From NCBI RefSeq assembly GCF_000230735.2, contig NC_019962.1, forward strand, positions 1,674,001-1,738,000: a stretch of 64,000 nt of DNA, given 5' to 3'. The position numbers and the translations under genes are program-made. The DNA comes from Natrinema pellirubrum DSM 15624 (GTDB taxonomy: Archaea > Halobacteriota > Halobacteria > Halobacteriales > Natrialbaceae). Shown piece by piece: positions 1 to 64,000 of this stretch. Within the stretch, counting starts at the first letter, position 1. Every line of letters begins with the position of its first letter. Under the pieces are notes generated by a model, which was not told the DNA's origin, did no database searches, and saw only the letters and a program-made list of their open reading frames with translations.

Positions 1-1
1 C

Positions 2-172
2 GTCGGCAAGACCGGCATGCACGGCGAAGCCATGCAGGTCAAATGCCGAATCAAGGAGGGCGAGAATCAGGGACGCATCATCACCCGTAACTGCCTCGGG
101 CCGGTCCGCGAAGGGGACGTACTCCAACTTCGCGAGACCGCCCGCGAGGCCGACTCCATCGGGGGACAATAA
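2..172 (+). CDS. rps28e: 30S ribosomal protein S28e, C-terminal part
   Basis: The window opens inside this gene; the 56 visible codons give the conserved S28e body, with [18 protein letters not shown] followed by the LRETAREAD tail that ends the family. S28e is a small OB-fold protein of the archaeal/eukaryal small ribosomal subunit. Its stop overlaps the next start (TAATG at 170-174), so it is translationally coupled to rpl24e, in the usual archaeal order rpl7ae-rps28e-rpl24e-ndk. Only the N-terminal residues are missing. Confidence 0.96.
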
Positions 173-522
173 TGGTCGAGAAACGAACCTGCGACTACAC
201 GGGCGAAGAGATCGAACCCGGTACGGGCATCATGTACGTCAAAAACGACGGCTCCGTACTCCACTTCGTCGACTCCAAGGCGGAGAAAAACTACAAGCTC
301 GGGCGCGAACCCCGAGACCTGGAGTGGACCGAAGAGGGTCGTCGCGGCAAGGGTCCCGCGCAGGACGAGACGCCTGCCGACGAGACCGACGAGGACGAGG
401 ACCTCGAGACGGACGCCGACGACGAGGAAGACGCGCCCGCCGGTGACGACGCGGTCGACGAGACCGAGGAAGCGGAGGCCGACGAGGCCGAAGACGCCGA
501 AACCGAGGCCGAGGAAGCATGA
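172..522 (+). CDS. rpl24e: 50S ribosomal protein L24e with long acidic tail
   Basis: Residues 1-60 are a complete L24e zinc-ribbon-like ribosomal protein ([19 protein letters not shown], then the conserved [11 protein letters not shown]). The family is normally about 60-70 residues, but this protein runs to 116: residues 65-116 are almost only Asp, Glu, Ala and Thr, an acidic low-complexity extension. Haloarchaeal L24e proteins can carry such tails, so the function is still ribosomal. The start overlaps the rps28e stop, and the stop overlaps the ndk start (ATGA at 519-522), so the three genes are one coupled operon. Confidence 0.96.
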
Positions 523-983
523 CCGATCACGAGCGAACCTTCGTGATGGTCAAGCCCGACGCCTTCGCGCGCGGACTCGTGGGCGAGGTCGTCTCCCGAC
601 TCGAGGACCGCGGGCTCAAGCTCGTCGGCATCAAAGTCGAGAACATGCCCCGCGAACGGGCTGAAGAACACTACGGTGAACACGAGGACAAGCCGTTCTA
701 CGACGACCTCGTGGACTTCATCACCTCGGGACCGGTCGTCCCGATGGTCTGGGAGGGCCAGGACGCGACCCGACAGGTCCGCCAGATGATCGGCGAGACC
801 GACCCGCTCGAGGCCGAACCCGGAACGATCCGGGGCGACTACGCGCTCGACCTCGGTCGGAACGTCGTTCACGCCGCCGACCACGAGGACGAGGGTGCGA
901 ACGAACGCGAGATCGCGATCCACTTCGACGAGGACGAGCTGATCGACTACGATCAGCACGACGCCGAGTGGCTCTACGAGTAA
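519..983 (+). CDS. ndk: Nucleoside diphosphate kinase
   Basis: The 154-residue protein matches NDK over its length. It opens with [14 protein letters not shown] and carries the active-site block near residue 120 ([19 protein letters not shown] type; NVVHAADH holds the phospho-accepting His). NDK moves the gamma phosphate between nucleoside triphosphates and diphosphates through that His. It is the last gene of the ribosomal operon, overlaps rpl24e by 4 bp, and is followed by a hairpin with a T-run. Confidence 0.97.
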
Positions 984-999
984 CGCATTCCGGATCGAA

Positions 1000-1024
1000 C
1001 GGCGGCTTCACCGCCGGTTTTGGC
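1000..1024 (+). terminator. Hairpin plus T-run after ndk
   Basis: CGGCGG-CTTCA-CCGCCG forms a 6-bp stem with a 5-nt loop, followed by GTTTT, 17 bp after the ndk stop. Its position at the end of the ribosomal operon fits a transcription stop, although archaeal termination depends mainly on the T-run. Confidence 0.5.
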
Positions 1025-1159
1025 TGTCGCTAGTATCAGTTACGGCGAGCTGAGACGTTGGCATACATATATTTTCAGACAGACGTAAAGTCTAATGTGG
1101 CGGCCGAAGTAGACGCCCGTGGTGGTTTCGAATGGGAACAGACGGTAGGTGGTTCGTGG

Positions 1160-1567
1160 ATGCGTGAACGGGAGGGTGTATCGAGCTTGCAGGCCGACGC
1201 GATGCCGTCGCTGGACCTCGTTTTCGATCTCCTCTCGAACAGACGACGGCGCTACGCGCTATACTACCTCAATCAGCAATCCGATGGCGTCGCGACGGTC
1301 ACAGCCCTGGCACAGAACGTCGTCGCGTTCGAGCGGATCGCCGCCAAGGACGCCGACCGCGATTCGGCGCGGTCGCCACCCGACCGGGACGCGGACCCCG
1401 CCGACGAACGGGAAACCGTTCGGGTGGAACTCCGACACGTCCACCTCCCGAAACTCGAGGATGCCGGTGTTCTCGAACACGACCGGCGAAGCGAGACGGT
1501 GCGGTACTGGGGACAGCCGTCGCTCGAGGAGTGGCTCGAGCATGCACATCACAAGGAGATGTCGTAG
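1160..1567 (+). CDS. Haloarchaeal HTH-domain protein (DUF7344-like)
   Basis: An acidic protein of 135 residues if it starts at ATG 1160. The block LDLVFDLLSNRRRRYALYYL followed by a helix-rich stretch and LPKLEDAGVLEHD is the pattern of the winged-helix DNA-binding domain common in haloarchaea (the DUF7344 kind), with the wing near the C-terminus. The frame is open upstream to 1058 and a GTG lies at 1097, but a TATA-like ACATATATTTT at 1064-1074 would put transcription start near 1095, so a start at 1097 or 1160 is preferred. It is a single gene, not part of the ribosomal operon. Targets are unknown. Confidence 0.75.
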   Translation: MREREGVSSLQADAMPSLDLVFDLLSNRRRRYALYYLNQQSDGVATVTALAQNVVAFERIAAKDADRDSARSPPDRDADPADERETVRVELRHVHLPKLEDAGVLEHDRRSETVRYWGQPSLEEWLEHAHHKEMS

Positions 1568-1853
1568 ACCGTCGGTCACGGACCGCGAACGCGGAGCCGG
1601 CGGTGGGCGGTCGGGTTGGGGTCGCTGATTCGGTTTGCTGTCCCGAGCCCGGTGGGACCACAGGCCAGTCGCGGTCCCACCGGCAACGACGGACCGGAGA
1701 CGGTCTGAAAGGTTTAAGTCCGAGTCCGTAGTGGTTCCGGTGACGTATCGGGAAATCGCCAGCGGGAGCGGCGATACTTTATGGCGTGTGATATCGTCTC
1801 TCTCCTCAAAACTTAACAGGCGAGAAACCGATACGATTCATGAGGTGTATACT

Positions 1854-2456
1854 ATGGCTGACCACGAACTTCCACCACTGCCGTACGATTACGACGCGCT
1901 CGAACCGGCACTGTCCGAACAGGTACTGACCTGGCATCACGACACGCACCATCAGGGCTATGTCAACGGCCTCAACTCCGCCGAGGAAACCCTCGCCCAG
2001 AACCGCGAGGAGGGCGACTTCGGCTCGACGCCGGGCGCGCTCAGCGACGTCACCCACAACGGCTGTGGCCACTATCTCCACACGCTGTTCTGGGAGAACA
2101 TGTCCCCCAACGGCGGCGGCGAACCCGAGGGCGACCTCGCCGACCGCATCGAGGAGGACTTCGGTTCCTACGAGGGCTGGAAGGGCGAGTTCGAGGCCGC
2201 TGCCGGTGCCGCCGGTGGCTGGGCACTGCTGGTCTACGACCCGGTTGCGAAACAGCTTCGCAACGTCGCGGTCGACAAGCACGACCAGGGCGCACTCTGG
2301 GGCTCCCACCCCATCCTCGCGCTGGACGTCTGGGAACACTCCTACTACTACGACTACGGACCGGACCGTGGCGAGTTCATCGACGGCTTCTTCGACGTCG
2401 TCAACTGGGAGAAGGCCGAAGAAGAGTACCAGACCTGCCTCGACCACTTCGAGTAA
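1854..2456 (+). CDS. sod: Superoxide dismutase, Fe/Mn type
   Basis: 200 residues, the normal length. The N-terminal block LPPLPYDYDALEPALSEQV is followed by the first metal His region (TWHHDTHHQGYVNGLN), the central NGCGHYLHTLFWENM, and the C-terminal DVWEHSYYYDYG that carries the Asp and His metal ligands. It dismutates superoxide to peroxide and oxygen in the cytoplasm. ATG 1854 was chosen because the longer upstream frame has no family similarity. It is a single gene. Confidence 0.97.
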   Translation: MADHELPPLPYDYDALEPALSEQVLTWHHDTHHQGYVNGLNSAEETLAQNREEGDFGSTPGALSDVTHNGCGHYLHTLFWENMSPNGGGEPEGDLADRIEEDFGSYEGWKGEFEAAAGAAGGWALLVYDPVAKQLRNVAVDKHDQGALWGSHPILALDVWEHSYYYDYGPDRGEFIDGFFDVVNWEKAEEEYQTCLDHFE

Positions 2457-2631
2457 GCGACGAGCCAGTCGATCCCGAATTTTTCTTGTGCCAGTCCCGG
2501 TAGCCACCGCTGCCGGTCCCGACCCGACACCATTGCCGAACCCGCTCGAGCCGATCGCCCGACGCTCGCTCGCGGACAGTGGCTGTGAATGACTGCCATG
2601 GTTTAACTGTTCGTGGGACGATCCCCATTCT

Positions 2632-5600
2632 ATGGCTGCCGAGGACAGCGGCGTCAACGCGAGGGTCGAGAATAGAGACGGGACGCGACACCGGCCGCCG
2701 CTCGAGACGGGAGCGGGCGGCGACGATGCCGGCGGGGAACTCGCGGCCGACCTGCGAGCAGCCGTCGACGGCGACGTTCGGTTCGACGAGTACACGCGGG
2801 TCCTCTATGCGACGGACGGGAGCATCTACGGCGCACAGCCTGCCGGCGTCGTCTTCCCGCGGGACACCGCCGACGTCCGCGCGGCGATGACCGTCGCGGC
2901 CGACCACGACGTGCCGGTCCTGCCCCGGGGTGCAGGGTCGTCGCTCGCCGGACAGACCGTGGGACCGGGCTGTGTCGTCCTCGACCTATTGCGGCATATG
3001 GACGAGATCCGTGAGATCGAGCCCGACGGCCGGACTGCCGTCGTCCAGCCAGGGGTCGTTCAGGACGATCTCGACGACGCCCTCGAGCCCCACGGACTGC
3101 GGTTCGCGCCCGATCCGGCCTCCTCGAACCGGGCGACGATCGGCGGCGGGATCGGCAACAACTCGACGGGTGCCCACTCGGTCCGGTACGGGATCACCGA
3201 CGCCTACGTCGAGGAGTGTCGGGTCGTGTTGGCCGACGGCTCGCTGATCCGGACGCGGGACGTCGTTCTCGACAGTCCGGAGTGGGAGCGGCTCGTTTCG
3301 AAAGACGACCGCGAGGCCGCGATCTACCGGACGGTGCGGGCGCTCGTCGAGGACAACGTCGACGAGATCGAGGAGCGCTATCCCGATCTCAAGCGCAGCG
3401 TCAGCGGCTACAACCTGCAGAAAGTGATTCGAGAGGACGCGGAGAGCGAGGCGGCGAGAGCCGCCTCGGAAGACCGAGCGGGCAAAGCCCGCGAAGAGGG
3501 GAACCGGGTCCTCAACCTCTCGAAACTGCTCGTCGGGGCGGAGGGAACCCTCGGCGTCGTCGTCGAGGCCACGCTCTCGCTCGTGACCCGGCCCGACGAG
3601 ACCGCGCTCGCGGTCTACTGCTACGACGACCTGCTCGAGGCGCTGGCCGCCGTCCCCGAGGCGCTCGAACTCGAGGCCAGCGCGGTCGAGTTGATGGACG
3701 ACGAGGTGTTCCGGCTGGCCGCCGAGTCGGCGGAGTACGCCGAGTATGTGGAGCCGATTCCCGAGGGCACCGCGGCCGCGCTGCTGCTCGAGTTCGATTC
3801 GGAGGTCGTCGACGACCTGCCTGCGGCCGTCGAAACCGCGACGGCCGATCTCGTCGGTGGCGGGGCGGCGGTCGATTCGATCACGGCGTTCGAGCCGGCC
3901 GCACAGGACCGGCTCTGGAAACTCCGGAAGGCCGCCATCCCGCTGTTGATGAGCATGGACGGCGATCCGAAACCCTACCCCTTCGTCGAGGATGCCTCCG
4001 TACCCCCAGGAGAACTGGCGGAATACGTCGCTGGGTTTCAGGAAATCCTCGAGGACCACGACACCGAGGCCGCCTACTTCGCCCACGCGGGCGTCGGAAC
4101 CCTCCATATCCGGCCGGTCCTGAACCTCAAAGAGGGCGAGGACGTCGAGAAAATGCGGGCCATCGCCGACGACGTGACGGACCTCGTCCGCGAACACAAC
4201 GGCTCGTTTTCGGGCGAACACGGGGACGGCCTCGCGCGGACGGAGTTCAACCCCAAGCTGTACGGGCCGGACCTCTGGGCGGCGTTTCAGGACCTCAAAT
4301 CTGCGTTCGATCCGGACTGGCGCATGAACCCCGGCAAGGTTGTCTATCGGGACGACGATCCGACGGACAGCCGGGAGAACCTGCGGTACGGCCCCGACTA
4401 CGCCTCGCTCGAGCCCCGAACCACCCTCGAGTTCGACGACGAGGGCGGCTTCTCGGAACTCGTCGAACTCTGTAACGGCTGTGGGACCTGTCGCCAGACC
4501 GACGGCGACGTGATGTGTCCGACCTACCGGGCGACCGAGGAGGAGATCGCCACCACGCGCGGGCGGGCCAACCTGCTCCGGGCGGCGATCAGCGGCGAGA
4601 TCGATCCCGAAGAGCTGTACAGCGAGCGGTTCCAGTCCGACGTCCTCGACCTTTGTGTCGGCTGCAAGGGCTGTCAGAGCGACTGCCCGACCGGCGTCGA
4701 TCTCGCGAAGCTCAAGGCCGAAGTCAAACACGGGTATCACGAGCGGGAGGGTGTGAGCCTGCGCGAGCGGTTGTTCGCAAACGTCGACCGACTGGCGTCG
4801 CTGGGGAGTACGTTCGCGCCGGTGACGAACCACGCGACGGACCTGCCGGGCGCGCGGACCGTCCTCGAGAAGACGATCGGAATCGCACCCGAGCGGACGC
4901 TGCCGACGTTCCGGCGGGAGTCACTGGTCGAGTGGTTCGAGCAGCGAGACGTCGACGCCGTCTCGGAAACGCGAGCGGGAGCGCCGCGAGCGCGCGGCGG
5001 AACGCGGGTGGCCCCCGAGGACGCGACGGCCGGCGTCGTCCTCTTTCCCGACACGGATACGAACTACTCGAATCCCGAGGTCGGGAAGGCCGCCGTCGAG
5101 GTCCTCGAGGCCGCGGACGTTCGCGTGGCGATCCCGGATCTCGGACCGACCGGGCGAGCCGCCTACTCCGAGGGGCTGCTCGAGACCGCGGCCGAGCAGG
5201 GTCGCGAGCTGCTCGACGACCTCGAGCCCTCTCTCGAGCGTGGGTGGTCGGTCCTGTTCGTCGAACCCTCGGACGCGGCGATGGTCGTCGACGAGTACCG
5301 ATCGCTACTCGCGGACGGCCGGGTGGAGCGGCTCGCGGCGAACGCCTACGGCGTCTGTGAGTACGTCGACGAGCGCCGGCTGGACGAGGTGATCGCGTTC
5401 GACGAGTCAGTGACGGCGGGGACGCCGGTGACGTTCCACGGCCACTGCCACCAGAAAGCGCGCGGTGCGGACCACCACGCCGTGGGCGTCCTCCGGCGGG
5501 CGGGCTATGCCGTCGAGCCGGTCGATTCGACGTGCTGTGGGATGGCCGGGAGTTTCGGCTACGAGGTCGAACACTACGATCTCTCGAAAGCGATGGGGTC

Positions 5601-5772
5601 GTTGCTTCGGGAGCAACTCGAGGCGAGTTCGGCCGAGTCGTCGGGCAACGACAGCGAGACGATCGTCGCTGCGCCCGGCACCTCCTGTCGGACACAGGTC
5701 GGTGACCTCGAGGGGTACGATCGGCCCGCTCACCCCGTCGAACTGCTCGCTCGAGGGCTCGAATCCGAATAG
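2632..5772 (+). CDS. FAD-binding and Fe-S dehydrogenase, D-lactate/glycolate type
   Basis: A 1046-residue fusion of three modules. The FAD (PCMH/VAO) domain has GAGSSLAGQTVGPGC near residue 100 and GGGIGNNSTGAHS near 172; the FAD-oxidase C-terminal domain has AHAGVGTLHIRP and SGEHGDGLARTEF near 527. Two [4Fe-4S] motifs follow, CNGCGTC near 614 and CVGCKGCQSDCP near 676, then CCG-domain motifs GHCHQKA near 938 and STCCGMAGSFG near 966. This GlcD+GlcF-like layout is typical of respiratory D-lactate or D-2-hydroxyacid dehydrogenases that pass electrons to the membrane chain. The substrate cannot be fixed from sequence. Residues 1-45 are a poorly conserved lead. It stands alone. Confidence 0.9.
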   Translation: MAAEDSGVNARVENRDGTRHRPPLETGAGGDDAGGELAADLRAAVDGDVRFDEYTRVLYATDGSIYGAQPAGVVFPRDTADVRAAMTVAADHDVPVLPRGAGSSLAGQTVGPGCVVLDLLRHMDEIREIEPDGRTAVVQPGVVQDDLDDALEPHGLRFAPDPASSNRATIGGGIGNNSTGAHSVRYGITDAYVEECRVVLADGSLIRTRDVVLDSPEWERLVSKDDREAAIYRTVRALVEDNVDEIEERYPDLKRSVSGYNLQKVIREDAESEAARAASEDRAGKAREEGNRVLNLSKLLVGAEGTLGVVVEATLSLVTRPDETALAVYCYDDLLEALAAVPEALELEASAVELMDDEVFRLAAESAEYAEYVEPIPEGTAAALLLEFDSEVVDDLPAAVETATADLVGGGAAVDSITAFEPAAQDRLWKLRKAAIPLLMSMDGDPKPYPFVEDASVPPGELAEYVAGFQEILEDHDTEAAYFAHAGVGTLHIRPVLNLKEGEDVEKMRAIADDVTDLVREHNGSFSGEHGDGLARTEFNPKLYGPDLWAAFQDLKSAFDPDWRMNPGKVVYRDDDPTDSRENLRYGPDYASLEPRTTLEFDDEGGFSELVELCNGCGTCRQTDGDVMCPTYRATEEEIATTRGRANLLRAAISGEIDPEELYSERFQSDVLDLCVGCKGCQSDCPTGVDLAKLKAEVKHGYHEREGVSLRERLFANVDRLASLGSTFAPVTNHATDLPGARTVLEKTIGIAPERTLPTFRRESLVEWFEQRDVDAVSETRAGAPRARGGTRVAPEDATAGVVLFPDTDTNYSNPEVGKAAVEVLEAADVRVAIPDLGPTGRAAYSEGLLETAAEQGRELLDDLEPSLERGWSVLFVEPSDAAMVVDEYRSLLADGRVERLAANAYGVCEYVDERRLDEVIAFDESVTAGTPVTFHGHCHQKARGADHHAVGVLRRAGYAVEPVDSTCCGMAGSFGYEVEHYDLSKAMGSLLREQLEASSAESSGNDSETIVAAPGTSCRTQVGDLEGYDRPAHPVELLARGLESE

Positions 5773-5972
5773 TTAGAATCTGGATTGCCGGTTTCGTCGG
5801 GTGGACGGCGGCACGAGCCGTCTTGCTACCGTGGCAACACGGAGCGGCCACGCCCTCCCCAACCGATTCGCTTCCTCCTTTCAGTCGGTCGCTCATCCCT
5901 CGCACGGAGTCGCGCCGCGGTTCGCCCTGACGGCGAACCGCGACCCAGCGCGCGCCACCGCATCGCGGTGGA

Positions 5973-6659
5973 TCAGCCCTCGTCGTCGATGCCGGCCGCC
6001 CGTCGGTACTCCTCGAGCAGCGTGGGGAACTGGCCGCCGCGGACGTACCGCAGGCCGAACTCGTCGGCCCAGGAGATGATCCCGCGGTCCTCGGTGACGA
6101 CGCCGGCGTCGAGTTCGCGCGCGAGGATCAGCAGATCGAAGTCCTCACGGGAGTCGAGGACGCCCTGACGGAGTGCCCGCCGATATTTGTCGCGCAGGTC
6201 CGAGACGACGCGGTCGGCGTCGGTCATGTACTCCTCGCGGTCGCCGTCGCCCGAGCCGTGGGCGAGTTCGTCCGGATCGAGCTGTTCGACCTCGCGGATC
6301 GCCTGTTCGGAGACGCGAAGCCCCCGATCGACCCGGTCGCTCATCTCGTCGATGAACTCGTAGACGATGTTCGCCGGAATGGTAACGCCGTACCGGTCGG
6401 GGCTCTTGCGGACGACCCACGTGTCGAGCCGCGAGAAGACCTCGTCGTCGACGTCGCGCTCGCGCAGCATCGTCGCGAGTTCGTCGTGGATCGACGGGGG
6501 GACATAACAGGAGATGTTGAGTTCGAGGCGCGCGGTCGCAACGAGGTCGAGTAGGCGGATTACGGCCGTCTCTATCCCCTCGTCGTCCCGTCGGATCTCC
6601 TCGGTGATGAACAGCGACGTGTCGAGGACGAACCGCTGGCGTGGGGGGTCACCGGACAT
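5973..6659 (-). CDS. RNA ligase partner protein (PIN-like)
   Basis: 228 residues from ATG 6659 (the frame is open further upstream but without similarity). It opens with [13 protein letters not shown], a PIN-fold first strand with its acidic residue, and ends with a second acidic cluster ([22 protein letters not shown], with Asp residues and [10 protein letters not shown]). This is the archaeal family described as RNA ligase partner, found beside the Pab1020-type RNA ligase. Here it is divergent from that ligase with 121 bp between the starts, so the pair probably shares a control region. PIN-like acidic residues suggest a nuclease, but its activity is not established. Confidence 0.88.
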
Positions 6660-6780
6660 ACGCGGAGGTTCGACGGTCCGACACAAAGAGGTCGGCCCAA
6701 AAACGGGTCGGGACCCGGCTGCTCGCGACCGGTCCGAGGACGGCCCGGTGTTTTTGGGCCGGTGCGTGGTCGGACGACGT

Positions 6781-7911
6781 ATGGACCGGGACGCGTATCG
6801 CGAGCGGCTCGCGGCCACGACCGACGATCCCGCGGACCTCTTCGAACACTTCGAGGAGCGGTCGGTGGCGGGCCGGACCCACCACGTCCTCACGGCCGCG
6901 CGCCACGGCGTCGAGCGCGGGACCGTCGTCGTCGAGGACGCCGACGTCGTCGTCCGCGGCTACCCGAGCATCCCGCGGATCCTCGTTCTCGAGCCCGGTA
7001 TCGAGTCGTTCTTCGCGGGCACCGAGACGGTCGTCGTCGAGGAGAAACTCGACGGGTTCAACGTCCGGATCGCGGCCGTCGGCGGCGAGCCGCTTGCGTT
7101 TACCCGAAGCGGCTACGTCTGTCCGTATACGACCGCCCGGGCGCGGGCCCTGCTCGACCTCGAGCCCTTCTTCGAGAGACACCCCGAGACGGTCCTCTGT
7201 GCGGAGCTGATCGGTCCGGAGACGCCCTATACGACCACCGACTACGCGGGGGTCGACTCCCACGACGTCCGCGTGTTCGACGTTCGGGACGGGGAGTCCG
7301 GCGAGCCGATGCCGGTCGCCGACCGGCGCGCGCTCTGTCGGGCGTTCGACTTCGGCCAGCCGCGGTGTTTCGGGCGGGCGGCCCCGTCGGAAGCGGTCGA
7401 GATAGCCGCGGCCGCCATCGCCGACCTCGACGCCGCCGGCCGGGAGGGCGTCGTGTTGAAGTCGGCCGACGGGGAATCGATGGTCAAGTACACGACGGCA
7501 TCCCAGCATCGCGAGGAACTGGCCTACGCGTTCTCCTTGCCGTTCGAGTGCGGCCGCGATTTCGTCTTCTCGCGGATCGTCCGCGAGGCGTTTCGGGCCG
7601 CCGAGTTCGCCGAGAGCGACGACCGGCTCCGGGAGCGAGCCCACGGCCTCGGCGAAGCGATCCTGCTACCGATGGTCGCGACGATCCGTGCGGTGGCCGC
7701 CGACGAACCGATCGGCCAGCGCCACACCGTCAGGGGCGACCCCGACGCGCTCGAGGCGCTGTTCGATCACCTCCGCGAGCAGTCGCTGACCATCGAAATC
7801 GAGGCCGACCGCCGCGAGGACGGCGACCGCGTCGTCGCGTTCCGGAAGGTAGCCGACTCGAGCCGGGATCGGATCCGACACTATCTCGACGGCGGGACGC
7901 GAGACGAGTGA
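6781..7911 (+). CDS. ATP-dependent RNA ligase, Pab1020 (Rnl3) family
   Basis: 376 residues, the usual length of this archaeal ligase. The nucleotidyl-transfer Lys is K89 in [12 protein letters not shown] (motif I); [11 protein letters not shown] and LCAELIGPE match the next ligase motifs; EGVVLKS near residue 222 is motif IV/V. The family seals or circularises RNA ends through an adenylated lysine. It is transcribed away from its partner gene (5973-6659). ATG 6781 directly follows a short TTTTTGGG-containing leader. The physiological RNA substrate is unknown. Confidence 0.92.
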
Positions 7912-8039
7912 CGGCGCGAGTCAGGACGAGGTGGCATCTGTCGCTGACTCGGGGCGGTCGGACGCGTGGACCCGACCTCACCGTCGGCGCTCGACTCCCG
8001 AACGAATCATTTAGGCGTCAGCCGGCGGTACGAGGGTGT

Positions 8040-8306
8040 ATGCCCGTACCCAAATCGGAGTTCGAGAGTCTCCCGCCGTGTGACTTCTACACCCCCGCGG
8101 AACTGCTCGAGGAGGACCGGATGTACACCGTCTACGAGATCGCCCGCCTGCTCCAGGGGATCGAACCGGACGCCGACATCGACCGCGAGACGGAGGATAT
8201 CCTGCTCGACTGGGCGATTCCGTGGGTGATGACCAACGCCGAGGACCTCGTAGTCGCCGAACCCCGCGACGAGGACGAACCCGGCTACTACGGCCTGCGG
8301 GAATGA
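8040..8306 (+). CDS. Small conserved haloarchaeal protein (DUF5827-like)
   Basis: 88 residues, acidic and well ordered: MPVPKSEFESLPPCDFYTP, then a helix-rich centre (EDRMYTVYEIARLLQGI) and a conserved ending EDEPGYYGLRE. I recognise this as a haloarchaea-wide conserved protein, probably the one catalogued as DUF5827; no function is known to me. Its stop overlaps the start of the next gene (ATGA at 8303-8306), so the two are translated together and probably act together. Confidence 0.8.
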   Translation: MPVPKSEFESLPPCDFYTPAELLEEDRMYTVYEIARLLQGIEPDADIDRETEDILLDWAIPWVMTNAEDLVVAEPRDEDEPGYYGLRE

Positions 8307-9133
8307 TCCTGCTCGTGGTCGGTGCCGACCGTGTCGACGCCGGCAAGACCACGTTCTCGGCCGGCCTCCTCGAGCGGACCGGCGCGGTCGGCTACAAGCC
8401 CCGTGCCGGCAATGACTTCTGGTTCGACCACGACGACTGTCGCCGGGCACTCGCCGACGGGCGACTGTACGGCAAAGACGCCGCGCGACTCTCGGCGGCC
8501 GGCGGCCGCGAGCGACTGCCCGAACGGCTCAACCCCGTCCATCGGCTGTGGCGGCCCGCTCCCGACGGCGGGACGGGACTGCTCGGCCGCTCGGACCGGG
8601 AGTTCGTGATCGACCGAATCGGTCGGGACCCCGACGACCCGCTGTTCGTTCGCAACGCCACCGCCGACGTGCCGGACCGGGTCGCCGAGGCGCTCCCGCT
8701 TTCCGACGCCCTCCCCGTCGAGACCGTCGACGAGTTCAACGCCCTCGCCGAGCGCGAGTACGTCCCCGCCTTCGAGCGACTGGCTGCCGAGATCGAGGCC
8801 ACGGAGGTGGCCGTCGTCGAGTCCTACAGCGACATCGCGCTTCCGCTCGACTCCCTCGAACCGGCGTCGATCGCGGCCGTCGCGGCCGTCGAACCTGGCC
8901 GCGCCCGGATCTATCCGGGCGGTCGCTACGCTCGGGCCTGCGAGGTCGCCAGCTCCAGCCCCCGTGATGGGGCCGTCGAGAAACGCGTCCCCGACGTTCT
9001 CGAGTATCTCGACCCCCTCGAGCGGGTTCGGCTGCCGGCGCTCGGGGGCGACGACCGGGACGATCCCGCACGGATCGCTGGCGCGTATGCGGACGCCTAC
9101 GACGCACTGCTGGACGCCGCCGGCCGGGCGTAG
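8303..9133 (+). CDS. P-loop ATPase of unknown role
   Basis: 276 residues. The N-terminus MILLVVGADRVDAGKTTFSA is a Walker A loop (G-x5-GKT variant, residues 7-16) of the kind seen in dethiobiotin synthetase/cobyrinate-synthase-like NTPases. A later block VAVVESYSDIALPLD is in the place of Walker B/substrate loops. The start codon overlaps the previous stop. No enzyme partner genes for biotin or cobalamin lie nearby, so a specific product is not assigned; a haloarchaeal conserved ATPase is the safe call. Confidence 0.75.
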   Translation: MILLVVGADRVDAGKTTFSAGLLERTGAVGYKPRAGNDFWFDHDDCRRALADGRLYGKDAARLSAAGGRERLPERLNPVHRLWRPAPDGGTGLLGRSDREFVIDRIGRDPDDPLFVRNATADVPDRVAEALPLSDALPVETVDEFNALAEREYVPAFERLAAEIEATEVAVVESYSDIALPLDSLEPASIAAVAAVEPGRARIYPGGRYARACEVASSSPRDGAVEKRVPDVLEYLDPLERVRLPALGGDDRDDPARIAGAYADAYDALLDAAGRA

Positions 9134-9152
9134 CTCGCAAAAACGCCCGCAG

Positions 9153-9731
9153 TCAGGACTGTCGGGCCATCCGCGCCGAGAGTTCGACGTGGTCGTATGG
9201 ATCCGTCGTCACGCTCGGGCCGTGGCCGGTGTGCATCTCTGCAAGGTCGGGGTCGATCCGCTCACGGACGCGATCGATGCTCTCGATCAGCGTCGCTCGG
9301 TCGCCCTCCTCGAGGTCGGTTCGGCCGAAACTCCCGTTCTGGAAGATCAGATCGCCGGCGAAGAGGACGCCGGCCGATTCCGAGTAGAAACAGAGGTGGT
9401 CGTTCTTGTGGCCGGGGGTATGCAATGCGACGTACTCGTGGTCGCCCAGCCGGACGGTCGCCTCGTCATCGATGGCGTGATCGACGCCGTCGATCGACGG
9501 GTCGAAACCCCACGCGTCGACGCCGAAGGCGTCTTTGACTGCCGCGAGGTTCCCGACGTGATCGCGGTGAGTGTGAGTGAGAATTACTGCCTCGAGGTCG
9601 TCGACGTGGTTACGAGCGGCCGCGACGACGTCGAAGTTCGCACCGGTATCGATGACGACGGGTCGGTCGCCGTCGACGAGGAAGACGTTGCTGGTAAACA
9701 CCTGGACACCCTGCGCGAGATTGGCAATCAT
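9153..9731 (-). CDS. MBL-fold metallo-hydrolase
   Basis: 192 residues. It carries the zinc-binding signature THTHRDHVGN (HxHxDH), a second ligand region LHTPGHKNDH, and FAGDLIF with the bridging Asp, followed by a C-terminal His (MHTGHGPSV). This is the glyoxalase II/hydroxyacyl-glutathione hydrolase-like branch of the beta-lactamase fold. The substrate is unknown; haloarchaea lack glutathione, so a different thiol ester is likely. It faces the gene at 8303-9133 and is divergent from the one at 9905. The ATG at 9731 was chosen because the open frame above it lacks similarity. Confidence 0.88.
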   Translation of the reverse strand: MIANLAQGVQVFTSNVFLVDGDRPVVIDTGANFDVVAAARNHVDDLEAVILTHTHRDHVGNLAAVKDAFGVDAWGFDPSIDGVDHAIDDEATVRLGDHEYVALHTPGHKNDHLCFYSESAGVLFAGDLIFQNGSFGRTDLEEGDRATLIESIDRVRERIDPDLAEMHTGHGPSVTTDPYDHVELSARMARQS

Positions 9732-9904
9732 AGCCAGCGGTACGCGGCCGATCGGTTTGTGGGTATCGACACGCAGCCGTGGCGTCCGTCGCGGCGGGCA
9801 CTTGGGGTGTCCACCCGACTCGCCGATGGGGATGACAACCGGCCCCATCGGTTCGGTAGCGATATTCACAAGCATTTTTAGCTCCGGCACGTAGTGGAAG
9901 ACGA

Positions 9905-11125
9905 ATGAATCGGCCGGGATCCGTCGGACTCGTCGTCCTTCTCGTTCTCTCGTCCGTCCTCGCCGTCGGCACAACGGCATCGCTGGCGGCCGGCGGGCCG
10001 GGCGACGCCGTCTCGACGACGCCGGTTGAGCCACAGACTGAGGCCGCGATCGCACCCCAGGACTCGCGGGGACTGCTCAGACAGGAGACGCGGGAGTTCG
10101 ACAATACGACGTTCGAGATCCGCGTCCACGAGAACGGCAGCGCGACCTGGACGTTCCGATACGAACAGCGGTTTACCGACGACGAGAACGCGACCAGAAC
10201 CCAGGAGAACTTCGAGGACTTCGCCGAGGAGTTCCGGGCCAACGAGACCGGCCTCTATGATCGGTTTACCAACCAGTCACGCGAACTGACCCAGGCCGGT
10301 ATGCAGGAATCCGGCCGGGAGATGGAAGCGACGAACTTCCGGCGATCGGTACGGGTCGAAGACCAGTTCACGCCGACCGGAGTCGTCGAGATGTCGTTTA
10401 CGTGGACGAACTTCGCCGACGTGCAGGACGACCGGCTCGTCGTCGGGGACGTCTTCGACGGGGTGCCGCTCTCCGCGGAGCAGGCGATCGTCATCGAGGC
10501 GGGCGGCGATCTGACCTTCCGGTCGATCGAACCCGACGACGCCCAGTACGCCGGCGGCTCGCTCACGGACGCGGAGTCGGTTCGCTGGAGCGGCAAACGG
10601 GAGTTCATCGACGGACGGCCGCGAGTCGTGTTCGATCGCCCCGATTCGGCCGCCATCGGCGACGGCAACACGGGGCTGCTCGGCGGGAACCTCGTTCCGA
10701 TCCTCGTCGGTGTCCTGCTACTCGTCGTCGGCGTCGTGGCCGCCGTCTGGTACCGACGATACGGTCCCGTCAGCGACGACGAATCGACGTCCGACGACGA
10801 ACCGGCGGCTCCCGCTGGCGGAGCGGCCGCCGGTGCCGGCTCCGCCGTCGGTTCAGCCGACGCCGCGGACGACTCCGAGTCGATCCCCAACGAGGAGTTA
10901 CTGACCGACGAGGACCGCGTCGTCAAGCTCATCCGCGAGAACGGCGGTCGGATGAAACAGGTCAACATCGTCGAGGACACCGGCTGGTCGAAGTCCAAAG
11001 TGAGCATGCTGCTCTCCGACATGGAAGAGGAAGGCACGATCAGCAAACTCCGCGTCGGCCGCGAGAACATCATCAGCCTCGAGGGGTTCGAACCCGAGGC
11101 GACCAAGTCGCCGTTCGAAGAGTAG
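9905..11125 (+). CDS. Membrane-anchored winged-helix protein
   Basis: 406 residues. Residues 1-30 are a signal peptide (VGLVVLLVLSSVLAVGTTAS). Residues 60-255 are an extracellular beta-rich acidic domain. A single membrane span lies near residues 262-283 (LVPILVGVLLLVVGVVAAVW), then a low-complexity Ala/Gly/Asp linker, then a cytoplasmic winged helix (EELLTDEDRVVKLIRENGG, then a recognition helix WSKSKVSMLLSDMEEEG). The layout suggests a one-component sensor: an outside domain linked to a DNA-binding domain. Such proteins are widespread in haloarchaea but their ligands and targets are not known to me. Single gene. Confidence 0.85.
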   Translation: MNRPGSVGLVVLLVLSSVLAVGTTASLAAGGPGDAVSTTPVEPQTEAAIAPQDSRGLLRQETREFDNTTFEIRVHENGSATWTFRYEQRFTDDENATRTQENFEDFAEEFRANETGLYDRFTNQSRELTQAGMQESGREMEATNFRRSVRVEDQFTPTGVVEMSFTWTNFADVQDDRLVVGDVFDGVPLSAEQAIVIEAGGDLTFRSIEPDDAQYAGGSLTDAESVRWSGKREFIDGRPRVVFDRPDSAAIGDGNTGLLGGNLVPILVGVLLLVVGVVAAVWYRRYGPVSDDESTSDDEPAAPAGGAAAGAGSAVGSADAADDSESIPNEELLTDEDRVVKLIRENGGRMKQVNIVEDTGWSKSKVSMLLSDMEEEGTISKLRVGRENIISLEGFEPEATKSPFEE

Positions 11126-11245
11126 CTCGATCGACAAATACCTGCGTGAGAGCGTTCAACACCCCCGGGACGAAACGGAATGCTTAAACGTCAGACGGCG
11201 CTACGATGGAATGCACTCGCGACGCGTCGGGACACGACGCAGCAC

Positions 11246-11320
11246 GCTCCGATGGTGTAGTCCGGCCAATCATATTGCCCTCTCACGGCAATGACCAGGG
11301 TTCGAATCCCTGTCGGAGCA
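11246..11320 (+). tRNA. tRNA-Glu (CTC)
   Basis: 75 nt without encoded CCA. The acceptor stem GCTCCGA pairs with TCGGAGC, with discriminator A at 11320. The anticodon stem TTGCC/GGCAA encloses the loop CTCTCAC, anticodon CTC. The T arm has CCAGGGTTCGAATCCCTG. An integrase gene follows 220 bp downstream in the same direction, so this tRNA is the likely integration site of the element to its right. Confidence 0.95.
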
Positions 11321-11418
11321 TCCTACCCCGCCGCCTTCTCGTGGTTTTCACCGTGAACTAACCACAGGTAAACGTATGTTCACGGGCAATGCGGTTCAGA
11401 TGGTGCATCGACCCCGAC

Positions 11419-11520
11419 GCCGTCTTGCGATTCCACTGTGTCGTGAGGCAATGAAGTTCAAGGGGGAAAATCGGCCGCCGTCTTGCGATTGGCGAAATCG
11501 AGAGGCAACGACCTGGGTTC
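11419..11520 (+). repeat. Two direct repeats before the integrase
   Basis: GCCGTCTTGCGATT occurs at 11419-11432 and again at 11477-11490. Each copy is followed 12-13 nt later by GAGGCAA (11445 and 11502 regions), so the unit is about 34 bp with a period of 58 bp. It lies between the tRNA-Glu and the integrase start at 11540, where arm-type recombinase binding sites are expected. This function is inferred from position. Confidence 0.5.
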
Positions 11521-11539
11521 CCGTCACGGAGGTCAGGCA

Positions 11540-12667
11540 ATGAAAGACGCGGACCAGGCAACCGACCCCCTCGAAGACATCACGCTCATCCCTGGGCCGA
11601 CAGAAGAATTACTAAATGAGCGGCAATTCCTCAACTACCGAAGTGAGCGAGAACAGTGCCTTGAATGGCTGTTAACATTCGGTATAGATCCGAAGACAGC
11701 TGATGGGTACGCAAAAACAACCGTCAGCAATCGCGCGTTCCGAATGGACCAGTTCTACCGCTGGGTTTGGGAGCAGGAAGGTGGGTACACTACGAGTCTC
11801 ACTCACGACCACGCTGACAATTACTTGCGCCACTTAGCTGGCCAACAGAAATCAAACGCGCACAAGAATTCGTGTCGGAAGGCCTTGATGATGCTCTACA
11901 AGTGGCGTCATCATCAACGGGGTGCAGACAAGTGGGAGCCAGAGATTACGTTCTCCCGCAAAAACCAATCAACGACGCCACGGGATTACTTAACGCGCGA
12001 AGAGCGGACTGCCATCCGCGACGCGTCACTGGAGTATGGAAGTGTCCCTAATCGTGATAACGTCTACGGTGACGAGCGAGACCAGTGGGTTGCGTACCTG
12101 GCACAACGATTCGAGAAGCCGAAGACAGAAGTGACGGAAGCAGATTGGGAACGCGCGAACAAATGGAAGATACCGAGCCTTGTCGCCACGAGCCTCGATG
12201 GTGGTCTACGCCCGATTGAGGTTGAACGCGCACGAACGTCGTGGGTGGACGTCGACAACGGTGTCCTTCGAATCCCGAAAGAAGAGTCCTCGAAGAATAC
12301 AGAACACTGGATTGTTAGTCTCCAGACCCAGACTGTCGAGATGCTGGATCACTGGTTGACACAACGAGCAACGATCGAAAAGTACGATGACACCGACGCG
12401 CTTTGGTTGACGAGAAGGAGCAATCCGTACCAGACCTCGTCACTCCGGAATTTGCTTCACCGGCTCTGTGAGATCGCAGAGATCTCCACAGAGAATCGGC
12501 AAATGAGTTGGTATGCCATCCGGCATTCGACAGGAACGTACATGGCGCGTGAGGAAGGACTCGCGGCTGCCCAGACTCAACTCCGTCATAAGTCGCCAGA
12601 AACGACGATGAAGTACGATCAAGCACCGGTCGAAGACCGGAAGAACGCGTTAGATCGAATGGGGTAG
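11540..12667 (+). CDS. Tyrosine recombinase (integrase)
   Basis: 375 residues from ATG 11540. An N-terminal core-binding domain (about 40-150) is followed by the catalytic domain: first Arg in GGLRPIEVER, second box WYAIRHSTGTY with its Arg, LRHKSPETT, and the nucleophile Tyr in MKYDQAP. The first His of the HxxR box is replaced by Tyr, which occurs in haloarchaeal integrases. It lies just downstream of tRNA-Glu and is the probable integrase of the 11.3-17.6 kb element. GC content and codon use are lower than in the core to its left. It converges with the homologous gene at 12690-14069, with 22 bp between the stops. Confidence 0.92.
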   Translation: MKDADQATDPLEDITLIPGPTEELLNERQFLNYRSEREQCLEWLLTFGIDPKTADGYAKTTVSNRAFRMDQFYRWVWEQEGGYTTSLTHDHADNYLRHLAGQQKSNAHKNSCRKALMMLYKWRHHQRGADKWEPEITFSRKNQSTTPRDYLTREERTAIRDASLEYGSVPNRDNVYGDERDQWVAYLAQRFEKPKTEVTEADWERANKWKIPSLVATSLDGGLRPIEVERARTSWVDVDNGVLRIPKEESSKNTEHWIVSLQTQTVEMLDHWLTQRATIEKYDDTDALWLTRRSNPYQTSSLRNLLHRLCEIAEISTENRQMSWYAIRHSTGTYMAREEGLAAAQTQLRHKSPETTMKYDQAPVEDRKNALDRMG

Positions 12668-12689
12668 TTCCCTGTGTAGTGGGGCAGCG

Positions 12690-14069
12690 TTACTCTTCTG
12701 TCCCGTCTTGAAGGATTTGCCTCGTGATATCGACACGGGCTTCAGTCGTATCCGGAATCACCGCATCGATGTGGAGGCCGCCGCCATGCGTCTTGGAGAC
12801 CGCCGTAGTTGTCTCGTTTGTCTCCTGTGCTGGTTGAGTGTTCGTAGTGGCTGTTGACGAGGTCGCGTCTGCCTCTTCTGCGAAGGGGTTGTATTCGGGA
12901 TCTGCTGCTGCCTTCTCTGCTTTTCGCTGGGTTTCGTTGAGCCGGAGTTGAAGCTTTTCGACTGGGGTCTGGTTGTACGCCTCTTGTGTCGTCTCGTATC
13001 GTTCGTGTCGCAGTTGATCGTTGGCTTCGGACAGTTCTCCCTCGGCAGTCACGTTCCGCCCCATCGTCTGGCGGAGACTGTACCAGACGATCTTCCGATC
13101 ATCTGTTTTGATCTCTGCTTCTTCGCATAGATTGCGCAGAAGGTTACAGAGACTCCCGGATTGGTAGGGGTTTCCCTCCCTGTTGAGCCAGATCTTGTTG
13201 CTCCCATCGTACTTTTCGAGGTGACGTCGCTCCTGAAACCACCCACTCAGCACATCTCCAGACCTGTCTGACAGGCCTATCTCTTCTTTTTCGCGTTCTT
13301 TGCAGGCGTACTCAGTTGGTATTTTGAGTGTGTTCGACTTCGGGTCGTACCAATGCGTTTCGGCGTTTCCGATTTCGATCGGTGCGAGTCCAGCATCGAA
13401 CCCAACGGTTACCATGGAGTTGACTTTCCCACTCCAATCAGCATGCAACCAATCGTTTCGCGTCACGTCTTCTTTCGGGATTCCAAGCCGCTGTGCAACG
13501 AGGCCATCTATTTTCTCCCGTTCGTCAACAGGCGTATCGTAGTACGATGGGAGTGCGCCATAGGACTCTGCTGCCTCAAACAAGAGTCCCAGTTCGCGGT
13601 AGGTGAATCGGTACGCGGATTCACCTTTCTCGTCACTGAAGTTGATTTTTGATTCCCACTCGTAGTCCATCGTCCCTTCGTAATACCGCCATCTGAAATA
13701 GCACTCCAGAGTGTCGGCAAATTTTCTCTTCGTCGATTCACCGTACTCTTCGCCTTTGTTCTTCCCTCGTTGTTTCGTGATCTCTGCTCGATCAATCATC
13801 AACAGGAGATTGTCGGCATGCTCGTCCTCGATTTTCGCAGGATCGTCCGGATCGAAATACGTGATTGAGAATCGATGGAGTTGATCAAGACGGTTGAGGT
13901 AGTTCTTTGCCGTCGATTCGTTAAGTCCGATTTCTCTCCTTGGATTCTTTCCCTTATCGATCATCCACGTGTGCAGGTCCCTATACGCTCGTTGGACGTC
14001 TTCTGCTGCATCACCGAGTTCTCTTCGCAACTGTTGAGTGATGTCAGCAGGTGATTTTGAACTCGCCAT
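12690..14069 (-). CDS. Tyrosine recombinase homologue lacking first catalytic Arg
   Basis: 459 residues. It aligns with the integrase at 11540-12667 through the catalytic domain: NPYQSGSLCNLLRNLCEEAE matches NPYQTSSLRNLLHRLCEIAE, and the boxes WYSLRQTMGRN, LRHERYETT and AYNQTPVE are kept. The first catalytic Arg is absent, however: GLAPIEIGN replaces GLRPIEVER. A C-terminal extension of about 80 residues is rich in Thr and Glu. It may be a non-cleaving accessory recombinase or a decaying one. ATG 14069 is preferred over an in-frame ATG at 14099 because residues MASSKS begin the helical domain. Confidence 0.85.
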   Translation of the reverse strand: MASSKSPADITQQLRRELGDAAEDVQRAYRDLHTWMIDKGKNPRREIGLNESTAKNYLNRLDQLHRFSITYFDPDDPAKIEDEHADNLLLMIDRAEITKQRGKNKGEEYGESTKRKFADTLECYFRWRYYEGTMDYEWESKINFSDEKGESAYRFTYRELGLLFEAAESYGALPSYYDTPVDEREKIDGLVAQRLGIPKEDVTRNDWLHADWSGKVNSMVTVGFDAGLAPIEIGNAETHWYDPKSNTLKIPTEYACKEREKEEIGLSDRSGDVLSGWFQERRHLEKYDGSNKIWLNREGNPYQSGSLCNLLRNLCEEAEIKTDDRKIVWYSLRQTMGRNVTAEGELSEANDQLRHERYETTQEAYNQTPVEKLQLRLNETQRKAEKAAADPEYNPFAEEADATSSTATTNTQPAQETNETTTAVSKTHGGGLHIDAVIPDTTEARVDITRQILQDGTEE

Positions 14070-14446
14070 CTGACGCGAAGCGGAATAGCATCCATCCAAT
14101 TAAAAACCCTTGTTCTAGATTCTATGGTAGTGACATATATTAATAGAATGTAAAAGTGCATATTGGCCCTACAATCGCTCACAGTACCCATTGTTCCCCT
14201 ATAGGCGAGTCGAGAAAACTGACCGGGCTTAGCGACCGTCAGAACAGATTACTGGATCGCTTCAACAACAAAATCTTCAGAATCGCAAGCAGGCGCAAAC
14301 CCTGAGCGAGGTTGACGGCGTAGTTGATGGAGAGAGGCAACTACTGCTCTTGGACGGATTTATTGCCAACTAGTTGTAATTTGAAGCATGGATGAACTTA
14401 CGGCGAACATCTCGTTCGACAGGTTCACTTATATATTTGCGTTCTG
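14070..14446. other. AT-rich intergenic stretch
   Basis: About 380 bp without a supported gene between the second recombinase and a pseudogene. It is AT-richer than the core, with TATA-like stretches (TGACATATATTAATAG near 14130) that could drive the leftward recombinase. I see no RNA gene or clear repeat. Confidence 0.4.
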
Positions 14447-14860
14447 AACATCTCCTTCCCATCAAACCCTGAAGACCCAGGATTCCGGGAAGCCCAAGAA
14501 GACCCCACCCAAGTACTAGAACGAGAAAATCCGATATTCAGCTACGTCGCCCGCCGGATGCTCACCGAGCAACCCTGGACCGACGGGAACGGCACTATCG
14601 AAGACGTTCGACGCATCTTCCGCGAGTTCTACGACGAAGCCGGTCGAGAGGAACCCGAGTACTTCCCAGCCGACGAACCAGCAGAGAAAAAGTACGATAC
14701 GGGACGCCTCAAATGGTAGCGCGACATCCAAGGTGGCCACGTCACGTTCGAATCCGAGCCCGATGCGATCACTGCCGATTTCGACCGCGAAGAATACGAA
14801 GTGTACGACTACGAGAAGCGGTTCCCGAAACGGTTCATGTCCGAGAATATGTCTGAGTGA
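14447..14860 (+). pseudogene. C-terminal remnant with in-frame stop
   Basis: One frame reads as a compact acidic protein end (NPEDPGFREAQEDPTQVLER, FSYVARRMLTEQPWTD, later GGHVTFESEPDAITADFDRE) interrupted only by TAG at 14717-14719 in the context GRLKW-stop-RDIQGG, and closed by TGA at 14858. Amino-acid content and third-base choice continue across the stop, so it is a real gene made inactive. No start is evident and the N-terminus is missing. I do not recognise the family; mobile elements of haloarchaea are its likely home. Confidence 0.6.
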
Positions 14861-14979
14861 GTCATTTTCAAGATTCATTTTAATTCTATATGGTTGACTC
14901 AGATACTAGAGATTGTCAGAAAAAGACTCGTAGGTGGTTTGTTCTAACTCCCTTTGATTGAATCAGCCGGTAAGTAGAT

Positions 14980-15698
14980 GTGCCAAACGACCGTTAGCCG
15001 ATCAAGATGCCGAGAGACAACGCGACTCAATCGCATCGAAGTACGAAGAAGACAACATTACGTGGTTCGTGAACCACCTCGGGGTCAAGCCCCGAGGCAC
15101 TCGCCTTGTTTCCTCTGTAGACGTCGAGTCAGGCGCATCTCTCGCCCGGAATCAGTATAATGATCTTCGAGATGAACTCAATGAATACGACGTAGTAGTT
15201 TCAACAGAGATCGATAGGCTCGGCCGATCATTCAGCGAACTCGCGTCTTTCGTTGAGGAACTCCGTGATCGAGGGATTGGTCTAGATTTAGTGGAACAGC
15301 CAGTTGATACGACAGGGAAAGAAGACTGGATGGGCGATCTAATGCTGAACATCCTCATCACGTTCGCAGATGCAGAGAGGAGGATGATCAAAGACCGCGT
15401 TCAGCAAGGTATCGACAAAGCCCGCCGTGACGGAAAGCGCGTCGGTCGTCCGCCGTTCGGCTACGACGTTGAGGACGGGTTCATGTACCAGGTTCCAGAC
15501 GAGTATGCCCGCGCACAGAACTTCATTAGGGAAGTGAAGAAGGGTCGGTCGAAGCGAGCGACTGCAGAATTCTTCGAAATCCCCGAGAGTGCTATCCAGT
15601 CGATCTTGAAGCGTAGTGAGCAGAACTACGAAATCGCGTTCGATAATAACGAGTGGCGGATCGAGCGAGCAAAGTTGAGGCTGGGGAGAAAGATTTAG
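14980..15698 (+). pseudogene. Serine recombinase without catalytic-Ser motif
   Basis: From 15001 the frame is a typical small resolvase/invertase: DQDAERQRDS, DRLGRSFSELASFVEELRDR, a VEQPVDTTG loop, ITFADAERRMIKDRVQQGID, then RRDGKRVGRPPFGY and a C-terminal HTH region. The family begins with a short strand and Y-x-R-V-S-T, where Ser is the nucleophile. Here GTG 14980 starts MPNDR and then hits TAG at 14995 in one frame, while DQDAERQRD continues in another frame. A deletion between these points would remove exactly YARVST and shift the frame. The only in-frame upstream start is a TTG at 14958 giving no Ser in the right place, so the enzyme is probably dead. Confidence 0.75.
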
Positions 15699-15762
15699 AA
15701 CCGCTAGAAAAGGGAAGTGATGATTTTTGACTGGACTCTGTGGGAATGATCTGGACCCCACC

Positions 15763-16194
15763 CACACTGTATTCGAAATGAAATCTGTTATAGAACGTCT
15801 AGATAATCGACCCCCACACACCGTTTTCGAAATGAAATTGGGGCGTTAAACACAGATTCAGGGCCTCATACGCGATACTGCTAATAAATATTGATTCTAC
15901 AGGTCACTTCTTTGAGTTCATTTCGATCACGGTGGCTTACTCAGCCAGTTTCACCGCATAATCCGCTCTCAGGCTGGATATGGGACAGTCTCTGTCTTCA
16001 ATTTCTATGATTTCATTTCGATTGCGGTGTGAGGGTGATTCGCCTCTGGAACATCTCCCTCTACCTAATTTCATTTCGACCACGGTGTCCTCATCTCGAT
16101 ACTGCTCCTATTGCTTCGATTCCGATAGCACCCTGAGTCATTTCGATCATGGTGCCTTCATTTCGACTACACCCCCTTCATTTCGAAAAAGGTA
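15763..16194. other. Origin-like repeat array (ORB-type) beside orc1/cdc6
   Basis: At least eight copies of TTTCATTTCGA-N3-CGGTG lie upstream of the initiator gene. Two are inverted (15763-15784 and 15816-15839) and read on the minus strand into a G-run (CGGTGTGTGGGGG). Six are on the plus strand (15917-15934, 16011-16030, 16068-16088, 16138-16154, 16157-16170, 16177-16194). An AT-rich stretch, CTAATAAATATTGATTC, sits between the two groups at 15880-15897. Inverted origin recognition boxes around an AT-rich unwinding element next to a cdc6 gene is the known haloarchaeal origin layout, and a 3' G-run is a known halophile feature of such boxes. Confidence 0.85.
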
Positions 16195-16220
16195 TTGCAG
16201 TTTAGTGTTTATCACCGATA

Positions 16221-17573
16221 ATGAATCACAACCCATCCGACATGCAGGGAGATGGGAGCGAAGATATCACAGATCAGTCTTCTGAGTCATCTATCGTCGA
16301 TAGCATCCTTGATGGCAAACGAAAAACAGTTTTCGAGAATAAACAACTCGTTGACTCGAACACGATCGTTGATCATAACCGGATCTATGGCCGTGATAAA
16401 CAACTGGCAGCTGAGGCCCGGGCGTTTCGTGACACCCTCGACGGCGAACGTCCCCCAGATCTCTTACTCTACGGGCCAAGTGGTACTGGGAAAACACTCA
16501 CGGTGAAAGCGGTCGCTGAGAAGGTAAAAGAACGCGCCACTCAGAACAAGATTGACTTCGACTTTATTGCGGTCAATTTCAAAACGATGGAGTCCCACTC
16601 GTTAGACCGCGCTGTCTGGAAACTCGGAAATCAAACCGCTAAGAAAGCCGGCGTCTCCTGGGATATCCCTCGGAAAGGTGTCTCCACCGATGCAAAATAT
16701 GTCCGCCTCTACGAGATTGTTGACCGGCATTTCGATGCTCTTGTGTTCATACTCGACGAAATTGACACTCTTACTGGTCGCGCTAGTGATGATGAGCCTG
16801 CGTATTCTCGGTTACTCTACAGCTTGAGCCGAGTTATGGCCGAGCAGCATGTCGATACCCTCGTCTCAACGGTCGTGATCACGAACCATCCCAAATTCCG
16901 CGAGAATCTCGATAGCCACACCGATAGCTCGTACAATCCGACCGGTATCCATTTCTCCGATTATGATGCTAACGAACTCATCGAAATCCTCAACCGCCGA
17001 CGCGACGCTTTCAAAGACGGGGCACTCGATGACGGCGTCATCGAACTCGTTGCTGCATACGGGGCGAAAAACGAGGGTGACGCACGTCGAGCAATCGACC
17101 TACTTCGTGATGCAGGAGAGTTGGCAAACAGGAACGGAGAGACAGTTGTTACAGAGCGGCATGTACACGCAGCCAATGACTCAGTCGTGAAAAACCGAGT
17201 GTTAGAAATTGTTGGTGGAATGTCTCTCCAGAAGAAGCTCTCGCTTTATGCTGCGGCCGTTGTCGCGGATGTGAATAATGGCGCGGCACCAAGTCCAGCA
17301 ATTTACACGTTGTATCAGGAGATCTGCCAACGCACCGACCGCGATGTCTATACACAGGAAACGGTCAACAGCCACATCAACAAAGCAGGAACGTATGGTG
17401 TACTCGAAAGCGAGCGGACGAGCGGTGGCTTCAAAAGCGGTGTTCACCTCATGTTCACGTTCACAGAACCAGTTGACGCTGTAATTGAGACACTCGAAGA
17501 AGACGATACGTTTGACGAGATCGAGCTATCCACCGCTCGCTCGATTGCGCGACAATCTATCCGTAGCACTTGA
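16221..17573 (+). CDS. cdc6: Orc1/Cdc6 replication initiator
   Basis: 450 residues. An AAA+ ATPase domain has Walker A GPSGTGKT near residue 85 and Walker B LVFILDEID near 174, then a lid with NEGDARRAIDLLRDAGE, and a C-terminal winged helix (LQKKLSLYAAAVVADVNNG, later TVNSHINKAGTYGVLE). Orc1/Cdc6 binds origin recognition boxes and loads MCM. It sits 27 bp after the repeat array, so array and gene form a replicon module. The low GC and place next to recombinases suggest a plasmid- or virus-type replicon integrated at tRNA-Glu. Confidence 0.95.
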   Translation: MNHNPSDMQGDGSEDITDQSSESSIVDSILDGKRKTVFENKQLVDSNTIVDHNRIYGRDKQLAAEARAFRDTLDGERPPDLLLYGPSGTGKTLTVKAVAEKVKERATQNKIDFDFIAVNFKTMESHSLDRAVWKLGNQTAKKAGVSWDIPRKGVSTDAKYVRLYEIVDRHFDALVFILDEIDTLTGRASDDEPAYSRLLYSLSRVMAEQHVDTLVSTVVITNHPKFRENLDSHTDSSYNPTGIHFSDYDANELIEILNRRRDAFKDGALDDGVIELVAAYGAKNEGDARRAIDLLRDAGELANRNGETVVTERHVHAANDSVVKNRVLEIVGGMSLQKKLSLYAAAVVADVNNGAAPSPAIYTLYQEICQRTDRDVYTQETVNSHINKAGTYGVLESERTSGGFKSGVHLMFTFTEPVDAVIETLEEDDTFDEIELSTARSIARQSIRST

Positions 17574-17844
17574 CATCTCTCAGAGTAAGACGTGAAAATC
17601 TTGGTGAGGTATCATAGAACGGTTGGTACGCCCAATCTCGACTCTCCAAAATCGCTCAATACAGGGCAAGCAGTTGCCGAAGCGGCTATCGATCTATCCG
17701 AATATGCCAAAAGCCACCTGCTGAATGTAGTGCGCGTCTCGGTCAAGAATCCATGGTAGCTATAGCGGGACTAGGCGGTCGCGGAAAGAACTGGCTGGAA
17801 GAACTGTACACAAAGCTTATCCCACTTTCATTTTCACAGGACAT

Positions 17845-18300
17845 ATGAGCCATTCACGGCGAACCGCGCTTAGCGTCCTCGGCACTGGGTTGCTAGGCGG
17901 ACTGGCCGGGTGCAGTTCTAGCCTATCCAAGAAGCTAAATGATAAGCCCGACGCGCCCATTGTGCTGGAGAATCAGCACGATGAGAAGCATATGGTTTCG
18001 GTTGCGATCACGTCGATCCCGAGTACCGGGCTTGGCTACACCCATTACTTTTCTGGCGTGCATTTGGTTGCGGCTGTTGACAGCGAAATGGATGGTGAAG
18101 AACTTAACACACACACGTTTAATGAGGCTGAGTTATCGTCCATCGACCATACGTCGGGGGTGCTGGCGATGGTGATGTTGGACGACGAAACTGCCGTGCG
18201 TGAGGAGATCCCGCTCGATTCGGGGTTCGCCGAACTACAGATCCTTATCACCGAAGACGGCGAAATAGATATGCGCCCCGAGTGGCGCTCCGACACGTAG
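17845..18300 (+). CDS. Tat-exported lipoprotein
   Basis: 151 residues. The N-terminus MSHSRRTALSVLGTGLLGGL with lipobox LAGC (Cys 23) is a twin-arginine lipoprotein signal, the usual haloarchaeal route. The mature part is a small beta-rich domain with no family I recognise. It stands alone downstream of the replicon module, with 270 bp of empty DNA before it. Confidence 0.75.
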   Translation: MSHSRRTALSVLGTGLLGGLAGCSSSLSKKLNDKPDAPIVLENQHDEKHMVSVAITSIPSTGLGYTHYFSGVHLVAAVDSEMDGEELNTHTFNEAELSSIDHTSGVLAMVMLDDETAVREEIPLDSGFAELQILITEDGEIDMRPEWRSDT

Positions 18301-18459
18301 CCTCTACAAAAGTTTCTATCGTTCAGTACAGGGGATTCACATACCAGCGCTGGTCGAGATTTGCCCGACTCCTTTCAGGAACAGCCTGCAAGATATAGAG
18401 AGTCGATTCATCACGCTAATGATGAAGCGTACCAGACTTTAGAACACAACCTACGAACG

Positions 18460-19065
18460 TTATTCGCGTAGTATAGTCACCAAGATAGTGAGAGTGAAGC
18501 CTGCTGTCGCCAAGAGGAAACTCGGCGTCGTCAACAGAAGAGCGAACGGCCCAAGCGGCGAATCACCCCCACCGAAGCTTCCCACCTCAAGGGCCGCTCC
18601 GACAGCTACCACGAGATAGAACGCAACACCCGGAGCGATACCACTTCCAACGGCCGCAGGAAATCCGAGCCGATACCTGCCGCAAATTCCGCCAGCAACT
18701 CCCGGGACAACGCCGAGGGCGATCGCAAAGACGGCCGTACCGATCAGTCCGGAGACTCCGATTTCAAGAAGACCGAATGGAATGAGGAGGAGCGCGGTTG
18801 TACCCCCGACCGCAATAACAGTCACAAGCGCACGTAGCGGATGTTCGCCGTACAGGTGCTGGCGGAGAGTGGCCACAGTACCCGTTAGAAGCCTGTGAAC
18901 TGATAGACTTTCGGTCAGTTGACGACAGAAATTGTTGACCGTCCAACTGGGATATTCGTCGCGCTGAATTTGCGCGCTGTATCTCGCACGAAGGCAAGAA
19001 CATATGGCCGCAGCTGGTAGATTGATCGGTAGTACATTCGCAGTCCTACGTAACGGCCTTTTCAC
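18460..19065 (-). CDS. Polytopic membrane protein
   Basis: Up to 201 residues. Four hydrophobic segments are visible: ALVTVIAVGGTTALLLIPFG, LIGTAVFAIALGVVPGVAGG, GIAPGVAFYLVVAVGAALEV, and LLLTTPSFLLATAGFTLTIL near the end. No internal ATG is available; the frame starts at GTG 19065, but the first 45 residues look non-coding, so the true start may be an alternative codon near VHRLLTGTV. No family recognised. Confidence 0.55.
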   Translation of the reverse strand: MKRPLRRTANVLPINLPAAAICSCLRARYSAQIQRDEYPSWTVNNFCRQLTESLSVHRLLTGTVATLRQHLYGEHPLRALVTVIAVGGTTALLLIPFGLLEIGVSGLIGTAVFAIALGVVPGVAGGICGRYRLGFPAAVGSGIAPGVAFYLVVAVGAALEVGSFGGGDSPLGPFALLLTTPSFLLATAGFTLTILVTILRE

Positions 19066-19231
19066 CGAGGACAGTGTCTAACAAATGGGTTTCAGCAGAG
19101 CCGAAGGCTTTGCGACAGCGCACGACGGGCGACGGCGACGGCGGATACAGTCGCTGGGACAGAAACGGACCTGTTTCGGAGCGAGAGACACCGCAACCGG
19201 GTTCTTGCTTCCGTGGCCACAGGGACTGTCC

Positions 19232-19816
19232 ATGGAGGCGTCGAACTACGATATCGAGGGGCTCGACCTCTCGGCCGACCGGTACACCGTCGAACAGAAC
19301 CTGATACGGAACGAGTACAGAGCCCTCGACGACCGCGGTAATACGGTCCTCGAGGGGAAGCAAAAGACGTTCAAACTCAAAGAGGAGTTCCCGTTCGTCG
19401 ATGCGGACGGTGACGACGTGTTCACCGTGACGGCACAGCAGATCCGGGACTACAAGGGCCAGTACGTTCTCACGGACGCTCGAAGCGACGAGGACGTCGT
19501 CGTTCTCGACCACGAGTACTCGCTCCTCGAGCAGATTACGGGAGCGACCTGGACGATCCGTGACCCCGAGACCGACGCCGAGCTGGCGGCGATCACGTCT
19601 CGGAAGTTCGTCGGTCTGTTCCGGACGGGGCTCTTGGGGAACCTGATCCCACACCACTACGAAATCACCGACGCCGACGGCGGCCACGTGGGTTCGATCA
19701 CGGGGCAACTCTCGATGAAAGATCGGTACGACATCGAGATCGACGACGCCAGTTCCGTGCCGCGGGTCCCAGTCGTGGCCGCCGCGATGGTCATCGACGC
19801 GATCGAGGGGCACTGA
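19232..19816 (+). CDS. LURP-one-related / Tubby-like protein
   Basis: 194 residues. It consists of repeated short beta strands with the pattern NEYRALDDRGNTVLEGKQK, DGDDVFTVTAQQI, ATWTIRDPETDAELAAI and GSITGQLSMKDRYDIEI, typical of LURP-one-like (LOR/Tubby-fold) proteins, which bind membranes or nucleic acid in other organisms; the archaeal role is unknown. ATG 19232 is chosen because the longer frame upstream is Arg-rich shadow sequence. A lipoprotein gene follows 9 bp later on the same strand. Confidence 0.75.
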   Translation: MEASNYDIEGLDLSADRYTVEQNLIRNEYRALDDRGNTVLEGKQKTFKLKEEFPFVDADGDDVFTVTAQQIRDYKGQYVLTDARSDEDVVVLDHEYSLLEQITGATWTIRDPETDAELAAITSRKFVGLFRTGLLGNLIPHHYEITDADGGHVGSITGQLSMKDRYDIEIDDASSVPRVPVVAAAMVIDAIEGH

Positions 19817-19825
19817 GTTCGACCC

Positions 19826-20377
19826 ATGGAACGGAACGACGCCTCGAGTGACGGCATTCGCCGCCGAGATCACAGTCGGGAACGGACGCCTCGAGACACC
19901 ACCCACACCAGACGGGCGGCTCTCGCTGCGAGCGCAACGGCGCTACTGACAGCGATAGCCGGCTGTACGACCGCAATGGACTTCATCGGAGACCGGTTGC
20001 TCGAACAGGTCAACGTGTTCAACGAAACCGACCGACGAGTCGCCGGTTCCATCGCCGTCGGCGACCCCGCCGGTGAAACGGTTCTCGACGAGACGTTCGA
20101 CCTCGCTCCGTCGGAGTCGGGGAACGACAACGAAGGGTCGGCCTCCGGAGACGACGAACAGTCCGTCGCAGTGTACGACGACGTGTGGGGCGAGGCCGGC
20201 TCGTACGAAGTGACCGTCGAACTGACTGACACCGAAATAGACGGCCGATCACGGGCGAGCGAAACGGTGACGATTAGCGATCCCGACGAGCAGTTACTCG
20301 GTGTCGCACTCGGTTCCGAGGAGGTCGGTGAACCGATCGGCTTCCGCGTCGGCGAGAGCCTCTCGGATCTGGCGTAA
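19826..20377 (+). CDS. Tat-exported lipoprotein
   Basis: 183 residues. The first 32 residues are polar and rich in Arg and Thr, followed by TRRAALAASATALLTAIAGC, a twin-arginine lipoprotein signal with Cys near residue 46. The mature domain is strongly acidic (SGNDNEGSASGDDE) and beta-rich (SYEVTVELTDTEIDGRSR), like many haloarchaeal surface lipoproteins with an Ig-like fold. It starts 9 bp after the LURP-one-like gene, so the two are likely co-transcribed. Confidence 0.75.
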   Translation: MERNDASSDGIRRRDHSRERTPRDTTHTRRAALAASATALLTAIAGCTTAMDFIGDRLLEQVNVFNETDRRVAGSIAVGDPAGETVLDETFDLAPSESGNDNEGSASGDDEQSVAVYDDVWGEAGSYEVTVELTDTEIDGRSRASETVTISDPDEQLLGVALGSEEVGEPIGFRVGESLSDLA

Positions 20378-20646
20378 CGCGAGCCGCTATATAACACTAT
20401 TCCCAGACTTACGCGTGATTGGGCATTTCGCCCCTCGAGTAGCGATTTTCAGCAGCCAACGGAAGCGCAAGAGTGTTTCCGTCCGTTGGGAACGGAATTT
20501 CTGAGTGGGTGGTTGACCGCGCTACGCGGCCCAAACAAGGAGTTTTCCAACAGGGCGTTGGTTCGATAATTCCCGGGAGAGGAGACGAAATACATTACCC
20601 TTCCAAGCGACTAGCTCGGCCGATATCACGGTCCGAACTGATCGAC

Positions 20647-20916
20647 ATGTACCAGGTTCCACCCTTTGGCAGTGCCGTGGCGTTGTTTCTCGCGGGAGTG
20701 TACTGTATCGGAACGGACATCTCGCGTGTCGTGATCGATGCCAGTGATGGCAGTCGGTGCCGGCGAGTACACCGATTACGTGGAGTCGCGGTCGTCGCGC
20801 TCAAGGACGTCCTGCTGGCGCACGAGGTGAGAAGACCGCGGATACGACACTCGAAACGATCGTTCTACGGAGGGATCGACACACAACAAATCGCGGCAAC
20901 GGCCACTAGTGACTAA
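20647..20916 (+). CDS. Possible small protein before the Cu ATPase
   Basis: 89 residues from ATG 20647: a short hydrophobic N-terminus (FGSAVALFLAGVYCIGTDIS) then an Arg-rich remainder. It ends 3 bp before the ATPase start, which would suit a coupled accessory gene, but the C-terminal half has weak coding character and the reverse strand is also open. It may be a decayed membrane protein or chance. Confidence 0.3.
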   Translation: MYQVPPFGSAVALFLAGVYCIGTDISRVVIDASDGSRCRRVHRLRGVAVVALKDVLLAHEVRRPRIRHSKRSFYGGIDTQQIAATATSD

Positions 20917-20919
20917 CGA

Positions 20920-23358
20920 ATGTCCGACACCTCGCCGTCAGAACCCAGCTGTACACTCTGTGACCTCCCCGTCAGTGGGAGTGACATCGTATCGGACGGC
21001 AATCGGTTCTGCTGTACTGGCTGTCGAGATGTCTACGTCACCCTTGGGGACGTCGACGACATCGACGCCGACGACGTCCGCCGCGCTCGAGACGATTCAC
21101 AGTCCGATCGCGAGGTCCCGTCGGATCACGACGCGACGTTTCTAGAAGTCGACGGGATGCACTGTGCGACCTGCGAGGCGTTTATCGAATCAGCCGCGAC
21201 GACGATCGACGGCGTCAGCGATGCCAGCTCGAGTTACGTGACCGACACGGTTCGAATCGATCACGATCCGGACCGCGTCTCGGCGGCCGACCTCCAAGAG
21301 GAGATCAGCGGACTCGGCTATAGCGCCTACGCCCGCGACGATACGTTCAGCCGTCGGAGAGCGAATAACTGGGAGATGGGGCGAATCGCAGTCGGCGTCC
21401 TCATGGGAATGTCCGTCATGTTGCAGTACCTCGTCATCATCTACCCGACGTACTTCGGCGGCCTGTTTTACGGCGACCGGGTCACGGAGTTTTTCGAAAG
21501 CGCGCTCGCGAGTTCCGTCGCCACGCCATTCTACGTCGTCATCGCGGCGCTCACGACGATCATCCTGGGCGTGACTGGCAAGCCGATCCTCCAAGGGGCG
21601 TACGTCAGCGTGAAGACGCGGTCGCCGAACATGGATCTCCTCGTCGCGATCGCGGCCGTGAGCGCGTACCTCTACAGTACGCTCTCGATCGTGTTCGGTG
21701 GCGAACACATCTACTACGACGTGACCGTCGCGATAATCGTTATCGTCACGGTCGGCAACTATTACGAATCGTCGATCAAGCAGGAGGCGACCGAGCGCCT
21801 CTCCGACCTGACTTCTATCCAGGTCAACGAAGCCCGTCGCGTTCGCGAGGACGGTGAGGCAGAAGACGTCGCAGTCGAGGATCTCGAGGTCGATGATCGC
21901 GTGTTGGTCCGGTCCGGGGAACGGATCCCCGTCGACGGGACGGTCGTCGACGGTGACGCAGCCGTCGACGAGGCGGTCGTCACCGGTGAGTCCCTTCCCG
22001 CTCGGAAGACCGCGGGCGATACCGTCGTCGGCGGCTCGATGGTGACGGACGGCGGGGTGACCGTCCGCGTCGGAGCGGAGGCGACGAGTAGCCTCGATCG
22101 GATCACCGAACTCGTCTGGGACCTGCAAAGCGGCTCCCACGGGATTCAGAAACTCGCGGACAAACTGGCGACGATCTTCGTGCCGGTCGTTCTCGCTCTC
22201 GCAGTCGTCGTTACGGGCGTGAACTTCCTTCTCGGGAACGGCGTTTCCGCCCTTCTCGTCGGGCTCACGGTGTTGATCGTTTCCTGTCCCTGTGCGCTCG
22301 GGCTGGCGACGCCGCTTGCAGTCGCCGCAGGGGTCCGCGACGCGTTGGAACGCTCGATCGTCGTCTTCGACGATAGCATCTTCGAGCGAATCCGCGACGC
22401 GGAGACCGTCATCTTCGACAAGACCGGCACACTGACGACGGGTGAAATGACCGTCATCGAGACCGATCTCGGGACGGCGTTGCTCGAGAAAGCGGCACTT
22501 CTCGAGCAGCGCTCGTCACATCCCGTCGGTGAGGCCATCGCCACCGAGCGACCGGTGCCCGACGGTGGATCGGTCGAGTCCGGGTCGGACGCCGATTCAC
22601 CGGCCGACCGTGTCGTCTCCTTCGACAGTTATCGGAACGGCGTCTCGGGTATTGTCGACGGAGACGAGATCATCGTCGGCCACCCGGACCTGTTCCGCGA
22701 TCACGACTGGGACGTTCCCGCGAACATCACCGATCGAATTGCGAACAGCCGTGAAACCGGACGAGTTCCGGTTGCTGTCGGTCGCAACGGGACTGCTGAA
22801 GGCGTCATCGTCGTCGGTGACAAACTGCGGGAGAACTGGGACGAGACGGTGGCATCCATTTCCGACGATGGGAAAGATGTGGTCGTCCTCACCGGCGACG
22901 ATGCCCGGGCGGCACAGCAGTTTCGGGATCACGCTGCCGTCGACGACGTGTTTGCGGGCGTTCCGCCGGAAGGAAAGGCCGAGACCGTCACGCGATTCAA
23001 CGAGACGGGACGGACGGTGATGGTCGGCGATGGAACCAACGACGCACCGGCGCTGGCCGCGGCCGATCTCGGCATCGCTCTAGGCGGTGGGACTGCGATG
23101 GCTGCTGACGCCGCGGACGTCGCCCTCGTCGATGACGACCTCGCGTCCGTCGGGACGGTCTTCGAACTCGCTCGAGCGACGAACCGCCGTGTGAAAGGCA
23201 ATATTGCGTGGGCGTTTTGCTACAACGCCATCGCGATCCCGCTTGCCGTGATCGGTCTGTTGAACCCGCTCTTTGCAGCGCTCGCGATGGGCGGGAGCAG
23301 TCTGCTGGTCGTCGTGAATTCGACTCGGCCACTACTGTCCGACGAGGATACCGCCTGA
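20920..23358 (+). CDS. Cu(I)-type P-type ATPase (FixI/CtpA-like)
   Basis: 812 residues. An N-terminal Cys-rich metal-binding domain (CTLCDLP near 11, CCTGC near 31) is followed by an HMA domain with GMHCATCE near 78. Membrane helices follow; the actuator TGES lies in VVTGESLPARKT, the ion motif SCPCALG near 452, DKTGTLT near 500, the His-Pro SSHPVGEA near 532 and GDGTNDAP near 703. CPC marks a Cu+ (or Ag+) exporter. The extra N-terminal Cys-rich domain is typical of the FixI/CcoI branch, which supplies copper for oxidase assembly rather than resistance. No oxidase genes are in view. Confidence 0.93.
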   Translation: MSDTSPSEPSCTLCDLPVSGSDIVSDGNRFCCTGCRDVYVTLGDVDDIDADDVRRARDDSQSDREVPSDHDATFLEVDGMHCATCEAFIESAATTIDGVSDASSSYVTDTVRIDHDPDRVSAADLQEEISGLGYSAYARDDTFSRRRANNWEMGRIAVGVLMGMSVMLQYLVIIYPTYFGGLFYGDRVTEFFESALASSVATPFYVVIAALTTIILGVTGKPILQGAYVSVKTRSPNMDLLVAIAAVSAYLYSTLSIVFGGEHIYYDVTVAIIVIVTVGNYYESSIKQEATERLSDLTSIQVNEARRVREDGEAEDVAVEDLEVDDRVLVRSGERIPVDGTVVDGDAAVDEAVVTGESLPARKTAGDTVVGGSMVTDGGVTVRVGAEATSSLDRITELVWDLQSGSHGIQKLADKLATIFVPVVLALAVVVTGVNFLLGNGVSALLVGLTVLIVSCPCALGLATPLAVAAGVRDALERSIVVFDDSIFERIRDAETVIFDKTGTLTTGEMTVIETDLGTALLEKAALLEQRSSHPVGEAIATERPVPDGGSVESGSDADSPADRVVSFDSYRNGVSGIVDGDEIIVGHPDLFRDHDWDVPANITDRIANSRETGRVPVAVGRNGTAEGVIVVGDKLRENWDETVASISDDGKDVVVLTGDDARAAQQFRDHAAVDDVFAGVPPEGKAETVTRFNETGRTVMVGDGTNDAPALAAADLGIALGGGTAMAADAADVALVDDDLASVGTVFELARATNRRVKGNIAWAFCYNAIAIPLAVIGLLNPLFAALAMGGSSLLVVVNSTRPLLSDEDTA

Positions 23359-23536
23359 GTTCCCTTCCGACCATTCTCGGCTACCGACGGATGATTCGCC
23401 AGAAGCGCCGCTTGCCGGATTCGTCCCCCAGTGAAAGAGGGCCACCTCGAGGACGCCACCCTCGAGTACGGACGTTCGATGGGGCCCTCTCCGAGGTCGC
23501 AAAAAGCGGTGCCGGGGAAACTGGCCCGTCGCAGTC

Positions 23537-24188
23537 TCAGCGGCCGATCGTCCCCTGCCGAGTGATCGGGGCGTCGGGGTTGATGGAAAACGCAACGATC
23601 GTCGACACCTCGGTCGCGGTGACGGACACGTCGCTCTCGCCGGTCACGAGCGCGCTCTCGGTGTATCCGACGGACTCGTCGCCGACGTCGACTGCCCCCT
23701 CGAAGACATAACAGTAGGTATCCGAACAGGTGCCGCCACTCGTTGGGGGCCGGATCGGGGATCGGCGCGTGTTGGATGCCCGGCTCGAGGTCGAGACTGT
23801 GTGGTCGGACGAAGAGCTGAAGCATCCGCAGCGGCGGGTCGTCCGCGAGCGTCTCCTCGGCGTGCCAGAAGCCGCTGCCGGCGTTCATCACCAGCAGGTG
23901 TTCGGGATCGGTAACGAGTTCGTTCCCTTGCCGGTCGTCGTGACGCATCACCCCGTGGGGAACCCACGAGATGATCTCCTCGTTGCGGTGTTGATGCATC
24001 CGGATCAGTGTTCCCGGATCCATGAACGACTCGACGACCGCCGCAAGCGGACCGTATCCGTGGTCGTCGTGGCCCGGGACCGGACGGCCGGGGAAATTGA
24101 AATGGATCCTGAACTTGCCCTGATTTTGTGAGACATCCGTTCGTGGGGCGGTGTGGATTCGCGACTGCGCCGACGCGGAATCGTCCAT
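23537..24188 (-). pseudogene. Pirin-family gene broken by deletion/frameshift
   Basis: Residues 1-152 are a good pirin N-terminal cupin (RIHFNFPGRPVPGHDDHGYG, SFMDPGTLIRMHQHRNEEII, HLLVMNAGSGFWHAEE) up to NEWRHLFG. The reading then changes frame: a second frame continues with DTYCYVFEGAVDVGDES and ends INPDAPITRQGTIGR-stop at 23537. About 25-30 residues expected between the two parts are also missing, so a deletion caused the shift. Pirins are Fe cupins with regulatory or quercetinase activity; this one should be inactive. Confidence 0.8.
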
Positions 24189-24394
24189 TCGCTCTCCGTA
24201 GTTCCTCGAGCGCTATATGTGTTCTGTGCGCTGGTGACCGCTCGTCTCTCGAACCGGGAATTGCTCTCTAGTCACCCTGCACTAGCTCTCTGATAACCGC
24301 TTAGTTAGAATAGCTCTACATATCACTCTATTAATCATGGCAATTCGGCTGTAAGTGGGTGTTCTGTCGATTGTTCCGTTCCCAAACCCTTTTG

Positions 24395-24408
24395 ACTAAC
24401 TAGTTAGT
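24395..24408. promoter_or_regulatory. Palindromic operator for the TetR-MATE operon
   Basis: ACTAACTAGTTAGT is a perfect 14-bp palindrome 18 bp before the TetR start codon; a related half-site TTAGTTAG occurs near 24302. TetR repressors bind such palindromes in front of their own gene, so autorepression of the regulator and the MATE pump is inferred. Confidence 0.7.
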
Positions 24409-24426
24409 AAGCTCCCTATCGATCAG

Positions 24427-25026
24427 ATGGCAGATGAACCAGCTACCGACATTCTGGATGCAACGTATCGCGCCCTCTGCGAGCATGGCTACGCGAACCT
24501 CACACTGCGGGATATCGCTGCCGAAACGGACAAGAGCAAGGCGTCGATCCACTACTACTACGATTCCAAAGACGAGTTGTTCGTCGCCTTTCTCGACGAA
24601 TTATACGAGCAGTTCACCGATCGCGTGGGCACGCACGACGGAGACACGGCACGTGAACGACTCGAGACGCTCTTTCAGGTATTGCTCACTACCGACGCCG
24701 ACTCGTCTCGGAGGGAGTTTCGAACTGCGATGCTCGAACTGAAGGCACAGGCTCCGTACAACCCGCCGCTGCGGGAACGCCTCATCGAATTTGACGAGTT
24801 CCTGTTCGAACAACTACGAGAGATCCTTTCGGCTGGCGTACACGCCGGTGAGTTCGACGGATCCGTCGATCCAGCCCGCCACGCGGAGTTTCTCACGACG
24901 GCGATTACCGGCGCACAAACCCGTCACGTCGTCATCGACCACTCCTCTGCACGGCTTTACGGTACGATGACCGGATACCTCGAGCGACAGCTGCTCGCCG
25001 ACGAGAACTCGGAGGTCGCACAGTAA
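24427..25026 (+). CDS. TetR-family repressor
   Basis: 199 residues. The N-terminal HTH is typical: YRALCEHGYANLTLRDIAAE, then KSKASIHYYYDSKDELFVAF. The C-terminal part is an all-helical ligand domain with RREFRTAMLELKAQAPYNP and a final ITGAQTRHVVIDHS. Its stop overlaps the MATE start (TAATG at 25022-25028), so the pair is coupled, and a palindrome lies just upstream. It most likely represses the efflux gene and itself, released by an unknown compound. Confidence 0.93.
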   Translation: MADEPATDILDATYRALCEHGYANLTLRDIAAETDKSKASIHYYYDSKDELFVAFLDELYEQFTDRVGTHDGDTARERLETLFQVLLTTDADSSRREFRTAMLELKAQAPYNPPLRERLIEFDEFLFEQLREILSAGVHAGEFDGSVDPARHAEFLTTAITGAQTRHVVIDHSSARLYGTMTGYLERQLLADENSEVAQ

Positions 25027-26507
25027 TGGGGTCGTCCAGCCGTCTCGGATCGCTGTTCAAAGGCCCCGAGGAGTTCGATCTGACCTCGGGTAGCATCGGG
25101 AAGCCGCTGTTTTTCCTCTCGATGCCGATCGTCGTCACGAACCTCTTCCAGACCGCGTATAATCTCGCGGATACGTTCTGGCTCGGCCAGTACGACACCG
25201 ATGCGCTCGCTGCGATTAGCTTCGCGTTCCCGATGGTGTTTCTGCTCATCTCGCTCGGGATGGGGATCTCGGTCGCCGGCAGCGTTCTCGTCGCACAGTT
25301 CACCGGTGCGGGCGAGGAACGCGAGGCCGAGTACGCCGCGTCACAGACGATAACGTTCGCCGTTATCGCTTCGGTCATCCTCGGCAGCGTCGGCTACGTC
25401 AGCGTCGACACGTTCCTCGGCCTGCTGGGCGCGTCACGGGACGTGCTGCCGCTGGCGACGAGCTACATGGAAGTCATCTCGCTCGGCCTGCTGTTCATGT
25501 TCGGGTTCGCCGTCTTCGTCGCACTCATGCGCGGGTACGGCGATACGATCACGCCGATGCTCGTGATGTTCGGGTCAGTCGTACTGAACATCGTCATCGA
25601 CCCGTTCCTGATCTTCGGATGGACGGTCGTCGAGAACGCGCCGCTCGTCGGCACGCTCGCGTTCCCCGAACTCGGTATCCAGGGTGCGGCCATCGCTACC
25701 GTCTTCTCGCGCGCGCTCGCACTGGTCGTCGGCCTCGTGATCATGTTCCGCGGTACCCGGGGCGTCAAGATCCGTCTCCGCGACATGGCCCCCGACCTCT
25801 CGTATCTCCGCCGACTCGTTCGCATCGGCCTGCCAGCGTCCATCGAAGGGACCGGGCGAGCAGTCTCGATGAACCTCCTGTTGGTCATCGTCGCACTGTT
25901 CCCGGACACGGTCGTTGCCGCGTACGGCATCGGAACGCGTGTCTTCTCGGTCGCCTTCCTTCCCGCTCTCGCCGTCGCCCGTGGCGTCGAAACGATGACC
26001 GGCCAGAACATCGGGGCGAATAAACCGGACCGAGCCGAACGAGCGGCGGGGCTGGCGGCGAAAGTCCTCTTCGGCGCCCTCACGGTCGCGGGAATCGCCG
26101 CCTTCCTGTTTCCGGAGCCCATCGTCTCGGTATTCGTCGGTGCCGACCAGGCGAACGCCGCTCAGGTCGTCGCTATCGGGGCGGAGTTCATCCGGTACGT
26201 CGCGCTGACGTTCGGATTCATGGGCATTATGCGGGCATACACGGGTAGTTTCCGCGGCGCCGGGAAAACGCTCACTGCAGCGGCGATCTCCGTGGTGACG
26301 CTCGGCGTCGTCCGCTTCCCGATCGCGTGGCTCACTGCGGGCCCGCTCGGAGAAACGGGGATCTGGCTCTCGTTCGCGATCTCGAACGTCGCCGGAGCGA
26401 CCATCGCCTACGCCTGGTATCGACGTGGCACGTGGCGCGGGAGCGACCTGACTGAATCCAAAGCCGCCCTCGAGGAAACGACCGTCGAGACAGCAGGTGA
26501 CGACTGA
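25026..26507 (+). CDS. MATE-family efflux transporter
   Basis: 493 residues with twelve predicted membrane helices. SIGKPLFFLSMPIVVTNLFQ starts the first helix and is followed by AYNLADTFWLGQYD, typical of the MATE fold. The family exports organic cations or drugs in exchange for Na+ or H+. It overlaps the TetR stop and should be controlled by it. The second half repeats the first (RIGLPASIEGTGRAVSMNLL), as expected for this internally duplicated family. Confidence 0.93.
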   Translation: MGSSSRLGSLFKGPEEFDLTSGSIGKPLFFLSMPIVVTNLFQTAYNLADTFWLGQYDTDALAAISFAFPMVFLLISLGMGISVAGSVLVAQFTGAGEEREAEYAASQTITFAVIASVILGSVGYVSVDTFLGLLGASRDVLPLATSYMEVISLGLLFMFGFAVFVALMRGYGDTITPMLVMFGSVVLNIVIDPFLIFGWTVVENAPLVGTLAFPELGIQGAAIATVFSRALALVVGLVIMFRGTRGVKIRLRDMAPDLSYLRRLVRIGLPASIEGTGRAVSMNLLLVIVALFPDTVVAAYGIGTRVFSVAFLPALAVARGVETMTGQNIGANKPDRAERAAGLAAKVLFGALTVAGIAAFLFPEPIVSVFVGADQANAAQVVAIGAEFIRYVALTFGFMGIMRAYTGSFRGAGKTLTAAAISVVTLGVVRFPIAWLTAGPLGETGIWLSFAISNVAGATIAYAWYRRGTWRGSDLTESKAALEETTVETAGDD

Positions 26508-26660
26508 TTCGGACTCCGTCGCCCGTCACGGCTCGAGCCCCCCGAAAACAGCGTCACAGTTCGCGACCGACCTCAATGATCACGATATCGGGACGGCGTC
26601 CAGTGAGGGCAACGAACCGCTCGCGACCACGTCGCGGTAGCGCGCGCTTCGGACGGCGTC

Positions 26661-26993
26661 TTACTCCCGTGCTACCGTCTGACTATGACCGCTGTGGCGG
26701 TCATCCGGAACGTCCGCGACGGGGACTTCGATCTCGTTGGTTCGCATAAACGGCGGCGTCCACGGGTCGTTGTACTGGAGTAACGCCGGCTCGCCGTCCG
26801 TCTCGAGACCTCGTCGTGTGAATTCCTCGCTGAGTCGCTCCCGTTCCCGACGGACGCGCTCGTCCGTCGCGTACCACGAGAACCGACGAACTGCGACCAT
26901 CCACGGCGGTTCGACGACGAGTCGAACGGTGGCATCGGTCGGCGTCGGCACGGTTTCGCACGTGTACGTCTGTGGGTGATGAATAAGAGGCAA
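26661..26993 (-). pseudogene. SOUL heme-binding protein, C-terminal fragment
   Basis: 110 residues matching only the last half of SOUL/HEBP proteins: TVRLVVEPPWMVAVRRFSW, then LQYNDPWTPPFMRTNEIEV. The usual N-terminal strand region with MTAPV is missing, and the frame begins at a TTG with unrelated residues. It is a truncated relic in an area with other decayed genes. Confidence 0.7.
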
Positions 26994-27487
26994 ATCCCAG
27001 AAGTACTACCGTATTGGTCCGATTCCATGCTGTCTGTGTACTCGTGACCCGACCTGACTATCAAAGAGCGAGGGAACCACTGCTACTCCAGTCGCGAACT
27101 CCTGTCGAAACTGTGAATAGGAGCGGTAATCGACTGGCTGGGATCGGTGGTCGCCCCACACAGCCGGTTTTCTTTGCATTCTCGTCGGTTCGGGCCGTTC
27201 TTCCGCTGGCAAATCCGCTATTGCATGCCATGGATGGTGGGGGACCCCGTTCGTCGACTTTTACCTCAGTGAATTCACCAGTAACCGCACAGCAGCTAAC
27301 GGACAGTTAGTCGGCTACTGAGCGAAACCACCGCCACTCATTCGTGCCGAGCTGCATGTCTAGATAATGATTACCAAGGACGGACAGCCGTTGAGTCGTG
27401 TTATCACTGTCCCCGCAAATCGTTTAGTTGAGCCGCTTATAGAGACTACATCGACTTTGAAGCAATGACATACTATGCAATGGTAAC
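26994..27487. other. Intergenic region, nothing recognised
   Basis: About 490 bp between the SOUL fragment and the DMT transporter. Short open frames on both strands lack coding character. The last 60 bp should contain the transporter promoter. Confidence 0.4.
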
Positions 27488-28492
27488 ATGACAAAGTTAG
27501 AAGACGTGCTGTTGTTCGGTGCGCTTGCACTCGTCTGGGGAACGGCGTTCACAGCGATCGAAATCGGGCTCGAAACGCTCCCACCGCTTCTCTTCGCAGC
27601 GGCCCGACTAGATATCGCTGCGGTCATTTTTGTCGGCGCGGTGCTACTCGGCCGGCTTCGGTGGCGTCCCCGGACGAAAGCCGACCTCGCTCTTATCCTC
27701 TCGAACGGCATCCTCGTCATCGGAGCGCACTTCGCGTTCTCGTTCATCGGCCAGAGCTACGTCACGAGCGGTGTCGCTGCGATCGTTCTCAGTTTCACAC
27801 CGATTATCACGCCGATCATCGCCATTCGAGTCCTCTCGACGGAACGGATCTACGTCACGGATGTCGTCGGACTCTGTTCTGGGCTTGCCGGCGTAATCGC
27901 GATTGCAATTACCGGTGGGTCCGTTGATGGACAGCTCCTCGGTATCGGGCTTCTCTTGGCGTCCGCAGTCGTCTTCGCGCTCGGCTCCGTCCTGACCGAA
28001 CGCTGGTCGGCGGACCTCCCAACGATGGCACTCCACGCGTGGGCAATGGGTACCGGTGCAGTGTTCCTCCACGTGACGGCGTACGCCTATTCTGGAGCAA
28101 CGCTCCGAAACGTAACGTGGACGCCGTCGGCAGCCGCTGCGCTCACATACCTCGGGGTCTTCGCGACAGCGGGCGGTTTCCTCCTGTATTTCACGTTGCT
28201 AGAGAGAACCGGCGCAACGAACATTAGCCTCATCAACTACGCAACACCGATCGTCGCGACGGTCTTCGGCGCAGCCCTGCTCGGGGAGGGGATCACGATG
28301 GCGACCGTCGCCGGATTCGCGCTCATCGTCGTCGGATTCGCGCTTTGTAACATCCGGCCGCTCTGGCGGCTGACCCGGGACACTTCAAACACAGCCGACC
28401 ACGATTTGCTCGAGCGGGATGAAGTCCGTATCCAAGGGAACGTGTACAAGACGGAAACCGACTCCCAGACCTCACTGCAACCAGGCGATTGA
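27488..28492 (+). CDS. DMT-superfamily (EamA) transporter
   Basis: 334 residues with ten predicted helices in two EamA repeats. The first opens with LLFGALALVWGTAFTAIEIG, and the second has AAALTYLGVFATAGGFLLYF and a final ATVAGFALIVVGFALCNIRP. The last 45 residues form a polar tail. DMT proteins export amino acids or other small metabolites; the substrate is not readable from sequence. Single gene, followed by a phosphate-type permease on the same strand after 116 bp. Confidence 0.9.
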   Translation: MTKLEDVLLFGALALVWGTAFTAIEIGLETLPPLLFAAARLDIAAVIFVGAVLLGRLRWRPRTKADLALILSNGILVIGAHFAFSFIGQSYVTSGVAAIVLSFTPIITPIIAIRVLSTERIYVTDVVGLCSGLAGVIAIAITGGSVDGQLLGIGLLLASAVVFALGSVLTERWSADLPTMALHAWAMGTGAVFLHVTAYAYSGATLRNVTWTPSAAAALTYLGVFATAGGFLLYFTLLERTGATNISLINYATPIVATVFGAALLGEGITMATVAGFALIVVGFALCNIRPLWRLTRDTSNTADHDLLERDEVRIQGNVYKTETDSQTSLQPGD

Positions 28493-28608
28493 CTGCCGCT
28501 CGGTCGTCCCTCGAGACCCGCTGAACTAACGAAGTAGACAAAGAGCAGCAACGCGGTTCCGGCGTCAGGGATTATATAAGGTAGTCAGATAATGTTGACT
28601 CAGATACG

Positions 28609-29853
28609 ATGGTTGTGCTGCTAACTGTCGTCGGTATCGGCGTCGCGATATTCGTCGGGTTCAACATCGGAGGGTCATCAACGGGCGTGGCGTTCGGTCC
28701 GGCAGTGGGCTCGCGCTTGGTCCGAAAGACGACCGCTGGCGCGTTGTTCGTCGCTTTCGGCTTTATCGGTGCGTGGACCGTCGGTCGGAACGTCATCGCG
28801 ACGATGAGTAGCAGTATCGTGCCGGCAACCCAGTTTACGCCCGCTGCAAGCGTTGCCGTCCTGTTTTTCACCGGCGCGTCGTTATTCGTGTCCAATCTCT
28901 ATGGCGTTCCAGCTTCGACCTCGATGACGGCCGTCGGGGCGATCGTCGGATTGGGTCTCGCATCCGACACTCTCAATCGGGCGCTGATGTTCGTTATCGT
29001 CTCGGCGTGGATCGTCGCACCCCTGTCGTGTTTCCTCATCGGGGCCGTAGTCGGACGCTACATCTACCCGTATCTCGACCGTTACATCGCGTTCACGAAA
29101 TTCGATCTCCATTTCGTCCAGCTTGACCGGTCGGGGACAGTTCCACGTCCGTATTTAAATAAGAACGCGTCACCACAGGACATCGTCGGGTCACTCTCAG
29201 TGGTCGTCATCGCCTGTTATATGGCGTTCTCGGCGGGGGCGTCGAACGCGGCGAACGCAGTGGCTCCCCTCGTCGGTTCGGGGGGATCGCTCACTGTCAA
29301 TCAGGGCGTCCTGCTTGCGGTGGCAGCCTTCGGGTTGGGCAGTTTTACTATCGCCCGTCGCACGCTGGAGACGGTCGGGGACGATATTACGGAACTACCG
29401 ATCCTCGCATCGCTGATCGTTTCCGTCGTCGGTGGGACAGTGATTACGATCCTCTCCTATTTCGGGATTCCCGCGAGTCTCGCGGTGAGTACGACATCGA
29501 CGATTATTGGGCTCGGGTGGGGCCGAGCGAGTCGGGCGGCGACACTGGTGGAGTTGGCAATCCCAACACCCGAGCGGCCGGAAGTAGACGTCGCAACAGG
29601 GGCATTGGTCACCTCCCGCGCCGAGGAGGCTCCTGCTGGCCCGACCATCGGGGACATCGCTCGCCAGGAGAAGCCGGCAGAGAAACCAGCGGACGTCCCA
29701 GACGTACCGGATGTCGGCGCGGAAGGACCGGCTGATCTCGACGAGCGGAGCCTCTTCGATCCGAGCGCGGCCAAGCGCATCGTAACGATGTGGGTGTTGA
29801 CGCCGGCACTGGCGATTGCCACCTCGTACCCGGTGTTCGTGTTCCTGCTGTGA
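28609..29853 (+). CDS. PiT-family inorganic phosphate permease
   Basis: 414 residues. Two PiT repeats are visible: VGFNIGGSSTGVAFGPAVG, where the canonical GxNDxAN is altered to GFNIGGS, and FSAGASNAANAVAPLVGSGG, which is close to consensus. A soluble acidic loop lies near residues 310-390, and the last helix is at the C-terminus. PiT carriers import phosphate or metal-phosphate with Na+ or H+. The altered first motif is also seen in haloarchaeal members. No phoU-like gene is intact beside it. Confidence 0.88.
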   Translation: MVVLLTVVGIGVAIFVGFNIGGSSTGVAFGPAVGSRLVRKTTAGALFVAFGFIGAWTVGRNVIATMSSSIVPATQFTPAASVAVLFFTGASLFVSNLYGVPASTSMTAVGAIVGLGLASDTLNRALMFVIVSAWIVAPLSCFLIGAVVGRYIYPYLDRYIAFTKFDLHFVQLDRSGTVPRPYLNKNASPQDIVGSLSVVVIACYMAFSAGASNAANAVAPLVGSGGSLTVNQGVLLAVAAFGLGSFTIARRTLETVGDDITELPILASLIVSVVGGTVITILSYFGIPASLAVSTTSTIIGLGWGRASRAATLVELAIPTPERPEVDVATGALVTSRAEEAPAGPTIGDIARQEKPAEKPADVPDVPDVGAEGPADLDERSLFDPSAAKRIVTMWVLTPALAIATSYPVFVFLL

Positions 29854-29934
29854 GTGGCACTCACCGAGACATCGTCCTCCACATGGAACGGCACCGGTTC
29901 CAGTGGGGTATCGAATGAGTGGGTACTCGAGACT

Positions 29935-30110
29935 TTAGATCAGTTCGTCGTCGCTGGCCACAACGGGGATTTCACCGGCACGGCCCAGTGCCTCGACCGT
30001 CCCGTCGCTTGCGATGTCAGCCGCCGTCACGTTATCCCCAGTCCGGTCCTCAGTCAAATCGGGTTTCCTTGAGGATACGTCACCATACTGTTGTACAACG
30101 CGAAACTCGA
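29935..30110 (-). pseudogene. Short C-terminal coding relic
   Basis: In one minus-strand frame the last 41 codons before TAA/TAG read as an ordered acidic protein end, NVTAADIASDGTVEALGRAG then EIPVVASDDELI. No start or upstream domain is present. The family is not recognised. Confidence 0.3.
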
Positions 30111-30114
30111 CTAA

Positions 30115-30480
30115 GTCACGGAAACAGTTGTCGACGCATCGACTGGCGATGCTGACGAACACATGATCCAGTCGCGACTCTCGTCGTTGACCCGCGACCA
30201 GCGACTCGTGCTTGAGGCCGCCGCCGACATCGGACCGATGACGAGTGGCAAGATCTACAACGCCTACTGCGAACGGAGCAGCGCACCAGTTCGAGACCGG
30301 CCGCTGCGAGGTTGGTTGGACAAGTTCCGACAGTACGATTTGCTCGAGCGATCTGGCTCCGATTACTGCCCCGAATGCGAGGTCCGAGAGGCAAGAACAA
30401 CTGGGATTGCTGGTATGACGGTGGTAGTCAATAGAGTTGTACAATACCTCTGCAAGCCCTTTTGCCAAGAAGTTACGTGA
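30115..30480 (+). pseudogene. Winged-helix fragment, Orc1/Cdc6-like
   Basis: The frame opens after a TAA and reads LSSLTRDQRLVLEAAADIGP, then TSGKIYNAYCERSS and RPLRGWLDKFRQYDLLERSG. This matches the pattern of the C-terminal winged helix of Orc1/Cdc6 proteins or related archaeal regulators (first helix, recognition helix, wing). There is no ATPase domain. ATG 30163 could start a small protein, but a truncated relic at the edge of the IS island is more likely. Confidence 0.4.
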
Positions 30481-31234
30481 TCTCCAAGCCAAGTTTTTCT
30501 ACTGCCGCAGCCGATACCGTCACTGAGCGCTCGCCAACTGTCACTCGTTCGCCGGTAATAGATTCGATTAGATCCGCGAGTTCCTCACGATAGGAATGCG
30601 GTCGCGCTTCTATAATCTGTATTGAACCACTCTCTTTTGTTACAGATCGGTTCCGAAGATACGATCGTACAAACTGCGTTCGTACTTCAAGAGGTGCCGC
30701 CTCGAGATACCGGGGTAACGATAATTCCTCATCTTGTGATTTCTGTCCGACTGGCGCGCCGAGAACATGCATGACACGCCCGAGAATTGCACCATCTTCC
30801 CCTGGTCGGACAGAGGGACCACGGTTCTCGTTGTCCTCTTTCCTGACAGTATATCCAACACCAGCTAACTCAAGAGCTGTTATACACTCTGATTCAAACC
30901 CAGCCTCATTGAGCGTAAAGACCGGTTGCCAGTGATCAGTTGCAATCATACCACCAGAATACACGTTCGCAATGAGTACATTTAGTGGTATCAGCTGGTC
31001 ATCATTGGTTGTCAGATCAATCCAGTTCCGGTCGCGAGCAGTATACAATCCTGTAACGACACTCGGTGTTTTGTCTGCATCAATCCAAGACCGTACGCGC
31101 GTTTTGGGTAATTTAAGTGCCGTTGCAATAGACGCATAACCTTCTTCAGGATGATCCCGGCTGAACGAAGTGACATGTCGATACTGCTGGACAGCACGCC
31201 ATGCATCATCGTAGTTCCCGTCATTGTAGGTTTG
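30473..31234 (-). pseudogene. HTH protein gene, C-terminal part cut off by IS copy A
   Basis: From the IS edge this minus-strand frame reads TYNDGNYDDAWRAVQQYRHV, an HTH (GYASIATALKLPKTRVRSWI), then two alpha/beta repeats (PLNVLIANVYSGG, RTQFVRSYLRNRS) that look like degenerate LAGLIDADG-type halves. The N-terminus, MTTSPILIDDRDFAQT, lies 7.7 kb away at 38982-39028 on the other strand. Joining the two at the shared CAAACC restores one open frame of about 270 residues. Translation from inside the IS (MLDTLSAPC...) is possible but artificial. This is a conserved haloarchaeal protein of unknown function. Confidence 0.75.
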
Positions 31235-32303
31235 GAGCGTGTCATAGAAAGCGTCACGTACGAAGCAGCAGGGTGCGGAAAGTGTGTCCAGCACAACCGC
31301 GACCCTGCAAGACGTTGCTTCGGTCGATGAGTTTTTGAATGCAGCGGCTACGGAAACAGTTCCGCTGTTTGAGTATCTTGAGTTCGAGTTTCTACTGGAG
31401 TACGACGTGTTCGCCCCCGCTCGCCGGGGGCGAACACGAGTTCACCAGCCACCTGATCTCTTTCGCGCCTTTCTCCATTGCTACTACAAGAACATCTACG
31501 GAACACGCCCAGTCACGCGAGAACTCCAGCACGGCCTTGTCTGGTACTACTGCGGACTCGACAAACCGCCATCGAGAGACACCATTGACCGGTTTCTCAC
31601 TGATCTCGAACACATTATCAACGATGTCTTCGACAGGCTCGTCGAGCAGGCCGCCGTCCGCGGCCTGCTCGACTCGACGTACTCTATCGATTCGACGCAC
31701 ATCGAGGCGATCCAGTACAACGACGCTGCCTCATGGAACTACGATCCAACAGCCGAAGAGTACTACTACGGCTTCGGCTGTACGATCGTTTCAACCGGTG
31801 CAAAGATCCCGATAGCAGCGGAGTTCACACAGGCCAAACAAGCAGACCAAGAGACGGCGATGCGCGTCACGGGTGACGCGCTCGCCGTCGATACACCGAT
31901 CTGGATGCTTGGAGACAGCGCCTACGACATCCTCGATTGGCACGACTACCTGCTGACCGCAGGAGTCGTGCCAATCGCTCCGTACAACCCGCGAAACACT
32001 GACGACCCGAAAGACATCGAGTACAGGGTCGAAGACCGCATTGAGGAACACAGCGAGGACGTTCAGCTGAAACGATCCATCTTGGACGAGACGTTCAACA
32101 ACCGGACAGGAATCGAACGAACCAACGACGCAGTCAAGGACTGCGGCCTCGGGCACGTCCGCGCCCGAGGCCGCGTCCACGCACGAACAGAAGTGTTCGT
32201 TGCGCTATGTCTTCGGATCGTCATTGCAATCACCAACTACGAGCGAGGACACGATCCAGGACGTGAGATGCTCAAGCTATGAGTTGGATTCTATGACACG
32301 CTC
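31235..32303 (+). mobile_element. Insertion sequence, copy A (1069 bp)
   Basis: The ends are inverted repeats GAGCGTGTCATAGAA (31235) and TTCTATGACACGCTC (to 32303). An identical-length copy B lies inverted at 39029-40097. Flanks are GGTTTG (31229-31234) on the left and GTTTG (32304-32308) on the right, which are not each other's target duplication; each pairs with a flank of copy B instead (see findings). It contains one transposase gene. Confidence 0.9.
31284..32282 (+). CDS. DDE transposase of IS copy A
   Basis: 332 residues from GTG 31284. An N-terminal DUF772-like helical domain (LFRAFLHCYYKNIYGTRPVT) is followed by the RNase-H-fold catalytic core: first Asp in TYSIDSTHIEAI, second Asp in MLGDSAYDILDW, Glu in GIERTNDAVKDCGLG. 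This is an IS5/IS1182-like or IS4-like haloarchaeal transposase; I cannot fix the family without a search. The product is identical in sequence to that of copy B, so the copies are recent. Confidence 0.9.
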   Translation: MSSTTATLQDVASVDEFLNAAATETVPLFEYLEFEFLLEYDVFAPARRGRTRVHQPPDLFRAFLHCYYKNIYGTRPVTRELQHGLVWYYCGLDKPPSRDTIDRFLTDLEHIINDVFDRLVEQAAVRGLLDSTYSIDSTHIEAIQYNDAASWNYDPTAEEYYYGFGCTIVSTGAKIPIAAEFTQAKQADQETAMRVTGDALAVDTPIWMLGDSAYDILDWHDYLLTAGVVPIAPYNPRNTDDPKDIEYRVEDRIEEHSEDVQLKRSILDETFNNRTGIERTNDAVKDCGLGHVRARGRVHARTEVFVALCLRIVIAITNYERGHDPGREMLKL

Positions 32304-32394
32304 GTTTGGTTTGAACTAACTCCGCAAACGCGGGATCGGAGTTCACGTAGAGGACGCGGATTGGATCGTCCAGTTCGTCAGTGGTACCGAACAC
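32304..32394 (-). pseudogene. Histidine kinase gene, N-terminal piece
   Basis: On the minus strand a GTG at 32394 starts MFGTTDELDDPIRVLYVNSD and PAFAELVQT, the first strand of a receiver domain, and runs into IS copy A. A TATA-like AAATATTTAAC lies about 30 bp upstream (near 32421-32433). Joining this piece at the CAAAC duplication to 40103 on the plus strand restores LVQTKLQQTGTEINYL in frame, the continuous start of the kinase at 40087-43917. Confidence 0.8.
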
Positions 32395-32542
32395 AGTTGC
32401 AGAGATTTGACGGTCTAACTGGTTAAATATTTCTTGCGAGACACCCTCGTGGGTTATCGAGGTAGCTACTGATTAAAGAGCGCAGTAATTGAGGGATTTG
32501 TATGTGGTCTATTTAAGGAATCGGGACGGATGTTTTGCTAGT

Positions 32543-32672
32543 ATGCCTGCGGAAATTCTGGCTGCTGACGACGATGAAAGCCTCCGAGAGATGATCAGTA
32601 TTAGTCTCAGTGAGGAGTTCGACGTAGAGACTGTAAAAGATGGTAAGGAGGCATGGGAGTACTTAAATAATA
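32543..32672 (+). pseudogene. Response regulator gene, N-terminal piece
   Basis: From ATG 32543: MPAEILAADDDESLREMISI, with the acidic pair of a receiver domain, then EEFDVETVKDGKEAWEYLNN, where an IS begins (32673). The rest of the receiver is at 35095-35336. Removing the IS and one AATA copy gives a continuous 123-residue single-domain response regulator. Confidence 0.85.
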
Positions 32673-32888
32673 ACTCAGCTTTGCACGTTGAAGTAGGAGC
32701 GTGACGTAGGCGGTGGCAAAGACGGATGATGCCGATTACGGACTTCTTGTCGTGTACGCGTGCGTTCGACGAGTTCGAGTCGCTGTCTCCAGCACAACGT
32801 CATCACGCCAAAACCTACGCCACAGGTCTTGTTGCGGCCAGCAACAAGACCGTGGCGGGCATCGCACGCGAAGTCCTTCCAGCCAACA

Positions 32889-34019
32889 TGCTCTGTTGCA
32901 GCGTCGAATAGCACCAGTTTCAGCCTTGTTCTCGGCTGAATTCCGTGAGACTTGTGGGGAATTGGACGCCGTCTGGCGATATGAGGTCGAAACGACCGAT
33001 CATACGGCAGTGTAAGAATCTTGCCAAACAGCACGTGGATAACCCTGACGAACCCGCTGCGCCGGACGGCGCCAGCGGGTTCGCCGAGTGGGCTCAGATC
33101 GCGTTTATCCTCTTGCATGCGGAACTCGACAAAGATTTCCGAGAGACTGAAGCATGGTTCAATGACTCCAGAGCCATCCGTGAAGAGCTCAACATCGACA
33201 AATCGCCGGATCACACCACGCTCTGTCGATGGGAGCAACAGGTCGACATGCGTGAGCTCCGCAGCCTGCTCCGCCGCAGTGCGGAGCAGGCTGGCTGGTC
33301 GGGAACAGCAGCAATCGACGCCAGTGGCTTCCAGCGAGATCAGACCAGCTATCATTACCGGAATCGTGCTGGCTTCTCGTTTCATAAGCTGAAGACGACG
33401 GTTTTGGTCGATACAGAGTCACTGGCGATCAAAGACGTTCATTTCACGACGAAGCGCAAGTGGGACGGACACATCGGCTTGCAGGTCTATCGGCGCAACG
33501 CCGAAGACCTGCAAGAGTTCCTTGCAGATGCGAACTATTCGTGGTCAGATCTCAGAGAGGAGTGTCGCGCTGGCGCGACACGACCGCTAATCAAGCACAA
33601 GGAGCACAATGCGCTGAAGAAAGCGCATAACGCTCGGATGGACGAAGATCTGTACCATCAGCGGACACTGAGTGAGACTGCGTTCTCACTACTGAAGGAT
33701 GACGGTGAGAAGTTACGCTCTCGGAGCTGGCACGGCCAGTTCCGAGAGCTCACGCGCAAGTGTATCGTGCATAACCTATCGCAGGCGGCGAGTTAGGGCT
33801 CGCCGCCTGCTCTCTTTCTCTGGACGTATCCGCCAGAGACATCGCCGTCATCCACGTACGGGTTCTCACAAAGTGACCTAATTCTGATGGTTGCAGAATC
33901 AACGAACTGGACTCCTCCCACATCATCCAGATCTCAAAACCATCAGTACAGGAGTTCTAACGCCATCTACCTGAATATCAAAATTTCAATACTGCCGCCG
34001 TCTTGCGTTCAACAGAGCA
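32889..34019 (+). mobile_element. Nested insertion sequence (IS5-type), 1131 bp
   Basis: Ends TGCTCTGTTG (32889) and CAACAGAGCA (to 34019) are 10-bp perfect inverted repeats; the 8-bp target duplication AGCCAACA is at 32881-32888 and 34020-34027. Excision on paper restores the outer transposase in frame. It carries one transposase gene (32981-33796) and about 220 bp of non-coding DNA after it. Confidence 0.92.
32981..33796 (+). CDS. IS5-family transposase of the nested IS
   Basis: 271 residues from ATG 32981 (frame open to a GTG at 32945). An N-terminal helical part (AEWAQIAFILLHAELDKDF) and CRWEQQVDMRELRSLLRRS precede the catalytic core: GTAAIDASGFQRDQTS with the first Asp, LADANYSWSDLREE with the second, and a Glu in TLSETAFSLLKDDGEKLRSR. 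The gene looks intact, so this IS may still move. Confidence 0.88.
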   Translation: MRSKRPIIRQCKNLAKQHVDNPDEPAAPDGASGFAEWAQIAFILLHAELDKDFRETEAWFNDSRAIREELNIDKSPDHTTLCRWEQQVDMRELRSLLRRSAEQAGWSGTAAIDASGFQRDQTSYHYRNRAGFSFHKLKTTVLVDTESLAIKDVHFTTKRKWDGHIGLQVYRRNAEDLQEFLADANYSWSDLREECRAGATRPLIKHKEHNALKKAHNARMDEDLYHQRTLSETAFSLLKDDGEKLRSRSWHGQFRELTRKCIVHNLSQAAS

Positions 34020-35094
34020 AGCCAACAGCAAACGCGCTCTCAACAAGTTCCTCACCGAGTACGACTGGGACGAACAGCAGTTCAACCACGAACGCCTTGA
34101 AGAACTCCAGAAACACGGTGAAACACGCTGGTCAACGGATGGCTACATTATCCTCGACGACACGATCACCGAGAAAGCCGGGGACGAAGTCCCCGGCGTC
34201 GGCCACTTCTACGATCACGCCGAAGGTGACACTGTCTGGGGGCAAGACCTCATCTACGCCTTCTACGCTGACGACAAAACCGCTTACCCGCTCACCTTCC
34301 GCCTCTACGAAAAGCAAGACGAGGATGACCAAGACCACGACACCAAGTACGACCTCGCCCGCGAGATCATCACCGAACTCGAAGAAGAGGTAGGTGTGCC
34401 TGCGAACACCTACCTCTTCGACTCGTGGTTCGCTCACGATTCTGGCCTTCCTGAACACATCGAATCCTACGGCAAGGACTGGATCGGCCCGCTCCGGAGC
34501 AATCGACAGGTGACTTACGCCGGCAAAGAGCTCCGCGTCGATGCGCTGGAAGAGCGCATCGACACGGTTGAGCGCGATATTGACGACGAAACCTATCACA
34601 TCTGGACGAAGAAGCTTCCCGTCTCCCAGTTGGGAGACGTGAAGCTGGTCATCGCAGAGAAAGAGACCGACGGAGACGAAGATAACCCGATCAAGTACCT
34701 CGCTACGAACAAGACCGACGCACCAACCGCCCACATCATTCGCTCCTACGGGATGCGCTGGCGCATCGAGACGTTCTTCGAGGACTCGAAGCAGGATCTC
34801 GGCTTGGGAGACTGCGAGCTGCAGACTGACGGAGGTGCCAGTCGCCACTGGCACCTCCTGATGGCTGCCTACAGTCTCGTTCGTCTTGATCCCGATTCGA
34901 GCGCCTTGGGAACGGTTCGCTCGAAGGCGTCATCGCTTCGAGCGAACCTCGAACACTCCCTGAAGGAAGCCGTCTACAACCTTCTCTCGTGGGTTCGAGA
35001 CAATGATGACCGCGGTGTTGATGACCTTATGACCGAGATCGATCATCTCTTCGTTCACTCAACAACCGAGGCTAGCGTGCAAAGCTGAGTAATA

Positions 35095-35336
35095 ATTCGA
35101 ATGCACTACCGAAAGCGGTCATTCTTGACGTTATGATGCCAGAGATGGATGGGTTTTCGGTCTTGGATCGCATCAGAGAGAACGGTGAAATGCAGGAGAT
35201 TTCAGTTATTATGCTGACGTCTCGGAGTCGGGAGGAAGACATCGTTCGAGCGCTTGAGGCAGGTGCGGACGATTTCTTGGCTAAGCCATTCAACAAATCC
35301 GAACTATACGGACGGGTACAGCAAACACTCCAGTGA
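35095..35336 (+). pseudogene. Response regulator gene, C-terminal piece
   Basis: Reads PKAVILDVMMPEMDGFSVLD with the phosphoacceptor Asp, ISVIMLTSRSREEDIVRALE, then the Lys in DDFLAKPFNKSELYGRVQ. Together with 32543-32672 it makes a complete CheY-like receiver without an output domain. It lies 52 bp before the pgsC-like gene, so it may once have been co-expressed with capsule genes. Confidence 0.85.
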
Positions 35337-35388
35337 GCGACCGTACAGATTGAAAGTATAAAGGTGCATTAGCTGGTAGACTGTTACA

Positions 35389-36555
35389 ATGTGGGTGGCC
35401 ACACTAGTCGCCGTTATCGGTCTCTTGAGCGTCGGAGCCATCACTCAGTTCACCGGGTATCGTATGGGAGGGTCAATCACCATTCCCGTTCTTGCCGTGT
35501 ACTGTTTGAAGAACTTCGTCATGCTCCCCGTTTTTGTGTTGAGTGGGGCAGCTGCGTACGTCGGTCTGTGGCTTCTCCGTCGCCGAACGTTGATTTTTGG
35601 GCGTGACGAGCTTATCGCAACGATGGTCATCGGAACAGCCGTTCCAGTGGTCACGCTCTTTTTCATCTTGCAGTTAGGTCTTGAGGTGGGAGTGGTTGCG
35701 TTTCTGGGTAGTATTCTCCCCGGGCTAGAAGCGTACAATTATCATCGAATAAAACCGGAATATCGCCGAAACGACCTCTTAGCGAGTGTCGGGTTATTCG
35801 TTACCCTCACTGCGCTCGGCTGGGTACTGGTCTCCAATGGGTTTGCGCGTCAATTTGGTACGCTGACACCGCCGGTCCTTTTCTCTTCGACGGCGGATGT
35901 CGCTATCTACAAAGGTGTTGCAGTGCCCATCGACCCCGAATCTGTTATACTCCCTCGAGAGATTGTGGCCGGACTGTTCGCTGGTGGCCTCGTTCTTTCT
36001 GAACGGCTCCGGGATCGGTTCGGTGTCCGTGTCGGGATCATCGGTGCGGTCCTCCTCGCGATTTATGCGCTAGCGAGCTACTGGCTCGTAATCCTGTACG
36101 TCCTTTTACTTGCGCTATCGTTCGGCTTCATCCAGTTTTCGAACTACCTCACACTCCGGTACGGACGAGTCCTTCTCGGAGTGACTGTCGCAGTCGCGAT
36201 CTTCGCTTCGGTATCGCTGACGTTTGTCTTGCCGATTGAGCGTGGACTGTCGGCGTTCTTCACTGCGATCTTGGCGGGTGTCGGGGCGTACAACGCGCAT
36301 GCGTCAGCCCCCTTCGAGCGCCGCCTCGTCGTCCCGCTTCAGATCGTGGTCTTCGTTCCCGCTTTGATCGTCGCTCGACTGTTCAGTGTACCTCAATCTC
36401 GTGGGTTTCCACAAGAGTTGACGTTGCCTGTCCTGGGGATTGCAGCGGTTCTCTGGGTGGCTGCCCTGGGTATCGCGTACTGGTATACGGTATCACCTCC
36501 GAGCGAAGCGGATGTTCTCTCTGCATCGGTTCTCTCTGAAGGGGGTGAAACATGA
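35389..36555 (+). CDS. pgsC: PgsC/CapC-like poly-gamma-glutamate membrane protein
   Basis: 388 residues, hydrophobic, with about twelve helices and two related halves. Typical PgsC/CapC proteins are about 150 residues with five helices and contain LGxEPGxxVxPGYL-type loops; here each half has the GVVAFLGSILPGLEAYNYHR or AILAGVGAYNAHASAPFERR loop, so the gene looks like a fused duplication. PgsC is the membrane partner of the PgsB ligase in poly-gamma-glutamate synthesis and export. The stop overlaps the next gene (ATGA at 36552-36555), which is a PgsB-like ligase. Confidence 0.75.
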   Translation: MWVATLVAVIGLLSVGAITQFTGYRMGGSITIPVLAVYCLKNFVMLPVFVLSGAAAYVGLWLLRRRTLIFGRDELIATMVIGTAVPVVTLFFILQLGLEVGVVAFLGSILPGLEAYNYHRIKPEYRRNDLLASVGLFVTLTALGWVLVSNGFARQFGTLTPPVLFSSTADVAIYKGVAVPIDPESVILPREIVAGLFAGGLVLSERLRDRFGVRVGIIGAVLLAIYALASYWLVILYVLLLALSFGFIQFSNYLTLRYGRVLLGVTVAVAIFASVSLTFVLPIERGLSAFFTAILAGVGAYNAHASAPFERRLVVPLQIVVFVPALIVARLFSVPQSRGFPQELTLPVLGIAAVLWVAALGIAYWYTVSPPSEADVLSASVLSEGGET

Positions 36556-37266
36556 GTCGGACCGCCTTCGAGATCTACGGCCGTGGGTTCGGCTGGTCGT
36601 GGCGTCTTAGGGGACCAGCGGAAGTACTAGCAACCGGTAATCGCCACTACGATACGTCCCGAGCAGCACGCGAAGCAATTGACATCGTTCGCGCTGCTGT
36701 TGCAGAACTATCCGGAAATAAAAAGTCCTTCCCAGACACCGATGTCGACGCGCCCGACATCATCGTCGAACAAGAGGCCACACCGTCAGGAGAACTCCCG
36801 GAGGAACGAAACAACTGGGTCTGGCGGCTCCAAACTGCAAACGGGGTACTGGGGCATAGTGCCGATCGCTTCCCGACAGAAGTGTCGGCACAGTCCGCGG
36901 CGGACCAGTTCTTAGACTATGCGGCGGGGGCACTTCCGATGTTTCTCGTCGGGGCCGAATACGAGTGGAAGACCGGTCCGAACCCAGTCGAAGTCGGGTC
37001 GTCGAGTTTGACAGGACTGGTGAGTGAGGTGACGAGAGGTATCCGACATCGTAAGATTCTCGATCGAATCGATACTCAAATTGTCGTCTCGGGGACTCGT
37101 GGTAAATCATCTACTACCCAGCGCCTCGACGATGTCTTCAACCGCCGGGGGTATGATACACTCACGAAGATCACCGGCAACCATCCACTACTGCTCCATA
37201 ACGGCGAGGTCCATCCTATCGAACGACGGGGGCCTCGAACGACGCTCTACGAGAATATTAGTCTCA
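36552..37266 (+). pseudogene. pgsB: PgsB/CapB-like ligase fused to DUF1508 repeats, truncated by IS
   Basis: 238 native codons. Residues 5-55 (FGWSWRLRGPAEVLATGNRH) and 88-140 (NNWVWRLQTANGVLGHSADR) are two DUF1508/YegP-like repeats. From about 175 the Mur-ligase-like synthetase starts, with P-loop VVSGTRGKSSTTQRLDDVF and TGNHPLLLHNGEVHPI. The gene stops at the IS edge (37267) just after RTTLYENISLT, so most of the ligase domain is gone and no remainder is seen beyond the IS. Poly-gamma-glutamate synthesis from this locus should be lost. Confidence 0.8.
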
Positions 37267-38267
37267 CGCTCTTCTGTAGGAGATTGTTGACGCCGCTTAG
37301 CTGTCGCTGTCGAATCGAAGAGAGCAAGGACACCGCGTCAGCGGTGTCCGTTAGGCATGATTCCGCTAGATGTGTTTGGGTCGGAATCGGTCGCAGCGGA
37401 CCTGTTGGAGCAGGTTCGCTGGCGTAACGGTGTTACTTGCCCTCGCTGCCGTTCTGACCGAACGGTCAAGAACGGCAGCTATGGGAACTTTCAGCGCTAT
37501 CTCTGTAAGAATTGCGACCGCACATTCAACGACAAGACCGGCACGATTTTCGCCCATTCGAAGGTTGCACTCAGAAAGTGGCTGTTCTCGATTTACGCGT
37601 TTCTCCGGTTTAACACGAGTCTTCGCCAACTTCAGCTAGAAATCGACGTTCAGTACAAAACGATTTACCAGCGCGTCGAGCGCTTCACGAAGGCGCTCGA
37701 CGCGCCTTCGATCGACCTCGTCGGTCCCGTTGAAATCGACGAAGTCTACGTTTCTGCAGGGCTGAAAGGCCGCGAGCGCGACGCTCGGTCGCGCTCGCGT
37801 GGCCTGTCCACGCGTGGACGAGGATCGTACGATCAGGACAAACCGCCGGTGTTCACGATCGTCGATCGCGGCACCGACAATCGGTACGTGATCCCCGCGA
37901 AATCCGCCGACGAATCAACGGTTCGGCTCCTTCTCGCAAACCGCAAGAAGGAGCCACTGACCGTCTACACCGACGGATTTCGTGTCTACGACCCACTCAA
38001 CGAGGACGACGCATTCGAGCGCGAATACGTCGTCCACGGCGACGGCGAATACGCGGATGAAGATGTCCACGTCAATACCTGCGAGAGCCACGGATCGCTG
38101 CTGCGACCGTGGCTCTCGCCTCATCGAGGCGTCTCAAAAGATAAGCTCACACAGTATCTCCGAGCGTTCCAGCTTCGACGAAAACTACTGCGGAAACCGG
38201 GAAGAGAAGCGCTCAAACACGCTATCAAAGCTACGCTGTGAGATCAACAAAGTGCTACACAAGAGCG
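37267..38267 (+). mobile_element. IS1595-type insertion sequence (1001 bp)
   Basis: Imperfect inverted ends CGCTCTTCTGTAGGAGATTG (37267) and, read from the right, CGCTCTTGTGTAGCACTTTG (38267). The 8 bp on each side, TAGTCTCA and ATTGATGA, do not match, and both flanking genes are cut, so a deletion next to the element or recombination with another copy is inferred. It carries one intact transposase gene. Confidence 0.85.
37357..38241 (+). CDS. IS1595-family transposase (ISH4-like)
   Basis: 294 residues. An N-terminal zinc ribbon (TCPRCRSDRTVKNGSYGNFQ, then CKNCDRTF) is followed by a helical region and a DDE-like ISXO2 catalytic core: GPVEIDEVYVSAGLKGRERD, LTVYTDGFRVYDPL, and a late His/Asn block (NTCESHGSLLRPWLSPHRG). 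ISXO2/IS1595 elements of this kind are common in haloarchaea (ISH4). The gene is complete. Confidence 0.9.
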   Translation: MIPLDVFGSESVAADLLEQVRWRNGVTCPRCRSDRTVKNGSYGNFQRYLCKNCDRTFNDKTGTIFAHSKVALRKWLFSIYAFLRFNTSLRQLQLEIDVQYKTIYQRVERFTKALDAPSIDLVGPVEIDEVYVSAGLKGRERDARSRSRGLSTRGRGSYDQDKPPVFTIVDRGTDNRYVIPAKSADESTVRLLLANRKKEPLTVYTDGFRVYDPLNEDDAFEREYVVHGDGEYADEDVHVNTCESHGSLLRPWLSPHRGVSKDKLTQYLRAFQLRRKLLRKPGREALKHAIKATL

Positions 38268-38849
38268 ATTGATGAATATGTGGTCGTCTCTGACAAACGT
38301 CTTTTCACCACCAGTAGAATTTACATGGTTAAGATAGATGTCTCCTGATCGAAGGGACCTCTCATCCGTGAGTTCTGTGACTGAAAACGAGAGGGTATTC
38401 GCTTCTTTGTCATAGCTTATTGCTGGTTTAGAGAGAACTTGCGTTTCTTTGCCCGTCTCGCTAAAAACGCCCCCTCCCTCAAAGGCGACTTTTGTGCCAT
38501 CGTCGCTCTTGTATTCAATAGTACCAATTGTTCCATTTTCGATGGGCATTTTATTAGAACTATTATAGCTTTCAGCCCATATTTCGTATGTGGCGGAATC
38601 ATGGTGCGCTATTGCTCCCTGCTCACCAGCATTTAATGTTGCATCACTTGCTGTATCACTACTTTCTCTCATGGATGCAATAGTATTACTCAATTTGACA
38701 AATGATTGTTTCACCAGGGTTTCTTCTGTTTGTTGCTGACCTGTATCCATCATCTCGCCCCCGACGACAAGGAGACTTATCGAGGCGACAGCAACTATTC
38801 CTATTAGAAGAACAAATCCAATTAGAGGACTTACGCCTCGACTCTTCAT
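38268..38849 (-). pseudogene. Type IV pilin-like protein, C-terminus cut by IS
   Basis: From ATG 38849: MKSRGVSPLIGFVLLIGIVA followed by a hydrophobic helix, the haloarchaeal prepilin N-terminus with a PibD cleavage point after KSRG. The remaining 170 residues are an extracellular domain (beta-rich, Asn-containing, SYNSSNKMPIENGTIGTIEY). The frame runs into the IS (ends INRS|CVALC) so the native C-terminus is missing. It resembles DUF7289-type pilin-like proteins rather than archaellin. Confidence 0.7.
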
Positions 38850-38981
38850 ACAATCTGATACGCTTACTAGAGTATAAAACACTCCCATCTATACTAGCAT
38901 ACAACACAGAAATTAAGTGGCAGGCAAGTGGGAAAACGACAAAGCATTGTCGGCTAAATAATAGATATCGAAGTCGATCCA

Positions 38982-39028
38982 TGACTACTTCACCCATTCT
39001 TATCGACGATCGTGATTTTGCACAAACC
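38982..39028 (+). pseudogene. HTH protein gene, N-terminal piece
   Basis: ATG 38982 starts MTTSPILIDDRDFAQT and reaches IS copy B at 39029. It joins in frame, through the shared CAAACC, to TYNDGNYDDAWRAV at the left of copy A (minus strand, 31234 downward). It is therefore the displaced start of the gene at 30473-31234. Confidence 0.8.
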
Positions 39029-40097
39029 GAGCGTGTCATAGAATCCAACTCATAGCTTGAGCATCTCACGTCCTGGATCGTGTCCTCGCTCGTAGTTGGT
39101 GATTGCAATGACGATCCGAAGACATAGCGCAACGAACACTTCTGTTCGTGCGTGGACGCGGCCTCGGGCGCGGACGTGCCCGAGGCCGCAGTCCTTGACT
39201 GCGTCGTTGGTTCGTTCGATTCCTGTCCGGTTGTTGAACGTCTCGTCCAAGATGGATCGTTTCAGCTGAACGTCCTCGCTGTGTTCCTCAATGCGGTCTT
39301 CGACCCTGTACTCGATGTCTTTCGGGTCGTCAGTGTTTCGCGGGTTGTACGGAGCGATTGGCACGACTCCTGCGGTCAGCAGGTAGTCGTGCCAATCGAG
39401 GATGTCGTAGGCGCTGTCTCCAAGCATCCAGATCGGTGTATCGACGGCGAGCGCGTCACCCGTGACGCGCATCGCCGTCTCTTGGTCTGCTTGTTTGGCC
39501 TGTGTGAACTCCGCTGCTATCGGGATCTTTGCACCGGTTGAAACGATCGTACAGCCGAAGCCGTAGTAGTACTCTTCGGCTGTTGGATCGTAGTTCCATG
39601 AGGCAGCGTCGTTGTACTGGATCGCCTCGATGTGCGTCGAATCGATAGAGTACGTCGAGTCGAGCAGGCCGCGGACGGCGGCCTGCTCGACGAGCCTGTC
39701 GAAGACATCGTTGATAATGTGTTCGAGATCAGTGAGAAACCGGTCAATGGTGTCTCTCGATGGCGGTTTGTCGAGTCCGCAGTAGTACCAGACAAGGCCG
39801 TGCTGGAGTTCTCGCGTGACTGGGCGTGTTCCGTAGATGTTCTTGTAGTAGCAATGGAGAAAGGCGCGAAAGAGATCAGGTGGCTGGTGAACTCGTGTTC
39901 GCCCCCGGCGAGCGGGGGCGAACACGTCGTACTCCAGTAGAAACTCGAACTCAAGATACTCAAACAGCGGAACTGTTTCCGTAGCCGCTGCATTCAAAAA
40001 CTCATCGACCGAAGCAACGTCTTGCAGGGTCGCGGTTGTGCTGGACACACTTTCCGCACCCTGCTGCTTCGTACGTGACGCTTTCTATGACACGCTC
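39029..40097 (-). mobile_element. Insertion sequence, copy B (1069 bp, inverted)
   Basis: Same length, ends and transposase as copy A, in opposite orientation. Left flank CAAACC (39023-39028), right flank CAAAC (40098-40102). These match, in reverse complement, the outer and inner flanks of copy A respectively. The right inverted repeat supplies an ATG (40087) in frame with the truncated kinase that follows. Confidence 0.9.
39050..40048 (-). CDS. DDE transposase of IS copy B
   Basis: 332 residues, identical in amino-acid sequence to the product at 31284-32282, with the same Asp, Asp and Glu blocks (TYSIDSTHIEAI, MLGDSAYDILDW, GIERTNDAVKD). It appears intact. Two identical inverted copies give a substrate for homologous recombination, and the flanking evidence shows that this has happened. 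Confidence 0.9.
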   Translation of the reverse strand: MSSTTATLQDVASVDEFLNAAATETVPLFEYLEFEFLLEYDVFAPARRGRTRVHQPPDLFRAFLHCYYKNIYGTRPVTRELQHGLVWYYCGLDKPPSRDTIDRFLTDLEHIINDVFDRLVEQAAVRGLLDSTYSIDSTHIEAIQYNDAASWNYDPTAEEYYYGFGCTIVSTGAKIPIAAEFTQAKQADQETAMRVTGDALAVDTPIWMLGDSAYDILDWHDYLLTAGVVPIAPYNPRNTDDPKDIEYRVEDRIEEHSEDVQLKRSILDETFNNRTGIERTNDAVKDCGLGHVRARGRVHARTEVFVALCLRIVIAITNYERGHDPGREMLKL

Positions 40098-43000
40098 CAA
40101 ACTCCAACAGACCGGTACCGAGATCAACTATCTATCTGCGGACGGTGTCGACGAGGCGCTTCAGAGCCTTGCTACGGACCGAATCGATTGTATCGTCACG
40201 GCGTACTCGCTCGAAGATTCCGACGGAATCGGGCTTACGGAGTCGATCCGGCAGCAGAACGATGAAATTCCGATCATCCTATTTACCGGACAAGGGAGCG
40301 AGGAAATCGCGAGCAAAGCGACTCGTGCGGGCGTATCGGACTATCTCCCAATACGGTCGGAACGTGATAACTTCACACTACTTGCGGCCCGCATTCGAAC
40401 ACTTGCGAGCGCTGCACGGAAACAACAGGAGGCCGAGCAAACGAAACGACGCTTTCGACGAACGCTCGAACGCGCTACTGACGCGATTTACGCTGTCGAT
40501 GGCGACTGGCGCATCGAGTATATGAACGAAAAAATGGCCGATCGAATCGATCGTGAACCAGACGCAGTCGTCGGAAGAACCATCTGGGAAGAGTTCCCGT
40601 CGATCGTCGGGACGGAACTCGAAGACAAGTATCGAACGGCGATGGAGACTGGTGAACCGGTATCGTTCGAACAGCGTCTGGGAGGGCCGTTCGACTACTG
40701 GGTCGAAGTGCGAGCGTTCCCAGATGACGACGGTCTGACCGTCTTTTCGCGCGAAATTACTACTGAGCGAGAACGAGAACTGGAGCTAGAGCGTAGTGAC
40801 CTTATTCTGGAGAACATCCACGACGTTGTGTTCGTACTCGACGAGCAGGGTGATATCGAGTTCGCGAATACGGCTGCGAAGCAGTTGCTAGCAGGAGATC
40901 GGTCGGCCCAGTTCACGGGACAACAGCTTGAAACCGTCGTCGGTGACCGCATTAGCGAGTCCGATGCAACGCGATTCTCCCAGGCAGTCAGATCGACACT
41001 TGACGGGATAGAGGGCGATAGTGGTCTCACTGGTCTGTACGATGCGGATCTCCAACTCGACATTCTGTCCGGGACCAGTGAACGAACGCTCGACGTTCGG
41101 GTCACGCCGTTCCAGAGTCAAAAAAACAAGCAAGTACTCGTCGTCGCTCGAGACGTTACCGAACAAAGCGAGGTGAAGCGTCAATTGGAACGAGAGCGGG
41201 ACGCACTTCAGGCCCTCCAAACTGTCATGGCAGAAAGCGACGTCTCAGCCGAGTCACGACTCCAGAACCTACTGGCAGTCGGCTGTCAGACCCTCGGACT
41301 CGAAATCGGACTCGTCTCACGGATTCAGGAGAGCGACTACACAGTCCAAGCAGTTCACGCACCAGGGGCCGATATCGAAGCTGGTGATCAGTTCGATCTC
41401 GAGGCGACGTACTGTGCGGAAGTCGTTAGCACGGATTCGGTCTGTTCGTTCGCAGACGCCGTTAGCGACGGAAAAGAGGCCCACCCTGCCTATCGTGAAT
41501 TCGGGTTAGCGTCGTACATCGGCGTGCCCATCGTCGTTGATGGTACCCGCTATGGGACAGTCAATTTCTCGAGTCCAACGACGCGAGTCGCTCCGTTCGG
41601 AGTACTTGAACGAACGTTCGTCGAGTTGTTAGCTCAACTCGTGAGTGCCGAGATTTCGCGCAGTCGTGACCGGGCCAAACTTGAGCGTCAAGAGTTCTTG
41701 TTCGACCGCGTCCAGAATATCGCAGATGTCGGTATCTGGGAGTACTTCCCATCGAGAGGCGAACTCACATGGTCTGACGGGGTCCGCCAGATTCATGGTG
41801 TCGACGAGAATTACGAGCCATCACTTGAGGAGGGGCTCGAATTCTATCATCCTGACGACAGAGAGATGATTACCGCAGCAGTCGACCGGGCAATCGAAAA
41901 CGGGGAGCCGTACGACCTCGACCTCCGGATCGTGCGAACCGACGGAGAGGTGCGTGACGTTCGGGCATGGGGAGAATACGTCGACGACACACAGCGCGGC
42001 GACCCAGCACTTCGGGGTGTTTTTCAGGATATAACGGAGCGAAAAACGGAAGGGCGTGAGCATCGAGAGCTCGCGGAGGAATACGAGGCGTTGCTCGAAA
42101 CATCAGGGGACGCGATATTCTTGCTTGACGTCGATACTGCTGGTGAGGACCCATCCTTCGAGTTTGCTCGACTCAGCCCCGGATACGAGACACAGACCGG
42201 GCTCACAACTGAGGAAGTTCGCGGCAAGACCCCGCGAGAAGTGTTCGGCGACGAGCAGGGTACTGATCTCGAAGTCAATTACACTCGCTGCGTCGATCAG
42301 GGTGCCCCGATCTCGTATCGTGAAGAACTCGATATCGGTGACGATGCTCGGTTCTGGGAGACGAGTCTCGCACCGGTCACCGTCGATGGCAAGACCGTTC
42401 GAGTTGTGGGCATCGCTCGAAACGTCACCGAGCAGGTTGAGCGCGAGCGCGAACTCGAAGCAACGAACCAGCGACTGGAATCACTCATCGAGGCCACACC
42501 ACTCACGGTCATGGAGATCGACACTGACGGCACCGTCATTCGTTGGAACGATGAGGCCGAAAATATGTTCGGCTGGTCGCGAGAAGAAGTACTTGGCGAG
42601 TTCAATCCGATAGTCCCGGATGACCAGGAGGCCGAGTTTGCGTCACACAAGCAGCGCGCCCTGAGCGGCGAGCGAATTCGAGCGAAGGAGATACGCCGGG
42701 AGACAAAAGACGGAGACGAGTTGGACCTGCTCTTGTCGGTCGCGCCGATTACAGATTCCGACGGGAAAACCACGAGCATCCTTGCCGTGTTGGAGGATAT
42801 TACTGAACAGAAACGGTTGGAAACCCGCCTTCGATCCCTTCAGGAGACCGCACAGCAGCTTAGCGGTGCTGAATCAAGTGAAGAGATCGGAGCTATCGCC
42901 GTTGATGCGGCAGCCGAGATAATTGATCTTGATATTACTGGGATCTGGGAATACGACGAGCGAGAGGACGCACTCGTCCCAATCACAGAGACTCCCACAG

Positions 43001-43917
43001 CACGAGACCTATTTGGCGCTTCTCCCAGATTCACCCCCGGAGACGGTCTCGCTTGGGACGCGTTTGAGGCCGGAGAAACCCAGGTATATGATGATGTCCA
43101 GACCGAGGGTCAACCCCACAACCCGAACACAGAGATCCAAAGTGAGATTCTCGTCCCACTAGGAGAGTATGGGCTCATCTCGACAGGCTCGATTTCCACG
43201 CAGGCCTTTTCTGAGACAGATATCGATCTGTTTCGGATCCTCGGTGCGACTGTCGAGGCAGCACTCGCACGAGCGAGTCGAGAGGCGGAGTTACATCGAC
43301 AGAACGAGCGACTTGACCAGTTCGCGAGCGTCGTTGCCCACGACTTGCGGAACCCGCTCTCCGTCGCAATGGGGTTTCTCGAGATCGCGGAGGAGACCGG
43401 GAACGCGGAACACTTTGAAAAAGTAGAATCTGCACACGACCGAATTGAGCGGCTCATCGAAGACCTCCTGACGCTGGCACGTGTGGAGACGACGATCGAG
43501 AATGCAGAAGAGATCGACCTCGAGAGTATTACAACGGAGGCGTGGGGATATGTTGACACGGACGAGGCAACGCTTACAATTGCAGATGAAGTCCTGACAG
43601 TCACCGGCGATGCAGGGCGGCTGACCCAGCTCTTTGAAAATCTTTTCCGGAATGCAGTCGAGCACGGTGGTGACGACGTTATAGTGACCGTGGGTCGACT
43701 AGACGAAGACGACGGATTCTACGTTGCGGATAACGGCAGCGGGATTCCACAGGAGCGCCAAGAGGAAGTATTCAATCACGGCGTCACGTCCAGCGAGGGG
43801 GGTACCGGATTCGGGCTCTCAATCGTGGCCGACATTGCGAAGGCACACGACTGGACGGTCTCGGTGACAGACGGAACCGATGGCGGAGCACGGTTCGAGT
43901 TCAAGCGGTCGAAATAG
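40087..43917 (+). CDS. Hybrid sensor histidine kinase, N-terminus lost to IS copy B
   Basis: 1276 residues if it starts at the IS-borne ATG 40087; native sequence begins at KLQQTG. Order: receiver-like domain (to about 110) whose usual phosphoacceptor site reads DCIVTAYSLEDSDG, with Ala where Asp is expected; PAS domains near 120-240 and 250-370; a GAF domain near 390-530; three further PAS/PAC units to about 920; a second GAF near 930-1070; HisKA with His near residue 1083 (VVAHDLRNPL); and HATPase with NAVEHGGDD, DNGSGIP and GTGFGLS. It is a soluble multi-input kinase. Its native N-terminus is at 32304-32394. No partner regulator is adjacent; the split response regulator at 32543/35095 is a candidate. 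Confidence 0.85.
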   Translation: MTRSKLQQTGTEINYLSADGVDEALQSLATDRIDCIVTAYSLEDSDGIGLTESIRQQNDEIPIILFTGQGSEEIASKATRAGVSDYLPIRSERDNFTLLAARIRTLASAARKQQEAEQTKRRFRRTLERATDAIYAVDGDWRIEYMNEKMADRIDREPDAVVGRTIWEEFPSIVGTELEDKYRTAMETGEPVSFEQRLGGPFDYWVEVRAFPDDDGLTVFSREITTERERELELERSDLILENIHDVVFVLDEQGDIEFANTAAKQLLAGDRSAQFTGQQLETVVGDRISESDATRFSQAVRSTLDGIEGDSGLTGLYDADLQLDILSGTSERTLDVRVTPFQSQKNKQVLVVARDVTEQSEVKRQLERERDALQALQTVMAESDVSAESRLQNLLAVGCQTLGLEIGLVSRIQESDYTVQAVHAPGADIEAGDQFDLEATYCAEVVSTDSVCSFADAVSDGKEAHPAYREFGLASYIGVPIVVDGTRYGTVNFSSPTTRVAPFGVLERTFVELLAQLVSAEISRSRDRAKLERQEFLFDRVQNIADVGIWEYFPSRGELTWSDGVRQIHGVDENYEPSLEEGLEFYHPDDREMITAAVDRAIENGEPYDLDLRIVRTDGEVRDVRAWGEYVDDTQRGDPALRGVFQDITERKTEGREHRELAEEYEALLETSGDAIFLLDVDTAGEDPSFEFARLSPGYETQTGLTTEEVRGKTPREVFGDEQGTDLEVNYTRCVDQGAPISYREELDIGDDARFWETSLAPVTVDGKTVRVVGIARNVTEQVERERELEATNQRLESLIEATPLTVMEIDTDGTVIRWNDEAENMFGWSREEVLGEFNPIVPDDQEAEFASHKQRALSGERIRAKEIRRETKDGDELDLLLSVAPITDSDGKTTSILAVLEDITEQKRLETRLRSLQETAQQLSGAESSEEIGAIAVDAAAEIIDLDITGIWEYDEREDALVPITETPTARDLFGASPRFTPGDGLAWDAFEAGETQVYDDVQTEGQPHNPNTEIQSEILVPLGEYGLISTGSISTQAFSETDIDLFRILGATVEAALARASREAELHRQNERLDQFASVVAHDLRNPLSVAMGFLEIAEETGNAEHFEKVESAHDRIERLIEDLLTLARVETTIENAEEIDLESITTEAWGYVDTDEATLTIADEVLTVTGDAGRLTQLFENLFRNAVEHGGDDVIVTVGRLDEDDGFYVADNGSGIPQERQEEVFNHGVTSSEGGTGFGLSIVADIAKAHDWTVSVTDGTDGGARFEFKRSK

Positions 43918-44041
43918 TACCCGTTGTGAATGAGCAAGCCATGCTGCGGCCTATGCATTGGGAGAGACAGTCTCAATTACTGAGTATATCTCCAACTGAT
44001 AAATTATATGCTGATATATGGGTGTGTGCTTTTGGAAGTTG

Positions 44042-44413
44042 TCACTGTTCGCCCTCGACGCTGGGGTGTGGTTTCTGAGGTGCTTGCTCGCGCCACGCCT
44101 TCTTGTCCTCGGTACCGAGTCGGTCGTTGAACAGTTCGGTCGCCCGCTTGTATCCGCTGTATCCTTCGAGGCGCTCGGTGTCATCAGTCACCGCCCAGTA
44201 CGTCGCCTTGTGTTCGACGAGATCGCGGTCCTTCAACCGCGAGAGAGCGGTACTGACTGCGCCCTCGTCGACCCCGATCTGGGTGGCGATTTCGTGGGCT
44301 TTGAATGCCCGATCGTCGTTGGCGGCGAGAAAACCGAGGACCTGATCGGGGACGGATAGTTCCTTGAGTTCGTCCTCGCTCGTGTTCTCGAAGGTGTCTC
44401 GGTCGATAGGCAT
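44042..44413 (-). CDS. MarR-like winged-helix regulator
   Basis: 123 residues. It opens MPIDRDTFENTSEDELKELS and carries a clear winged helix: PDQVLGFLAANDDRAFKAHE, IATQIGVDEGAVSTALSRLK, then the wing LVEHKATYWAVTD. In haloarchaea I associate this family with being the upstream partner of a PemK/MazF-type toxin, but here only 120 bp of non-coding DNA separates it from the kinase gene, so a partner is absent or lost. Function as an orphan regulator is inferred. Confidence 0.8.
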   Translation of the reverse strand: MPIDRDTFENTSEDELKELSVPDQVLGFLAANDDRAFKAHEIATQIGVDEGAVSTALSRLKDRDLVEHKATYWAVTDDTERLEGYSGYKRATELFNDRLGTEDKKAWREQAPQKPHPSVEGEQ

Positions 44414-44735
44414 CGTTGAATGGAGGTACGTCAGCCACTGTAAAGAGTGTTAGAGGTGAAAGCTGAGAAAACGACGACGGAGACTCACCATTGACGACGA
44501 AGCGGTTCAAGAACCGTCTGCATTGAGACGATCGGCCTCACTGTCCAGATCCTCCGTAAGCGAGGGTCTTCTATGACAAGCACGGCATTGTTCCAGCAAT
44601 AATAGCCTTGAAACCATCGAAAACACAGAACTGTCGTATTTATGATTATGACAGATGCCATATTAATAGACCGAACCGAGGTCTCGCTGCCGGTACGTGA
44701 CCCCGCTGACGTCCCACCGCTCACTTCGGACGGTT

Positions 44736-45107
44736 CTACGACCTCCTCTGTCTCGAGATAGCGTCGATCCACTCGCCACGCTGGCTGATTTCCACGAGTT
44801 TGTCGAACGGGTAGTGAGTATCGCCGTCGGTCGGCCGATCGGCAACAGCGCGAAGCGCCCGGCGGAACATGCCTCCTGTTTCCCGGTCGAGTAGGCCCGG
44901 ATCCGCCAGCACCCGGATGTCCTCAGTCCACTCGAGAAGCAGGTATCCAGTCGGGGTAAGCGATTATCTATTCGATCCCGTCTCCTTCTTCAAGAGCGTG
45001 TTATCTACTGCCACGATCGGCGAGCGAGTGTACTCCTCAGGTAACTCGACCTGTACAAGTGAATGGCCTCGGGGTCACACTGCAAGAGACCGTCCAACTG
45101 GTTAGTA
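44736..45107 (-). pseudogene. Frameshifted coding relic
   Basis: Two minus-strand frames in succession look coding: first VELPEEYTRSPIVAVDNTLL ending at a TAA, then TGYLLLEWTEDIRVLADPGL and MFRRALRAVADRPTDGDTHY to a TAG at 44736. Third-position GC and acidic content support a broken gene. I do not recognise the family. Confidence 0.45.
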
Positions 45108-45118
45108 CGGTCTGTGGA

Positions 45119-46348
45119 TTATCGAATTGCACAGGGGCCACTCATATCAATGGCATCAGCAATCCACTGTGGCTGCATCGGAAGGATGTCGGACGGCAAG
45201 TCGTTTACGCCGAAGAATCCGACCTCAAGTGCTTCCTCTTTATCGGCTTCGGCTGTCCCCGCTTCGATGGTACACCGGAAGCAGTTCGTAATGAAGTGGA
45301 CTGTCTTTCCGGATGGATACGAAAACACCTGTTGCTCAGGGCGGGAATACACACCGGTTAACTCCTCGACCTGGATACGGATTCCCGTTTCCTCCATGAC
45401 TTCCCGTGAAATTGCCTCTTGGACTGGCTCACACCGTTCGACCGAGCCCGTTGGAAGCGCCCACTGTTCCGTATCAGCGCGTTTTAACAACAGCACCTCA
45501 TCCGAATCGGTAGTCACGACCGCCGCGACGCCCGGCCGAATCTGATCCGGCCACGAATATGGCGGCGATTCCCACGGCTCGATTTCCTCAGTAAACAGGT
45601 CAGCAAGCGTCGAAATCGTCAGTTCTGGCTCCTGTCGGTCACGAGCGGATGTAGCAGTCGGTTCTTCGTCGGCTACCAGAATCCCAGTGTGCCCCGCGTG
45701 GTGTGCACCGAGTACGTCCGTGGCCGGGTTATCCCCGATCACGACAGCGCTCATATTAGCGGACAGTCCATCGATGGCCATCTCGAACATGAGTGGTTCG
45801 GGTTTCCCGACGACCGTCGGCTCCGTTCCGGCGGCCGCTTCGACTGCACGGACGATGGCCCCAGCTCCGGGTGCAGGGCCATCCGGCGTCGGGAACGACC
45901 CATCGGGGTTGGTCCCCACGAACGCTGCTCCCCGATCGATATGCCTCGTTGCCCGCCGAATATCCCGGTATGTCGTCTCCTCATTTGCGCCGACAACCAT
46001 CGCTTCTGGATCTGTGTCCGTAATCTCGATCCCCGCTGTCTGGAGTTCGGTTTTCAAGCCTTCACTGCCGACGACGGCGGTCGTGGTCACATCCTGCTGG
46101 GAGAGATACTGTGCAGTCGCCCAGCCTGACGTGACGATCTCGTCTTCCTGTGCGTTGATCCCCATCTCTCGAAGATCGCTTGCGACCGCCCGCCGCGTCG
46201 GGCGTGGATCGTTCGTTAGAAATCGTAGCTCCTTGTCCATCTCGTAGAGTCGGGTTACCGAGTCAACTGCATCAGGCAGTGGCTCATCCCCAACGTAGAC
46301 CACCCCATCGAGGTCAAACAAGAACACGTCGAATTTCTCAGCAATCAT
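45119..46348 (-). CDS. HAD-IIA phosphatase fused to a Nudix domain
   Basis: 409 residues from ATG 46348. Residues 1-255 are a HAD subfamily IIA phosphatase (NagD/PGP-like): FDVFLFDLDGVVYVGDEPLP with the catalytic Asp pair, FLTNDPRPTRRAV, a GKPEPLMFEMA Lys, and VVIGDNPATDVLGAHHAG. Residues 280-409 are a Nudix hydrolase: GAVAAVVTTDSDEVLLLKRA, then the Nudix box GSVERCEPVQEAISREVMEE starting near 320. The fusion suggests that a nucleotide derivative is cleaved by the Nudix domain and dephosphorylated by the HAD domain. The substrate is unknown. Two further ATG codons upstream are ignored as their residues do not match the family. Confidence 0.88.
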   Translation of the reverse strand: MIAEKFDVFLFDLDGVVYVGDEPLPDAVDSVTRLYEMDKELRFLTNDPRPTRRAVASDLREMGINAQEDEIVTSGWATAQYLSQQDVTTTAVVGSEGLKTELQTAGIEITDTDPEAMVVGANEETTYRDIRRATRHIDRGAAFVGTNPDGSFPTPDGPAPGAGAIVRAVEAAAGTEPTVVGKPEPLMFEMAIDGLSANMSAVVIGDNPATDVLGAHHAGHTGILVADEEPTATSARDRQEPELTISTLADLFTEEIEPWESPPYSWPDQIRPGVAAVVTTDSDEVLLLKRADTEQWALPTGSVERCEPVQEAISREVMEETGIRIQVEELTGVYSRPEQQVFSYPSGKTVHFITNCFRCTIEAGTAEADKEEALEVGFFGVNDLPSDILPMQPQWIADAIDMSGPCAIR

Positions 46349-46825
46349 ACCACAGAGTATCGGAATCAGCCACTTATATTTCATTGTAATAACACCCTCC
46401 ATAGTCTATCTGATCACTGTTTCATTTGGCTGCCACTCGAACAAAAATAGTGGAGATACTGCCACTGCAGCGCTTCAACGAGTGCAGTAATCGTCTCATC
46501 GACGAGATATCTGCCAAGACGTCTCTGTTAGATGTCGATATCCTCGTGGTGACGATGAGCAATGACATCATACTGAGAGGTCTCTGAAAAGTAAATCCAA
46601 ATTACATATTGTGTTGTAATCCTCGATGCAGACGTCTCGCGGCCGACGACCGGAACCGGCTCTGCGAACGGGGTACGATCCTCATCGAAGACGATCGTAT
46701 CGCGGAAGTACGATCGACTGTGCAGTAATCTTCAGTGGCCCTCGAGACTGTGTCATCGGTTCGACTGTGAAACGATCGTGACCGTCGTCCCGAGTAGCGT
46801 CGTAGCAGGGCACTGCTCCCGTGAG
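46349..46825. other. Intergenic region with an amidohydrolase-like relic
   Basis: About 480 bp without an intact gene. Near 46613-46728 two frames in series read VVILDADV and then RNRLCERGTILIEDDRIAEV before a TAA, which is the usual start of an amidohydrolase (metal-dependent hydrolase) and looks like a decayed N-terminus with one frameshift. The right end carries the promoter and operator of the IclR gene. Confidence 0.35.
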
Positions 46826-46840
46826 TTTGGTATATACAAA
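46826..46840. promoter_or_regulatory. Proposed IclR operator, site 1
   Basis: TTTG-GTATATA-CAAA, an inverted repeat with a 7-bp AT-rich centre that also looks like the TATA box of the IclR gene starting at 46860. Binding here would block TBP, which fits autorepression. Confidence 0.6.
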
Positions 46841-46859
46841 CCTATATGGTACGATGAAG

Positions 46860-47675
46860 ATGATAACCGATATGGACGCCGACGACTCGAGCGATTCACC
46901 ACGCCGTATCAAATCGATTCAGACAGCGAGTGCTATCTTGGAAGCGATTCAGCATCTCGAGGCACCGACGTTTACCGATCTCTGCGGCGAGGTCGATATT
47001 TCGAAGGGGACGGTCCATACGTATCTCGAGACCCTAGAGAGCGAGGGGTTCATCACGAAATCGGGGAACGAGTATCGACTCGGGGTACGGCTGGTAACGA
47101 TGGGGGAAAGCGTTCGAAACCAGACGGATATCTACCGCGCAGGGCAAGACGAAGTAGAAAAACTCGCCGAGAAGACGGGCGAGTGGGTACATCTGACGGT
47201 CGAGTGTCAGGGGCAGGAAGTGACGCTCTACGAAAGTAGCGGTGACAGGGCGATCGCGATGGATTACCACCTCCGAATGCGGGAGTCACCGCAGTACCTG
47301 TACCACACGGCAGCTGGAAAGGCGATGCTCGCGTGTTTCGATCGAGACCGGGTCCGGGAGTTGGTCAACCGACAGGGGTTCGTCCAACGAACCGAAAAGA
47401 CGATTACCGATCTCGAAACGTTGTTCGAGGAACTCGACCGGATCCAAACTCAGGGGTACGCAGTCAACGATGAAGAGGAAGTACGAGGAATGCGCTCCGT
47501 CGGCACTGCAATCACGGGACCCGATGCCGCCGTCTGTGGGGCAATAAGTGTGACAGCACCGACCAGTCGTCTCTCCGGGGACTACTTCGAATCCGAGATT
47601 CCCGAGTTAGTTATGGAAGCGGCCAATATCATCGAAGTGAACCTCGAGACGGCTGGCGTCAAACAGCCACGCTAA
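46860..47675 (+). CDS. IclR-family regulator, first copy
   Basis: 271 residues. The N-terminal winged helix reads SIQTASAILEAIQHLEAPTF, VDISKGTVHTYLETLESEGF; the C-terminal effector domain has VHLTVECQGQEVTLYESSGD, YLYHTAAGKAMLACFDRDRV and a final SAPTSRL-type block. IclR proteins sense small carboxylates or amino-acid metabolites. ATG 46860 fits a leaderless message from the TATA at 46830; ATGs at 46854 and 46872 are alternatives. It is about 45% similar by eye to the IclR protein at 56514-57314 and is placed before gdhA, which converges on it. Confidence 0.9.
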   Translation: MITDMDADDSSDSPRRIKSIQTASAILEAIQHLEAPTFTDLCGEVDISKGTVHTYLETLESEGFITKSGNEYRLGVRLVTMGESVRNQTDIYRAGQDEVEKLAEKTGEWVHLTVECQGQEVTLYESSGDRAIAMDYHLRMRESPQYLYHTAAGKAMLACFDRDRVRELVNRQGFVQRTEKTITDLETLFEELDRIQTQGYAVNDEEEVRGMRSVGTAITGPDAAVCGAISVTAPTSRLSGDYFESEIPELVMEAANIIEVNLETAGVKQPR

Positions 47676-47766
47676 GTCCGGTACCCGAGCCGAAGACGGG
47701 AACGCTCACGAATCGCCGTCGGCGATCACGTCACGAAACGATGGCTGCCGGAATCGCTCGACCGAT

Positions 47767-49056
47767 CTATGGCCAGAGTCCCCGGGCTTCCTTTGCCTCG
47801 CCGATGCGGTTGAGCGCCACGACGTACGCCGCGTCCCGCCAACTCAGTCCTCGGGCGTCGACTTCCGCTTTCACGTCGGCCCACGCGTCGAGCATCGCCG
47901 ATTCGAGTTCGTCGTTGACTCGCTCCTTGGACCACGTTCGGCGGTTAATGTCCTGGAGCCACTCGAAGTAGGAGACGGTGACACCGCCGGCATTCGCGAG
48001 GATGTCGGGAATGACGTGTTTGCCACGCTCGTGAAGGATCGTGTCCGCGGTCGAGGTCGTCGGACCGTTTGCGCCCTCGACGATGATGTCGGCCTGAATT
48101 CGATCCGCATTGTCGGCCGTAATGACGTTCCCGATGGCGGCCGGGATGAGAACGTCTACGTCCAACTCGAGGAGTTCCTCGTTGGAAACCGTCTTCGAAC
48201 TGTCGTACCGCAGCACGCCTTCCGGCTCCTCCTTGTGGGACGGAACGTCCTGTGTATCCAGGCCGTCCGGGTCGTACAGTCCACCGTTGACGTCGCTGAC
48301 GGCAACGATGTCCGCACCCCACTCATCAAGCAGGCGGGCGGCGTTCGCACCGACGCTTCCGTACCCTTGCACTGCGATCGACACGTCCTCGAGACGCTCG
48401 TCGTAGTACTCGACCGCTTCCCGTGCGACGATGGCGACGCTCCGTCCGGGGGCTTCCTCTCGACCGTAACTCCCACCGATGACGGGTGGTTTGCCGGTGA
48501 CGACGCCGGGGATCGTTTCCCCTTCCTGCATGCTGTATGCGTCCATGAACCAGGCCATCGTCTGTGCGTCGGTGCCCATATCGGGTGCGGGGATGTCCCT
48601 GCTGGGACCGACCTCGTCTCGGATCTCTTCAGCGAACCGTCGGGTCAGCCGTTCTTTCTCGTCGTCGCTGAGGTCTTTCGGATCGACGACGATGCCGCCT
48701 TTCCCGCCGCCGAACGGGATGTCCATCACGGCACATTTCCAGGTCATCCACATCGCGAGGCCGACGCACTCGTCGGCGTTCACTTCGGGGTGATAGCGGA
48801 GGCCGCCCTTGTAGGGGCCGCGAACGTCATCGTGCTGTGCGCGATAGCCGGTAAAGACGTCGACGGAGCCGTCGTCCCGCTCGAGCGGAATGGAGACCTC
48901 GACGACTCTGGTCGGGTGTTTGAGGCGTTCGATGACGCCGTCGTCGACATCGGTCCGGCTCGCAGCGGTGCGGAGCTGCCGGCGAGCAGTTTCGAGGGGT
49001 GATTCGGTCGTCGATTCGCTGTCCGATTCCGCGTGAGTGGTCTGTTTCTGTGTCAT
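47767..49056 (-). CDS. gdhA: Glutamate dehydrogenase
   Basis: 429 residues. Substrate and catalytic blocks: [20 protein letters not shown] with the Lys, [19 protein letters not shown] with the catalytic Lys, and [16 protein letters not shown]. The nucleotide-binding Rossmann part has [20 protein letters not shown]. It interconverts glutamate and 2-oxoglutarate plus ammonia. Next to arginase and aminotransferases its role is probably catabolic, releasing ammonia from glutamate; the cofactor (NAD or NADP) is not certain. Residues 1-25 are a polar low-complexity lead. Confidence 0.95.
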
Positions 49057-49173
49057 TGGTGAAGTCGGTTGGTGGTGTCGAGAGTCGTGATCGTTCGGCG
49101 ACTAGCACTGCGTGCGCGGGTCCGTGGTCGGATCGTGCCGACAGGGCCGCGTGATCATCGAGGGGATACTCGA

Positions 49174-50484
49174 TTACGATCCGACGTGGTCGATCGCATC
49201 GTCGAGGAGGTCGACGGCGATGTCGAGTTCGCGGTCGCGAACGTCGAGCGGCGGGAGCAATCGGAGCGTTTTCTGCCCGCATCCGAGCGTCAGTAGCCCC
49301 CGCTTGAGGGCAGCATCGACGACTGCTTCCCGACGTTCCTTCGTATCGAATTCGATCGCAGTCATGAGACCGAGTCCGCGAACGTCGACGACCGTTTCGG
49401 GGTGATCGGCCTGAAGCTCCTCGAGCTGTCCCACGAACCGCTCGCCGGCCTGTTCCGCGTGGGTAAGCAGGTCGTGTTCCTGGATGGCTGCGACCGTGAG
49501 CGTCCCCTGAATCGAGGAAAGGATATCGCCGGCACCCCACGTCGAGGAGAGACGGCTCTTTTCGTCCGGGAAGATCTCCTCGGACGAGATCGTCGCGCCG
49601 ACGCGCAGTGCCTTGGCGCTCGTGATGACGTCCGGTTCGAAATCGTAGTGGTTGGAGGCCCACATTTTCCCGGTACGACCGACGCCCGACTGGATCTCGT
49701 CGGCGATGAGCGGGATGTCGTGTTCGGTACAGAGGTCATTGACCGCACGCATGAACTCCGGCTCCGGGACTTGGTAGCCGCCTTCGCCCTGGACCGGCTC
49801 GAGGATGAGGAAGGCGACCTGTTCCGGCGGGATGTGGCCGTGTTTGGGGTCGAGTTTCTCGCGGAGGCGTTCGACGCCGGCCATACTGTGGGGGACGTCG
49901 TGGATGCCGCTGAGTTCGGGGAATCCACGGCGGTGGACGGATTTCGACCGGTTCAGCGAGAGCGCTCCGAGCGTACGCCCGTGGAACGCGCCCTCGAACG
50001 TGAGGCCGTATTTGGGCTGCTCACAGTTATCGTAACAGACCTTCATCGCGTTCTCGACCGCCTCGGCTCCGGAGTTCGACAGGAAGACCGTATCCATCCC
50101 GTACTGATCGGTAATATCCGTCAGCGTGTTCATGAGATGGGCGGGGCCCGGAAGTTCCGTGTCTTCCGGCGTTCCACCGGTACTGACATAGAAGTCCTGC
50201 CCCGCAATCTTCAGCGGGTCGACGAGGTCGAACTCCTTCAGTTTGTCCATCAGCTTCGGGTTGTTGTAGCCCAGCGGCGCAGCGGCGACGTGGCTCGTAA
50301 AGTCGAGCAGCACGTTCCCGTCGGGATCCGTACAGAACGGCCCTTCAGCGTCTTCGGTGATGTCCCAGACGAAGTCATAGACGTATGTACTCGTTGCTGC
50401 CGACTCGTGGTGAAAATCGACCCACTCTTCGGCCTTTGGTCCTGGTAAGTTTTGGACTGATGGCTCAGCTTTTTGTCTCTGCAT
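49174..50484 (-). CDS. Class III PLP aminotransferase, copy 1 (ornithine type?)
   Basis: 436 residues from ATG 50484, which lies 25 bp after a TATA (minus strand, 50508-50520), so the message is nearly leaderless. PLP-binding blocks: LSNSGAEAVENAMKVCYDN, FEGAFHGRTLGALSLNRSK, LIADEIQSGVGRTGKMWA, then the Schiff-base Lys in TSAKALRVGA. Class III enzymes of this kind act on omega-amino groups (ornithine, lysine, GABA). With arginase in the same cluster, ornithine is the likely substrate, but lysine is not excluded. The copy at 53551-54870 is a close paralogue. Confidence 0.88.
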   Translation of the reverse strand: MQRQKAEPSVQNLPGPKAEEWVDFHHESAATSTYVYDFVWDITEDAEGPFCTDPDGNVLLDFTSHVAAAPLGYNNPKLMDKLKEFDLVDPLKIAGQDFYVSTGGTPEDTELPGPAHLMNTLTDITDQYGMDTVFLSNSGAEAVENAMKVCYDNCEQPKYGLTFEGAFHGRTLGALSLNRSKSVHRRGFPELSGIHDVPHSMAGVERLREKLDPKHGHIPPEQVAFLILEPVQGEGGYQVPEPEFMRAVNDLCTEHDIPLIADEIQSGVGRTGKMWASNHYDFEPDVITSAKALRVGATISSEEIFPDEKSRLSSTWGAGDILSSIQGTLTVAAIQEHDLLTHAEQAGERFVGQLEELQADHPETVVDVRGLGLMTAIEFDTKERREAVVDAALKRGLLTLGCGQKTLRLLPPLDVRDRELDIAVDLLDDAIDHVGS

Positions 50485-50507
50485 ACATTGGCCACATCCA
50501 CTACCAC

Positions 50508-50520
50508 AATATAAATATTT
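50508..50520 (-). promoter_or_regulatory. TATA box of aminotransferase copy 1
   Basis: On the minus strand AAATATTTATATT precedes the ATG at 50484 by about 25 bp, the archaeal TATA-to-start spacing, implying a leaderless transcript. Confidence 0.55.
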
Positions 50521-50563
50521 CGTACGATGACCGTGTCTCGGTGCTATGGGACCGGCACTATTT

Positions 50564-50580
50564 GTTCGATATATCCGAAC
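50564..50580. promoter_or_regulatory. Proposed IclR operator, site 2
   Basis: GTTCG-ATATATC-CGAAC, the most perfect copy of the repeat, 45 bp upstream of the TATA box of aminotransferase copy 1. This upstream position would suit activation rather than blocking of TBP. Confidence 0.6.
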
Positions 50581-50649
50581 TTCTCCAGCACAAATCGTTG
50601 GTAGCAACTGATTACCGTGATCCGGAATGCAGCCTTCCATTACAAACAT

Positions 50650-51781
50650 ATGACTGTATTGGGTATCGTCTGTTCGGCTCCATCGTCTCGCCCCGTAAAC
50701 GGAACGAAGAGGGAACGTTGACGATTATCGGGCCCAATACTTTGAAAATTTCAAACACATCCGTGATCGGATTGCCGTCAATCGGATGAGCAGACGACCG
50801 CCGGATTCTGCTCGTCCTCTATTCGGTCGGCCGGCATGGTATCGTGCTGGCTATTGACTCGAGCGCTTAGCATCCGCTCGTCAGCGGTTCGGACGTTGCC
50901 CTGGGGGCCGCTTTTCGATCGAATTTATAGTCTCTCCGAACTCATATCAAGTGTCCGCTATTTCTGATCGCGATCGTTTCGAACTACCCTGCTGCACTGC
51001 GACATCTCCAGTTCAGTGTCCGATCACAGTACACGAACGAGTTGCAGCGAGAGTGCTACTGGATCCTCTCCCCCTAGAAAGCGGGGAAGAACGCGAATTC
51101 AAACGACCGTCCCGGACCCGGGTTCGTGTACCTCAAACCGGTGGCTCGAATATACTGGCCGGTTTCTCGGTGGCATAGCGGCGTATAACCGCGCCGGTTT
51201 GTCCGGCTCGAGGTGGGCTATCGTCGCGCTTGAAAGTCACTGCACACCCGCTCGCAGGGCAGCGTTGGACCGGTGTGTCTCGTTTCAAGCGCGATGATAG
51301 CAATAGCGGCAAACAGACGGCGCCTGATCTCGATGGACCTAGCGCCGCAATGGAGTAAGGCAATCGTCGCTGAATCACCTCGAGAACCGCTGAAATCGAC
51401 ACCCGAACCGGAGCGATGACCAAACGCTGTTGGTTGCTCGAGCGGGTATTGGCCCGGGCTACGTGCGACTTCCGTCGGGCCGAGCGGAGTGTGTCTGTCC
51501 CAATGATCGCGTTCTGTGGCCGCTATGTGGATCTTTCATTCCTGTACTTCGATATATCCAAACTCTCTACTGTCTTTTTGTAGTTAATATTCTCACAGAT
51601 ATCGACGCACGACGGTCTCCAAGAGCATAAGATACATAAATGATCATCGGAATCGTTGAACCGACATGCATTGTCAACCCTACTCTTACGGAGCGAACAT
51701 ACTGCCGACTGAGTCTCGAGGCACGGTTGTCCGGACCGCGGACGCATCCGACTATCGCGTGGCCTGTCACGACTGACAACA
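50650..51781. other. Long intergenic region between aminotransferase and antiporter
   Basis: More than 1.1 kb without a supported gene; small open frames on both strands lack coding character and no RNA gene is visible. The divergent promoters of the aminotransferase and the antiporter lie at its two ends, with a repeat-like operator near each (50564 and 51548). It may be a decayed gene beyond recognition. Confidence 0.4.
51548..51562. promoter_or_regulatory. Proposed IclR operator, site 3
   Basis: TTCG-ATATATC-CAAA; with the flanking bases it shares TTCGATATATCC-R-AACT with site 2. It is 220 bp upstream of the antiporter start at 51782. Confidence 0.5.
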
Positions 51782-53248
51782 ATGGAATACGATATTACAC
51801 TCTTCGACGAACTCGATCCGGACGCCCGTCCCTCGTTAGGTGAGGCGTTGGTACCGGTTGCGGGAATGCTATCGTTCCTCGCCCTCGGAATCGGAATCTA
51901 TGGGCTGGACCCGCAGTTCCCCCTCTTCTGGGGTATCACGTTTACCGGGTTGTTCAGTTACTACTGGCTCGGTGTCTCGTGGGATACGTTGTACGACGGG
52001 ATCACCCAGAGTCTCCTTATGGGGATTCAGGTGGTGTTCATTCTCTTTATCGTGTATGCACTCATCTCCACGTGGATTCAGGCGGGAACGATACCCGCGA
52101 TGATGTACTACGGGCTTAGTCTGTTGACTCCCGCAGTGTTCCTTCCGATGACCGCAGTGATCACTGCCGTGATCACGTTCGCCATCGGGTCCTCGTGGAC
52201 GGCGGCAGGGACGCTCGGTGTCGCCTTTATCGGAATCGGCTCCGGGCTCGGCCTCCCCGCACCGATGACGGCCGGGGCGATCCTCACCGGGGCGTACACG
52301 GGTGACAAGCAATCGCCGCTGTCGGACACGACGAACCTCGCGGCAGCCGTCACCAACACCGATCTCTACGACCACATCAACGCGATGCGGAATGGAACCA
52401 CGCTCGCGTTCGTGATCAGTGTCATGTTATTCGCGGTCCTCGGTCTCCGCGCCTCCGGATCTATTCCGGCCGACCGGGTTGGCGAGATACAGACGGCACT
52501 TGCCGGTACGTACACGATCTCCCCGCTCGCGTTCTTCCCGATCGTGGTAACGTTCGCGCTCGCGATATACGGTATTTCCGCGATTCCGGCCCTCGGGACG
52601 GGTATCTTTGCCGGCGCGGCGACCGCGCTCGTACTGCAAGGGACGGGCTTTGAGCAGATCTGGTCCGCGGCCCAGAGCGGTACGAGCCCCGAAACCGGAC
52701 TCGAGGTCGTCAACGAACTTCTGGCGAGTGGCGGAATGGTCGGCGGCTCGTGGGCCGTTACGATCGCTATTTCGGCGCTTGCACTCGGCGGAATGCTCGA
52801 ATGTACCGGTATCATCGCTGTCCTCGCTCACCATCTCGGCCGGCTGAGTCGTAGCGTCGCGAGCCTGACCGGCGTGACTGCGTTCTCGGCCGTGTCGATG
52901 AACGTTCTCGCTGCGGAGCAATACGTCAGCATCGTCGTTCCGGGGATCACGCTCCGGAACCTCTACGAGGAAAAAGGACTCAAGAGCGAAAACCTGTCTC
53001 GAGCAATCGAATCGTCCGGGACAGTGACGAGCGCGCTCGTCCCGTGGAACAGTGGTGCTGTCTTCATGGCGGGAACGCTCGGCGTCAGTACGTTCGACTA
53101 TGCGCCGTACTATTTCCTGGGCTTCCTCTCGCCCCTGATACTCATCCTAATGGGTGTCACTGGATGGAACATCACGCATAAGGAATCAGCAGACGCGGAG
53201 AGTACCGCGGTCGAACACGCCGAACCCGTTCCAGCCGGGGACGAGTAA
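51782..53248 (+). CDS. NhaC-family antiporter, copy 1
   Basis: 488 residues with about eleven helices. The family blocks AIGSSWTAAGTLGVAFIGIG, TGAYTGDKQSPLSDTTNLAA and, in the second half, GGSWAVTIAISALALGGML are present. NhaC proteins exchange Na+ for H+, and several relatives (MleN, ArcD-like and tyrosine/arginine exchangers) move organic acids or amino acids. Placed between the two aminotransferases and before arginase, this one may carry arginine/ornithine or another amino acid; that is inference. A short polar acidic tail closes the protein. Confidence 0.88.
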   Translation: MEYDITLFDELDPDARPSLGEALVPVAGMLSFLALGIGIYGLDPQFPLFWGITFTGLFSYYWLGVSWDTLYDGITQSLLMGIQVVFILFIVYALISTWIQAGTIPAMMYYGLSLLTPAVFLPMTAVITAVITFAIGSSWTAAGTLGVAFIGIGSGLGLPAPMTAGAILTGAYTGDKQSPLSDTTNLAAAVTNTDLYDHINAMRNGTTLAFVISVMLFAVLGLRASGSIPADRVGEIQTALAGTYTISPLAFFPIVVTFALAIYGISAIPALGTGIFAGAATALVLQGTGFEQIWSAAQSGTSPETGLEVVNELLASGGMVGGSWAVTIAISALALGGMLECTGIIAVLAHHLGRLSRSVASLTGVTAFSAVSMNVLAAEQYVSIVVPGITLRNLYEEKGLKSENLSRAIESSGTVTSALVPWNSGAVFMAGTLGVSTFDYAPYYFLGFLSPLILILMGVTGWNITHKESADAESTAVEHAEPVPAGDE

Positions 53249-53550
53249 GGCTCACTCGCTCGTTCGACGCGGCTCGATATTCGAACTCCGTACAGTTCAC
53301 CGTCAAACCCGTCTCGACCGATCGTCGTCGCTGCCGAAGCCGCGTTCGTCTCTTTTCGACCATCGCGTTCCAACCTCGAGGCGGCGGTCTCGCCGCTTCC
53401 GCGGTGGTTGCACTACATCACTCGAACCGTGCGTCGGAGAGCGGTGTCGAAATATCGTGGTACGGGGGACGACTCGATGCGGAACCCCACATTTGAAATC
53501 GGGGACGATGCGGTCTCCGCGTTGTCCGTCGTCGGCCCTGGCGGTCGCAG

Positions 53551-54870
53551 TCAGACGGTCGCGGCTCGACTGACGCTCGCGATCGCCTCGTCGAGGAGGT
53601 CGACGGCGATGTCGAGTTCGCGGTCGCGAACGTCAAGCGGCGGCAGCAATCGGAGCGTCTTCCGTCCACAGCCAAGCGTTAACAGGCCGCGCTCGAGTGC
53701 GGCTTCCATGACCGCTTCACGCTGATCGGGGGTCTCGAACTCGATGGCGGCCATGAGCCCGAGCCCGCGTACGTCCTCGAGGGCCTGGTACTCGTCTTGA
53801 AGGGGTGCGAGACGGTCGAGGAGCCCTTTGCCCTGTCGGTCGGCGTGATCGAGCAAGTCGTGTTCGTCGATCGCAGCGAGGGTGAGCGATCCCTGAATCG
53901 AGGAGAGGATGTCGCCGGCCCCCCACGTCGAGGAGATTCGCGCTTTCTCGTCGGGGAACAGCTCCGACCGCGAGATGGTCGCACCGACGCGCAGTGCTTT
54001 GGCGCTCGTGATGACGTCCGGTTCGAAATCGTAGTGGTCGGAGGCCCACATTTTCCCGGTACGACCGACGCCCGACTGGATCTCGTCGGCGATGAGCGGG
54101 ATGTCGTGTTCGTCACAGAGGTCGTCGACGGCGCTCATGAACTCGGCGTCGGGGACCCGGTAGCCGCCTTCGCCTTGAACCGGCTCGAGGATGAGGAAGG
54201 CGACCTGTTCGGGGGGGATGTGGCCGTGTTTCGGATCGAGTTTCTCGCGGAGGCGTTCGACGCCGGCCATGCTGTGGGGGACGTCGTGGATGCCGCTGAG
54301 TTCGGGGAACCCACGGCGGTGGACGGACTTCGACCGGTTCAGCGAGAGCGCACCGAGCGTGCGCCCGTGGAACGCGCCCTCGAACGTGAGGCCGTATTTG
54401 GGCTGCTCGCAGTTATCGTAACAGATCTTCATCGCGTTCTCGACCGCCTCTGCCCCGGAGTTCGACAGGAAGACCGTGTCCATGTCGTATTTGGCGGTGA
54501 TCTCGGTCAGCTTGTCCATCAGGTGGCTCTGTGACGGTAGTTCGGCGTCGTCGGGTGTGCCACCGGTGCTAACGTAGAAATCCTGCCCGGCGATCTTCAG
54601 TGGATCCACGAGGTCGAATTCGCGGAGGTCGTCCATGATCTTCGGGTTGTTGTAGCCGAGCGGGGCGGCGGCGACGTGGCTCGTGAAATCCAACAGTACG
54701 TTGCCGTCCGCGTCCGTACAGAAGGGGCCCTCGGCGTCTTCGGTGATGTCCCAGACGAAGTCGTAGACGTACGTACTCGTAGCTGCAGACTGATGATGCA
54801 GGTCGACCCATTCCGTCGCGGTCGGGCCTGGCAGTTGCTGTACAGCTGGCTCTGCTGTTTCGCGCTGCAT
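53551..54870 (-). CDS. Class III PLP aminotransferase, copy 2
   Basis: 439 residues, collinear with copy 1 and carrying the same blocks (SNSGAEAVENAMKICYDNC, FEGAFHGRTLGALSLNRSK, ADEIQSGVGRTGKMWA, Lys in TSAKALRVGA). Over about 100 residues in the centre the two proteins differ at only one or two positions and the DNA is nearly the same, while the last 100 residues differ often. It converges with the antiporter copy 1 and is followed upstream by arginase in the same direction after 170 bp. Ornithine or lysine aminotransferase is likely. Confidence 0.88.
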   Translation of the reverse strand: MQRETAEPAVQQLPGPTATEWVDLHHQSAATSTYVYDFVWDITEDAEGPFCTDADGNVLLDFTSHVAAAPLGYNNPKIMDDLREFDLVDPLKIAGQDFYVSTGGTPDDAELPSQSHLMDKLTEITAKYDMDTVFLSNSGAEAVENAMKICYDNCEQPKYGLTFEGAFHGRTLGALSLNRSKSVHRRGFPELSGIHDVPHSMAGVERLREKLDPKHGHIPPEQVAFLILEPVQGEGGYRVPDAEFMSAVDDLCDEHDIPLIADEIQSGVGRTGKMWASDHYDFEPDVITSAKALRVGATISRSELFPDEKARISSTWGAGDILSSIQGSLTLAAIDEHDLLDHADRQGKGLLDRLAPLQDEYQALEDVRGLGLMAAIEFETPDQREAVMEAALERGLLTLGCGRKTLRLLPPLDVRDRELDIAVDLLDEAIASVSRAATV

Positions 54871-55036
54871 ACTCTCTCACATGGTCACGAGTGTCTTAAA
54901 ACTCAGGGTATCAACAAAACGGTGGCTCGGCAGGCGCCGATGCGTGACTGATAGGCGAGTCGTTTCGCCGGGGCCGCTACGCTGTGACGGTCGTTTCTCC
55001 GACAACAGGGACTCCGATCGAGGGGCTACCGAAGCG

Positions 55037-55993
55037 TTACGCTATCCGTTTGCCGAGAAGACTGGCGGCGAGTTCGGCTGCGACTTCCGCGGTGCGGTTG
55101 TTTCGATCGAGAATCGGATTCACCTCGACGATATCGACCGAGCGAAGTAGCTCCGCGTCGCGGTCGCGGTCGGCAACGCACTCGAGTGCAGCGTGGGCTT
55201 CCCTGTATTCGACGCCGCCGCGAACGGGTGTTCCGACGCCCGGTGCGACCGTCGGGTCGAGCCAGTCGAGATCGAGGCTGACGTGAACCCCGTCCACGCC
55301 GTCGGTTGCGATATCGAGCGCGTCCTCGACGACGGCGGTGATACCGCGTTCGTCGATGTCGTGCATCGTGAACACGGTTACGTCACTTTCCTTGAGGGCG
55401 GTTCGCTCGGCGTTGTCAAGACGTCGTGCGCCGACGATGACCGTATTTGACGGGGCGACGGTCGGCGTCGTCGTCCAGTCGAGTCCGTCGAACTCACCGG
55501 TGCCAGTGACGGCTGCCAGGGGCATCCCGTGGACGTTGCCGCTGGGAGAGGTGTCGGGTGTGTTGTAGTCCCCGTGGGCGTCGAACCAGAGAACCCCGAT
55601 GTCCGCCGCTCGTGCTGCGCCGCGGATGGTTCCCATCGCAGTCGCGTGATCGCCGCCCAGAGCGATCGGAACGTCACCGTCCGCAATCGTGTCGGCGACC
55701 TCGTCCGCGAGTTCGGCGGTGACATCGGCGATCTCGTCGAGATACTTCGCATCGTCTTCCGTATCCGGGACATTACACTGCTCGAGTCGGGGGACACGTA
55801 GATCTCCGGAATCGGTGCAAGCAACGCCGGCTGTCTCGAGTTCGCCGGCAATATCCGCGTACCGGATGGCTCGCGGTCCGATGTCGACGCCGCGCCGATC
55901 CGCTCCGAGATCGAGCGGCGCGCCGAGCAGGCGAACGGTTCGAGTCGTCGATCGGTTCGGGTGGTCGATTCTGGCGTCCGTTGGTGTTGTCAT
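55037..55993 (-). CDS. rocF: Arginase
   Basis: 318 residues. The N-terminal block RLLGAPLDLGADRRGVDIGP is the bacillar-type arginase signature. Mn ligands: His in LGGDHATAMGT, the DAHGD of WFDAHGDYNTPDTSPSGNVH, and Asp residues in VSLDLDWLDPTVAPG. It splits arginine into ornithine and urea. Its start overlaps the stop of a small open frame (ATGA at 55990-55993). It lies beside two omega-aminotransferases and with gdhA, as expected for arginine catabolism. Agmatinase or guanidinobutyrase are less likely given the N-terminal signature. Confidence 0.9.
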   Translation of the reverse strand: MTTPTDARIDHPNRSTTRTVRLLGAPLDLGADRRGVDIGPRAIRYADIAGELETAGVACTDSGDLRVPRLEQCNVPDTEDDAKYLDEIADVTAELADEVADTIADGDVPIALGGDHATAMGTIRGAARAADIGVLWFDAHGDYNTPDTSPSGNVHGMPLAAVTGTGEFDGLDWTTTPTVAPSNTVIVGARRLDNAERTALKESDVTVFTMHDIDERGITAVVEDALDIATDGVDGVHVSLDLDWLDPTVAPGVGTPVRGGVEYREAHAALECVADRDRDAELLRSVDIVEVNPILDRNNRTAEVAAELAASLLGKRIA

Positions 55994-56229
55994 GCTGGTG
56001 GAAAGACTCGTCGATGGTTCCGTTTCGTCGGCGGGATGTCAGCCCTCGTGTCCCGCGCGTCGCTACGTCGTAGCCACTGGGTAGCACGCACGGCAGTTCC
56101 CCGGAGGACGTTTCGCTTTTCGACCGCCGTCCGGATCGTCTGCCAGGCGTCGAACGGGAGGTCCCCACACTCGAGCGATCGGCTCCGACGGGTGAGCTGT
56201 CGGAGCAACTCGCCGTCGTTCACTGTCAC
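55990..56229 (-). CDS. Possible small protein coupled to arginase
   Basis: 79 residues from GTG 56229. It reads GELLRQLTRRSRSLECGDLP, FDAWQTIRTAVEKRNVLRGT, WLRRSDARDTRADIPP. The stop overlaps the arginase start (TCAT on the plus strand), and the frame is open and plausible upstream as far as 56316, which supports real coding. It is basic, unusual for a haloarchaeon, and has no family I recognise. Confidence 0.4.
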   Translation of the reverse strand: MTVNDGELLRQLTRRSRSLECGDLPFDAWQTIRTAVEKRNVLRGTAVRATQWLRRSDARDTRADIPPTKRNHRRVFPPA

Positions 56230-56318
56230 GCCACCCGGGGTAGCGAACGTGTCGGCATCGGCCGGTCGGTCGCGACTCTCGCGGCGGCTACGAGCGGTGC
56301 GGCTGCCGAAGACACGCG

Positions 56319-56438
56319 TCAGTCACTCGGTTGTTTCGTACCGTTACTCCAGTAGCAGTTCCCGCATCTCGGTTCCGGTTCGTGGGTGTCAATAACAGTA
56401 CCGCACGCTGGACACCGTCGCTGGGTAGTTACAGGCAT
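56319..56438 (-). CDS. 39-residue zinc-ribbon protein
   Basis: From ATG 56438: MPVTTQRRCPACGTVIDTHE, later PRCGNCYWSNGTKQ, stop at 56319. Two CxxC pairs (CPAC, CGNC) spaced 15-16 residues make a complete zinc ribbon. Very small zinc-finger proteins with CPxCG-like motifs are a known haloarchaeal class with regulatory roles. It lies between the IclR gene and the arginase group on the same strand and may belong to their transcription unit. Confidence 0.7.
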   Translation of the reverse strand: MPVTTQRRCPACGTVIDTHEPEPRCGNCYWSNGTKQPSD

Positions 56439-56513
56439 GTTCCGTGTATCGTCACGGTAACTCTACGCCAGTATATATACTCTTTGCAACTCCCGGCTCG
56501 ACATCACGTCGAA

Positions 56514-57314
56514 TCAGCCGTCACGCTGTGCGGTCTCGAGGTTGACCTCGATGAGATTGGCGGTCTCCATGACGAGTTCGGGGACCTCCGACCGAAACCG
56601 CTCGCCTTTCAGCCGACTGGCCGGTGCGCTCATGCTCACTGCACCGAAGATGGAACCGTCGGGAACGCGGATCGGTACACCGACGGCACGCATGCCACGG
56701 ATTTCCTCCTCGTCGTTGAGCGCATAGCCGTTCTCTCGTACCGTCTCGAGCGTTTCCCGAAGTTCGGTCTCGTCCGTGATCGTGTTTGCCGTCTGTGCCT
56801 CGAGTTCTTGGGCGTCGAGTATCCTGTCTCGACGGTCCGCATCGAAGTGTGCAAGCATCGCTTTCCCGGCGGCGTTGTGGTGGAGATACTGCGGTGTCTC
56901 GCGCAGACGGAGGTGGTAGTCGGTCGCGATCGCGTATTCGCCGCGACTCTCGTAGAGGGTGACCTCGCGACCGCGTTCCTCAGCGACGAGGTGTACGTAT
57001 TCCCCGGTCCGTTCGGCGAGTTCGTCGATCTCGTCGTGGCCCGCCATGTACAGGCTGGTTTCGTTTCGTACGTGTTCCGCGACCGTGACAAACTGTAAGC
57101 TGAGTCGGTAGACGCCGTCTTCCTCCGTGAGGTAGCCACAGTTGTGAAGCGTCCGGAGATACGTATGGACCGTGCCCTTCGTCAGGTCGACTTCCTCGGT
57201 GATCTCCGTGAGCGTTCCCTCGGTGAGCCGTTTAATAGCGGCCAGTATTTCATCGATCTTGTGGACTGATTTGATCTCCCGCTGACCGTTCGTTTCCTTT
57301 GTGGTTCCGAACAT
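56514..57314 (-). CDS. IclR-family regulator, second copy
   Basis: 266 residues. Winged helix: IDEILAAIKRLTEGTLTEIT, EEVDLTKGTVHTYLRTLHN. Effector domain: VHLVAEERGREVTLYESRGE, YLHHNAAGKAMLAHFDADRR, MRAVGVPIRVPDGSIFGAVS. The same layout and many of the same residues occur in the IclR protein at 46860-47675. Operator site 4 overlaps its TATA region, so autoregulation is likely. The genes on either side (arginase group, aldehyde dehydrogenase) are probable targets. Confidence 0.92.
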   Translation of the reverse strand: MFGTTKETNGQREIKSVHKIDEILAAIKRLTEGTLTEITEEVDLTKGTVHTYLRTLHNCGYLTEEDGVYRLSLQFVTVAEHVRNETSLYMAGHDEIDELAERTGEYVHLVAEERGREVTLYESRGEYAIATDYHLRLRETPQYLHHNAAGKAMLAHFDADRRDRILDAQELEAQTANTITDETELRETLETVRENGYALNDEEEIRGMRAVGVPIRVPDGSIFGAVSMSAPASRLKGERFRSEVPELVMETANLIEVNLETAQRDG

Positions 57315-57346
57315 AGCCCTTCATCTATAGCGCTGTTTCTTAAACA

Positions 57347-57361
57347 CTTGCATATATCAAA
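57347..57361. promoter_or_regulatory. Proposed IclR operator, site 4
   Basis: CTTG-CATATAT-CAAA (TTTG-ATATATG-CAAG on the minus strand), 33 bp upstream of the IclR start at 57314 and overlapping the expected TATA position. One base departs from TTYG-N7-CRAA. Confidence 0.55.
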
Positions 57362-57460
57362 CGCGTTTATTCGAACGCGGAACCGAGGCCGATCTCGGGT
57401 GGGAACCGCGAAAGGGGAAAATCGTCGCCGGTTCGCAGTCGATCCGACTCGTGAGCCCAG

Positions 57461-58993
57461 TTATTCGTCGGTCGTGATGTCGGCCGACAGTCCCTGGGCC
57501 ATCTCGATCTCTTTGGAGTTGTTCAGCGTCCAGGCGGTGCGCTCGGTGACGGCCTCGATGGCCTCGCGGGCGCTCGGATAGCCGTTGCCGGACTTCTTGA
57601 CGCCGCCGAAGGGCAACTGGACCTCCGCGCCGATACAGGGCAGGTTCGCGTACGCGAGCCCGATATCGGCGTGATCGCGGAAGTAGTTGACCTGTCGGTA
57701 GTCCTCCGAGATGATCGCCCCAGCCAGCCCGTAGGGCGTATCGTTGTGGATCTCGACCGCGTCCTCAATGTCACCCGAGTACTCGAGGAGGGCGACGTGG
57801 GGGCCGAAACACTCCTCGTTGAGACAGCGCAGGTCCGACTCGTAGTCGATTTCGTAGACGAACGGGCCGACCCAGTGACCGTCCTCGTGACCCTCCGGAA
57901 TCTCGCTCTCCTCGAGTTCGAATCGATCGACCAGGACGTTCGCGCCCTCTTCGCGCGCGAGTTCGTTGTGCCGGTGGATCTTCTCGACGTGGTCTGCCTC
58001 GATCGCCGGCCCCATGAACGTCTCTTCCTCGAGGGGATCGCCGACGGCGACGTCCTTGGCGATCTCGACGAACCGCTCTTTGAACTCGTCGTAGACGTCC
58101 TCGTGGACGATCAGCCGCTCGCTCGAGACACAGCGTTGGCCGGTCGTCTTGAACGAACTCATGACGGCCGCGTGGACGGCGATGTCGAGATCGGCTTCCT
58201 CGGTCACGACGATGCCGTTTTTGCCACCCATCTCACAGGCCGCGAGCTTGCCGGGCTCGCCGCCGACCTTGCCGGCGATCTCGTGGCCGACTTCGGCCGA
58301 GCCGGTAAAGAGGACGGTATCGACGCGCTCGTCGTCGGTAATCGCCGCGCCGGCGTCACCGAACCCTTGGACCATGTTGAAGACGCCATCGGGAATCCCG
58401 GCGTCCTCGAACATCTCGGCGATGATCTGGGCACACCACGGGGTCTGCTCGGCGGGCTTCCAGACGACGGTGTTGCCCTCGACCAGTGCGATGGCCATGT
58501 GCCAGAACGGGATCGCGACGGGGAAGTTCCACGGGGTGATACAGCCGATGACGCCCCGCGGTTTCCGGCGCATGTACGCGTCCTTGCTCGGAATCTCCGA
58601 CGGGACGACGTCGCCGTGTGGGTGGCGCGCGTTGCCCGCCGCCCATTCGACCATGTGCCAGGCCTCGGTGACGTCCGCCTTTCCTTCGGAGATCTCTTTG
58701 CCACACTCTTTCGAGACGATCTCGCCGAGTTCTTGGTGGCGCTCGCGCAGTTCGTGGTAAATCTCCCACAGGTACTCCGCGCGATCGATCGCCGACAGTT
58801 CCCGCCACTCTTCGAAGGCCTCGTCCGCCGCCTCGAGGGCCGCGTCGACGTCCGCCTCGGTGCCGCGCTGGAACGTCGCCAGTGTCTCGCCGGTGGCAGG
58901 GCTTTCGCTCTCGAAGGTTTCGGAGCCGGTTCCGCTCGTCCATTCGCCGTTGATATAGTGGAGATTCGTTCCACTTGCTGTTGATCGACTCAC
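57461..58993 (-). CDS. Aldehyde dehydrogenase (NAD(P)-dependent)
   Basis: 510 residues from GTG 58993. Family blocks: ITPWNFPVAIPFWHMAIALV, VVWKPAEQTPWCAQI, VLFTGSAEVGHEIAG, the catalytic Glu in CEMGGKNGIVV, the catalytic Cys in TTGQRCVSSERL, and NEECFGPHVALLEYS. Next to arginase and omega-aminotransferases the best guess is oxidation of glutamate semialdehyde/P5C to glutamate, or of aminoadipate semialdehyde if the aminotransferases use lysine. A TATA (minus strand, near 59015-59027) is 25 bp upstream, so it is nearly leaderless, and operator site 5 lies 80 bp upstream. Confidence 0.88.
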   Translation of the reverse strand: MSRSTASGTNLHYINGEWTSGTGSETFESESPATGETLATFQRGTEADVDAALEAADEAFEEWRELSAIDRAEYLWEIYHELRERHQELGEIVSKECGKEISEGKADVTEAWHMVEWAAGNARHPHGDVVPSEIPSKDAYMRRKPRGVIGCITPWNFPVAIPFWHMAIALVEGNTVVWKPAEQTPWCAQIIAEMFEDAGIPDGVFNMVQGFGDAGAAITDDERVDTVLFTGSAEVGHEIAGKVGGEPGKLAACEMGGKNGIVVTEEADLDIAVHAAVMSSFKTTGQRCVSSERLIVHEDVYDEFKERFVEIAKDVAVGDPLEEETFMGPAIEADHVEKIHRHNELAREEGANVLVDRFELEESEIPEGHEDGHWVGPFVYEIDYESDLRCLNEECFGPHVALLEYSGDIEDAVEIHNDTPYGLAGAIISEDYRQVNYFRDHADIGLAYANLPCIGAEVQLPFGGVKKSGNGYPSAREAIEAVTERTAWTLNNSKEIEMAQGLSADITTDE

Positions 58994-59074
58994 GTTCGTC
59001 CGTTCTCCTGTGGCGCATATAATTGTTCATCTTTGCGTGAGCGGTCCGTGATACGGCTCACCGGGAGAACGTGG

Positions 59075-59089
59075 TTCGCATATATCAAA
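59075..59089. promoter_or_regulatory. Proposed IclR operator, site 5
   Basis: TTCG-CATATAT-CAAA upstream of the aldehyde dehydrogenase TATA. Bases beyond it (CGAATGCGG at 59102-59110) also match the flank of site 4 (CGAACGCGG at 57372-57380). A weaker relative, TTTG-ATATTCT-GAAA, is at 59235-59249, between this gene and the antiporter copy 2. Confidence 0.55.
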
Positions 59090-59342
59090 TAGATGTTCAA
59101 GCGAATGCGGCGACTGAAAAGGAAGCGAACACGAACGATAGAGCCGGTAAGCGGCCGCTCCTTGGACGTTACACTATCACACACTCTCGGCAACGTTACA
59201 GGCATATGGTTGTGATATAGAGTGATACGCCTGATTTGATATTCTGAAATAGACGGTATCGTGACGAGAGTCGACGGGATATCGGCCCCGCGGACGTACA
59301 CAATGGACTCCGGGCTCGATATCGTGGCATAGTATATCAGCC

Positions 59343-61064
59343 ATGGAAAGACTTATCAAAGGTCATGATTCATTGGGGTCTATGGGTGAATTCGGGATAC
59401 TCTCCCTCGTACCACCGATTTTAGCGATCACGTTAGCGATTACCACGAGGCGTATAATCCTCTCACTGTTCGTGAGCATCTGGTTCGGTGCCGTCATCTA
59501 TACCGGCGGGCTCGGCATCGGACAGACGTTCGATTGGGTCGTCGCAGCCATCATCGCCGATGACGGGTTTCACGCGGAAATCCTGATTTTCACGCTCCTC
59601 CTCGGGTCGGGCGTTGCACTGATCTGGCGGTTAGGCGGTGCTATCGCTATTCAGGAGATAGCGAGCAAACGCCTCGAGACGAGACGGAAAGTCGGGATCG
59701 TCGCCTGGCTGTTGGGTATGGCGCTGTTCTTCGACGACTATGCAAACACCGCGATCATCGGGAACACGATGCGTGAAACGTCGGACCGAGTCAACATTTC
59801 ACGGGAGAAACTGTCCTATATCGTCGACTCGACGGCCGCTCCCGTCGCGACGATCGGTATTTCGGGATGGGTCGCGTTTCAGTTGTCGATGATCAACGAG
59901 GCATTCAGCAATATCGAAACCGGAGCGGGCGTCCAGACACCGGACGTCTTCACCGTCTACCTCCAGTCGATCCCGTACAACGCCTATGCGATTCTTGCGA
60001 TCGTCATGGTCGGCGTCATCGTCGTTACACAGCGGGATTACGGTGAGATGCTCACGGCGGAGCGCCGCGCCTGGGAAACGGGCAAGGTCAACGACGACGA
60101 TGCGGACCCGTTACAGGAAGTCGAGGGCCATCTCAGTGATCCGATCACTGACCGACCAATGCTTCGGACGTTCCTGCTCCCGATCGTGGTCCTGATCGCC
60201 GTTACGATCGGCAGCGCGCTTCGGACCGGTTACGATGGCCAGCCGGTGATCGAGTCACTGCTCGCAGGTGAGTTCGCGACGTTCGTCGAAACGGCGACGA
60301 CCATCGCCGGCAACGGGTCCTGGACGACCGCACTGGTCTGGGGATCGTTCGCAATGGTCTCGACAGCGTTCGGTATCGGTATCGTATACGGCCTGTTTAC
60401 CGCCGACGAAGGCATCGATGCCATCCTCGAAGGGTTCGAACTCATGTTGACTGCGGTGACGATTCTGATCCTGGCGTGGTCGATCAGTACCGTCGCCGAT
60501 GCACTGGGGACGGGGGCATACGTCGCGACGCTGGTCGAAGGGACGATTCCGGTGGCACTGTTCCCCGTTGCCGTCTTCATCACCGCGACGTTCATTTCGC
60601 TCACCATGGGATCGTCGTGGGCGACGATGAGCCTGCTGACACCCGTTGCGATCTCCGTCGCGTTCGATCTCACCGGCGGGTTCGGACTCGCACCCGTCAC
60701 TGTGGGGGCGGTGTTCTCCGGCGCAATCTTCGGGGACCACACGTCACCGATTTCGGATACGACCGTTCTCTCGTCGACCTTTACCGGTGCTGACCTCGTC
60801 GACCACGTCCGGACGCAAGCGTACTACGCGACGACCGTTGCGACCGTTGTCGTCGTCTGCTATCTCCTGTACGGCTTCTTTGCCGTCCCGCCACTGGTAT
60901 TCCTGCCGATCGGCGTCGTCTTGCTTGTCGGACTCGTGTACGGACTGTCGGAATTCGATGCGAACCGACGGGGAATCGACGTCGGGACAGTGCGACGCGA
61001 CGTCGACCCGACCGGGCAGGACGCCGACTCCGAACACGGTACAGCGCCGGAGGGAACCGATTAA
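59343..61064 (+). CDS. NhaC-family antiporter, copy 2
   Basis: 573 residues, about eleven helices. Family blocks GMALFFDDYANTAIIGNTMR, DSTAAPVATIGISGW, TMGSSWATMSLLTPVAISV and FGDHTSPISDTTVLSSTFTG are present. A soluble acidic loop lies near residues 240-275 and a polar tail at the end. It is longer than copy 1 (51782-53248) and belongs to a different branch of the NhaC group. It is divergent from the aldehyde dehydrogenase, sharing its control region. The cargo could be Na+/H+ only or an amino acid with Na+. ATG 59382 is an alternative start. Confidence 0.88.
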   Translation: MERLIKGHDSLGSMGEFGILSLVPPILAITLAITTRRIILSLFVSIWFGAVIYTGGLGIGQTFDWVVAAIIADDGFHAEILIFTLLLGSGVALIWRLGGAIAIQEIASKRLETRRKVGIVAWLLGMALFFDDYANTAIIGNTMRETSDRVNISREKLSYIVDSTAAPVATIGISGWVAFQLSMINEAFSNIETGAGVQTPDVFTVYLQSIPYNAYAILAIVMVGVIVVTQRDYGEMLTAERRAWETGKVNDDDADPLQEVEGHLSDPITDRPMLRTFLLPIVVLIAVTIGSALRTGYDGQPVIESLLAGEFATFVETATTIAGNGSWTTALVWGSFAMVSTAFGIGIVYGLFTADEGIDAILEGFELMLTAVTILILAWSISTVADALGTGAYVATLVEGTIPVALFPVAVFITATFISLTMGSSWATMSLLTPVAISVAFDLTGGFGLAPVTVGAVFSGAIFGDHTSPISDTTVLSSTFTGADLVDHVRTQAYYATTVATVVVVCYLLYGFFAVPPLVFLPIGVVLLVGLVYGLSEFDANRRGIDVGTVRRDVDPTGQDADSEHGTAPEGTD

Positions 61065-61251
61065 CGTCCGCGACGACCGTTCCCGGTAACTGCGTCTCTC
61101 GGTATCGTTTCACACTTTGAAGCGCAAGTCGGCCCTCCGACCCTCTTATTCGGGACGCGACACAGAGCAACAGGCGGGCCAAAACCGTTTCAGCCGGCGA
61201 AGCGATAACCGGAATGGGAGATGATAAGTATCTGGTTTCCGATGACGAGAT

Positions 61252-62898
61252 ATGGATGTTAATCGTGCCGTGATAGAACGATTGACGAGCAATGGGATCG
61301 ACACGATGTTCGGCATTCCGGGCAAACAGACGCTCCCGTTGAACGAAGCGATCGGGACACGTGACGATATCCGGTTCGTCGTCGCACGCCACGAAACCGC
61401 CGTATCCCATCAAGCGTGGGGGTACGCGGAAACGAGCGGCACGCCGGCGGCGACGGCTGTCGTTCCCGGGCCGGGCGACATGAACGCGATGAACGGGCTG
61501 AAAAACGCACTCAACGATTGTACCCCGCTCGTTCATATCGCCGTCGAGACCGAACCCGAGGTTCGCGGGGGCGGTGGAATCCACGAGACGCCACCGGAAA
61601 CCTACGATACCGTCGTCAAGGAGAACCTGCTCGTCGAACGACCGGAAAGCACGGCCGCGATCGTCGAGGAAGCTATCGCGATCGCTGAGACGCCGCCCAA
61701 GGGGCCGGTCCGGATCGGAATCCCGAAGAACTTCTTGACGATGGACGTTCCCCTGGCGACACCCGGAGAGTACAACCGAGAGTACGTCGAGAACGCCGCC
61801 GAATCGGATATCGAGGCGGCTGCGACGCTGCTGGCCGAGGCGACGATGCCAGTGATCCTTGCCGGCGGTGGCGTCCGTGCCGCGAACGCGAGCGACTCGC
61901 TTCGACGACTGGCTGACCGGCTCGAGGCACCCGTCGTGACGACGTACAAGGGCAAGGGCGTTCTCCCCGACGATCCCGACGGGTACGTCGCCGGAACGCT
62001 TTCGGGCAGTGCGTCCCCCGAACTCCTCGATTGTCTCGCCACCGCCGACGCCGCACTGGCGGTCGGGACGGACTTCGACGCGGTCGCGACCCGGACCTGG
62101 AGCGTCGAACTGCCCGATGACCTCGTCCACGTGACCCTCGATGCCGACGATCTCGGGAACGGCTACGATCCCACGGTCGGCATCATCGCCGATGCCGGGG
62201 TGGCGCTCTCGGAACTCGAGGCCGCGCTCGCGGACCGACCGATCCGTGCCAGCGACGGGACGGAGCGGGCGATGGCGGTCCGGGAAGCGACGAGCGACCG
62301 CCTCGACGAACTCCGTGGCTCGTCGCCACCGTTGACGTCAGTGAGCGCACTCGAGAGCGTCCGGGACGCCATTCCACAGGACACGGTCGTCTCCGTCGAC
62401 GCCGGTGGGTTTCGCGTCTGGGCGCTCAACGTCTTTGCGGCGGCCGGTCCACGGTCGTACGTCAACCCGGGATCGTGGGCGACGATGGGAACCGGTCTCC
62501 CGGCAGGAATCGGCGCACAGCTCGCCAATCCCGACGACGACGTCGTCGTTCTCACCGGCGACGGCGGCCTCATGATGTGCATCCACGAACTCCACACGGC
62601 CGTCGCGGAGAACGTTCCGATTACGGTCGTCGTGTTCACCAACGAGGACTACGCGATCATCAGCGATCAGGCGGGACGAGACTACGACCTCTCCGACCGT
62701 GAGTACAACTGGAGCGACGCGCCGATTTCGTTCACGTCGCTCGCGGAGAGTATGGGGATGCGCAGTGAGTGTGTCGAAGACCCCGACGAGATACGGTCGA
62801 CGGTCGGGTCCGCAGCCGTGGCGGACGAACCGGTCCTCGTTCAGATCCCCACCGATCCGTCGGAGCCACAGGCGAGCGACTGGATGCGTACTGAGTAA
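61252..62898 (+). CDS. TPP-dependent enzyme, acetolactate synthase-like
   Basis: 548 residues in the three-domain pyruvate-oxidase/ALS fold. The cofactor-activating Glu is E47 (VARHETAVSHQAWG); the central domain has VILAGGGVRAANASD; the TPP/Mg motif is TGDGGLMMCIHELHTAVAEN, with Asn in FTNEDY, near residues 437-465. No regulatory subunit gene is adjacent and the context is amino-acid breakdown, so a 2-oxo acid decarboxylase is more likely than a biosynthetic acetolactate synthase. A 2-ketoarginine decarboxylase (AruI-like) role is conceivable with the aldehyde dehydrogenase and arginase-fold enzyme nearby, but this is speculation. Confidence 0.85.
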   Translation: MDVNRAVIERLTSNGIDTMFGIPGKQTLPLNEAIGTRDDIRFVVARHETAVSHQAWGYAETSGTPAATAVVPGPGDMNAMNGLKNALNDCTPLVHIAVETEPEVRGGGGIHETPPETYDTVVKENLLVERPESTAAIVEEAIAIAETPPKGPVRIGIPKNFLTMDVPLATPGEYNREYVENAAESDIEAAATLLAEATMPVILAGGGVRAANASDSLRRLADRLEAPVVTTYKGKGVLPDDPDGYVAGTLSGSASPELLDCLATADAALAVGTDFDAVATRTWSVELPDDLVHVTLDADDLGNGYDPTVGIIADAGVALSELEAALADRPIRASDGTERAMAVREATSDRLDELRGSSPPLTSVSALESVRDAIPQDTVVSVDAGGFRVWALNVFAAAGPRSYVNPGSWATMGTGLPAGIGAQLANPDDDVVVLTGDGGLMMCIHELHTAVAENVPITVVVFTNEDYAIISDQAGRDYDLSDREYNWSDAPISFTSLAESMGMRSECVEDPDEIRSTVGSAAVADEPVLVQIPTDPSEPQASDWMRTE

Positions 62899-64000
62899 CG
62901 ACTCCGACACGAAACCCGAGGGTCGTCGTCTGCTATCGCCACTGAACGTCATTACACACTTGATCGCATGACTGCGTCGCGATCGGTCTGGGAAATCGTT
63001 TCGGTGGCTCCAATCGTAATCGCTTCCCGGTCGACTTCAACACCGCCTCACCTCAGACCGGCCGCCTCGAGCGGTTCGGACGGCGGGTTGGCGGTTCGTC
63101 CCGATACCAGGCAACCTCTCGTTCTCACGGACAGAACACGAATCGGCACGTCGAACTGGCGTTCGAACGAGCGAGCGCTGAGGGCCTACCGGACGGTCGG
63201 TCCCGATCAGCCAGCGGTCTTCACAGCGACCTCGATAGAGCGGTACGTGAGTGGACGTCGGAAGGGGAGGTGCAAGCGCGGGCCGACTATAGATACACAA
63301 CCTATCGTATTCAAATACTATTCTGATAGCGTATAGATTCTCGAGTTATCGGGCACAAACGATGGAACACGATCGACCGCAACGGGAACGACGACGGTCG
63401 CCTCCCGGCAATGGTCCGACTGCGACGGACTCGATGAACCCGTGGATCCGATTGCCGAGTTCTTGCTCGGTTGTGACTAGGCCGTCTCGAAACGGCCTGC
63501 TGACTGTCCTTAAATCCACCAAAGGGAGAATACAGTACTCACTGGTCTCCCTCACCAACCGTTCGAGACACGCCACGTCGAGGAACGGTTTCCCGGTCGA
63601 TGTCACCGATCGACCGATTGCCTTACTCGATCGATATGCGGTCGGTTTCGATGGACACTGCGTAGCGATCGAGGTAGCGATCGAGGGCGTGATAGACAAT
63701 TTCCTGAGGCAAACGTAGACATATATGAATATAGATAGCTATTCGGGGGTGAGGGAACCGATCACCAGGTCGACACGGGGCCCACGGGGGATCGTCGAAG
63801 CGTGACTCCCGACTGCGATATTCTGTTCGAACTCGCGGAACCGGACGACGACCGGTTCGTGGGTCACGTGCTTCGGTCGAACACCTTTCGGTTCGGTCGT
63901 TCTCGATTGGGTTTACAAGTATATCGTTGTAATAGCAAGGCGACCATCCGACCGACTCGAACGAGATGATACCGACGGTCGACGCCGCTGCCAATCGGTG
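62899..64000. other. Region without a confident gene
   Basis: About 1.1 kb. One plus-strand frame is open from 62964 to 63326 with fairly good codon use (TNRHVELAFERASAEGLPDG, LDRAVREWTSEGEVQARADY), but it has no proper start codon and no known family. Other frames on both strands lack coding character. The right end (63780-63970) may be the decayed start or end of a further gene that runs past the window. Confidence 0.4.

Follow-up and report, generated by a model that had tools for sequence, protein, structure and literature searches.

The analyzed window is a 64,000-nt stretch of a three-contig genome (G000, C1:1,674,001-1,738,000). It contains a tRNA-Glu gene, two tyrosine recombinase genes, the remnant of a serine recombinase gene, an array of short boxes and an orc1/cdc6 gene (Table 1). 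As described in the first-pass annotation of this DNA, two inverted boxes with G-runs face six direct ones across AT-rich DNA, directly upstream of an orc1/cdc6 gene.

Table 1. Features of the window and of the island that extends beyond it (window positions, unless G000:C1 is given)
Feature	Position	Strand	Basis or remark
tRNA-Glu (CTC), integration target, left intact	11246..11320	+	ARAGORN; empty site in G007 and G005
attL, 44-bp repeat	11278..11321	+	sequence repeat at the tRNA-Glu end
Island, part within the window	11278..64000	.	runs on to G000:C1:1973471
intA, tyrosine recombinase adjoining attL	11483..12667	+	Pfam Phage_integrase, 63 bits
intB, paralogous tyrosine recombinase	12690..14099	-	sequence
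Serine recombinase remnant	14958..15698	+	N-terminal YVRVST of relatives (catalytic Ser) missing
Inverted box 1 with G-run (ATTTCATTTCGAATACAGTGTGGGTGGGGTC)	15753..15784, core 15765-15782	-	sequence
Inverted box 2 with G-run (ATTTCATTTCGAAAACGGTGTGTGGGGGTC)	15809..15838, core 15819-15836	-	sequence
Candidate duplex-unwinding element, AT-rich	15875..15924	.	nearest-neighbour stability
Direct box 1	15917..15934	+	
Direct box 2, followed by TGAGGG	16012..16029	+	
Direct box 3	16070..16087	+	
Direct box 4, first of three at exact 20-nt spacing	16137..16154	+	
Direct box 5, right half degenerate (ACACCC)	16157..16174	+	
Direct box 6, candidate autoregulatory operator	16177..16194	+	position conserved in the family; promoter role inferred
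orc1/cdc6 initiator, 450 aa, AAA+, lid and winged-helix domains	16221..17573	+	Pfam, phmmer
Second island cdc6	G000:C1:1831036-1832253	-	
Third island cdc6	G000:C1:1916185-1917468	+	
attR, copy of the 44-bp repeat	G000:C1:1973472-1973515		outside the window; without tRNA gene

The exact CATTTCGA core occurs eight times upstream of cdc6 (15,700-16,220), twice in the inverted and six times in the direct orientation, while composition-matched sequences, resampled from the dinucleotide transitions of the 521-bp intergenic region itself, contain 0.04 copies on average and at most 3 (20,000 trials). Genome-wide (4.35 Mb), TTTCATTTCGANNNCGGTG, when at most two mismatches are allowed, is found five times at the array and once elsewhere, and the reversed control pattern has no match there. 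The box had been called well conserved, which holds for the core, the only invariant part, present in 8/8 copies, but not for the CGGTG half, which is exact in 4/8 and lost in the two boxes closest to the start codon. A literature search for the box sequence returned unrelated matches only.

The G-runs of both inverted boxes point outward from the array centre. The AT-rich 50-mer that separates the inverted from the direct boxes has the lowest stability of the region and ranks within the top 0.15% window-wide; an AT-rich stretch flanked by inverted G-string boxes, as expected of an origin, is thus found here. At the other end of the array, the core of direct box 6 is located 42 nt upstream of the ATG and abuts the expected TATA position. 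GC skew, calculated in 10-kb steps, shows no clear shift at the module.

The cdc6 reading frame encodes an intact Orc1/Cdc6, with Pfam AAA, Cdc6_lid and Cdc6_C all above their cut-offs, a match to the Sulfolobus Orc1/Cdc6 2qby_A (phmmer, E 1.9e-43) and the motifs GPSGTGKT and FILDEID. In comparisons with three near-identical relatives its dN/dS is 0.025-0.054, a time average, part of which may fall outside the present chromosome. In the box cores none of the 72 positions is changed relative to two close relatives, compared to 33/449 and 41/449 positions of the spacer in the same two (p = 0.009 and 0.003, respectively). From the low dN/dS and the unchanged cores we infer that the origin function has probably been retained.

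When 84,980 species genomes were scanned with this Cdc6, 27 close relatives (73-99% identity) were obtained, along with a distinct group of about 43% identity. The upstream box array is present in 27/27 of the former and in 0/8 tested members of the latter, and therefore the boxes and the initiator form a cognate module of one haloarchaeal family. Consistently, a 100/100 branch of the tree separates its 31 family members from the 43% group. The inverted pair with G-strings, in most cases spaced by about 54 nt, is missing only in L041, for which 144 bp upstream were examined, and in L055, where the array is interrupted near a contig end. In Halorubrum the pair has the form TTTCATATCGA, likewise at the distance of 54 nt, and in Natrinema hispanicum, one of the two close relatives used for the box-core comparison, a 54-bp unit is duplicated, producing three inverted boxes.

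The genomic surroundings of the module are those of an integrated element. The 44-bp end of tRNA-Glu is repeated exactly 288,194 bp downstream, and GC content is 0.65-0.68 outside the repeats vs mostly 0.52-0.63 between them. In two relatives, G007 (96%) and G005 (87-90%), the left flank with the tRNA gene joins the right flank directly, the overlap being the 43-44-bp repeat. The uninterrupted site, the att repeats and the GC drop together define the insertion as 288,194 bp. Direct att repeats, an empty site in relatives and an adjoining tyrosine integrase, the features of a tRNA-gene integrative element, are all observed. The first-pass annotation, which spoke of an integrated replicon in a tRNA-bordered element, was thus right about the tRNA-Glu border and the integration, but the other border is 288 kb away, and the element is not a small replicon, as it carries three cdc6-box modules. 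A small element ending within the window was considered and rejected, as no second tRNA tail is found inside the 64 kb and attR is 288 kb off.

IntA is likely the integrase of the island; a 97% identical copy lies beside the same tRNA-Glu in N. hispanicum. In IntB the motif GLRPIE of IntA reads GLAPIE, and the catalytic Arg has likely been replaced. N. hispanicum retains this replacement in its 92% identical copy, pointing to a non-catalytic role of IntB. The nearly identical integrase pair stands at the same tRNA-Glu in N. hispanicum, with the module in the opposite orientation. In another relative (G004:C7:179434-224146) two tRNA-Glu att copies are situated about 43 kb apart, and therefore this tRNA gene looks like a recurrent integration site.

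Each of the three island cdc6 genes has its own, different upstream repeats. One of the two further genes is preceded by ACACCCC-N-TGTCCAGTGTC-like boxes, occurring five times, and the other by TTTTCAGTGAAA-type inverted boxes with G-runs (the box types are given here in the same order as the genes at 1,831,036 and 1,916,185); both loci may be regarded as candidate origins. The expectation of an extra origin in this chromosome thus stands, in the sense that an origin-like module with its own initiator, situated on an integrated element, adds candidate origins to it. The sampled cargo comprises Kdp, metal P-type ATPases, CopC/CopD, transporters, sensor kinases and several transposases. When four pieces of 20 kb each were compared with haloarchaeal megaplasmids, many of these matched, though only in patches, and the island is a mosaic. 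It is likely a former free megaplasmid, judging by the initiator genes with their putative origins. This claim in its complete form is weakened by the lack of a ParA family partition gene, since no AAA_31 match is found in C1:1685278-1973514, and five strong ones are located on the small contigs C2 and C3.

The Cdc6 family is present in 36/391 sampled Halobacteria genomes and in 17/125 Natrialbaceae; in each of the 39 genomes of the union there is one copy. Haloterrigena, Halobiforma and others carry it in a GC-rich setting (0.65-0.67), close to tRNA-Ser(GCT) and tRNA-Leu(CAG), where the neighbours are conserved; Natronococcus has it at a different conserved site near tRNA-Met, and Halorubrum on plasmids. 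The first-pass annotation had the module taken from a plasmid. This description is incomplete, as the family occupies not only the Halorubrum plasmids but also syntenic core-chromosomal sites of several sister lineages, and either may have been the immediate source. The GC3 of cdc6 is 0.54 in island copies vs about 0.74-0.84 in chromosomal ones, which fits a long residence of the former in low-GC mobile DNA. An integrase at tRNA-Val beside the module of Haloterrigena sp. H1 was considered as well, and the gene there proved to be a transposase-like ORF.

The chromosomal tRNA-Ser site is syntenic with C1:1.632-1.646 Mb of the present genome, about 43 kb to the left of the island. Here the flanking genes are retained, with 350 bp between the matches, the family copy is absent, and no remnant boxes are seen at this site. 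The congeners searched also lack the family there, and G131, which is assigned to this genus too, carries it at that position; the empty site may reflect loss in Natrinema or gain in other lineages. It is conceivable, if rather unlikely, that origins of this family are mutually exclusive, like incompatible replicons, and that the island copy has replaced the resident chromosomal one. What points in this direction is the single copy in all 39 genomes and the empty syntenic site so close to the island; with a prevalence of about 9%, the lack of genomes with two copies carries little weight, as by our estimate about three would be expected if copies were independent. If true, the chromosome would have exchanged a core origin for a mobile, island-borne one.

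Taken together, these data make it highly probable that the segment of 15.75-17.57 kb is a self-contained haloarchaeal origin module, brought by the 288,194-bp mosaic island integrated at tRNA-Glu(CTC). According to this explanation, the island with the module would have entered the chromosome at this tRNA gene via the tyrosine integrase, and the ATP-bound Orc1/Cdc6 encoded by the module itself would bind the CATTTCGA boxes. Loading would likely take place at the G-string boxes that flank the AT-rich stretch, and melting of this stretch would be followed by recruitment and loading of MCM. In oriC1 of Haloarcula hispanica, which has the same design of inverted G-string ORBs around AT-rich DNA next to cdc6, autonomous replication was found to depend on both inverted ORBs and on their G-strings (PMC3936714). 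In the row of boxes proximal to the start codon, Cdc6 would repress its own promoter, or the row would titrate Cdc6, probably. A module of this kind could still support replication.

The architecture of such a module is no guarantee of activity, since two cdc6-box loci of normal architecture in H. hispanica are ARS-negative (PMC3528665). The chances are about even that the origin is dormant in this chromosome, as the first-pass annotation considered possible, being capable of maintaining a plasmid and outcompeted for MCM by resident origins; this would refine the origin-module explanation rather than fully rival it. The closest described case is oriC4-cdc6H of Haloferax mediterranei, patchy and recently acquired, which is silent in the wild type and fires once the main origins are deleted (PMC4595724, Yang et al. 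2015). The present module is likewise patchy (36/391 genomes) and situated in an island. On the other side, acquired origins can be active too, as in the case of pHV4 integrated in H. volcanii.

A low probability is assigned to the boxes being an autoregulatory or titration array of cdc6 alone, with no replication start. The three direct boxes 20 nt apart at the start codon, the last approximately at the BRE/TATA position, would suit such a role, and titrating ORB arrays exist (oriC2D of H. hispanica, PMC3936714). However, the distant inverted G-string pair, unneeded for simple repression, is conserved in the family, the DNA between the two sets of boxes is unstable, and the cdc6-box unit is the sole feature common to otherwise unrelated plasmid and chromosome loci.

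That the module is a decaying relic within the island is very improbable: the adjacent serine recombinase is broken, transposases are many in the island, and the array is interrupted in one relative, but cdc6 itself is intact with its low dN/dS, and the box cores are unchanged. A viral origin in a provirus, the other source named in the first-pass annotation, is hardly credible despite the integrases beside a tRNA gene, given one partial 27% match in 50,697 phage records, no relative in IMG/VR and a mosaic cargo of 288 kb that resembles that of megaplasmids (Kdp, metal ATPases, transporters).

By its design the origin module is kin to haloarchaeal oriC1, oriC2, oriCa and oriCb (Wu et al. 2012, PMC3528665; Wu et al. 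2014 NAR, PMC3936714), sharing with them cdc6, the upstream AT-rich stretch and the flanking inverted boxes with outward G-strings. As in these origins, the box sequence is specific to the Cdc6 family, and a location in newly acquired DNA is common to the module and to many origins other than oriC1. The box itself differs, being TTTCATTTCGA...CGGTG here; this box family may already be listed among the published ORB logos. With oriC4-cdc6H, as described, the module shares a Cdc6 with inverted ORBs, location in a variable acquired chromosomal region and patchiness within a genus; for oriC4-cdc6H, activity was measured. The present family occurs in 4/15 species of the genus of G057, taken as Haloferax because L039 is H. 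denitrificans.

Large acquired regions adding cdc6-ORB loci are likewise represented by pHV4 in H. volcanii H26 and by VR1/VR2 of Haloarcula (PMC4441112). Unlike these, the present island has exact borders (44-bp tRNA-Glu att repeats, 288,194 bp, an empty site) and three different cdc6-box modules, and no ParA gene was found on it. That origins are gained with new DNA, that boxes and initiators are linked, and that archaeal origins can be dormant has already been described (PMC3528665, PMC4441112, PMC4595724), and the present case is a further, well-defined instance of something known rather than a system of a new type. What it adds is an exactly bounded 288-kb island with an empty-site control, three modules on it, and a family that is both core and mobile. 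It provides a clean natural case of origin gain by chromosomes, with the same origin family known both from fixed places in chromosomes and as cargo of mobile DNA; due to the exact bounds, the empty-site control in close relatives and this dual residence, one can directly ask whether such an origin is active, remains dormant or takes the place of a resident member of its family.

Several rearrangements were observed in and around these loci. In N. hispanicum CDM_6 (L055 1-363) the array is cut at the equivalent of window position 15894, at a contig end, by sequence that matches a repeated copy in the island and is IS-like, probably a transposon; this is either a disrupted origin or a contig-end artefact. 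The serine recombinase is probably inactive; in window 14958-15122 its gene has lost the catalytic N-terminus and contains a 48-bp palindromic insertion (CCTCGGGGTCAAGCCCCGAGG), short copies resembling which are found elsewhere in the region, perhaps as remnants of an IS200/IS605 end. In another N. hispanicum locus (L031 6842-9454, corresponding to window 15117-17664) the block of serine recombinase, boxes and cdc6 is inverted relative to the integrases. An invertible module driven by the serine recombinase was considered and rejected: as the shared block starts near the damaged N-terminus of the recombinase and has no pair of inverted repeats at its ends, no site-specific inversion is claimed. 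The island also contains an inverted duplication, in which window 19036-23363 and 27220-30081 correspond to G000:C1:1896014-1900342 and 1888590-1891454, with 97-98% identity over 4.3 and 2.9 kb, a P-type ATPase block included.
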